Assembly: GCA_937906345.1 (NCBI GenBank)
Contig: CALCXY010000061.1
Span: forward strand, 1 to 32,859
Reading direction: 5' to 3'
DNA: 32,859 nucleotides
Origin: Candidatus Woesearchaeota archaeon
Lineage (GTDB): Archaea; Nanobdellota; Nanobdellia; Woesearchaeales; CALCXY01
A program made the translations under genes and the position numbers. Positions 1 to 32,859 of the stretch are shown here, one piece after another. Numbering within the stretch: position 1 is the first letter of the stretch; each line of letters starts with the position of its first letter. The notes beneath the pieces were generated by a model. That model was not told where the DNA came from and ran no database searches. It saw nothing but the letters and a program-made list of their open reading frames with translations.

Positions 1-1158
1 TGCTTCTTCATCAGTGATATCCAAAGCCATTCCATTAAGAACATTAAAATATTCACTTTGAACAATATCTTCTCCACTTGAGCTAAGAATACCCAAACCA
101 CCATTATTATTCTTACCTAAAATTCCTGAAATTGTTTCTTTTGCATTATTATGATCATCTTGAAGTTTTAATTCATGTTCGTTTATCGCAGATATTCCAA
201 ATTGCCCTCCAAGAACTCCAATTCCTTGTTCTGATTCTATCTCCTTCTTTTTTTCAAGTAGAGGTTTATCTTTAAATATTACAATATATCCTTGATAATT
301 AGGAGTTTCAGGTTCAATACTGCTTATACCTAACTGTCCAACTTCTTGAGGAAATTTAGGTTCAGCCAACAACAACTTCTCCCCAACATCATACACTTCC
401 TTAGTAGTTTCTAATGTCATTGTAAGAGGTTCATCAGGATTACATGCTCCTCCAGCAACAGTACAAGAATCATCAACCTCTCCTTCAATAGTAATTGTTG
501 CCTTAAAAGTAAGTGAAATTAGAGTCTTATCAGCACATTCATTACTGCAGGAATTAGCTTCAGGAGTTTCACCTTCTTTACAAGTATTACATATTAAAAG
601 ATCCATATCTATTCCCTTAACATTCAAAAAAATATCCATATCTCCTGGTTGTTGATCTGAGGGAACAGTAAAAGTTGCTGTAAATGTTTCTTCCTTTTCA
701 ACATTATTACCTAATTTATTAAATAAGATTCCATATTTTCCTTTCAATGCAGAACTAAAACCCATTTCAATTTCAGTACTAACAGAATCATATAAACCAA
801 AATCATTAGATACTACATTATTTTCATCTTCTACACCATTAGGTTTAAAGAAAAAATATTTACCAGTAACAGCACCATTACCATCTTTTAAATTTAAATA
901 GTTTCCAGAAGCAACAATATCATTTGGCCCAAAAGGATTCTGAAAAACATTAAACTTCAATTGAACCTGATCATCTGGAAAAAAGGAAGGTGCATTACTC
1001 ATTGGAACAAAAGTCCCTGATGAAGGATCTAATATTTCAATTCCTGTAGTAATGAAGAAATCTTGAACAGCAAAGTCTCCTGCTTGACCAATAGGTCCTT
1101 GAGAACAAGAATTTAAAAATAATAATAACACTATTAAAAATACACCCTTTTTATACAT
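1..1158 (-). CDS. Secreted subtilisin-like (S8) protease, N-terminal part (partial)
   Basis: An open frame starts at the ATG at 1158 and runs off the left edge, with 386 codons visible. Residues 1-18 form a signal peptide (MYKKGVFLIVLLLFLNSC) with a possible lipobox LNSC, so the protein may be a lipoprotein. Residues about 20-280 are a beta-rich, Cys-containing region of no recognised family. From about residue 290 the sequence resembles the inhibitor I9 propeptide of subtilases: a YIVIFKDKP strand, a central H-x-NA segment, and an ending YFNVLNGMALDITDEEA that matches the usual Y-x-x-xNGFA-x-LT-x-EEA pattern. The catalytic Asp/His/Ser domain would lie beyond the edge, so the S8 assignment is inferred from the propeptide only. 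It is probably exported and self-processed. It is followed upstream by the VapBC module on the same strand. Confidence 0.7.
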   Translation of the reverse strand, partial: MYKKGVFLIVLLLFLNSCSQGPIGQAGDFAVQDFFITTGIEILDPSSGTFVPMSNAPSFFPDDQVQLKFNVFQNPFGPNDIVASGNYLNLKDGNGAVTGKYFFFKPNGVEDENNVVSNDFGLYDSVSTEIEMGFSSALKGKYGILFNKLGNNVEKEETFTATFTVPSDQQPGDMDIFLNVKGIDMDLLICNTCKEGETPEANSCSNECADKTLISLTFKATITIEGEVDDSCTVAGGACNPDEPLTMTLETTKEVYDVGEKLLLAEPKFPQEVGQLGISSIEPETPNYQGYIVIFKDKPLLEKKKEIESEQGIGVLGGQFGISAINEHELKLQDDHNNAKETISGILGKNNNGGLGILSSSGEDIVQSEYFNVLNGMALDITDEEA

Positions 1159-1192
1159 ATTAAGTATATATTACAATTTTCAATTTATATAA

Positions 1193-1570
1193 TTAACTAT
1201 TATCATTACCTAAATCAACCCTTTTAAGACCAATTCTATCATACACTTTATCAGAACTAATTATTACATCCTCTTCACAAGAAGCAGCATGAAAAGCATC
1301 AAAAACATTAAAATCATATCTAGAAATATAGGTAGCAGCTCTTAATGAAATTATTCTATCTTTTTCATTTATTGATACTAACTCAAATAAATTTGCAAAA
1401 GTTTCATTAATGGGAAGATGTAGTCTTTTACATAATAATGCTAATTCTAATGCACAAGATAAAGAAGTAGATATATTTCCTTTATTTTTTTTAAGAATTT
1501 TTAATGCATTACCTTTTAACCAATCAGATGGTTTTAATAAAGCTAATAAAAAATCAGTATCTGCAAACAT
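1193..1570 (-). CDS. vapC: VapC-type PIN-domain ribonuclease toxin
   Basis: This 125-residue protein has the size and acidic-residue spacing of VapC toxins, Mg2+-dependent RNases that cleave tRNA or rRNA. D4 and D6 are in the first strand (MFADTDF), E42 is in the helix ALELALL, D91 is in NVFDAFHAA, and D107/D111 are in SSDKVYD. Together they form the PIN active site. The gene begins 1 nt after the stop of the AbrB-type antitoxin at 1572, so the two are surely co-transcribed. The family call rests on motif positions. The target RNA cannot be told from sequence. Confidence 0.85.
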   Translation of the reverse strand: MFADTDFLLALLKPSDWLKGNALKILKKNKGNISTSLSCALELALLCKRLHLPINETFANLFELVSINEKDRIISLRAATYISRYDFNVFDAFHAASCEEDVIISSDKVYDRIGLKRVDLGNDNS

Positions 1571-1571
1571 T

Positions 1572-1802
1572 TTAAAGTATCTCTTTTTGAGCTTGTTGTC
1601 TTGCCATAGCCTTTAATTCTTGAATTGTAAATTTATCTATTCCTTTCCCAATTTTTTGCAATGCTTTTAATGGATCTTTAGCTATAGGAACTAAAACAAT
1701 CTCCTTTGGAGTTTCTACAATAGCAAACTTTTTTCCATATTTTGTTAATATTCCCCCTCCTAAAGTAACTCTTCCCCTATGATCTGCATAAGCTGTTTTC
1801 AT
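1572..1802 (-). CDS. vapB: AbrB/SpoVT-type antitoxin (VapB partner of the PIN toxin)
   Basis: The 76-residue form starting at 1802 is a swapped-hairpin AbrB-like DNA-binding protein (MKTAYADHRGRVTLGGG, then KYGKKFAIVETPKEIVLVPI) with a helical C-terminal tail likely to bind the toxin. The frame stays open up to an ATG at 1907 (111 residues). I prefer 1802 because the AbrB fold starts there and a TATA box (1829-1836) and a 10-bp direct repeat lie just upstream. However, a second TATA-like site (1930-1937) sits exactly 26 nt before 1907, so the longer form or two promoters are possible. It represses its own operon by family precedent and lies 1 nt upstream of the toxin gene. Confidence 0.75.
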   Translation of the reverse strand: MKTAYADHRGRVTLGGGILTKYGKKFAIVETPKEIVLVPIAKDPLKALQKIGKGIDKFTIQELKAMARQQAQKEIL

Positions 1803-1830
1803 TGTGGGTAATATTATACTATTGTGGGTA
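1801..1830 (-). promoter_or_regulatory. Direct-repeat operator candidate of the vapBC operon
   Basis: The 10-mer ATTGTGGGTA occurs exactly twice, at 1801-1810 and 1821-1830, a 20-bp period that places both copies on one DNA face. On the coding strand the repeats lie between the TATA box (1829-1836) and the ATG at 1802. That is where an AbrB-type autorepressor would block transcription. Its operator role is inferred. Confidence 0.45.
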
Positions 1831-1927
1831 TATAAAGGTTTTGATTCTGAGCGAAGCGAAGAATCATAACTGTCAAAATTTTTAATTTTGTAATGTTTTG
1901 TTTCCATAGATAGTCTATTATTTTCGA

Positions 1928-1972
1928 GATTTATAAGTACTTTGTCTACTTGTCTTGTGGTTCGAAAACCTT
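1928..1972. repeat. Dispersed TATA-plus-15-mer element, copy 1
   Basis: The 15-mer CTACTTGTCTTGTGG (1946-1960) is identical to one at 15074-15088. In both places it sits about 12.5 nt from the centre of an AT-rich TATA-like box (here 1930-1937), and similarity continues weakly for about 15 nt further. Both copies lie upstream of a minus-strand toxin-antitoxin operon with an AbrB-type antitoxin. It could be a shared upstream regulatory site, a plus-strand promoter, or a remnant of a repeated sequence. Confidence 0.5.
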
Positions 1973-1979
1973 CCGAGAA

Positions 1980-3029
1980 TTATTTCTTAAAAAAAACCAT
2001 AATTATAGAACCAATTCCTAAAACTATTGCTAAACATTTTACAATCCACCATATAACTGGAACATGAAGTAACACTAAAAATAAAATAATTCCTAACAAC
2101 ATTGCCCAAACAATATGTTGTTTCTTTAAAATTAATCTTCCTAAAAATAGTGCAGAAAAAATAATTCCAAAACATACTGCTAACGCAAATAATAATGCAA
2201 ATAATATTGCAAAAGGAATTCCAATTATAGTAATTATCAAAAATAACATAATAAAAGGAAACGCAATTAAAGTGATTAATCCAATAAGGAATACTTTCCA
2301 GAAGTCACTTTTAATTTTACTAGCAGCATTATCTGAAAATTTAGGCATTGCAAACGCAACAATTAATGCAAAGATAAGGAATAAAATCTTTTTATAAAAT
2401 ATCTTATGTTTTTTCCCAGATTTATATTTATCTTTTTTAGTTAGTTCACCTTTTATTTGATTTCTCTCTAAAGTAGGTATTGATTTTGTAGAATATTCTA
2501 AGTTTCCACTAATTTGTGCGTTTTCAGTTAGTTTAATATCTTGAGCATACGCCTTAACATTGCCCTCAACAATACTATCTAAAATAAAATCTCCACCTTT
2601 ATATTTAATATCTCCAGTTATCTCACTTGAAACTGAAAATGCTCCACCATTAACATGAATATTCCCTACAACTTTTTCACTTTTGATTTCAATATTTCCA
2701 CCATTAGCAGTGATATCTCCTGTTACATCCCCAAGAATTTCAATATTGCCTCCATTGGCAATAATATTTCCTACAACTTTATTATTAACAACTATATTCC
2801 CTGCACCAATTAAAATATCTCCTGTAACTAACGAATTTACAGTAACATCTCCTCCAAAAACAAAAAGATCTCCTTCAATAGGTGCATTAACTTGAGCTTG
2901 TCCTGCTACAACATATAAATCTTCATTAGAAGGTTCCATTACAATAAGTTCCTCCCCTTTAACTAAAGTAAACGCAGAAACAGAAGTAATTAATAATAAG
3001 AATAACAAGAGATATGTAAATTTCTTCAT
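1980..3029 (-). CDS. Membrane protein with bactofilin-like beta-solenoid ectodomain
   Basis: This protein has 349 residues. Residues 1-20 are a signal peptide (KKFTYLLLFLLLITSVSA). Residues about 28-195 consist of short repeated turns of the type GDI-x-ANGGNIEI and VVGNI-x-VNGGAF, a right-handed beta-solenoid like that of polymer-forming (bactofilin-type) proteins. After a Lys-rich linker the C-terminal 140 residues hold about four hydrophobic spans (for example ILFLIFALIVAFAMP and IMLFLIITIIGIPFAILFAL). The layout suggests a membrane-embedded protein exposing a rigid solenoid, perhaps a scaffold at the cell surface. The role is inferred. A TATA-like sequence is centred near 3053, 24 nt before the ATG. 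Confidence 0.75.
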   Translation of the reverse strand: MKKFTYLLLFLLLITSVSAFTLVKGEELIVMEPSNEDLYVVAGQAQVNAPIEGDLFVFGGDVTVNSLVTGDILIGAGNIVVNNKVVGNIIANGGNIEILGDVTGDITANGGNIEIKSEKVVGNIHVNGGAFSVSSEITGDIKYKGGDFILDSIVEGNVKAYAQDIKLTENAQISGNLEYSTKSIPTLERNQIKGELTKKDKYKSGKKHKIFYKKILFLIFALIVAFAMPKFSDNAASKIKSDFWKVFLIGLITLIAFPFIMLFLIITIIGIPFAILFALLFALAVCFGIIFSALFLGRLILKKQHIVWAMLLGIILFLVLLHVPVIWWIVKCLAIVLGIGSIIMVFFKK

Positions 3030-3107
3030 TATATTACATAAATGCTTGATTTATTTAAGGTTTTCTAAATAAGTACATTTTATAAACAAATAAATAATTC
3101 TAACCTT

Positions 3108-3842
3108 ATGGCAAAAGATTTAGAAAAAATAGTAAAAAAAGATCCTATTCCTTTCAAAATATTAAGAGGATTAGCTTATCCTGTAGTTGGTTTTGCAACA
3201 GGTTACATCACATCCGGAGGAAATCTTGATACTGCAAGACAATATACTGAATTTGCAACTATAGGTGGCTTAATGACTGAAGGAGTGTATGAACTCATCA
3301 CAGAACCATATGATTTTTTCTTTAAAGGAGGATATAAAAATATATGGAATTATATTCCATTTCTTGGTTTATTAGAAAAACGAAAAAGTAGGAAAATAGA
3401 AGAAAATTTACCAACACCTCCAGAACCACCAACACCGCCTACTCCACCAAAATCTCCTAGGAAAAATTCAGGATTACATATAAATGTCTCTATTTCTTTT
3501 CCAGAACCTTTTGAATCTATGATTGCAGGAGGATTAGCTGCATTAATCGGAGTATATTTTATAGATTTTGAAGCAATGGTATTTGAACACATTTTTGATT
3601 ATAACCCTATAGAACTCCTTCATGATGCTATACATTTTACATATCAACATATTCCTAATTTAAATCAGGATTATCCAGATATTTCTAAGTTAAATGCTGC
3701 TTCTATGGAACCTAACTTAACTCAACTTAGAGATATAATTCCAAAAAAAGAATTATTCGGAATGGGAGCTGGATTTGGAGCATTAAGACTAGGAATTAAA
3801 ACCCTAAAAGAAAGAATATATGCGCAGCCTAAACCTGCTTAA
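3108..3842 (+). CDS. Unknown protein with proline-rich linker and hydrophobic segments
   Basis: This 244-residue protein matches no family I recognise. The N-terminal part (1-90) contains a Gly-rich hydrophobic stretch (GLAYPVVGFATGYITSGG). Residues 101-118 are a Pro/Thr-rich linker (PTPPEPPTPPTPPKSP). Residues about 136-152 (MIAGGLAALIGVYFI) could span the membrane, and the end carries another Gly-rich hydrophobic segment (FGMGAGFGALRLG). There is no signal peptide. A TATA box TTTTATAAAC (3078-3087) is centred 26 nt before the ATG, typical of a leaderless transcript here. Its stop overlaps the stop of the convergent deaminase gene by 4 nt. Confidence 0.7.
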   Translation: MAKDLEKIVKKDPIPFKILRGLAYPVVGFATGYITSGGNLDTARQYTEFATIGGLMTEGVYELITEPYDFFFKGGYKNIWNYIPFLGLLEKRKSRKIEENLPTPPEPPTPPTPPKSPRKNSGLHINVSISFPEPFESMIAGGLAALIGVYFIDFEAMVFEHIFDYNPIELLHDAIHFTYQHIPNLNQDYPDISKLNAASMEPNLTQLRDIIPKKELFGMGAGFGALRLGIKTLKERIYAQPKPA

Positions 3843-4282
3843 TTCAACAACAATCCCTTACACTCATTCCTCATAAAATCCTTATGTAATTGTAATTTTG
3901 GAGTTCCTTTATTAAAAACTTCTTCACACCTAATTAAAACTCTTTGATTAAAGATTTCATTTTTATCGTCCATACTTGCTCCATAAACTACTCCTTCAAT
4001 TTGTGCCCAAACACATGCTGAAGCACACATAGGACAAGGTTCAAAAGTAGTGTATAGCCAGCAGCCTTCAAGATTATGAGAATCTAATTTCTTTGCAGCA
4101 TTTGTTATTGCATTAATCTCACCATGGTTAATCGGATTTTTATCTCTTTTAATAGTTGTAAAACCTTCAGAGATAATCTCATCACCTTTAACAATTATAG
4201 ATGCAACAACAGATTCAAATTTCATATTTTTCTTAGCTATTTCAATAGCTCTCATCATAATTTCTTTATTGGGATGATTCAT
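3839..4282 (-). CDS. Cytidine deaminase-like nucleobase/nucleoside deaminase (GuaD/TadA family)
   Basis: This 147-residue protein is a complete zinc-dependent deaminase. The zinc site is H53-G-E55 (INHGEINAI) and P-C83-P-M-C86 (EPCPMCASACVWA), where E55 is the proton shuttle. The motif context and the ending with a helix around KLQLHKDFMRN fit guanine deaminase GuaD-like enzymes as well as tRNA adenosine deaminases. Substrate cannot be decided by eye. GuaD-like activity (guanine to xanthine) would be purine salvage, TadA-like would be tRNA wobble editing. TATA centre near 4308, 26 nt before the ATG, indicates its own promoter. It is convergent with the preceding gene. Confidence 0.85.
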   Translation of the reverse strand: MNHPNKEIMMRAIEIAKKNMKFESVVASIIVKGDEIISEGFTTIKRDKNPINHGEINAITNAAKKLDSHNLEGCWLYTTFEPCPMCASACVWAQIEGVVYGASMDDKNEIFNQRVLIRCEEVFNKGTPKLQLHKDFMRNECKGLLLN

Positions 4283-4332
4283 AAAACAGTAAGAACTAAT
4301 TTATTTTATAAATTTATCTAATTTAAAAAAAA

Positions 4333-4578
4333 TTATTCATAAACATCTTTACGATGATCAAAACAATTAATGATAATAGAATCCTTCTCAATACGATAAA
4401 CTATTCTATATGGGGCAACCCTAATAGTCCTATGACCTTTTAAATCATATCTTAATGGTTTTCCAGATTTTGGTGATTGATCTAACTTCTTAAGTTGTTT
4501 GATAATCTTTAATCTAATATCTTTATTTTTAATTTTCTTGAACTCTTTTTTGAATTCATCTGAAAATAGTATTTTCAT
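4333..4578 (-). CDS. relE: RelE/ParE-superfamily toxin
   Basis: The 81-residue form from the ATG at 4578 starts MKILFSDEFKKEFKKI and ends in a typical RelE core: GKPLRYDLKGHRTIRVAPYRIVYRIEK, then a strand and the basic end FDHRKDVYE. RelE toxins cleave mRNA in the ribosomal A site, using Arg/Lys/Tyr residues such as those in the R-x-APYRIVYR strand. A purine-rich GAGAGG lies 5 nt before this ATG. The frame continues upstream to a TTG at 4617, which I reject because the family N-terminus is at 4578. It lies 35 nt after the stop of its AbrB-type antitoxin, in one operon. Confidence 0.85.
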   Translation of the reverse strand: MKILFSDEFKKEFKKIKNKDIRLKIIKQLKKLDQSPKSGKPLRYDLKGHRTIRVAPYRIVYRIEKDSIIINCFDHRKDVYE

Positions 4579-4613
4579 TTTTCCTCTCAACAATCTAAGA
4601 AATCTTCGATTCC

Positions 4614-4889
4614 TCAACTCATTAATAAATCATCAATCTCTTCATCAGCCATTTTAGTATCTGCTTTAGTAGATTTACCTTTCTTAATTCCATCTTCACT
4701 TTTTCTAATAGTATCTAACAACATCATATCACTTCTTAGAGATTCTTTATTGATAGGTTTTAGCAATATGTTACCATCTTCATTAAATACTAAAAATTGT
4801 GTTGATGGTTTTATACCTGCATCTTTCCTAACATCAGAAGGAATTACAACTTGTCCGTTTTGAGATATTTTAGTTAAAGATACTTCCAT
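4614..4889 (-). CDS. AbrB/MazE-family antitoxin of the RelE-type toxin
   Basis: This 91-residue protein begins with a complete AbrB swapped-hairpin domain (SQNGQVVIPSDVRKDAGIKPSTQF, then FLVFNEDGNILLKPI). It is followed by a charged, helical tail (residues 50-91) likely to wrap the toxin. It precedes the RelE-like gene in the same operon. Unlike most genes here it has a real Shine-Dalgarno sequence, AAGGTGATC at 4893-4901, matching the archaeal 16S 3' end. Transcription would start inside the palindrome at 4923-4952, which is the expected place for autorepression. Confidence 0.85.
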   Translation of the reverse strand: MEVSLTKISQNGQVVIPSDVRKDAGIKPSTQFLVFNEDGNILLKPINKESLRSDMMLLDTIRKSEDGIKKGKSTKADTKMADEEIDDLLMS

Positions 4890-4892
4890 TTA

Positions 4893-4901
4893 GATCACCT
4901 T
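4893..4901 (-). promoter_or_regulatory. Strong Shine-Dalgarno site
   Basis: On the minus strand the sequence AAGGTGATC stands 3 nt before the antitoxin ATG at 4889. It is complementary to the archaeal 16S rRNA 3' end and fixes this start codon. It shows that this archaeon uses both SD-led and leaderless initiation. Confidence 0.7.
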
Positions 4902-4922
4902 GGGAAAATTTTTATTATATTT

Positions 4923-4952
4923 ACAATATATTTTAATATTAAAACATATTGT
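4923..4952 (-). promoter_or_regulatory. 30-bp palindromic operator of the AbrB/RelE module
   Basis: Two 15-bp arms (left arm ACAATATATTTTAAT) form an inverted repeat with a single mismatch. It lies directly downstream of a TATA box (minus-strand TTTATATA, 4954-4961), so the predicted start of transcription near 4930 falls inside it. It is probably bound by the antitoxin. AT richness makes some palindromes likely by chance, but 14 of 15 pairs at this position is unlikely to be accidental. Confidence 0.55.
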
Positions 4953-5037
4953 ATATATAAATCTTTTGGTTTTTTGGGATTAATATAATAATAGGATATA
5001 CGAAAACTTTATGTAGGTCTACACTTCAATTAATAAT

Positions 5038-5412
5038 ATGGATATCCTTAAATTAAACAAAAAAGCATGGGATGAAATTGGTGAAAAAGCAGCCTATCCC
5101 AATATCAAGAACAAAAAATACTTAGAGACCTTTAATCTATTTTGCAGCAAACTTCCTAAAAATGCTTCTGTTCTTGACTTTGGTTGTGGACCTGGACTAC
5201 CCATCACAAAAGAACTAATCAAAAGAGGTTTCAAAGTTACTGCAATTGATATTTCAGATACAATGATAAAAGAGGCCAAAAAGAATGTTCCAGAAGCAAA
5301 ATATATACAATTGTCAATGACTGGAATTGATTTTTTCATCCATGGATCACTTTCTTTAGAACTATTAATAACAATTTTTTTTAAGAAACTATTCATCCAA
5401 CCATCAGGATGA
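5038..5412 (+). pseudogene. Truncated SAM-dependent methyltransferase (5' half)
   Basis: Residues 1-99 are the start of a class I methyltransferase: SVLDFGCGPG (44-53) is motif I binding SAM, VTAIDISDTMIKEAKK (67-82) is motif II, and AKYIQLSMTGIDF (87-99) leads to where the acidic motif and catalytic half should follow. Instead the sequence from about 5335 on is the reverse strand of a GIY-YIG gene and codes for a meaningless tail ending at 5412. Family members are usually 190-250 residues, so more than half is missing. Loss through a deletion or inversion is inferred. An assembly error is also possible. Confidence 0.65.
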
Positions 5413-5669
5413 AGATCTAAATGTGCAGGAATCCTTTCAATAAATGGCCTACTAGAGCTTTTTCCAACATAAACACATTTATTTGTGCTTATATCAAAAA
5501 AGATATAACATCCATTAGAACTACTAATAGATTGATTAGTTTGAGAGAAAATTAAGTCTTTTATTTTTAAATCAACTAGCCTTATTCTATCAAGATTTTC
5601 AATCTCATCTATCAATTTTTTAATAGACCAATTTAAAACATTCTTGTTAATATCTAAAATATATTTCAA
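5094..5669 (-). pseudogene. Truncated GIY-YIG-like nuclease domain protein (5' half)
   Basis: Starting from a TTG at 5669, the first about 110 residues look like a GIY-YIG-type protein: NGCYIFFDISTNKCVYVGKS corresponds to the G-(I/C)-Y...Y-(I/V)-G core, followed by the conserved Arg in RPFIERIPAHLDLHP. The helix with the catalytic Glu is not found, because beyond about 5340 the frame reads antisense through the methyltransferase remnant down to 5094. The start is preceded by GGGGTTGTGAGAA, the same leader that precedes the next gene. The protein is therefore probably inactive. The join point lies at about 5330-5350. Confidence 0.6.
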
Positions 5670-5670
5670 T

Positions 5671-5688
5671 TCTCACAACCCCTCAATC
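5671..5688 (-). promoter_or_regulatory. Shared leader motif before a TTG start, copy 1
   Basis: On the minus strand, GATTGAGGGGTTGTGAGA ends one base before the TTG at 5669. Nearly the same sequence precedes the TTG at 7140. It may be an extended Shine-Dalgarno-like site (GGTTGTGA) or a regulatory leader element. It helps to choose these unusual TTG starts. Confidence 0.4.
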
Positions 5689-5736
5689 TTAATAGCATAA
5701 GTAAAATGTTCAATGATAATTGATTGAATATATCAC

Positions 5737-7140
5737 TCATTTTTTAAATCTCTCGAACCAAGTTGAAAATAATGATTTATTTTTAGTTTTTTTAGATGTT
5801 GGTACTAATTTTTCTGCACAAAAATCTGTACCAGATTGTTCTTTACAATAACCACTTTTACACTGATTATGATAATCACAATCTCCTTCACCTATTTCAC
5901 ACTTACAGCCATAGGTACAATAGTTTTGACCGCCCAGGTGATCTTTATGACATCCATATGCATTGGTTTTGATTAGGTAATCTGCAGTACTTTCTTCCAT
6001 AGTATCTACTACTTTATTCATCGCAGGTATTGCAACAGTTTTAATAAGATCATCATCGTCTATAGACTCTAGAATATAATTCACAATAGGATTCATTGTC
6101 TTACCTATTGTATCACTAATTGTATCGAATGCACAATCAGGACAAATTGCAACATTAGATTTTCCATAACTAATAAGATCTTCATCCAATTTTTGTAATT
6201 TTGTTGTACAAAATTTTAATTGTTTAATAAGATCATTTATATTATAATAATATTTTATGGTATCAGCACAACAAGCAATTTTTGCATCATCTCCTCTTTT
6301 ACAACCACATAACTCTTTGGCATTTACAGTTTTGATCTTTTTTGAAACAGCATAATTTTTACCATTAACTGTATAGTAAGGTATAGCAATGTTAACCTTT
6401 TCTTTACCTTCATAACATTGTTCAATTGCCTTCCTATTGATTTTACCTTCTGCACCTCGGTCTAATTCTCTTAATGTTAATAAAAAACCTGCAATATTTA
6501 CAGTAGTTCCCACTGAACTACTAGCCCCTTTTACATTAATATTTCTATTTGAATATGATCTTCTCATTTTAACACCTAAAATAGATTCAGCAGGATTTAA
6601 CTTTCCAAAGGTTTTATGTTTAACTTGCCACCCTCCAGCATATCTTTTATATCCTGAAGAACAATAATTGCAATTTATTATCTTATTAACTTTAAATCCT
6701 TTTTTCTTTAATATATCAGATAGATCATTAAAACCTTTTAATTGAGAAGTTTCACCTGAAATTCCACTCAACTTGGCATCTGTTATAGTAACTTTATTTC
6801 GATAGACTTCAATAAAATCTGGATAATAGGGATAATCTGGAATTAATTTTTTAGCAAATGCATTTGTAGCTGTAGAGTATTGTTTTCCGTTCAAAGTTCC
6901 TTTTATTAAAACTCTCCTCGGTGAATACTTTTTCTTGATTAATTCATCTGCAAAAAGTGCTGCTTCGTTTTCATCTGTTATTATTTTTGAGGCTGATCGT
7001 GCTAAATTTTCACCAACTTGAACTTCATAAACTTCTCCTTCAAAAGAAGGGAGAGTCATACCATAAGTAATAGTTATTGAATAAACAAAGAAAATTATTA
7101 AGGTAATCATAATTGAAATTTTTTTGTAATTTCTTATCAA
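5737..7140 (-). CDS. Secreted or membrane-anchored Cys-rich protein of unknown function
   Basis: I place the start at the TTG at 7140 (467 residues). It follows the GGGGGTTGTGAGA leader and gives a classic signal sequence, IRNYKKISIMITLIIFFVYS. The frame is open up to an ATG at 7227, but that would bury the signal. The mature part has several Cys clusters: NCNYCSSGY, CGCKRGDDAKIACC, CPDC and, near the end, a knot-like series CTYGCKCEIGEGDCD followed by CKSGYC. These suggest a disulphide-stabilised or metal-binding extracellular protein. The end is basic (SKKTKNKSLFSTWFERFKK). No family recognised. Confidence 0.7.
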   Translation of the reverse strand: MIRNYKKISIMITLIIFFVYSITITYGMTLPSFEGEVYEVQVGENLARSASKIITDENEAALFADELIKKKYSPRRVLIKGTLNGKQYSTATNAFAKKLIPDYPYYPDFIEVYRNKVTITDAKLSGISGETSQLKGFNDLSDILKKKGFKVNKIINCNYCSSGYKRYAGGWQVKHKTFGKLNPAESILGVKMRRSYSNRNINVKGASSSVGTTVNIAGFLLTLRELDRGAEGKINRKAIEQCYEGKEKVNIAIPYYTVNGKNYAVSKKIKTVNAKELCGCKRGDDAKIACCADTIKYYYNINDLIKQLKFCTTKLQKLDEDLISYGKSNVAICPDCAFDTISDTIGKTMNPIVNYILESIDDDDLIKTVAIPAMNKVVDTMEESTADYLIKTNAYGCHKDHLGGQNYCTYGCKCEIGEGDCDYHNQCKSGYCKEQSGTDFCAEKLVPTSKKTKNKSLFSTWFERFKK

Positions 7141-7141
7141 T

Positions 7142-7158
7142 TTCTCACAACCCCCAAT
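7142..7158 (-). promoter_or_regulatory. Shared leader motif before a TTG start, copy 2
   Basis: The minus-strand sequence GGATTGGGGGTTGTGAGAA ends just before the TTG at 7140. It matches the leader of the GIY-YIG remnant (5671-5688) except for one inserted base and one substitution. Confidence 0.4.
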
Positions 7159-7269
7159 CCCCACATCCAATTTCCATATATTACTTAGAATAATATTACA
7201 TTTATATACTTTGTCCTGTGATTCCAACTCTTAACAACATTTATTAACTTCTTATCATTAATAATTAAA

Positions 7270-7563
7270 ATGGAACCCCCTGAAACTGAATGTGGAACAT
7301 GTTCTAAAGTGTTCAGAATACCTATTGTTATTATAAAGAGATTTAAAGATTCTAATATGGGCGTAATGAAAGAACAGTTCTGCTCTAAAAAATGTAATGA
7401 TCTTCATGACAGAGCATGGAAGAATCTAAAAGACACTTGTTTTTACTGTAATAAAATAGTTGAAAATTACAATGGCGATAATGGATTCCATCTAAAATTT
7501 AAGGAAGAAAGCCGTCATCCCATTTGTGATAAGTGTTCAGAAAACCCTAAATGGAATGAATAG
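7270..7563 (+). CDS. Small zinc-binding protein, unknown function
   Basis: This 97-residue protein carries four Cys pairs: C8-x2-C11, C38-x3-C42, C57-x2-C60 and C86-x2-C89, plus H74 between the last two. That is enough for two treble-clef or ribbon-type zinc sites. The first site (FCSKKCNDLHDRAW) resembles MYM/HIT-like or transposon-associated fingers, but I cannot assign a family. A TATA-like CATTTATTAAC centred near 7243 stands 27 nt before the ATG. It is divergent from the secreted Cys-rich gene. Confidence 0.65.
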   Translation: MEPPETECGTCSKVFRIPIVIIKRFKDSNMGVMKEQFCSKKCNDLHDRAWKNLKDTCFYCNKIVENYNGDNGFHLKFKEESRHPICDKCSENPKWNE

Positions 7564-7609
7564 ATAACCCACTACAACATTTATAAATAATAACCCATCA
7601 TCTTCTTCT

Positions 7610-7933
7610 ATGAATAATTATCAAAGAGCATATGAATCAATAGCAATTGTCCTTAATAATAGAAAAGTAATACCAAACCAAGCTATGGAAAGAGTTGAAA
7701 CATGTTGGAAAATTGGTGAAATATTAGATGAGAGAGAAAAGTCAAGCAATAAACCTAGAGTCAACCAAGAAACACTTGCTAAATTAGCTGATGAACTCAC
7801 AACAGAGTTTGGTTCAGGATTTACTCAATTAAATCTAACCGCTATGAGAAGACTCTATAGATGGTCTAGATATGAATTAGAAAAGAAAAGGTTTTCCTGT
7901 GCTTATCATTTACGACTTTGTAGAATAAGATAA
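7610..7933 (+). CDS. Stand-alone DUF1016 (YhcG) N-terminal domain
   Basis: All 107 residues fit the DUF1016 N-terminal helical domain: AYESIAIVLNNRKV, then CWKIGEILDE, then LAKLADELTTEFGSGFTQLNLTAMRRLY, and an end (FSCAYHLRLCRIR) that corresponds to the conserved LSWSHYRELLRI segment. Full-length YhcG-type proteins add a PDDEXK nuclease domain after this point, and it is missing here without a visible frameshift. The gene could be a remnant, or a DNA-binding domain working alone. A TATA box TTTATAAAT centred near 7584 is 26 nt upstream, arguing it is still expressed. Confidence 0.75.
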   Translation: MNNYQRAYESIAIVLNNRKVIPNQAMERVETCWKIGEILDEREKSSNKPRVNQETLAKLADELTTEFGSGFTQLNLTAMRRLYRWSRYELEKKRFSCAYHLRLCRIR

Positions 7934-7972
7934 ATAAACAATTTAAATACCTAGAAATCTACAAAAGCATTA

Positions 7973-8062
7973 ATGATAGAATGGCATAAGCAGAATAAAA
8001 TTCAAGTTGATTTCAATAATTTTTCTGGGAAAAATTCCCTTCTCATCAACTGCCGAAAATAG
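7973..8062 (+). CDS. Possible 29-residue leaderless small gene
   Basis: An ATG at 7973 opens a 29-codon frame (MIEWHKQNKIQVDFNNFSGK...). A TATA-like box (ATTTAAATAC, 7941-7950) is centred 28 nt upstream, the spacing used by other genes here. It overlaps the 3' end of the convergent Ntn-hydrolase gene, and the coding potential cannot be judged at this length. It may instead be an antisense transcript. Confidence 0.2.
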   Translation: MIEWHKQNKIQVDFNNFSGKNSLLINCRK

Positions 8063-9477
8063 TTGTCCACATTTTCTTGATGATCTTCACCCATCCTCAC
8101 TAGACCTTTCAAACTTCTATAAACAGCGATCTCTTCTCCTTGAGTGATAGTCTGCATATCATCCAAAGTACTTACTACATTATTGTAACAACCACGAGCC
8201 TCTTCAACATGACCACTATTTTCATACACTAGTCCCAACCAACCTTCATTACTCATAGAACCATCTAGTTCAAATATCGATTGAGATTCAGCAATTAATT
8301 CTTTAAGGCGAGTGGTTCGTTCATCATCTTCATAACAGAGTGCCTCACAAATAGCAGATCTTATGGTAACAATTCTACTTTGCATACTAGAATCCTGTGC
8401 GCTCTTATTTTGTCCTACTAATTCATAGAATTCTACATCAGCTCCTTGAGGTTCGAACATGAACTGATGCTTCATAAACATCCCTACATCATTACAATTC
8501 CCATATTTCTTCACATACTGCCAAGTTAAGTCAGCAGCCCTCTCTAACCTACCAATCTTGCCACCTATATAATACCCTTCATTATCATCTACAGAAATCT
8601 GCCAAGCCAAGCGTCGATACACATCAACATCAAAACTGTTACTAGCCACCATATCTCTTACCGGGCCCATAGTCATCACAGGGCGCCAAATATCATTCGA
8701 GTTCCTAAGTAACTCATTTAAATTATCTCCACAATGATTAACTTTTTCACAACCAAAAGGAGTTATTCGCATCTCATGTATATTTCCACCAACACTGCTC
8801 AAATTTTGCATGGATTTCTCAAAAGCATTAAAAAAAACACTACATAAGTCCCAATCCTTAGGATTCTGATTGCTAAACAGACTATACCTCATAATGACTT
8901 CATTAGCAAATTCAGCTCTGCCATTAGTAACAATAGAATTATTATATGAATCCAAATTGAATTGTGCAAGCGTCCGTATATAAGGACGTTCTGGAAACCA
9001 TGCAAGTCGCGTTACTATAGGTCCTTTCTCCTCTGGATTCTCAATACTCCTCCTTACCCCAACTACTCCTTCATCACTATATTCAAACTTCATATTCGAA
9101 AAAGAGAAAAAATCCATCACTGTAAAAATAATACTTAAAGAATCAGCAACAGTAGACTCAATAGTTGTTTCCATTAATTCTAAAAAATTATTATTAATTT
9201 TCCCAGAAAAAAAATTATGAAAACCCCACTCCGAGTTAGCTTGTGATCCACCTTCCAATTCAATAAACGCAGGAACAATATATAACAAAGCATTAAATAA
9301 TGTTAGACCTAAATCGCTACCAGAAATTCCATAATACAATCCTGAAAAATCTGTCTCTCCAATTTTCTTAAAATCTTCAGATTTTGAACTCGAATCAGCA
9401 TATCTTGTTGCCCTTCCATCCCCCATTAAGTGCAAAGTATTCTGAGGTTCATTCCAACCAGCAATTATTAAAGACAT
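8002..9477 (-). CDS. Proteasome/HslV-like Ntn-hydrolase with helical (TPR-like) C-terminus
   Basis: The ATG at 9477 (491 residues) is favoured over 9501 because the TATA box (9506-9516) is only 10 nt from 9501 but 34 nt from 9477. Removing Met leaves Ser1, and the next 55 residues match HslV/proteasome beta: SLIIAGW, then LMGDGRAT (HslV AGDGQAT; Asp19 equals catalytic Asp17), FKKI (Lys37 equals Lys33) and GLYYGISGSDLGLTLFNALL (HslV GFAGGTADAFTLF). The nucleophile would thus be Ser instead of Thr. Residues about 200-330 are unassigned. The C-terminal 110 residues form helix pairs with TPR character (WLGLVYENSGHVEEARGCYNNV). No proteasome subunit of this layout is known to me. Function inferred as an amidohydrolase or peptidase. 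Confidence 0.6.
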   Translation of the reverse strand: MSLIIAGWNEPQNTLHLMGDGRATRYADSSSKSEDFKKIGETDFSGLYYGISGSDLGLTLFNALLYIVPAFIELEGGSQANSEWGFHNFFSGKINNNFLELMETTIESTVADSLSIIFTVMDFFSFSNMKFEYSDEGVVGVRRSIENPEEKGPIVTRLAWFPERPYIRTLAQFNLDSYNNSIVTNGRAEFANEVIMRYSLFSNQNPKDWDLCSVFFNAFEKSMQNLSSVGGNIHEMRITPFGCEKVNHCGDNLNELLRNSNDIWRPVMTMGPVRDMVASNSFDVDVYRRLAWQISVDDNEGYYIGGKIGRLERAADLTWQYVKKYGNCNDVGMFMKHQFMFEPQGADVEFYELVGQNKSAQDSSMQSRIVTIRSAICEALCYEDDERTTRLKELIAESQSIFELDGSMSNEGWLGLVYENSGHVEEARGCYNNVVSTLDDMQTITQGEEIAVYRSLKGLVRMGEDHQENVDNYFRQLMRREFFPEKLLKST

Positions 9478-9603
9478 TTTATCAAAGAAGGGAAATTTCA
9501 TGCGTATTTATAAAATTATGCTATACTGAAAGAATTTCTGGAATAACCAAAAAAAAGGAATGTTTTCAAAGGAGAATTATAATAGGGGAAAAAGTTAATA
9601 AAA

Positions 9604-10209
9604 CTAACACCTTCCCCCACCATCTTCCAAGATACTACTTCTACAATACTGACCATCACTATTACATTCTCCAAGTGCAGTCCCATCCACACATCCAAAC
9701 TCTTCTGAAACAAACTCGCCAATATTTACGTTTGTAACATTTGTTACATTCTTCTCTAAACTATAAACTCTAGGAACTATAGTAGCATCTCTTTCAGTAA
9801 CTTTCAAAGAAAAAACATTAATAACTAACTTATCATAATCTCTTTTAAACAATCCTTTAATGATAAAAGGTTTTTTAGAAACTTTTCCTTTTTCAAATAA
9901 TCGAAAATACTTCTCCTTAATACCATGAATTTCAATAGAATTACCAAAATCATCTACAATAGAGCGAACATACACCTGACCTTGCAATTTAAACTGTAAA
10001 AAACCAATAATCTCTACTTCTTGCCTATCTAATTTATACACATCTGTAAATTGATCAAAAGATATTAACAAATCATTAGTTTGATTCACTTTTTCAAATA
10101 TAACTATAGAAACATTTTCCTTCAATTCAAAATTCTCACCAACAAACAAACCTTGATAAATTAAAAATATTATTCCCAAAGTAATTAAATAAACGTATTT
10201 ATCTTTCAT
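9604..10209 (-). CDS. Membrane-anchored secreted protein with C-terminal Cys motif
   Basis: Residues 5-22 (YVYLITLGIIFLIYQGLF) form a signal anchor. The 175-residue outside part is beta-rich (IEIIGFLQFKLQGQVYVRS, FIIKGLFKRDYDKLVINVF) and ends in CVDGTALGECNSDGQYC and GGGRC. This is the Cys pattern (C-x-DGT-x3-EC-x6-YC) seen at the ends of various archaeal surface proteins. The middle may be an OB-like barrel, but this is a guess. It overlaps the HEPN gene by 11 nt on the same strand, so it may be read through from the MNT-HEPN operon. Confidence 0.65.
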   Translation of the reverse strand: MKDKYVYLITLGIIFLIYQGLFVGENFELKENVSIVIFEKVNQTNDLLISFDQFTDVYKLDRQEVEIIGFLQFKLQGQVYVRSIVDDFGNSIEIHGIKEKYFRLFEKGKVSKKPFIIKGLFKRDYDKLVINVFSLKVTERDATIVPRVYSLEKNVTNVTNVNIGEFVSEEFGCVDGTALGECNSDGQYCRSSILEDGGGRC

Positions 10210-10615
10210 TTTTAATCCTTTCCAAAATTTTTTTACGAAGTAAAAAAATAGATTTTATAATCTCATTCCCTTCATCTAAACCAATTTTCTTACCATAATA
10301 ATTAATTCCATTTCTTACATATCTAAAACGATCAAATGAAACTAAATCAAAATCAGAAAATAAACTCTTCAAAAAAGATCCTATACAGATATGATTAGTG
10401 ATTTTATACCCTTTCAAGATACAAAGCGCTTCTAATACTTCTCTTAAAGCATCATAAGCCATAGGAACATAAGCAGTTATAGACTTTTCATCAATAACAG
10501 CTTTATTTACAGTCTCCATCTTTAATTCTGAAACCTCAACCAAAGAATTCACCAAAGAAATATTCTTCCGAGTAGGTTTGATAAATCCTTTTCTTTTACA
10601 TTCATCTAAGTCCAT
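10199..10615 (-). CDS. HEPN-domain protein (toxin partner of the MNT nucleotidyltransferase)
   Basis: This 138-residue, all-helical protein fits the HEPN family (AYVPMAYDALREVLEALCILKGYKI, then FDRFRYVRNGINYYGKKIG). HEPN RNases of HepT type use R-x4-6-H. Here the site reads R101-N-G-I-N-Y106, with Tyr where His is expected, so it may be a non-canonical or inactive nuclease, or one regulated through Tyr. The gene overlaps the nucleotidyltransferase stop by 10 nt, and the pair forms a type VII-like HEPN-MNT module. Confidence 0.75.
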   Translation of the reverse strand: MDLDECKRKGFIKPTRKNISLVNSLVEVSELKMETVNKAVIDEKSITAYVPMAYDALREVLEALCILKGYKITNHICIGSFLKSLFSDFDLVSFDRFRYVRNGINYYGKKIGLDEGNEIIKSIFLLRKKILERIKNER

Positions 10616-11130
10616 CGTAATTCCCCTTCTAAAACTATACCATTAATAACATTATTCACTAAATGCTCATTTTTCAAATCATTTAATTTTTTAACAGTAA
10701 TAAGATGTATTTCTTTCTTGAATATCTTCTCAAACTTAAGTAAATCAGTAAAATTATCCTTTTTTTCACTAATAATAAGAATATCAATATCACTATCATA
10801 AGTATCAAAACCAGCAGCAGCAGAACCATAAAGAACAATAGTAGGTTTTAGATAGAATTCATCCAATGCAATAATAAATCCACTCTTCCTCAATGTATGA
10901 ATAGTATAGTAAACCTTTAAATCACGAAAACTAACATTATCTACGTTTCCTTTATACAAATCAAGATTTCTTTCCTTTCGATATGATAACAATCCTTGTT
11001 TTGAAAACTCTTTTAACTTTTTACTCGCAGTAGCAGGAGTTATTTTTTTAAGCCTGGCAAATTCCCTAACATTATACTCCCTAGTTAAATCCTCAAAAAA
11101 AGGCTGTAAAATGTCTATTTTTTCAAACAT
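10606..11130 (-). CDS. Winged-HTH plus MNT-type nucleotidyltransferase (antitoxin)
   Basis: Residues 15-60 form a winged helix (VREFARLKKITPATASKKLKEF, then GLLSYRK), which allows autoregulation. Residues 95-150 hold a minimal polymerase-beta-type nucleotidyltransferase: G102-S103 and D114-x-D116 in YGSAAAGFDTYDSDIDILII. The third carboxylate seen in full enzymes falls at His142 (EIHLIT), as in several HTH-containing relatives. MNT antitoxins silence HEPN toxins by AMPylating them. It lies first in the operon with the HEPN gene and starts leaderless, 27 nt from the TATA centre at 11157. Two palindromes with a common half-site surround its start. Confidence 0.8.
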   Translation of the reverse strand: MFEKIDILQPFFEDLTREYNVREFARLKKITPATASKKLKEFSKQGLLSYRKERNLDLYKGNVDNVSFRDLKVYYTIHTLRKSGFIIALDEFYLKPTIVLYGSAAAGFDTYDSDIDILIISEKKDNFTDLLKFEKIFKKEIHLITVKKLNDLKNEHLVNNVINGIVLEGELRWT

Positions 11131-11157
11131 ATGTTTAATATAATAAACAAGTGTTTA
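11125..11157 (-). promoter_or_regulatory. Paired palindromic operators of the MNT-HEPN module
   Basis: AAACATATGTTT (11125-11136) is a perfect 12-bp palindrome that contains the start codon. TAAACAAGTGTTTA (11144-11157) is a palindrome with 6-bp arms that overlaps the TATA box. Both are built from the half-site AAACA/TGTTT. This suggests two dimers of the winged-HTH antitoxin binding side by side. Binding is inferred. Confidence 0.5.
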
Positions 11158-11202
11158 TAAAGTTTATGGTTTTACAGAAATTATAGAGATTAGTAGATAA
11201 AA

Positions 11203-11370
11203 TTATCCTAAATAAGGAGGGTGTAAAGAATAAACTTCCCTTCTATAATTTCTTAATTCCCAACCCTTAATAATACCAGGAACAGTAGTATCCCGCTTAG
11301 GAACATTACTCTTATCTAAAATAATTTCAATAGTAATATCTAATACTGGTTTTTTATGTTCATACTTCAT
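11203..11370 (-). CDS. Small unknown protein, 55 residues
   Basis: A short frame from the ATG at 11370 to the TAA at 11203 codes for MKYEHKKPVLDITIEII, then ILDKSNVPKRDTTVPGIIKG and an aromatic, basic end (WELRNYRREVYSLHPPYLG). It is charged, has no membrane segment and resembles nothing I know. Support for its reality is the TATA box (plus-strand GATATAAAAA, 11391-11400) centred 25 nt before the ATG, exactly the spacing of neighbouring leaderless genes, and sensible codon use. It fills most of an otherwise empty 270-nt gap. Confidence 0.55.
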   Translation of the reverse strand: MKYEHKKPVLDITIEIILDKSNVPKRDTTVPGIIKGWELRNYRREVYSLHPPYLG

Positions 11371-11401
11371 AAGAAAAAGAAAATAAAAAGGATATAAAAA
11401 C

Positions 11402-11599
11402 TTAACTAAACATCTTCTTAATTATAGGAATTGTTAAAACCAATGCTATAACTAAATAAACATACCATTCCCAAGCTAATAAACCAGGAATTACTTTAGC
11501 TAAAAACAATGTAGAAAACAACACACTTAATTTAACCAAACTTATATCATACCACCTAAATTTAGGTATCTGACTATCAGCCCATTCAAATATATTCAT
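11402..11599 (-). CDS. Small two-span membrane protein
   Basis: The start at ATG 11599 gives 65 residues and has a good Shine-Dalgarno site (GAGGTGG) just before it. A GTG at 11608 is the only longer alternative. Two hydrophobic spans (LVKLSVLFSTLFLAKVIPGL and WYVYLVIALVLTIPII) are separated by a short loop, and the protein ends in KKMFS. It starts 1 nt after the stop of the upstream membrane gene, so the two form an operon and may interact. Family unknown. Confidence 0.65.
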   Translation of the reverse strand: MNIFEWADSQIPKFRWYDISLVKLSVLFSTLFLAKVIPGLLAWEWYVYLVIALVLTIPIIKKMFS

Positions 11600-11600
11600 T

Positions 11601-11933
11601 TTATCCACCTCTCATTTTTACTACTACAAATCCTAAAATCACTAATAATGTTAATACTCCAAGTATCATCAATTTAATCTTTCTATCTTTAGCACTTAAT
11701 TCACTCCACTTCTTTGGTTTTTTCCATTTATTTTTATGTACTAACCCTACTATAGATAAAACTAAACCAATCATCCACATAGAACTATTTTTAGATCCTA
11801 AACCAAATATAAAAAAAATAACTCCAATAATAAAAAAAGTCCTATAATCAGGTTCATGCTTTCCTTTTTTAAGTAAGACAGCTATCACTGCTAAGATAAG
11901 CAGTGCAATTACAATCCATAATACTGTTGCCAT
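11601..11933 (-). CDS. Small membrane protein, about four spans
   Basis: The 110 residues contain an N-terminal span (VLWIVIALLILAVIAVLL), a central pair (FFIIGVIFFIFGLG and MWMIGLVLSIVGLV), a basic loop (HKNKWKKPKKWSELSAKDRK) and a last span (LMILGVLTLLVILGFVVV). By charge the basic loop lies in the cytoplasm. A TATA box (CTTTATAAAA) centred near 11960 stands 27 nt before the ATG. It is first in an operon with the two-span protein. No family recognised. Confidence 0.65.
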   Translation of the reverse strand: MATVLWIVIALLILAVIAVLLKKGKHEPDYRTFFIIGVIFFIFGLGSKNSSMWMIGLVLSIVGLVHKNKWKKPKKWSELSAKDRKIKLMILGVLTLLVILGFVVVKMRGG

Positions 11934-11978
11934 ACAGATACTATGGATTTTGCACTTTATAAAATTATTTAAAAAAAA

Positions 11979-12449
11979 TTATTTTTGTTCCTCCTTTAAC
12001 TGATGCCACAACCGAACATAGAGTTTCCGATCAACTCTAATCAACTCTTCAGATTCTTCTATCCAATAGGCTTTAAATTCCCTAAACATTAATCCAAGAA
12101 TCCCAAGTTCATCTACCATATCTTCTTGCATCAATCCAGGTCCCATATCTAATTGCATAGGATCATCATGAAGATAATCGTTTAATGGAGTGCCTTTCCA
12201 TTTATCCCTTAACTCTATTTCCTTTAAGGTCCCATCTACTAATAAACTCAAAGGCTTAGCTTGATCTTTTGTATGCCCTACAATGATATCAGGCCTACTC
12301 TGATCATATTTTAATCTACCTCTGCCTTTGTATTGCACTCTACACATATCAATTCTATCTTCGTATACAGCACCTATACAATCTCCTTCTTTTACATCTT
12401 CATATTTAATTCGTGCTTGAGAGCTCAAGCTATTATAATTTTCTTTCAT
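11979..12449 (-). CDS. Unknown soluble protein with structured leader
   Basis: This 156-residue, acidic protein has no signal or membrane segment. The first half looks like a small beta-barrel (IKYEDVKEGDCIGAVYEDRIDM, CRVQYKGRGRLKYD, DIIVGHTKDQ). The second half is helical (MVDELGILGLMFREFKAYWI, RLWHQLKEEQK). I cannot place it in a family. A strong SD, GGAGGAT (12454-12460), precedes the ATG, and a perfect hairpin follows the predicted transcription start. Expression may therefore be controlled in the leader. Confidence 0.6.
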   Translation of the reverse strand: MKENYNSLSSQARIKYEDVKEGDCIGAVYEDRIDMCRVQYKGRGRLKYDQSRPDIIVGHTKDQAKPLSLLVDGTLKEIELRDKWKGTPLNDYLHDDPMQLDMGPGLMQEDMVDELGILGLMFREFKAYWIEESEELIRVDRKLYVRLWHQLKEEQK

Positions 12450-12453
12450 TTTA

Positions 12454-12460
12454 ATCCTCC
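12454..12460 (-). promoter_or_regulatory. Shine-Dalgarno site
   Basis: The minus-strand sequence GGAGGAT stands 4 nt before the ATG at 12449. It lies 1 nt from the foot of the leader hairpin at 12462-12482, so folding of the hairpin could affect its access. Confidence 0.6.
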
Positions 12461-12461
12461 A

Positions 12462-12482
12462 CTAGATAGAACTGCTATCTAG
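12462..12482 (-). promoter_or_regulatory. Leader hairpin or operator before the gene at 12449
   Basis: CTAGATAG and CTATCTAG form a perfect 8-bp inverted repeat around AACTG. A TATA-like box (TTTAAATA, about 12517-12525) puts the RNA start near 12495, so the hairpin is the first element of the transcript, next to the SD. The remaining gap up to 12714 shows only the pyrD promoter and no recognisable RNA gene. Confidence 0.45.
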
Positions 12483-12683
12483 CATTATTAATTGTAGTTG
12501 TAAAATTACACAAATAATATTTAAAGAAGCTCACCATTACTTTTTGCTGACGGATTTTTCAAGCCCACAAAGCAAATCATTTGAGATGAGAACACAATCT
12601 AGAAAAAGGATCTAAAACCAAAAAAAGTTTTATCAATCATAAACAATATAATAACTAAATAATATATAAACCTTTCCAACAAA

Positions 12684-12714
12684 CTTTAAATACTATTCCT
12701 TCATCAATTTCTAT
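12684..12714 (+). promoter_or_regulatory. pyrD-pyrK promoter and leader shared with pyrC
   Basis: TATA box CTTTAAATAC (12684-12693) is centred 26 nt before the ATG, giving a leaderless or nearly leaderless mRNA. From TAAATAC to the ATG the segment is 28 nt long and matches the pyrC promoter (16459-16486) at 20 of 28 positions, including TCAATTTCT just before the start. Confidence 0.5.
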
Positions 12715-14400
12715 ATGCAATTCTTAGGTAAAAACATCAGTGGAAAATACACAATACCTTCAGGAATTATAACAGTATCATTAGATGTTTTAGAAGAAAT
12801 AGCTAAAATTCCACAAATTGGAGTGTTAACAACAAAGAGTGTTGGTCCTGTTGTAAGAGAAGGAAATCCAGAACCTGTTTACGCACAAATTAACAAAGAC
12901 AAATTTACAAACGCAGTAGGCTTACCAAATCCAGGAGCAGAATATCTTGCAGAAGAACTCAAAAACCTTAAACTACCAGAAGATAAATTCTTATTAGTTT
13001 CAATTTTAGGAGGAACACCAGAAGAATTCAAAAATGTAGCAAAACTAGTAGAACCTTATGCAGACGGATTAGAACTAAATTTCTCTTGCCCTCACGCAGA
13101 GGGTTTAGGGCAAGCTATTTGCTCATCCCCAGAAATTGCAATATCATACGTAAAAGCAGTCCAAGAAGTAACAAACAAACCGCTTTTAGCAAAATTATCA
13201 CCTAACATTGACAATATCAAAGAAGTTTCTAAAGCTTTAATTGAAGCAAATATTAATGGATTTACAGCTATTAACACAGTTGGTCCTGAAGAAAACAAAG
13301 AACCAATCTCACAAAAACCAGTCCTATCACATAAAACAGGAGGTATCTCTGGTAACTGTATTAAAGATATTGGAGTGCAAAAAGTTAAAGAAATTAAAGA
13401 AGCATGTCAAGAATTAAACAAAGACTTACCAATCATTGGAATGGGAGGAATATCTTCTCAAAGTGATATAAAAGAATACGAAGAAGCAGGAGCAACTATC
13501 TTAGGAATAGGAACTGCATTAACTGGCATGTCTACAAAGGATATACACTATTTCTTCCAAAATATTGAAAATCCTAGCTTTGAATTTTCAAAAATTAAAG
13601 AAACTACAATGCAATTTGAAGAACTAACACTAAAAGAAACAAAAACCTTAGCAGATGATTTAATTATTCAAACCTTTGACAAACCAATAAAAAATACACC
13701 TGGACAATTTAATTTTCTTTGGATTCCAGGATTAATGGAAAAACCATTCTCACCTGCAACAATTAATCCAGCTTCTTTTGCTATTAGAGTTATAGGGCCT
13801 TTCACTCAAGGATTAAAATCATTAAAACCAGGAGATAAAGTTATGATTCGAGGCCCTTATGGAAACGGATTTACTGTAAAAGACGACAAATCACTCCACT
13901 ACTGCCTTATTGGAGGAGGAACAGGCATTGCACCATTATACTACCTAACTCAAGAACTATCAAAAAACATACCAAAAGAACAAATTCATGTTTTCTTAGG
14001 AGGAAGATCTAAAAATCAAATTTATTTAACAACTGAATTTAAAGCAATAGCAAACGTTTACATCTCTACTGATGATGGAAGTGAAGGCTTTAAAGGATTT
14101 GTTACACAATTATTTGAAGACTTTATAAAAAATAACAATCATAAATTCTACCACTACATTTGTGGTCCAGAAATTATGATGAAAAAAACATTTGATATTG
14201 CAAAACAATCAAATTTTGAAGATATTGAAGCATCTATGGAAAGATACATGAAATGTGGTGTTGGTATTTGTGGTATTTGCTCTATGGATGGTTCTAGAAC
14301 CTGTGTTGATGGAACAGTTTACAAAGAAAAATTCCTCTCAAATTCAAAGTGTTTTGGAATTTCTCATAGAAAAAAGACTGGTGAATTAGAGAAGTATTAA
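12715..14400 (+). CDS. pyrD: Fused dihydroorotate dehydrogenase (class 1B) and PyrK-type electron-transfer subunit
   Basis: Residues 1-295 are a class 1 dihydroorotate dehydrogenase (dihydroorotate to orotate, FMN): TKSVGPVVREGNPEP, NAVGLPNPGAEYL, catalytic Cys125 in LNFSCPHA, LLAKLSPN, and the phosphate-binding IGMGGISS and GIGTALTG. Residues about 300-561 match PyrK: FAD-binding (TPGQF, NPASFAIRVIGPFTQGL), NAD-binding GGGTGIAPLYYL, and a four-Cys [2Fe-2S] site (KCGVGICGICSMDGSRTC). In bacteria PyrDB and PyrK are separate chains of one heterotetramer and pass electrons to NAD+. Here they are one continuous frame with no frameshift. The promoter resembles that of pyrC, the preceding pathway step. 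Confidence 0.92.
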   Translation: MQFLGKNISGKYTIPSGIITVSLDVLEEIAKIPQIGVLTTKSVGPVVREGNPEPVYAQINKDKFTNAVGLPNPGAEYLAEELKNLKLPEDKFLLVSILGGTPEEFKNVAKLVEPYADGLELNFSCPHAEGLGQAICSSPEIAISYVKAVQEVTNKPLLAKLSPNIDNIKEVSKALIEANINGFTAINTVGPEENKEPISQKPVLSHKTGGISGNCIKDIGVQKVKEIKEACQELNKDLPIIGMGGISSQSDIKEYEEAGATILGIGTALTGMSTKDIHYFFQNIENPSFEFSKIKETTMQFEELTLKETKTLADDLIIQTFDKPIKNTPGQFNFLWIPGLMEKPFSPATINPASFAIRVIGPFTQGLKSLKPGDKVMIRGPYGNGFTVKDDKSLHYCLIGGGTGIAPLYYLTQELSKNIPKEQIHVFLGGRSKNQIYLTTEFKAIANVYISTDDGSEGFKGFVTQLFEDFIKNNNHKFYHYICGPEIMMKKTFDIAKQSNFEDIEASMERYMKCGVGICGICSMDGSRTCVDGTVYKEKFLSNSKCFGISHRKKTGELEKY

Positions 14401-14714
14401 GGCAATAAAATTAATTTCTTACCTTCAACACTCCACTCCAATTGCTGTCCATCTTTTAAATTCTCAGACTCCATAATAGCTATAGGAACAGTTACCACAT
14501 TACTCTTTCCAACTTTTCTTAACTTGACTTTTAATGCATTTTTCTTCCTTGCTTTTTCAATATTCAAGGCTTTTTGTGCATCTTCTGGATGAATAAGTTC
14601 TTCTTTACACTTTGAACATACCCACCCTCTTACTTCTATTCCTTTCCACTTCAATTGGGTTTTCTTCATCATTCCCTTACATTCACATTTTAATTGCAGT
14701 TTTTCAAGATCCAT
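14397..14714 (-). CDS. Antitoxin fusing a YgiT-type zinc finger with an AbrB-like domain
   Basis: Residues 1-50 form a MqsA/YgiT-like zinc knuckle: C10-x-C12 and C33-x2-C36, with GWVCSKCKEELIHPEDAQKA matching the conserved W-x-C-x2-C-(G/E)E tail of that family. Residues 60-105 read as an AbrB/MazE-like strand-turn (LRKVGKSNVVTVPIAIMESENLKDGQQLEWSV). In bacterial MqsA an HTH follows the finger, so the DNA-binding part has been swapped here. It overlaps the toxin gene by 11 nt and comes second in the operon, as is usual for MqsRA. Its stop overlaps the convergent pyrD stop. Confidence 0.75.
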   Translation of the reverse strand: MDLEKLQLKCECKGMMKKTQLKWKGIEVRGWVCSKCKEELIHPEDAQKALNIEKARKKNALKVKLRKVGKSNVVTVPIAIMESENLKDGQQLEWSVEGKKLILLP

Positions 14715-14985
14715 TTTTTTTAAATTTTTTAGTAAGTGTGAATTTTCCTACATGAATAAGCTTAAAGTAGTTTCCCATATCAACAATTACAACATTGATT
14801 ATTTTAGTTTTTTTTATTATGCCTTTCTCTATAATATTCTTCTTCCTTTTTCTAATTGAAAAACCATTTTCCAATATTTTTGGAATCTCTGACAAATTTA
14901 GGTTGATATTACTTAATTCATTCAAAGCTTGTTTTGTTGGAATAATATTTTTGCCTTTAAAAGTGAAAATCATTTCATTCACCAT
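14704..14985 (-). CDS. DUF4258/MqsR-like toxin
   Basis: This 93-residue basic protein ends in a strand series (GIIKKTKIINVVIVDMGNYFKLIHVGKFTLTKKFKK) typical of DUF4258-type proteins, RelE/MqsR-fold ribonucleases found beside YgiT zinc-finger antitoxins. The first half (TKQALNELSNINLNLSEIPKILENG) holds two helices. The expected basic residues are present, but the active site cannot be fixed by eye. The context with the zinc-finger/AbrB antitoxin is the strongest argument. A TATA box (15012-15022) lies 32 nt upstream of ATG 14985. A Met at 14973 is an alternative start. Confidence 0.7.
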   Translation of the reverse strand: MVNEMIFTFKGKNIIPTKQALNELSNINLNLSEIPKILENGFSIRKRKKNIIEKGIIKKTKIINVVIVDMGNYFKLIHVGKFTLTKKFKKNGS

Positions 14986-15056
14986 AATATACCTAAGATA
15001 TATATCATTGAGATATATAAATCTTGTGTTTTTATTATATTATTAAAAGAACAATC

Positions 15057-15102
15057 ATTTAAATATCCTATGCCTACTTGTCTTGTGGATCGGAAATATT
15101 AC
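15057..15102. repeat. Dispersed TATA-plus-15-mer element, copy 2
   Basis: CTACTTGTCTTGTGG at 15074-15088 repeats 1946-1960 exactly, at the same distance from a TATA-like ATTTAAATAT. On the plus strand it is also the beginning of a 29-codon frame (15070-15159, MPTCLVDRKYYEKVYDSRKE...) that ends inside the convergent gene. The frame in copy 1 is only partly conserved and has no ATG, so I do not call a gene. Confidence 0.5.
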
Positions 15103-15139
15103 GAAAAGGTTTACGATTCTAGAAAAGAATATTCGAAAA

Positions 15140-15886
15140 TTATTCAGGAACATTTTTAATATCATCAAAAAGAAATCTTAATTCTCTTTGTAATATTTGA
15201 ATAGATTCTAACATATTTTCATGAACACCATGTAACTCTTTCAAAGCTGTTGCCAAATGAGTAATAAACTCATAAAGATTCATTCTTGGAGGCAATTCAG
15301 GTATCTTATGAGGAATAAAAATTTTTATAACCTCTGGAATAGTTACTTTAATACGTAATTGATGATGATGTTCAAGACTTTCTATTTCATGTTCAAGTTC
15401 TTCTTCCCTTGTTGTTGTAAGATGATATAATTGAACAATAGCATCTACACCTTCATGCCATAGATCATATATTCCAAGCAATCTAATAATGTATTCTTGA
15501 TATGCTAAATTTTTTGAATTTTTTTTATAATTTTCAAATAATTTATCTAAAAATTCTCGTTGCGAAGGAAAAGCCCCAAAATCAAAAGCACCTCTTTCAA
15601 CTGTAAGCCTTGAAGCATTAATTTCACCATTATCCTTAAGGTCTACACCAAAAAATGTGTCTTCTCTTGTTTTTTTAATTTGTTTCTGGCCAAAACGAGG
15701 ATCAAATGGATCATCAACAAACTGAATCTTCTTAAACAAATGAAGATTATTAATAATATTCTCATTCCAATCCCCAGAAGGTAATTTACTTGGATCAGCA
15801 TCACACTCACAAAGTGCAATCCATTGTTCTCTACTTACTTTCCCTATAGGTTCAGGCATATCATAATGTTCTTGAAATATACTCAT
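15140..15886 (-). CDS. Unknown soluble protein with coiled-coil or helical C-terminus
   Basis: The start at ATG 15886 gives 248 residues. An ATG at 15919 would place the promoter-like TTTTTAAACTTA inside the gene, so I prefer 15886, 26 nt downstream of it. The N-terminal half is mixed and acidic (QWIALCECDADPSKLPSGDW, FVDDPFDPRFGQKQI). The C-terminal half is helical with a His/Glu-rich coiled-coil segment (TREEELEHEIESLEHHHQL), and the last 35 residues form another heptad-like helix. There is no signal or membrane segment and no family is recognised. It follows the gene at 15926 by about 40 nt on the same strand. Confidence 0.6.
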   Translation of the reverse strand: MSIFQEHYDMPEPIGKVSREQWIALCECDADPSKLPSGDWNENIINNLHLFKKIQFVDDPFDPRFGQKQIKKTREDTFFGVDLKDNGEINASRLTVERGAFDFGAFPSQREFLDKLFENYKKNSKNLAYQEYIIRLLGIYDLWHEGVDAIVQLYHLTTTREEELEHEIESLEHHHQLRIKVTIPEVIKIFIPHKIPELPPRMNLYEFITHLATALKELHGVHENMLESIQILQRELRFLFDDIKNVPE

Positions 15887-15925
15887 AGAATAAAATTTAT
15901 ATTTTAAGTTTAAAAACATTACTAT

Positions 15926-16402
15926 CTATAACTTTATTAATTCTGAAAAAAAAGTTTCATAAGGACGTCTACTGAATTTATTTAAAAGTCTAGAAGGAGG
16001 AGGATTTGCACCTATTGATCTAGCATATGTTTTAGAATAATCACTAACAGTTTCTCCTAGATTTAAAGTTCGACTACCTATCTGATTATGAACTTCTTCA
16101 TCTGATGTTGCTATTATAGAATCAATTACTTCTCCCCATAAAGGATCAACATCTTTACTTGAACCACTATTATTCAAAACATGTAACCTAGCATAAGAAT
16201 CAACAGGATCATCCATCCAATTTTGTTTTAATTTTTCAATTTGTCCAAGACGGGATTTTTTTAAACGTCTACTTTCTCGAACCAACATAGGACCAAAACC
16301 TACAACTGTAATAACCGTACTTAATCCTCCAAGTATACTCACAACAGTCCAAAAAGGATCTTGTTGATAATAGTTCATAATTTGATTTATTATTCCTGCC
16401 AT
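15926..16402 (-). CDS. Unknown single-span membrane protein
   Basis: In this 158-residue protein, residues 17-39 (FWTVVSILGGLSTVITVVGFGPM) span the membrane. The following Arg/Lys cluster (RESRRLKKSRLGQIEKLKQNW) puts the 115-residue C-terminal part in the cytoplasm. That part is helical and of unknown family. A TATA box (TTTATAAA) centred near 16429 is 27 nt upstream of the ATG. It is divergent from pyrC, and the two promoters share about 80 bp. Confidence 0.6.
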   Translation of the reverse strand: MAGIINQIMNYYQQDPFWTVVSILGGLSTVITVVGFGPMLVRESRRLKKSRLGQIEKLKQNWMDDPVDSYARLHVLNNSGSSKDVDPLWGEVIDSIIATSDEEVHNQIGSRTLNLGETVSDYSKTYARSIGANPPPSRLLNKFSRRPYETFFSELIKL

Positions 16403-16454
16403 AATTAATGAACTTAAAGTTTATTTTATAAATGTTCGTTTTATAACATACAAA

Positions 16455-16486
16455 ACTATAAATACAACCTTCTATTCAATTTCTTT
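16455..16486 (+). promoter_or_regulatory. pyrC promoter and leader shared with pyrD-pyrK
   Basis: ACTATAAATAC (16455-16465) is centred 27 nt before the ATG. From TAAATAC on, the 28-nt segment resembles that of the pyrD-pyrK fusion and ends TCAATTTCTTT before the ATG. Confidence 0.5.
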
Positions 16487-17713
16487 ATGATCTTAGAAGG
16501 CACATTCGTAACACACGAAAAAACATTCAAAACTCAAGTTAAGTTTGATTCAGAAACAGGTTTAATTCAAGAAGTTGGAGAAAACATAGGAAATGCAGAC
16601 TTAACTTTTGATTCAAACCATAAGATATTCCCAGGTTTTATAGATATTCATGTTCATTGTAGGGAAGATGTTTCTCAAACACAATCCTATAAAGAAGATT
16701 TTGTTACAGCATCTCAAGCAGCTATTATGGGAGGAGTAACAGGTATGATGGATATGCCAAATAACCCAAAACCTCCAATAGATGATAAATCTTACTACGC
16801 TAAAAAAGAACTCACAAAAAAAGGAATTATTGACATTCTCTTATACGCAGGAATTGGCCCAAACACAAACCCCTTATCATTTAAAGTTCCTTACAAAGCC
16901 TACATGGGTCCAAGTGTTGGTGATCTCTTTTTTGACAAAGATGAAAAAATAAACAACATCATACCAAAATATAAAGATAATTTTATTTCATTTCATTGTG
17001 AATCCGCAGACTTATTAAAAGAAAATGAGAATCAACCTACTCACGAAGAAAAACGTCCAGAAGTATGCGAAGTAAACGCTATAACTCACGCAATGAAAGT
17101 GTGTAAAGAAAACAATATTAGGATGAATGTTGCACATTTATCAACTAAAGCTGGTTTATTAGAAGTGCTAAGGGGCAAAAAAGAAGGTCAAACAGTTACA
17201 AGCGAAGTTTGCCATCATCATCTTTATTATACTGAAGATACAAAAGACAAATCAACTAACCCAAGTTTCTTACAAATGAACCCACCCCTAAGAAAAGAAG
17301 AAGATAGAAAATTTCTTTTTGAACAATTAAAACTAGGAAATGTTGATTATCTTACAACAGATCATGCACCTCACACTTTAAAAGAAAATAAAGAGGGAAT
17401 ATCAGGTTTGCCTTTATTAGACACATATGGATTATTTGTAACTTGGCTTTTAAAACAAGGAATTAATGAACAAATAATAGCAAAAGTATGTTCTTATAAT
17501 CCTGGTAAACTCTTTGGAGAGTTTCGAGGTGAAAAATTTGGTGAAATTAAAGAAGGTTTTATTGCATCTTTCACTATTTTAAATCTATCAAAAGAACATA
17601 CAGTAAAACAAGAAGACATAAAATCAAAATGCGCTTGGAGCCCATTTGAAGGAACAACATTCCCTGGATCTGTTGTTATGACTATAGTTAGAGGAAAACA
17701 TTACAAAATCTAA
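16487..17713 (+). CDS. pyrC: Dihydroorotase
   Basis: This 408-residue enzyme cyclises carbamoyl-aspartate to dihydroorotate, the third step of UMP synthesis. It has the amidohydrolase metal site of class I dihydroorotases: H55-x-H57 in FIDIHVHCRED, the Lys expected to be carboxylated in VPYKAYMG, His in ISFHCES and VAHLSTKAG, and Asp in LTTDHAPHTLKENK. The substrate-loop Gly segment SGLPLLDT is present as well. Length is normal for the family (about 400-430). The gene ends with its stop overlapping by 4 nt the stop of the last gene of the minus-strand MoxR-vWA operon. Confidence 0.93.
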   Translation: MILEGTFVTHEKTFKTQVKFDSETGLIQEVGENIGNADLTFDSNHKIFPGFIDIHVHCREDVSQTQSYKEDFVTASQAAIMGGVTGMMDMPNNPKPPIDDKSYYAKKELTKKGIIDILLYAGIGPNTNPLSFKVPYKAYMGPSVGDLFFDKDEKINNIIPKYKDNFISFHCESADLLKENENQPTHEEKRPEVCEVNAITHAMKVCKENNIRMNVAHLSTKAGLLEVLRGKKEGQTVTSEVCHHHLYYTEDTKDKSTNPSFLQMNPPLRKEEDRKFLFEQLKLGNVDYLTTDHAPHTLKENKEGISGLPLLDTYGLFVTWLLKQGINEQIIAKVCSYNPGKLFGEFRGEKFGEIKEGFIASFTILNLSKEHTVKQEDIKSKCAWSPFEGTTFPGSVVMTIVRGKHYKI

Positions 17714-18945
17714 TTTCCTGGAAAACGTTCATTTAATTGTCTAGCTTTTCTAAGATTAACATTTAACACTTGATCAACTACCTTCATTTCATCATTCAAA
17801 GGTTTAAGTTTTTTCATCTCATCATACATACTACTAAACATAATTACTCTAACAGGTCCATTTCTAGAAATAGCATACTTTCTAGACATTTCACTCTGAG
17901 GAATTTCAACCATACTTACACGAGGATTATACCTTGTCAAGTGTTTAACTTTATCAGGATGAGCTAATACATATTTAGTTACTGCATCAATTACTTTATC
18001 TCGGTCATACCTATGATCTTGTCCACCTTTACTAAGTTTATAAAATTCATCAATATATTCACCTTCATCAGTAATACTATAATATTTCCTATCTGGATCA
18101 GTTATGTAAATTGCTTTATCTTGATTTCTAACACCTCTTTGAAGACTTGCCATCTTAATATTAAGATCAACCTTTTTATCAATCATCTCCTCTCTAATTT
18201 GAGCAAACCTTTCCCTAGCCTCTTCTTTAATATCTCCATAAATATCATAAATATCTTCAAAGTAAGGTTTTTCTAAAGCATCTGGATTAGTTTGAGCTCT
18301 GTAGAGAGAAAATCCTGTTACAGCAATGATAGCAGCAGCTGTTAACATGATGTATTTGATAAAACTTGGTTTTACAATAGGTAAATGAACTCTTTTTTTA
18401 CCTTTACCAAATAAATGAGGAACTACTCTTGGTAAATAATGATCCATAAAAGTTACTCTCGACCTTTGTTCTACTTTTTCAGGATCAAGATTAATATCAT
18501 CTAAACCCTTTTCTTCAAAATCAGGTATATCATCAAAGGTTATTCTATGCAATTCATTTTCAGGAATAATTTTCCCTTCTTCTCCAGGTTGAATCATTGA
18601 AGGAGGTGCAAGTCTATTCCCTTCAGCATCCATCCCTAAAAAATCATAGGGTTTTATATCATAAATAAAAAAATCGTTTTCCAATTTTTTTAGATCAACA
18701 TGATGGACACTATTGCCATCTTTGGTTAAATAATAAAGCTTATCATCCCTATAATCAATATATTTTATGGCCCTTATCCATAGAGTGTTATTTTTTAAGG
18801 AAAGATTTCTTTTATTAATTAAACATAAACCTGTGATAGAATCTTCAAGAGAAGTTAATTGCATAAATGTAGTTGAATGAATAGCTTCCTCTTGAGGTAC
18901 ATTAAATTTAGATGCACTTTCCAAAATATCTTTTAATGTTGTCAT
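17710..18945 (-). CDS. Operon gene 7: single-span membrane protein with large domains on both sides
   Basis: Residues 1-190 are soluble and probably cytoplasmic, mixed alpha/beta with strand-rich parts (LWIRAIKYIDYRDDKLYYLTK) and an acidic stretch (DDIPDFEEKGLDDINLDPEKVEQ). After a basic patch (KGKKRVHLPIVKPSFIKY), residues about 197-215 (YIMLTAAAIIAVTGFSLY) span the membrane. The outside part (216-411) is charged and helical. No family is recognised. Its ATG overlaps the stop of gene 6 by 4 nt, so translation is probably coupled. It closes the seven-gene operon. Confidence 0.7.
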   Translation of the reverse strand: MTTLKDILESASKFNVPQEEAIHSTTFMQLTSLEDSITGLCLINKRNLSLKNNTLWIRAIKYIDYRDDKLYYLTKDGNSVHHVDLKKLENDFFIYDIKPYDFLGMDAEGNRLAPPSMIQPGEEGKIIPENELHRITFDDIPDFEEKGLDDINLDPEKVEQRSRVTFMDHYLPRVVPHLFGKGKKRVHLPIVKPSFIKYIMLTAAAIIAVTGFSLYRAQTNPDALEKPYFEDIYDIYGDIKEEARERFAQIREEMIDKKVDLNIKMASLQRGVRNQDKAIYITDPDRKYYSITDEGEYIDEFYKLSKGGQDHRYDRDKVIDAVTKYVLAHPDKVKHLTRYNPRVSMVEIPQSEMSRKYAISRNGPVRVIMFSSMYDEMKKLKPLNDEMKVVDQVLNVNLRKARQLNERFPGN

Positions 18946-19937
18946 TTAAACTTCTCCACATATTTAATTTTATATTTATCAAAATATTTTTGAAATTTTA
19001 ATTGTAAATTTTGAGCTTTAGTATTCCTAACATCCCAATCACTAGTATCATCTCCTAAACTTTTATCTCCATTGATAATATCAACACCTAAATCAGTTAC
19101 AGGATGTATTAAACAATAGGAATCAGGCCTAATCATAATTCTATGACCTTGTGCTTTAGCTAATTCACCATCTGGTCTTCTTGTATTATGTAAATTATAA
19201 TCTACATACAGCCTAAAATGATTCATATTTACTTCAACTACTCCTTCTACATTAGGAAACCATTCATTAGATCCTTCAAATGGATTAAATCCGCCACCAA
19301 TAGCATAGGTTTCAACTCCATTAGTGCTTGTTTTTTTAATTACATGTAAAGCATGTCCTGCACCAGTTGAAACTGCTCCAGTGAAAACATCAATATCTGA
19401 TTTTTCATAAGTCATTAATAAAACATAATGATCAAATTCATCTCCAGTATTTGGATCTTTAACTCTAGGATACCAATGTGCAAAACTTGATGAAGTACCT
19501 TCAAAACAGCTAAAAGGACCCTTGTCAACTTTACCATCAACAATCATTTGACAAAAATCATCTATAGTATGTAAACCCTTTCCTGAATTTTCTCCACCTT
19601 CACTTAAGGGTCCTAAAAATCCATTATTATACAACCAAATATTTTTTCTATGCCTTTTAATATCTTCAAAATCCTCTCCTACTTGCTCTAAATGTTGATC
19701 AACAGTTGGATTTTCATAAAGTTGTCTTCTATTTCCCATTAGATTGTATAATTTTAATTCACCATACTGCATTAATGTCAAACATCCTAAATTATTCCTT
19801 CTTGGAGGCATATTTGAAGTAGCAACTTCTTTAAGAAAAATAGCAGGTATTAAACTAAGTGCAGTCACCCAAAAGATTGGTTTTTTAACTAGTGAAATAT
19901 AATCCCCAACTATTTCTCTCACTTTTTTAAATCTCAT
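18942..19937 (-). CDS. Operon gene 6: membrane-anchored ectodomain, possibly transglutaminase/papain-like
   Basis: Positive residues at the N-terminus (RFKKVREI, VKKP) followed by a span (IFWVTALSLIPAIFL, 21-35) place the 295-residue remainder outside. Within it, C144 in GPFSCFEGTSSSFAHWYPRV and H195/H198 in GAGHALHVIKKTSTNGVETYAIGGG have the order and spacing of a Cys-His pair in transglutaminase- or papain-like folds (Cys at a helix start, then GHa-x-V and a strand). The usual Asp after the His strand is not evident. This assignment is weak. It overlaps genes 5 and 7 by 4 nt each. Confidence 0.65.
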   Translation of the reverse strand: MRFKKVREIVGDYISLVKKPIFWVTALSLIPAIFLKEVATSNMPPRRNNLGCLTLMQYGELKLYNLMGNRRQLYENPTVDQHLEQVGEDFEDIKRHRKNIWLYNNGFLGPLSEGGENSGKGLHTIDDFCQMIVDGKVDKGPFSCFEGTSSSFAHWYPRVKDPNTGDEFDHYVLLMTYEKSDIDVFTGAVSTGAGHALHVIKKTSTNGVETYAIGGGFNPFEGSNEWFPNVEGVVEVNMNHFRLYVDYNLHNTRRPDGELAKAQGHRIMIRPDSYCLIHPVTDLGVDIINGDKSLGDDTSDWDVRNTKAQNLQLKFQKYFDKYKIKYVEKFK

Positions 19938-21700
19938 TTAGTATACATCTCCATTATTTTCTTAGCTTCAGCATGAATTCTATGAACATCACTTTTTTTA
20001 ATGTAAGGACTATCACTTGGAGCTAAATTCACGACTTCTAAACCTTCTTTACCCCTAGCTTGCACCTCATTATGAGCATTACGTGTCCTCATATGAGGAA
20101 TAGTATTAACCCAGACTAAAGTATCTTTAAATTTCGTTGTACCATCTGGTTGATCTTCTTTTCTATTTTCTAAAGCAAGATTTACACAATCAGCAAAACT
20201 AGTGTAAGTAATATCATCATCCACTATAGGAACAACTAAAGTTGGACCAAGATCATTATTATTATATTTAGTGATATACAACATAAATAAATTTTTCATA
20301 GCTGTATTATTATCATTTGTACTTCCTCTATGATAAAGCACTTTAGTAAGCATTACCTCTAATGAATTATCCCTATAAATCCTATCAGCTGACACTTTAT
20401 CTAGAGGATGATTTCCATTTCCCATTGTGAATCCCATATTTGAAGCCATTCTATATAATTGTGTCATTAATAAATATCCACCATGAATTTTGTTTTCAGG
20501 ATCGCTTAATATCTCACTTGGATCTCCATGTGAACCTGATACATCATATAAAATTAATATTTCCCCTAAATTAGATGCAATTTGAGGTTTATCTGTTTCA
20601 GTAGCCTCATCTGATAAAGAATACGGCGGCAAGACTAATCTTGGCTTTGGATAAACTAATGGCACTTCTCCAGTAGTAGGTAAAGGTAAATTTGCCTCTA
20701 CTGGAATATCTTTTGTAAGTTTCCAATAGGCTTCTTTAACTCTTTTATTCATTTCTTCTAGTGTACCATCTGCCCCACTACCAATATTTTTTTGTAACTC
20801 TTTAAAATCTTGTGAACCATCTTTTTGACTAGGATTATTTTCACCAGTTTCAGAAGGCATTTTACCATCTGCACTTGGATCCCATCTTCTTTCTCCATCT
20901 GGAGTAAACTCTCCAGGAACAGCACGTCCATGACTTCCTCTTCTTGGATTTGTATTTGGAACTCCAGAACCAGTTTTAGGTAAAGCACCCATAAGTAATG
21001 CGTATAAAGTTCCAGCAATTAATAAACCAGCAATTGCTGCTTTTCCTTGTCTATATACTTCATTGCTATATCTTTGTTTCATTAATCTACTAAAAGAACC
21101 ATAACCTAATTGATCAGCAGCTTTATTATTTTCAAAAGCTGTTCGTATATATTCCTCTACCCCAAAATCATTTTCTCTAGTAATTATTTGAGGCAATTCT
21201 AAATTATCTGTAAATATTTCAGTATTAATTGTTCTATTATCTCTAACAAAAGATCCAATTTTTCTTAATCCTCTTAATTGCCTCATTCCATAAGAAAAAG
21301 GTTGCTTAAAAAGACTTACTTTAGTTTTATACTCTCTTCTTAGATCTCCTTGTAATTGTCTAATTTCACTTAATAATTCCCATTTTAATGTAAATGCAGG
21401 GGCATTAGCCTCTGAACCAGCAGGAAGTGTAAACTCATAAAGATTCTTAGGTGAAATTGTGGTATTTCCTTCCTCTGTTTTATACCTAAATCTATTTTTA
21501 TGAGTGATAGTATTTTCTTTAGAACTTGTCATTAATCCATTATGTCTAATTTGATGACCAGATCCTAATAATTCTTCCAATTCTCCAATTTGATCATCAA
21601 CTAATTCTTTTTCAGTTCTTACTAAATATTTCAATAATGATCGAGCATCAGCTACATTTTTCACTTGTTCTAACACTTTGTTTCTATCTATGTGTGCCAT
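19934..21700 (-). CDS. Operon gene 5: membrane-anchored vWA protein with intact MIDAS motif
   Basis: In this 588-residue protein, residues 1-210 are cytoplasmic by charge and of unknown fold. Residues 221-240 (AAIAGLLIAGTLYALLMGAL) span the membrane. Residues 241-300 are a Gly/Pro/Ser-rich linker. From about 378 a von Willebrand factor A domain follows: ILILYDVSGSHGDPS with D386-x-S388-x-S390 of the MIDAS, the third residue in HRGSTNDNN (T461), and an acidic turn PIVDDDITY (D494-D496). vWA proteins with a MIDAS bind partners through Mg2+ and are the usual clients or adaptors of MoxR ATPases such as gene 1. It starts 1 nt after gene 4. Confidence 0.8.
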   Translation of the reverse strand: MAHIDRNKVLEQVKNVADARSLLKYLVRTEKELVDDQIGELEELLGSGHQIRHNGLMTSSKENTITHKNRFRYKTEEGNTTISPKNLYEFTLPAGSEANAPAFTLKWELLSEIRQLQGDLRREYKTKVSLFKQPFSYGMRQLRGLRKIGSFVRDNRTINTEIFTDNLELPQIITRENDFGVEEYIRTAFENNKAADQLGYGSFSRLMKQRYSNEVYRQGKAAIAGLLIAGTLYALLMGALPKTGSGVPNTNPRRGSHGRAVPGEFTPDGERRWDPSADGKMPSETGENNPSQKDGSQDFKELQKNIGSGADGTLEEMNKRVKEAYWKLTKDIPVEANLPLPTTGEVPLVYPKPRLVLPPYSLSDEATETDKPQIASNLGEILILYDVSGSHGDPSEILSDPENKIHGGYLLMTQLYRMASNMGFTMGNGNHPLDKVSADRIYRDNSLEVMLTKVLYHRGSTNDNNTAMKNLFMLYITKYNNNDLGPTLVVPIVDDDITYTSFADCVNLALENRKEDQPDGTTKFKDTLVWVNTIPHMRTRNAHNEVQARGKEGLEVVNLAPSDSPYIKKSDVHRIHAEAKKIMEMYTK

Positions 21701-21701
21701 T

Positions 21702-22319
21702 TTATTTTGGTTGTATACCTCTCACAGGTAATTTAAAGTAAAATGTTCCTTTTGAAGGTGTTTTAAAATACACATCTAATTCAGTAGGTTTTTCTCCTGG
21801 TCCAGTAAGTTTTGGAGTAATTTTCACTCGTGCCATTAAGATATTTGTTTCTGGATCTACCCAATAATTAGGAGTTAATAACTGCCCATCATACACTATT
21901 TTTTGTTCAGCAGGAGGTTGAGGTAGCTGCCATTGTAAAAAATAATCTTTTCCAGCTTGTAAATCAGGAGCAGCTTTTCTAGATCCATCTCTTTTTCTAT
22001 GTATTGAATGTGTTAAAGTAACATCATGTTCAAATCCTTCATAAGCAGTTGGATATACTGGAATAGTAGAATTTTCTTTAGTAAAATCTATAGTACTAGC
22101 TGCATAAATTTGCATAAACGCATAATCTTGTATTTTAGTTTGATAATTAGGAGTAATAATTCTTCTTGGTCTTCCATATTGTAATTCTTGTCGTGTTAAT
22201 ACATCTTGACCTTTATTACTTGGAGCTCTCAGTGAATACGTTCCTAAAATAGATGCAACTAATGCACTTAATATTAATCCTGTCTGGATTATTCTTGAGG
22301 TTCTTCTTCCTAAATTCAT
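21702..22319 (-). CDS. Operon gene 4: membrane-anchored beta-rich ectodomain
   Basis: The N-terminus NLGRRTSR is followed by a span (IIQTGLILSALVASILGTYSL, 10-30), so the 175-residue rest is outside. It is strand-rich (AFMQIYAASTIDF, EHDVTLTHSIHRKR, KDYFLQWQLPQPPAE, ILMARVKITPKL, TELDVYFKTPSKGTFYFKLPVRG) and looks like one or two immunoglobulin-like sandwiches. In bacterial Bat operons BatD has beta-sandwich domains in a similar place, which is an analogy, not a demonstrated homology. Overlaps gene 3 by 4 nt. Confidence 0.7.
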   Translation of the reverse strand: MNLGRRTSRIIQTGLILSALVASILGTYSLRAPSNKGQDVLTRQELQYGRPRRIITPNYQTKIQDYAFMQIYAASTIDFTKENSTIPVYPTAYEGFEHDVTLTHSIHRKRDGSRKAAPDLQAGKDYFLQWQLPQPPAEQKIVYDGQLLTPNYWVDPETNILMARVKITPKLTGPGEKPTELDVYFKTPSKGTFYFKLPVRGIQPK

Positions 22320-22879
22320 TTTTTCTTTACCTTGATATTAAAATTTGTTGGTGATGTTCCATCTTTGTATTGTATTTGTAAATGTATTTTATATTCTTCA
22401 ATTGGTTTTCCATCTGCAAGTAATGTTTGCCAAGATTGGTTCCCAATTGTATAGGGCACTCCATTTTTTATTTTTTCAGTAAATTCAACTTGTCTTGATG
22501 CTCCATTTATTGATATAACCATTGAATCAACTGTATGTTTTGGTTTTTCAACATACGCATCAAAAATAACTTTACCTAAATCTCCTGAATACTCATAATC
22601 ATTTCCTTCTCTGTATGATCTTGAAGCTTTGAATTGTTTTCTTCCATGATTTGCTGATTGCACAACCAATTCTGTATTAAATTCCTCATTTTCAGTTTCA
22701 CTTAATTCTTGTTCTAGGCCATCCTGTGCTGCTATTGGAGTTCCTCTCCATTCTTGAGCATCTTGAACTCCTCCTTTGTTTAGGCAAGTGAATCCTAAAG
22801 TCAATAATAAACCAATGGAACCTACCCATGTTAATGAATGTCTCCATGAAAATTCAAATGGAAAATTATCATAATTCAT
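22316..22879 (-). CDS. Operon gene 3: membrane-anchored beta-rich ectodomain
   Basis: This protein has 187 residues. A short N-terminus with an Arg precedes a span (SLTWVGSIGLLLTLGFTCL, 15-33). The outside part starts with an acidic linker (EQELSETENEEFNTE) and continues with strands (LVVQSANHGRKQFKAS, KVIFDAYVEKP, SMVISINGASRQVEF, KIHLQIQYKDG, FNIKVKKK), again sandwich-like. The Cys32 context (GFTC) is not a good lipobox. Genes 3 and 4 have the same plan and similar size, and may be distant relatives. Overlaps both neighbours by 4 nt. Confidence 0.7.
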   Translation of the reverse strand: MNYDNFPFEFSWRHSLTWVGSIGLLLTLGFTCLNKGGVQDAQEWRGTPIAAQDGLEQELSETENEEFNTELVVQSANHGRKQFKASRSYREGNDYEYSGDLGKVIFDAYVEKPKHTVDSMVISINGASRQVEFTEKIKNGVPYTIGNQSWQTLLADGKPIEEYKIHLQIQYKDGTSPTNFNIKVKKK

Positions 22880-23727
22880 TGTGATTCCTCCATAATTTTA
22901 CTATTTAACTCAATAATATGAGCTGGTAATTCAAGAAAATCTTCAGGAGTAACTATTACATGATTATTTGTAAGAGGTTCTGTTACATCATTATCATTTT
23001 TAGCAATATAAATAATTCCAACTCGAATATCCTGTTCTCTATACTCATCTATTAATATCTCTGCCTTTTCCCTATTTCTTCTTCCTTGAATAGGACCTGT
23101 AACAATATATAACCATGACTCTTCAGCATTACCTCCAAATTGATCTTCTAATAATTCTAAAGCAGTATCTAATCTTTGGTGTACTCCAATTCCTTTTTTC
23201 ATTACTCCATTTATAGTTGCATTGTATTCAAAATCTTGATCTTGAATAACCCATAAATCTTTATCAAATGCTCCAATCCATGTTTCTGTATTAGGTAAAT
23301 CATGCATTGCATGATATAAACTCTCTACTGTAAATTCGATTGGAAAACCACTACTAAGTTTTCTCACTGAAGCACAATTTGAATATAATAATCCTAATTC
23401 AATTTTCTTTTTTTGATAATTTGGTTCAAGTTTTTGTTCAGGTAAAATAGGTTCATTTAAACGATCTCTAACTAAATTTTCTGCTAAAACAGGAACATCT
23501 ATTTCATTCCCACTTAAACTTGAATCTAAATAAGAATGAACTATTTCACTAAATTGCCCTCTTAACTGTTCTCCAGTTTGTTCAGCTTCAGAACGTATTA
23601 AATGATGTGTAGGTCGAGTTGTTGCTTGAATTACACTCTGAGAAAGATTTAAGTATCTCGTAGCATAAGCTATACCTGCTACACCTAATCCTATTGCTAA
23701 ATTGAAACCAATTATTGCTGATGACAT
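22876..23727 (-). CDS. Operon gene 2: membrane-anchored vWA-like protein with degenerate MIDAS
   Basis: This protein has 283 residues. Residues 3-22 (SAIIGFNLAIGLGVAGIAYA) span the membrane. The Arg right after it suggests that the rest lies in the cytoplasm, on the side of the ATPase. Residues 108-250 follow a vWA fold: IELGLLYSNCASV stands where the D-x-S-x-S strand should be, LDTALELLEDQFGG is the usual helix, WLYIVTGPIQGRRN replaces the TDG strand, and DIRVGIIYIAKND is the last core strand. The MIDAS residues are lost, so metal-dependent binding is unlikely. This could be a structural partner of the intact vWA in gene 5. Confidence 0.7.
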   Translation of the reverse strand: MSSAIIGFNLAIGLGVAGIAYATRYLNLSQSVIQATTRPTHHLIRSEAEQTGEQLRGQFSEIVHSYLDSSLSGNEIDVPVLAENLVRDRLNEPILPEQKLEPNYQKKKIELGLLYSNCASVRKLSSGFPIEFTVESLYHAMHDLPNTETWIGAFDKDLWVIQDQDFEYNATINGVMKKGIGVHQRLDTALELLEDQFGGNAEESWLYIVTGPIQGRRNREKAEILIDEYREQDIRVGIIYIAKNDNDVTEPLTNNHVIVTPEDFLELPAHIIELNSKIMEESQ

Positions 23728-23757
23728 TTTATCAAAATATAATTAAAATAATATTAA

Positions 23758-25023
23758 TTATTTTAAATCAATATTATTTATAGTACCCCAATGACTATGT
23801 AAAACCTCATGAATAATTGCTTTACAATCCTCTGCAAATTGTTTTACAACTCGTTTTCTAGTTAAATTTTGTTGTAAAGTTAAAGGGACATAAATAATAT
23901 CTTCTACTACATTTCTATAATCCCTTTCAGTCATTTGAGAATGATAAAGAACATTCATTCGCTCCATCCAATCTTTAGCTGTATCAGGAACTTTAGTCCA
24001 TGCAGGTTTATGAAAATGTTTAGACCCTACACCATCCCCATTTGTATCAGGTTCTCTAAATGTAGTATTTTTCCAAGCTCCTTTGACACTTCCCATTTCA
24101 TCATAAGATTCTCGGAGTCTCCTAAAATATCCTTTTATAGGAGAACCCCCATCTTTATGTAGATTTACATATTTTTTCATACAAATATAAAGATCAGATG
24201 CAAAATCATTTAATGCTTTATCTAAATCAGCAGATCTTACCTCAGGTTTTAACCTAACAGGTTTATATTTATCTGGTAATTCAGGTTTTACAGTTGTTAC
24301 ACCCCTATTATAATTTCTTAAATCTGTTTTATATTGTAAAACATCGTTTAATAAATCTCTATCAGTTTGATCTACAAATCTTACCGCAACAAATCGTCTT
24401 TTAAACGCTGGATCTAATGGTGTTGGAACATAAGTCATATTTCCACTCACAATCAATTTATGGTTTAACCAATCTAAGGCTACAACTCCTTCATGAGTAT
24501 CGAAATCTTCATCTTTTCCTTGGAAAATATTATATAAGGATCGAAGTGTTTTTGGAGTACAATTTTGTACCTCATCAATAAACATTAATCCTTTAAATAA
24601 TTCAGCAGTAGTATAATGGCTAGGTCTATCTACAATTCTTTGTAGACCCTCTTTAGTTACTTCAGTTCCTGTTCTTGTAAGAAAATCTCTTAATTTTCGA
24701 TCTTCACTACCTGTAATTTTTGATCGATGAATTCCTAATTCATGTGCCAAATTTTCAGCAACCATAGTTTTTCCTGTATTAGTTTCTCCATCTAATAATA
24801 TAGGAATTTTAAAATCTGATGTACTGTTAACAAGATACCAATAGACCCTATCAGCAACTGATAATGTTTCTGTTTTATCTCTATCTGTTGGATGAACATC
24901 TAATTTTTGGAAATAAGGAAAAGTATTTTCTTCTGGAACATATCTTGGTTCAATAATTCCTGAGTTATGTACCCAATCTAACCATCTCTGAGTAGGTCCT
25001 CTAGTATCTTGCTTTTTTGCCAT
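23758..25023 (-). CDS. Operon gene 1: MoxR-type AAA+ ATPase
   Basis: This 421-residue cytoplasmic ATPase has Walker A G79-ETNTGK-T86, Walker B LMFIDE (146-151), sensor 1 N195 in LIVSGNMTYV, and the arginine finger in DPAFKRRF (203-211). These match the MoxR/CbbQ/GvpN clade, whose members remodel or load metal into vWA-domain partners. The C-terminal 200 residues form a helical lid with a family-specific insert (about 310-345). The gene heads the operon. Transcription would start near 25061 from a TATA box (25084-25092), and an SD-like GGTGGT lies 6 nt before the ATG. The last 30 nt before gene 2 contain no terminator. Confidence 0.88.
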   Translation of the reverse strand: MAKKQDTRGPTQRWLDWVHNSGIIEPRYVPEENTFPYFQKLDVHPTDRDKTETLSVADRVYWYLVNSTSDFKIPILLDGETNTGKTMVAENLAHELGIHRSKITGSEDRKLRDFLTRTGTEVTKEGLQRIVDRPSHYTTAELFKGLMFIDEVQNCTPKTLRSLYNIFQGKDEDFDTHEGVVALDWLNHKLIVSGNMTYVPTPLDPAFKRRFVAVRFVDQTDRDLLNDVLQYKTDLRNYNRGVTTVKPELPDKYKPVRLKPEVRSADLDKALNDFASDLYICMKKYVNLHKDGGSPIKGYFRRLRESYDEMGSVKGAWKNTTFREPDTNGDGVGSKHFHKPAWTKVPDTAKDWMERMNVLYHSQMTERDYRNVVEDIIYVPLTLQQNLTRKRVVKQFAEDCKAIIHEVLHSHWGTINNIDLK

Positions 25024-25040
25024 TCTATTACCACCATATT

Positions 25041-25056
25041 ACTCCTAAATAGGAGT
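25041..25056 (-). promoter_or_regulatory. Palindrome in the leader of the MoxR-vWA operon
   Basis: ACTCCTA and TAGGAGT form a perfect 7-bp inverted repeat around AA. It starts about 5 nt after the predicted RNA start (TATA box minus-strand GATTTATAAAGGG, 25083-25093). It could be an operator, or a hairpin whose GGAG strand mimics a ribosome site next to the real GGTGGT at 25030-25035. Confidence 0.45.
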
Positions 25057-25168
25057 TATATTAAAAAAATCAAAATGTTGCCCTTTATAAATCTTTGCTT
25101 TTAGTACTACTCAAAAGTGATAAAATAAAGGGGAAACCCCTATATATAGGTAAATCATTCCTAAAACC

Positions 25169-25699
25169 ATGCAATATATAATAGAAAACTTAGAACCAAA
25201 ACTCTCAAAATGGTGTATTTTAGAGTATTCTCACATAATTAAAATAGTAAAAAATCCTTTATTTACTAATATAAAACCAACAAATAAACTAAAAGCAGAG
25301 CAAAAATCAACACCAGTTAAAAAATTAAACTTGAAAAACGCTTGTATACTTGATCCAAACGCAAAAAAAACATTAACACCAAGCGATAAATTTGATTACC
25401 TCATATTTGGAGGCATCTTAGGAGATGATCCTCCTCAAAAAAGAACCAATCTAATAAATATGAAGGCTGAAAAAAGGAATTTAGGCAAAGAACAAATGTC
25501 AACAGATACAGCAGTATTAGTAGCAAAACTCATCACAGAAGGAACTCCCTTAGAAAACCTTAAATTCAAGGATGAAATAGAGATTCCCATGCAAGATAAC
25601 GAGTCTGTTATCTTACCCTTTAGATATTTAATTGAAAACAACAAACCAGTATTAGCAGAGGGTTTAATTGAATACTTAAAGAAAAAACAGAGTTTCTAA
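25169..25699 (+). CDS. DUF431/Sfm1-family SPOUT methyltransferase
   Basis: This 176-residue protein has the hallmark DUF431 motifs: FDYLIFGGILGDDPPQKRT (75-93), RNLGKEQMSTDTAVLVAKLI (103-122) and LPFRYLIENNKP near the end. The fold is SPOUT with a SAM-binding knot at the C-terminus. Yeast Sfm1 methylates an arginine of ribosomal protein uS3, and archaeal members are predicted protein or RNA methyltransferases. The gene is divergent from the MoxR-vWA operon. Its last 63 nt are repeated at 26406-26468 on the other side of the RHH/PIN module, which suggests integration into its 3' end. The length looks complete. Confidence 0.85.
   Translation: MQYIIENLEPKLSKWCILEYSHIIKIVKNPLFTNIKPTNKLKAEQKSTPVKKLNLKNACILDPNAKKTLTPSDKFDYLIFGGILGDDPPQKRTNLINMKAEKRNLGKEQMSTDTAVLVAKLITEGTPLENLKFKDEIEIPMQDNESVILPFRYLIENNKPVLAEGLIEYLKKKQSF
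25636..25698 (+). repeat. 3' end of the DUF431 gene, copy 1 of a direct repeat
   Basis: This 63-nt stretch codes for the last residues (NNKPVLAEGLIEYLKKKQSF and stop) and matches 26406-26468 at 56 of 63 positions with no gaps. All differences but one Gln/Lys change are silent, so both copies come from functional genes. Confidence 0.85.
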
Positions 25700-25711
25700 T
25701 TCGAAACATTT

Positions 25712-25738
25712 AAATATGTAAACGTATTACACATATTT
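25712..25738 (+). promoter_or_regulatory. Imperfect palindromic operator of the RHH/PIN module
   Basis: AAATATGT and ACATATTT flank a centre that itself reads GTAA...TTAC. It begins within the TATA-like TTTAAATA (about 25709-25716) and so covers promoter and start site. It is the expected place for the RHH antitoxin. The SD site GGAGG follows at 25753-25757. Confidence 0.45.
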
Positions 25739-25765
25739 TAACATAATATACTGGAGGCTATAAAA

Positions 25766-25996
25766 ATGGTATCTGTAACATTAGCAGTTCCAAAGGAACT
25801 CAAACAAAAAATGGATAAATTCCCTGAAATGAACTGGAGTGAAATTGCAAGGCAGGCATTTAATGAGAGGATTGCTGATTTGCAATTTATTAACAAAATA
25901 AAATCTAAGAGTACATTAACAGAGGCTGATGCTCTTAGGATGGGAAAAGCTGTTAGCAAAGCTGTAAGTGATAGATATAGAAAATTAGCTGGATAA
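25766..25996 (+). CDS. vapB: Ribbon-helix-helix antitoxin (VapB-like)
   Basis: This 76-residue protein starts with an RHH domain: the DNA-contacting strand VSVTLAVPKELKQKM, then FPEMNWSEIARQAFNERI. The C-terminal helix (TLTEADALRMGKAVSKAVSDRYRKLAG) would block the PIN toxin. A clear SD, GGAGG at 25753-25757, fixes the start. The toxin ATG follows its stop by 1 nt. It differs in family from the AbrB-type VapB at the left end of the window. Confidence 0.85.
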   Translation: MVSVTLAVPKELKQKMDKFPEMNWSEIARQAFNERIADLQFINKIKSKSTLTEADALRMGKAVSKAVSDRYRKLAG

Positions 25997-25997
25997 G

Positions 25998-26399
25998 ATG
26001 AAAATTATAGTAGATGCAAATATCCTATTCGCAGCTTTAATCAAAGAAAATGTAAGTTATGATATACTCTACGAGAAAAGATTTAATTTCTTTACTCCAG
26101 AATATATATTCACAGAATTCACTAAGCATAAAGAAGAGATATTGTCAAAAACTGATCGTACAAGTGAGGAATTTTATAGAACCCTCAAAATTTTAAAAAG
26201 AAAAATATCAATAATTTCATTAAAAGACATAACTCCTTTCTTATCTGAAGCAGAAAAAACCTCTCCGGATAAAGATGACATTGTTTATATTGCTAGTGCA
26301 TTTAAGCTAAATTGCCATATCTGGTCAAATGACAAAAATCTAAAAGAAAAGCAAAATAAAATAAAAGTTTATAATACCGAAGAGATTATGAAATTGTAA
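25998..26399 (+). CDS. vapC: PIN-domain toxin (VapC-like)
   Basis: This 133-residue PIN nuclease carries acidic residues D6 (IIVDANILFAAL), E40 (PEYIFTEF), D91 to D94 (TSPDKDDIVYIA) and D112 (IWSNDKNL), in the usual order and spacing. It resembles the stand-alone archaeal PIN group in which catalysis of RNA cleavage needs Mg2+ held by these residues. It is coupled to the RHH antitoxin and immediately followed by the repeated DUF431 gene end. Confidence 0.85.
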   Translation: MKIIVDANILFAALIKENVSYDILYEKRFNFFTPEYIFTEFTKHKEEILSKTDRTSEEFYRTLKILKRKISIISLKDITPFLSEAEKTSPDKDDIVYIASAFKLNCHIWSNDKNLKEKQNKIKVYNTEEIMKL

Positions 26400-26405
26400 A
26401 TGAAC

Positions 26406-26468
26406 AAACAACAAACCAGTATTAGCAGAAGGATTAATTGAATACTTAAAAAAGAAGAAGAGTTTTTA
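26406..26468 (+). repeat. 3' end of a DUF431 gene, copy 2 (orphan)
   Basis: This segment reads as NNKPVLAEGLIEYLKKKKSF plus TAG but is not attached to any gene start. It is probably the displaced original end of the DUF431 gene, with the RHH/PIN module and a replacement gene end inserted before it. See 25636-25698. Confidence 0.85.
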
Positions 26469-26483
26469 GTTTATCTACTAGAT

Positions 26484-27101
26484 TCATTCCTCAAGTAGAC
26501 TAAACTCTCTCAATAGCAAAAAAGGTGCGTTTCTATCAGGAGTTAATTCCACATTTTTAGGTAAACGGTCTAAAGCAACAGTCAAAGACCCAAATTCAAT
26601 AGAAGAGGGTGAATTTTGCGAAAACAACATTTTTATTTCATAGATTGCCCTGCCAGGAGTTTCATCCAAATTAGTATAAGGAAAAGGTTTAATACCCATA
26701 ACTGTAAGAAAATCTGGAGGCAATTTTTGATCACGTCTCCAAATTCTACTTTCTGTTAATTCATTCACCATATAAATATCAGGGATGGTAATGGATGTAT
26801 CTACTGATTCAGGCATTCCAAACTCTAAGCGTATCCTTTGTCCGCAAAGGCTTTCACCAAAAAAATTTGCAAAAACTTCATTATATTGATCTTGACTAAA
26901 ATTCCTTATAAAAGAAAAATATTTTACCTCTTTTTCCAAAAACCGATCCCATCCCTCCTGTCCTAAGACAGGGATTAGTCGAAAAGTATAAGAACCCTCT
27001 GGATCTTGAATTGATCGATCTATGTGATAAACATTTGAAAATTTTTTAATGTCATCATCTCCAGGAATAACTACACAGCTTTCAGTTTGTTGAACTGACA
27101 T
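26484..27101 (-). CDS. Unknown soluble protein
   Basis: This 205-residue protein has no signal or membrane segment. It has a mixed composition with strands (YTFRLIPVLG, RIRLEFGMPES, SITIPDIYMV, AIYEIKMLF) and few helices, and ends FLLLREFSLLEE. I recognise no family and no active-site motif. A TATA-like TTATAAAAC centred near 27124 is 23 nt upstream of the ATG, so it is probably expressed on its own. It is divergent from the PEP mobile-domain gene. Confidence 0.6.
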   Translation of the reverse strand: MSVQQTESCVVIPGDDDIKKFSNVYHIDRSIQDPEGSYTFRLIPVLGQEGWDRFLEKEVKYFSFIRNFSQDQYNEVFANFFGESLCGQRIRLEFGMPESVDTSITIPDIYMVNELTESRIWRRDQKLPPDFLTVMGIKPFPYTNLDETPGRAIYEIKMLFSQNSPSSIEFGSLTVALDRLPKNVELTPDRNAPFLLLREFSLLEE

Positions 27102-27184
27102 ACTGAAAAAGAAAACAGAAAAGTTTTATAATATTATCGATTTTTAAAGCAACATTTTTATAAAGCATTCCATTATTTTTTCTT

Positions 27185-28492
27185 ATGATATGTTTTAAAA
27201 TGAACAAACAACAAATAATCAAAAAAATAAACGAATTTACTTGGGAGCCTTGGCTAGAAAGACGCTTTGATCCATTTGTAACAAGTTTTTTTATGGAATG
27301 CTCTAATATTAAATGGTCTAAACACATCAATGTAGATCCAATTCAGCTTGATGCAGTTGCTTACCAAGATGATCAATGGTATCAATCAAAAAAAGTCTAT
27401 GATTTAAACATACCAAGAATAGAAACATGGCTAAAAAGATCTTCTATCTTTGAATTATCAAAAAATAATAACTTATTTTACAAAAAAGCAAAGCAAAGAA
27501 TTCTGCAACTAAACAAAGAAACAATTGATATCATAAAAAGATTTGAAGAAGTATTTGATATTCTCAGAGAAGCAACAATGTATGTCTATGCAACTCATCC
27601 TATTGAAGAATATTACACGAGAAAACTTAACAAAGAAGTTCCTAAATATGTAAAAAAAGATATTGATAAATTTATTGGCGATGCTTCCTTTCCAATAAAA
27701 AAGAATAAACATTATTATTTTGAACAAGCTATGAGAAACCAGGAATCTCCTAAAAAAATAGCTGAAGAGTTTGGTTGGATCAAATGCAGGTTTGCTTTTG
27801 TTGAACCATTTACTGAAGATGAAATTAAAGACCAAATGAAAAACCTTGCACATTCCGAAGAACCAAAACAAATTGAAATACCAAAACCTTTGCAAGAATT
27901 ATTCAAAGAAGTAAAAGAACTTGTTTATCTTAGAACAGCAAGAACAGATGTTTTGTATGAATTACTTTTCCTAAGCAGACCAATTTTAATAGAAACAGCT
28001 AAACATTATAATATGACATTGCAAGAATTAAAAAATTGCACTGGACAAAGTCTAATTAAAGGAAAACCTGACAAGTATAATGATGATTATTGTGCATTAG
28101 GCTATAAAGATGATTTTTTCTTTTCAAATGAAAAGTTTATAACACATATTAAAAAAAATACAAGTAATGAAGTAAAGGGTATTATCGCTCAAACTGGTAA
28201 AGTAGCAGGAATCGTAAAAATATTGAAAGGAGTAGAAGATTTAGATAAAGTAAAGAAAGGTGATATCTTAGTTACTCAAATGACTTTTCCAAGTTTCTTA
28301 CCTGCAATGAATCGTGCTGCTGCCTTTATCACAGATGAAGGAGGCATAACCTGTCACGCAGCTATTGTTGCTAGAGAAATGAAAAAACCTTGTATAATTG
28401 GAACTAAGAATGCTACTAAAGTTTTAAAAGATGGTATGAAAGTTGAAGTTAATGCTGATGATGGACTCGTTAAAATAATAAAATTAAAATAA
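27185..28492 (+). CDS. PEP-utilising-enzyme mobile-domain protein (short form)
   Basis: The C-terminal about 90 residues are the swivelling phosphohistidine domain of PEP synthase/PPDK-type enzymes: GDILVTQMTFPSFLPAMNRA, then DEGGITCHAAIVAREMKKP with the phospho-accepting His in TCHAA, and CIIGTKNATKVLKDG. The N-terminal 340 residues are helical and charged, without the ATP-grasp or the PEP-binding barrel of full enzymes (about 750-850 residues). It probably passes phosphate as part of another reaction, or acts with separate subunits. The TATA centre near 27160 favours ATG 27185, and ATG 27200 is an alternative. Confidence 0.8.
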   Translation: MICFKMNKQQIIKKINEFTWEPWLERRFDPFVTSFFMECSNIKWSKHINVDPIQLDAVAYQDDQWYQSKKVYDLNIPRIETWLKRSSIFELSKNNNLFYKKAKQRILQLNKETIDIIKRFEEVFDILREATMYVYATHPIEEYYTRKLNKEVPKYVKKDIDKFIGDASFPIKKNKHYYFEQAMRNQESPKKIAEEFGWIKCRFAFVEPFTEDEIKDQMKNLAHSEEPKQIEIPKPLQELFKEVKELVYLRTARTDVLYELLFLSRPILIETAKHYNMTLQELKNCTGQSLIKGKPDKYNDDYCALGYKDDFFFSNEKFITHIKKNTSNEVKGIIAQTGKVAGIVKILKGVEDLDKVKKGDILVTQMTFPSFLPAMNRAAAFITDEGGITCHAAIVAREMKKPCIIGTKNATKVLKDGMKVEVNADDGLVKIIKLK

Positions 28493-28684
28493 AATTCCTA
28501 GCCTATATAATGCAGATCCCATCCATACTATAAATACAATGTAAGATAGAGCAAATGCCCAATGCAGTGGAATACCCTTCCAAAAATGATGTGTTTTTTT
28601 GCTATGATACATTGCTGTTGCAGTCATTATAGCATATCCTAAACAGTCTAGAACCAATAAATACCAAATTATTCTTTCTATCAT
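28484..28684 (-). CDS. Small two-span membrane protein
   Basis: The 66 residues form two spans (IIWYLLVLDCLGYAIMTATAM and WAFALSYIVFIVWMGSALY) with a His/Lys loop (YHSKKTHHFWKGIPLH) between them. An SD-like GAGGGGAAGAT stands directly before the ATG. Its 3' end overlaps the end of the convergent PEP-domain gene by 9 nt. Family unknown. Confidence 0.55.
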   Translation of the reverse strand: MIERIIWYLLVLDCLGYAIMTATAMYHSKKTHHFWKGIPLHWAFALSYIVFIVWMGSALYRLGILF

Positions 28685-28826
28685 ATCTTCCCCTCTTTTA
28701 TTATATTGTATTATTCGATTATATAAAGTTTACTTTTAAGAGGATAGAATCCAGATTAATTTAATAGTGATAAATTAGGGAAAACTTTTTAAAAACTATA
28801 TTTTTTTGAACACATTTTAGGTTCTA

Positions 28827-28871
28827 GATTTGCTCCTCTCCCCCTACCTGGTAAGGGGAGAGGAGCAAATC
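28827..28871. repeat. GC-rich perfect hairpin, 17-bp stem
   Basis: GATTTGCTCCTCTCCCC and its exact complement GGGGAGAGGAGCAAATC enclose an 11-nt loop (CTACCTGGTAA) that can itself pair TACC with GGTA. It is the most GC-rich short segment of the intergenic DNA. A TATA-like CTTTTTAAAAACT near 28785-28797 would start an RNA at about 28817, just before it. It may be a small structured RNA, a terminator of the Tyr-rich operon (85 nt after its stop), or a miniature repeat element. The rest of 28685-28955 shows nothing I can name. Confidence 0.6.
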
Positions 28872-28955
28872 AGTCAGTTATGTAAAATATAAAGGAAACA
28901 ACTAGTTTTAATGCGCCGAAAAAAAAGATTATAGGCACAACAGTAAAAAAAGTTA

Positions 28956-29603
28956 CTAATAATACCTTTTACAACTCTTAGAACAAGTATCATAATAATC
29001 ATCATTGATAGGATCATACTTCTCATTACACTCTTCAGAACATCTCTTATGAATTTTATAAAGCAAATAATCTAAATAATCTCCATCATAGTGTAATGCA
29101 AACCTATCATATTTGTATCTATCATCATATCTATAATAATCATAGTATCTGTTATTATAGTAATTATCATAATACCTATGATATCTATTATCTCTGTATC
29201 TTCCATTATCATCGTATTCTTTATCTTTATATCGTTGATAATCATAATAATCTACATACCATCTTTCATCATAAGGAAATCTATCATACCTATACCTGTC
29301 ATAATAATCCCCATCATAATATCCTTGGTATGAATAATAACCCCTATAATCATCATAGTCTCTATCATAGTATTCTGATCTTCTTACTTTACTAAGATGA
29401 CTTGATAAAAGATCATAATCTGGTTGATCAATATAATTATTTGAATTTGTACTTTTCCATTGTCTTTGAGTAGATTCTTCAACTTCGTAAGTAGGTTCTT
29501 CAACAGTTTCAACTGGATCATCATAAACAACATAAGTAATTGCATTAACACTAGCAATAACTAAAAGAAACATTAGAATGAAATTAAATATTCTTCCCCC
29601 CAT
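28956..29603 (-). CDS. Secreted or anchored Tyr/Asp/Arg-rich low-complexity protein
   Basis: I prefer ATG 29603 (215 residues) to the GTG at 29612, since a TATA-like GTTTATTAAAG lies 28 nt upstream. Residues up to about 21 form a signal anchor (FNFILMFLLVIASVNA), followed by TYVVYDDP. The middle is an extraordinary run of Tyr, Asp and Arg (for example RGYYSYQGYYDGDYYDRYRY). About 47 of the residues are Tyr, more than one in five. The end has two Cys pairs (CSEEC and CSKSC) and finishes KRYY. It shares its plan with the next upstream gene, and the two form an operon. Possibly a surface adhesive or cross-linked coat protein, but this is inference. Confidence 0.75.
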   Translation of the reverse strand: MGGRIFNFILMFLLVIASVNAITYVVYDDPVETVEEPTYEVEESTQRQWKSTNSNNYIDQPDYDLLSSHLSKVRRSEYYDRDYDDYRGYYSYQGYYDGDYYDRYRYDRFPYDERWYVDYYDYQRYKDKEYDDNGRYRDNRYHRYYDNYYNNRYYDYYRYDDRYKYDRFALHYDGDYLDYLLYKIHKRCSEECNEKYDPINDDYYDTCSKSCKRYY

Positions 29604-29625
29604 AATAATCACATGTCTTAAATCT

Positions 29626-30189
29626 TTAATAAACTTCCTGTTCAGGACACTCAGCTACACATCTAGCTATATAATTACTTTCTTTCTCATTATAAAAATC
29701 TAAACACAATCTAAATGCTTGAGTTCCTTCTTCATAATTATCAAAACACTTATCAAAGTCTAATTCAAAATCTCTGTCACAAAAAGTATCGCATCTCTTA
29801 ACTCTATGTTCATTTTCTTGATCATAAAAATCTTTACATTCACCATCAAGAGGATGATAAGGATCATTATAATATTCTCTACAAATATTTGATTTTCTAA
29901 AATAACCTCTTCTTGAATCATAATCATCATATCGATCTGAATAACCATGTCTATAACCATATCTTCTATAATCAGAATTAAAAGTATCAACACTAGGTCC
30001 TGTTACCCATTGCCTATTAGCGTTTCCCCAATAATCAGAGCCATCTATAGTATAACTAACCTCTCCACCAATAATTCCTCCAGTATAAGGGAAAACTTGT
30101 TGAGGCTCTTCATAGATAACATACGTTAGAAAAGTAGCTCCTAGTAAAACAGCAACTAATACCAGACCATAATATGCCTTATCCCCCAT
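29626..30189 (-). CDS. Secreted or anchored Tyr/Arg-rich paralogue with Cys pairs
   Basis: The start at ATG 30189 (187 residues, 26 nt from the TATA-like ATTTAAAAAC) puts the signal anchor at the N-terminus (YYGLVLVAVLLGATFL), followed by TYVIYEEP, nearly the same as TYVVYDDP in its neighbour. A Tyr/Arg/Asp-rich middle (DYRRYGYRHGYSDRYDDYD) is shorter than in the paralogue. The C-terminal half carries eight Cys, including CDTFC and CVAEC, and resembles an alpha-helical disulphide repeat (CFDNYEEGTQAFRLCLDFYN). A TTG at 30234 would extend it and is rejected. No family is known to me. Confidence 0.7.
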   Translation of the reverse strand: MGDKAYYGLVLVAVLLGATFLTYVIYEEPQQVFPYTGGIIGGEVSYTIDGSDYWGNANRQWVTGPSVDTFNSDYRRYGYRHGYSDRYDDYDSRRGYFRKSNICREYYNDPYHPLDGECKDFYDQENEHRVKRCDTFCDRDFELDFDKCFDNYEEGTQAFRLCLDFYNEKESNYIARCVAECPEQEVY

Positions 30190-30299
30190 GAAAGGTGAAA
30201 ATATATTGTCATTTAAAAACTTTTGCTTAAACAATTATTTGATAGTAAAAAAATAATTACACCATAAAATATATAAACATACAAATTGTTTAAAATTGC

Positions 30300-31778
30300 A
30301 TGAGTGAAGAACCAAAAGAAGAACAAACAGATTCACAAGAAGAATCTAAAAAAGAAGAAGAGAAAGGTATCACTATAAAAAAAGAAGAAAATATCCAAGA
30401 GTGGTATCAACAAGTAGTTCTCAAAGGTGAATTAGCTGATTTTTCTCCAGTAAAAGGATTTATGGTTATTAGACCAGATGGCTATGCTATCTGGCAGAGA
30501 ATTATGGATTATTTTAACATTGTATTAAAAGAAATGAAAGTGAAAAATGCTTATTTCCCCTTATTAATTCCTGAATCCTTTTTTAAAAAAGAAGCAGAGC
30601 ATGCAGAAGGCTTTGCTCCTGAGTTAGCCTTTGTCTTAAGAAAAGATGATGAAAAAGATAGATTAGCTATTAGGCCTACTTCAGAAACTATTATGTATGA
30701 TTCATATGGCAAATGGATTAGATCTTGGCGTGATTTGCCATTAAAAATTAATCAATGGTGTAATGTTTTGCGTTGGGAAGTGTCTGATGTAAAATTATTT
30801 TTACGTTCTCGAGAATTTTTATGGCAAGAAGGCCATTGTGTCTATGCAACTGAAGATGATTGTGAAAAAGATACAAAAAAAGTGTTAGATGAGTATAAAC
30901 GATTAGCAGAAGAACTTTTAGCTGTTCCAGTATTATCTGGTAAAAAAACTGAAAAGGAAAAATTCCCTGGAGCTAAAACAACTTATGCTATAGAATCATT
31001 TACTCCAGAGGGTAAAGCTTTACAATTAGGAACATCTCATAATTTAGGGCAAGGCTTTGCTCGAGTTTTTGATATTCAATTTGTAGATAAAAATGAAGAT
31101 GAGAAAACACCTTGGCAGAATTCTTGGGGTATTTCTACTAGAATGATTGGCGCAATTGTAATGCAGCATGCTGATGATAAAGGATTAGTTTTACCTCCTC
31201 GAGTTGCAGAGCATAAAGTTGTTATTGTCCCAATTATGTTTAAAGGAAAAGATAAAGCAGTTTTAGAAAAAGCTCGAGATATTAGAGACAAATTAAAACA
31301 ATACAATCCTATCTTAGATGATAGAGATGAGTATTCTCCTGGTTGGAAGTTTAATGAATGGGAAATGAAAGGAATCCCAATTAGAATTGAGATAGGCCCT
31401 AGAGACTTATTATCAAACCAAGTTATAGTAGTAAGAAGAGATACAGGACAAAAACAACCCATTAGCATAGGTAATGTTGGAAAATTAGTAAATAAATTAC
31501 TCAATGAGATTCATGTTGCTATGTTTACTAAGGCTAAAGATTTTTTAGACTCTTCTATTATAGAAGTAGAGGATTTTGAAACCTTTGAAAAAGTTATGAA
31601 GAGTAAAAAATTAGCTAAAGGTTTATTTTGCGGTAAAACTGATTGTGAGAATCAAATTAAAGAAAAAACACAAGGAACTAGTAGATGCATTCCATTAGAT
31701 GAAGATAAAAAACAAGGTAAATGTATTCATTGCAATGCAGATTGTGATACTATTATTATATTTGGGAAAACATATTAA
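30300..31778 (+). CDS. proS: Prolyl-tRNA synthetase, archaeal/eukaryotic type
   Basis: This 492-residue class II synthetase charges tRNA-Pro. The core shows motif 1 and its surroundings (GFMVIRPDGYAIWQRIMDYF), motif 2 (LRIN-like region RPTSETIMYDSYGKWI, NVLRWEVSDVKLFLRSREFL), the W-Q-EGH loop, and motif 3 (GIPIRIEIGPRDL). The C-terminal tail with FCGKTDCENQ and GKCIHCNADCD is the zinc-binding extra domain of the archaeal type, ending KTY as usual. An acidic/Lys-rich N-terminal extension of about 30 residues precedes the core. TATA centre near 30272, 28 nt upstream. Confidence 0.95.
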   Translation: MSEEPKEEQTDSQEESKKEEEKGITIKKEENIQEWYQQVVLKGELADFSPVKGFMVIRPDGYAIWQRIMDYFNIVLKEMKVKNAYFPLLIPESFFKKEAEHAEGFAPELAFVLRKDDEKDRLAIRPTSETIMYDSYGKWIRSWRDLPLKINQWCNVLRWEVSDVKLFLRSREFLWQEGHCVYATEDDCEKDTKKVLDEYKRLAEELLAVPVLSGKKTEKEKFPGAKTTYAIESFTPEGKALQLGTSHNLGQGFARVFDIQFVDKNEDEKTPWQNSWGISTRMIGAIVMQHADDKGLVLPPRVAEHKVVIVPIMFKGKDKAVLEKARDIRDKLKQYNPILDDRDEYSPGWKFNEWEMKGIPIRIEIGPRDLLSNQVIVVRRDTGQKQPISIGNVGKLVNKLLNEIHVAMFTKAKDFLDSSIIEVEDFETFEKVMKSKKLAKGLFCGKTDCENQIKEKTQGTSRCIPLDEDKKQGKCIHCNADCDTIIIFGKTY

Positions 31779-32458
31779 TTAGTTTCATTACCTAATCCAA
31801 AATCTTTGTAAAAATCTTCCTTATCAGTTCTAGTTAAGTATCCTTTTTGGATTCTATTCTTTCTCACTTCAGAGACAGGTTTATATTTTGGTTTAGAAGA
31901 TTTTAGAGGAGTATTTGTTTTAGAAGGTTCTGGGGAACTATTGTTAGGAGGATATTCATAACCAGAAACATCATTTGGATCAAAACCCTCAGAATCATAG
32001 TCTCCTTTTTGAGGATATCTAATTATTTGTCTAGAATCTGCTATGTTTCTAGCTAAAAATCCTAGTCCATATGCTACTTGATGAGTTACAAAAGGACCTA
32101 ACATCCATTTAGCACCTTCTTTTGAAGCTTCCCAAAATCCAAAATTATCCATATAATCTGCTCCAGCAAAAAAACACAATCCCATAGCACCATAGGATGC
32201 AGCTAATTCAACAAGACTTTTAGGTTTAAAAAAACGAGATAATGAGCGTAATTTTGATTTTTCTAACCTTCCTTCAATTCGTTCATTTGCATCATAAGCA
32301 CCTCTGAAAATACCAGATAACACATTTAAACCTAATGCACTCATTAAAGAAATACCTTGAAACCAATCAAATTCTCTTACAGGAAAAATTATATCAAACT
32401 CAGCCATATTAGCAATATCTTCAACATTAAATGGTTCAGTTGCTCCTCCGACTCCCAT
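31775..32458 (-). CDS. Unknown membrane protein with disordered C-terminus
   Basis: The start at ATG 32458 (227 residues) lies 26 nt from the TATA-like ATTTAAAAAT (32480-32489). A GTG at 32476 is an alternative. Hydrophobic stretches at about 35-50 (FQGISLMSALGLNVLSGIF), 85-100 (LAASYGAMGLCFFAGADY) and 120-135 (VTHQVAYGLGFLA) suggest membrane association. Residues 150-205 are Pro/Ser/Asn-rich and probably disordered (YPPNNSSPEPSKTNTPLKSS). No family. The stop overlaps the convergent proS end by 4 nt. Confidence 0.6.
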   Translation of the reverse strand: MGVGGATEPFNVEDIANMAEFDIIFPVREFDWFQGISLMSALGLNVLSGIFRGAYDANERIEGRLEKSKLRSLSRFFKPKSLVELAASYGAMGLCFFAGADYMDNFGFWEASKEGAKWMLGPFVTHQVAYGLGFLARNIADSRQIIRYPQKGDYDSEGFDPNDVSGYEYPPNNSSPEPSKTNTPLKSSKPKYKPVSEVRKNRIQKGYLTRTDKEDFYKDFGLGNETN

Positions 32459-32575
32459 AACAAGCAAATTACACACTCATATTTAAAAATTATCCCAATA
32501 TTTAATTACTATTCTACAATAGCAAAAAGCTTATAAATAATGAGTGATTTATCTCCCTAATTGGGGGTAATACAT

Positions 32576-32859
32576 ATGAAAAAAATTTATCTTATGGGAA
32601 TTTTAGCAATAATTTTCTTATTCGCAATATCAAATGTGAGCGCATCATTCTTAAGCATTATAGATGTTGACGTTAAAGTTGATGGCGATAAAGAATCAGG
32701 AATATCAACATCCGGTGGAAACATTGATGTAGAACCTGGTCAAAAAGTACAAATAAAAATTAAAGTTCAAAATGCTTATGATTCTGCTGCTGCAGATCCA
32801 GAAATAACAGATGTTGAAGTGGAAGAAGCAGATATTGAAGATATTGATGACGATGATGA
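32576..32859 (+). CDS. Secreted protein, N-terminal part (partial)
   Basis: From the ATG at 32576, with an SD-like GGGGGT upstream, a frame runs off the right edge (94 codons visible). Residues 1-22 are a signal peptide (KKIYLMGILAIIFLFAISNVSA). The mature part starts as a beta-sandwich of the kind found in surface proteins (IDVDVKVDGDKES, then NIDVEPGQKVQIKIKVQN, where the last is typical of an Ig-like strand), and becomes acidic (DIEDIDDDD). A larger cell-surface or S-layer-like protein is likely. Confidence 0.7.
   Translation, partial: MKKIYLMGILAIIFLFAISNVSASFLSIIDVDVKVDGDKESGISTSGGNIDVEPGQKVQIKIKVQNAYDSAAADPEITDVEVEEADIEDIDDDD

Follow-up and report, generated by a model that had tools for sequence, protein, structure and literature searches.

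A seven-gene operon of a Woesearchaeota archaeon that may encode a membrane-tethered AAA+/vWA-type remodelling machine

The window analysed here is a whole contig (C61) of 32859 bases from the genome of a Candidatus Woesearchaeota archaeon, which is 77% complete. A proteasome-alpha-like gene seen in an order-mate and ATPases of MCM length throughout the order point to an archaeal host. Seven open reading frames (g1–g7, Table 1) lie on the minus strand between positions 17710 and 25023, and the ORF coordinates of the window show them to form a compact operon. Adjacent genes overlap by 4 nt at the g2/g3, g3/g4, g5/g6 and g6/g7 junctions, while gaps of 30 nt and 1 nt separate g1 from g2 and g4 from g5. 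These coordinates agree with the original prediction of a seven-gene run with 4-nt overlaps and gaps of 1–30 nt. The end of g7 shares 4 nt (17710–17713) with a convergent pyrC-like gene. An SD-like stretch precedes most of the seven starts, g2 being the exception. The region upstream of g1 contains a TATA-box-like element and a palindrome, the latter a possible operator or SD hairpin. A genome-wide search for the palindrome as a regulon signal gave no second good copy, and a hairpin in the g1 leader was not significant (z −1.2). Toxin–antitoxin-like genes are found on either side of the operon, at 14397–14985 and 25766–26399. Codon usage and GC content by codon position of all seven genes fit those of the housekeeping genes in the window, and the codon fit between the operon and the housekeeping genes is at least as good as the fit of the housekeeping genes among themselves. 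Because of this match, we conclude that g1–g7 are real, native-looking genes.

Table 1. Genes, motifs and upstream elements of the operon, with positions in the window.
Feature	Position	Strand	Description	Basis
TATA-box-like element	25084..25091	-	TTTATAAA; ~61 nt upstream of g1 start	inferred from sequence
Palindrome	25041..25056	-	ACTCCTATTTAGGAGT; 16 bp, near-perfect, just upstream of g1 SD	
g1	23758..25023	-	421 aa; AAA+ ATPase, MoxR-clade-like (AAA_5), without membrane span	Pfam
g1 Walker A	24766..24789	-	GETNTGKT	read from sequence
g1 pre-Walker B stretch	24592..24690	-	aligns to MoxR helix-2 region	alignment with MoxR of relatives
g1 Walker B	24571..24591	-	GLMFIDE	read from sequence
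g1 sensor 1	24439..24456	-	LIVSGN	read from sequence
g1 arginine-finger stretch	24391..24411	-	PAFKRRF	read from sequence
g2	22876..23727	-	283 aa; TM at the N-terminus (4-22), alpha/beta C-domain, putative degenerate vWA	
g3	22316..22879	-	187 aa; one TM, ectodomain-like, without family	
g4	21702..22319	-	205 aa; N-terminal signal-anchor-like TM, without family	
g5	19934..21700	-	588 aa; 221-aa N-domain, TM 222-240, linker, C-terminal MIDAS-bearing domain	
g5 MIDAS motif 1	20531..20560	-	ILILYDVSGS	read from sequence
g5 MIDAS Thr loop	20303..20326	-	GSTNDNNT	read from sequence
g5 MIDAS Asp strand	20213..20236	-	VVPIVDDD	read from sequence
g6	18942..19937	-	331 aa; one TM, four Cys	
g7	17710..18945	-	411 aa; 195-aa N-domain, TM 196-214, 197-aa C-domain	

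The Pfam families PF00004 (AAA, 31.6 bits) and PF07728 (AAA_5, 30.7 bits) both match g1 above their cut-offs, whereas the MoxR family AAA_3 reaches 16.9 bits against a cut-off of 27. The best match in a PDB sequence search was the AAA region of midasin (2.3e-7), and no NorQ/CbbQ/GvpN-type model was among the Pfam or NCBIfam matches. The enzyme had been described as a MoxR-type AAA+ ATPase with all motifs; Walker A, Walker B, sensor 1 and the arginine finger are indeed all present, but the AAA_3 cut-off is not reached. The MoxR clade of AAA+ ATPases is defined by a helix 2 insert (PMC7159879). The stretch of g1 from the second strand to Walker B aligns collinearly with the MoxR proteins of relatives, and the distance from the Walker A lysine to the Walker B aspartate is 65; both are compatible with a predicted helix-2 insert of this clade. 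The closest relatives found for g1 are 400-aa AAA_5 ATPases from two genomes of the same class, G407 and G451; the best match has an E of 3.6e-8 and 28% identity across ~110 residues. These ATPases adjoin a MIDAS-bearing protein of ~590 aa.

Each of the proteins g2–g7 has exactly one hydrophobic span, as had been predicted. In g5, the span is followed by a disordered-looking linker of Gly, Pro, Ser and charged residues and by a complete MIDAS-like motif, DVSGS...T...D, with its elements in the correct order. The pattern recurred in 12 of 2000 shuffles of g5, which corresponds to ~0.6% per protein of such composition. Profiles of vWA domains built from relatives landed exactly on the DVSGS stretch with non-significant hhalign probabilities of 0.8% and 5%. 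With the deeper of these profiles, g5 ranked just under the true vWA proteins, yet insignificantly. Single-sequence AlphaFold2 (AF2) modelled the C-domain at low confidence (pLDDT 39), and g5 had no match in Pfam, NCBIfam, PHROGs, PADLOC or PDB sequences. The intact-MIDAS vWA proposed earlier therefore stands as a motif (12 of 2000 shuffles), while its vWA fold gains nothing from the calibrated profiles or the AF2 model. A profile test for kinship between g5 and the ~590-aa MIDAS proteins of G407 and G451 was not significant.

A long N-domain without a signal before the span makes an N-in topology likelier. Since ~200 residues precede the span in both g5 and g7, with no N-terminal signal, both are likelier to be N-in. 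The charges flanking the g5 span are even (+4/+4) and favour neither side for its MIDAS domain; those of g7 indicate N-in/C-out, g4 and g6 lean towards N-in, and g2 and g3 show no clear direction. Going by their length, the N-domains of g5 and g7 are probably cytoplasmic and their C-domains extracytoplasmic. In g7, proposed to be two-sided, domains of 195 and 197 aa flank the span.

The single-sequence AF2 model of the g2 C-domain (pLDDT 46) has a vWA-compatible alternation of helices and strands. Foldseek matches to this model were at noise level (best E 0.05); NorD VWA came fourth, and midasin MIDAS and VWF A1 domains were also in the top 30. The order of helices and strands, together with these vWA domains, is no more than suggestive of a degenerate vWA in g2. 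The alignment of g2 to a vWA profile is out of register, and LLYSNCAS stands where DxSxS is expected, leaving g2 with no MIDAS. Scans of Pfam, NCBIfam, PHROGs and PADLOC found no family for g2, and a PDB sequence search came back empty. The degenerate vWA fold once assigned to g2 was not confirmed: its model is of low confidence, the Foldseek matches are at noise level and the profiles do not back it.

The same four libraries hold no family for g3, g4, g6 or g7. The beta-rich ectodomains ascribed to g3 and g4 are plausible by eye only. A transglutaminase was considered for g6 and rejected; g6 is not among the PF01841 (Transglut_core) matches of its own genome, and the profile comparison stayed at shuffle level. 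A PDB sequence search with g6 gave no match, and the possible Cys-His enzyme proposed for it was not confirmed, there being no transglutaminase signal in either the PF01841 search or the profile comparison. When the seven genes and three neighbouring orphans were scanned with the four libraries, usable matches were obtained for g1 only; six of the seven operon genes are orphans.

These results bear on whether the operon encodes an AAA+ chaperone that is cotranscribed with unrelated membrane proteins, the DxSxS of g5 being a product of chance and g2 adopting some other Rossmann-like fold. Every fold test was negative or uninformative, and g1 is closer to AAA_5 than to AAA_3, as this explanation would have it. 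It has to contend with the ~0.6% chance of the motif and with the AAA_5 ATPase in the same operon, which raises the prior for a genuine one. Moreover, the silence of Pfam on g2–g7 is weak evidence, because Pfam is also blind to a clear MIDAS protein (6389–8185) whose neighbour in the relative L088 is an AAA_5 ATPase. We consider the explanation unlikely.

No operon-level relative of any of the seven genes was found among 353 order-mates or among 371 genomes sampled across the phylum, a set that included no other member of the host's family. Homologue searches of these two sets and of 99 relatives gave generic AAA+ matches only, besides two weak ones to the g5 region (L091, L092); these are short and chance-like when read in context, and were discarded. 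For the genes used as queries there, viral contigs, genome contigs and phages revealed no relative, and plasmids gave weak partial AAA matches only. The viral and genome-contig searches start from exact peptide matches, which limits them to close relatives.

A module derived from a virus or mobile element would fit the high share of orphans (six of seven) and the toxin–antitoxin-like neighbours, and viruses do use such pairs: in the Acidianus two-tailed virus (ATV), the MoxR/vWA pair p618/p892 serves tail development (PMC4124505). That pair offers a MoxR-type ATPase, a vWA partner and structural-protein clients, as may be the case here, but our operon has no recognisable viral context and no similarity to the pair was found. 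The codon usage is host-like, the window has no tRNA or known RNA family, and none of its ORFs examined is a recognisable integrase or capsid gene. The viral contigs and phages, within the close range of the peptide-seeded searches, hold no relatives, and the operon abuts a pyrC-like gene. Such an origin is very improbable.

Modules of MoxR and vWA proteins with membrane partners are normal in the host's order. Canonical MoxR (best AAA_3 match E < 1e-50) is present in 51 of 59 relatives, where it belongs to operons of the Bat type (MoxR-DUF58-BatA) and to larger ones (vWA-vWA-1TM-3TM-MoxR-DUF58). The host genome shows only a cytoplasmic AAA/vWA pair on another contig (C44), which contains the only vWA found in it, and a weaker second match. 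It appears to have no Bat-type MoxR module, although at 77% completeness a canonical module may be merely absent from the assembly. The orphan operon may fill the place of the Bat-type module found in most relatives, and could be a fast-evolved stand-in for, or descendant of, that module or the larger one. Its composition of ATPase, vWA-like, single-span and ectodomain proteins is analogous, and the distribution of canonical MoxR agrees. Like the Bat operon (MoxR, DUF58, BatA/B/D), it combines an ATPase with membrane-bound vWA-like and ectodomain proteins. However, g1 is not AAA_3, g2–g7 match neither BatA (PF07584) nor VWA_2 nor DUF58, and each has one span as against three in BatA-type proteins. 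The larger operon of the order-mates (L079, 4967–12376; L082; L084) is comparable as a six-gene membrane module around MoxR in the same order, but it has a canonical AAA_3 MoxR, recognisable VWA, BatA and DUF58 domains and a different gene order. Eight other relatives also lack canonical MoxR; when the AAA_5 loci of such relatives were read, no hidden equivalent operon was found there. We hold this derivation to be rather unlikely.

For one published archaeal module, which unites a MoxR/GvpN ATPase with vWA, Ig-like and membrane proteins, a role as a secretion complex has been predicted (PMC5898192). This arCOG01314-associated system resembles ours, with its candidate vWA and ectodomain proteins, in its archaeal AAA+ ATPase, vWA protein, Ig-like ectodomain, membrane proteins and predicted action at the cell surface. 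It differs in that its DUF4350 (PF14258)/GldG-like and vWA proteins have no Pfam match in g2–g7. With this module and the six-gene operons of relatives both carrying extra membrane proteins, the original prediction overstated its case that known systems lack the other proteins. The composition theme, AAA+/vWA with membrane proteins, is already known, unlike the protein families.

The mechanistic parallel drawn here is the NorQ/NorD pair, kin to CbbQ/CbbO. NorD, of ~600 aa, has an N-domain joined to a C-terminal MIDAS domain through a disordered linker, and its MIDAS residues are required for client activity and dispensable for ATPase binding (PMC9976466). The NorQ ring engages NorD and twists or stretches its linker, by which the client is remodelled (PMC13036017). 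An AAA+ ATPase and the order of N-domain, linker and C-terminal MIDAS in g5 are common to both systems. In contrast to NorD, g5 has a span between N-domain and linker, and five more membrane proteins are encoded in the operon. The two systems have no detectable sequence relation, and g5 is a candidate vWA protein by its motif.

Our preferred reading, to which we assign a probability of about 0.45, is that the operon encodes an AAA+/vWA-type remodelling machine, specific to this lineage and tethered to the membrane, that acts on an envelope complex. The compact operon, the full AAA+ motifs of g1, the six single-span proteins and the MIDAS-like motif of g5 speak for it. Against it, neither g5 nor g2 matches vWA significantly, the AF2 models are unusable, the charges around the g5 span are even, the AAA_3 score of g1 is sub-threshold and no relatives were found. 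Of the transmembrane remodelling or assembly machine first envisaged, the combination of an AAA+ ATPase with MIDAS-bearing and single-pass proteins in one operon survives; neither the two vWA folds nor the enzyme was demonstrated, and metal loading is unsupported.

In such a remodelling machine, g1 would form a cytoplasmic hexamer and act on g5 as NorQ does on NorD, its ATP-driven motion twisting or stretching the g5 linker. The N-domains of g5 and g7 would serve as cytoplasmic handles, with their C-domains extracytoplasmic. The MIDAS domain of g5 would hold on to an acidic ligand of its substrate, which may be g3, g4, g6 or a surface protein; cycles of g1 would then assemble, open or release the envelope complex. 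If the MIDAS lies outside, g1 would make contact through the cytoplasmic N-domains of g5 or g7, amounting to trans-membrane coupling; if inside, the result would be a membrane-anchored NorQ/NorD-like pair. With ~200 or more residues of g5 and g7 on each side of the span, an effect across the membrane is a reasonable idea. The more specific proposal of a new trans-membrane AAA+ machine, in which a MoxR-clade ring drives an extracytoplasmic MIDAS through g5 and g7, together with a whole set of surface proteins confined to the lineage, is quite improbable.

The operon is best described as an orphan with a plausible mechanism, short of a demonstrated machine. Chaperone pairs of MoxR and vWA proteins are widespread, and few of their clients are known. 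If the g5 MIDAS does lie outside and the ATPase inside, an AAA+ enzyme would be relaying its work through a membrane, with the cotranscribed orphans as candidate clients. The operon also illustrates how one lineage of tiny archaea can possess an entire surface module that every family library tried has missed.

Upstream of g1, the AAA+ ATPase gene of the operon, a palindrome lies between the Shine-Dalgarno sequence and a TATA-like box; a search of the genome found only one good copy of it. Two more orphan genes on the operon's strand have codon usage that resembles that of the operon, and one of them encodes a protein with a single span. They are placed outside the operon because they are located past the convergent pyrC-like gene. 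Two further orphans have a third-position GC (0.27 and 0.22, in table order) above that of their neighbours and a worse codon fit, and are possibly recent acquisitions. The second of two toxin-antitoxin-like gene pairs encodes a PIN_2 domain protein. Four residues, Tyr, Asp, Arg and Asn, are extremely abundant in the low-complexity protein, which contains Cys at its C-terminus; the product of the following gene is similar in appearance.

Coordinates of features in the window and at other loci
Location	Coordinates	Feature
Window	1980-3029	Membrane protein, Bactofilin domain (PF04519)
Window	8002-9501	Orphan
Window	12715-14400	Dihydroorotate dehydrogenase fused to its electron-transfer subunit (DHO_dh, NAD-binding, Fe-S)
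Window	14397-14985	Toxin-antitoxin-like pair
Window	15140-16402	Two orphans
Window	25041-25056	Palindrome ACTCCTATTTAGGAGT
Window	25766-26399	Toxin-antitoxin-like pair
Window	26484-27101	Orphan
Window	28956-29612	Secreted-looking low-complexity protein
Window	29626-30234	Following gene
L158 (own genome, contig C89)	39-608, 662-1750	Adjacent AAA+ genes
L088 (G407)	4158-9997	AAA_5/MIDAS locus
L090 (G451)	4642-9200	AAA_5/MIDAS locus

The AAA+ pair on contig C89 is sigma-54-activator-like and lies in an archaeal bin; it may stem from either binning contamination or horizontal transfer. G407 and G451 belong to the same class as this archaeon; there, the AAA_5 ATPase and a MIDAS-bearing protein that contains an HExxH stretch have as neighbours a reverse transcriptase (a PF00078 match in G407) and short proteins resembling targets of diversity-generating retroelements.
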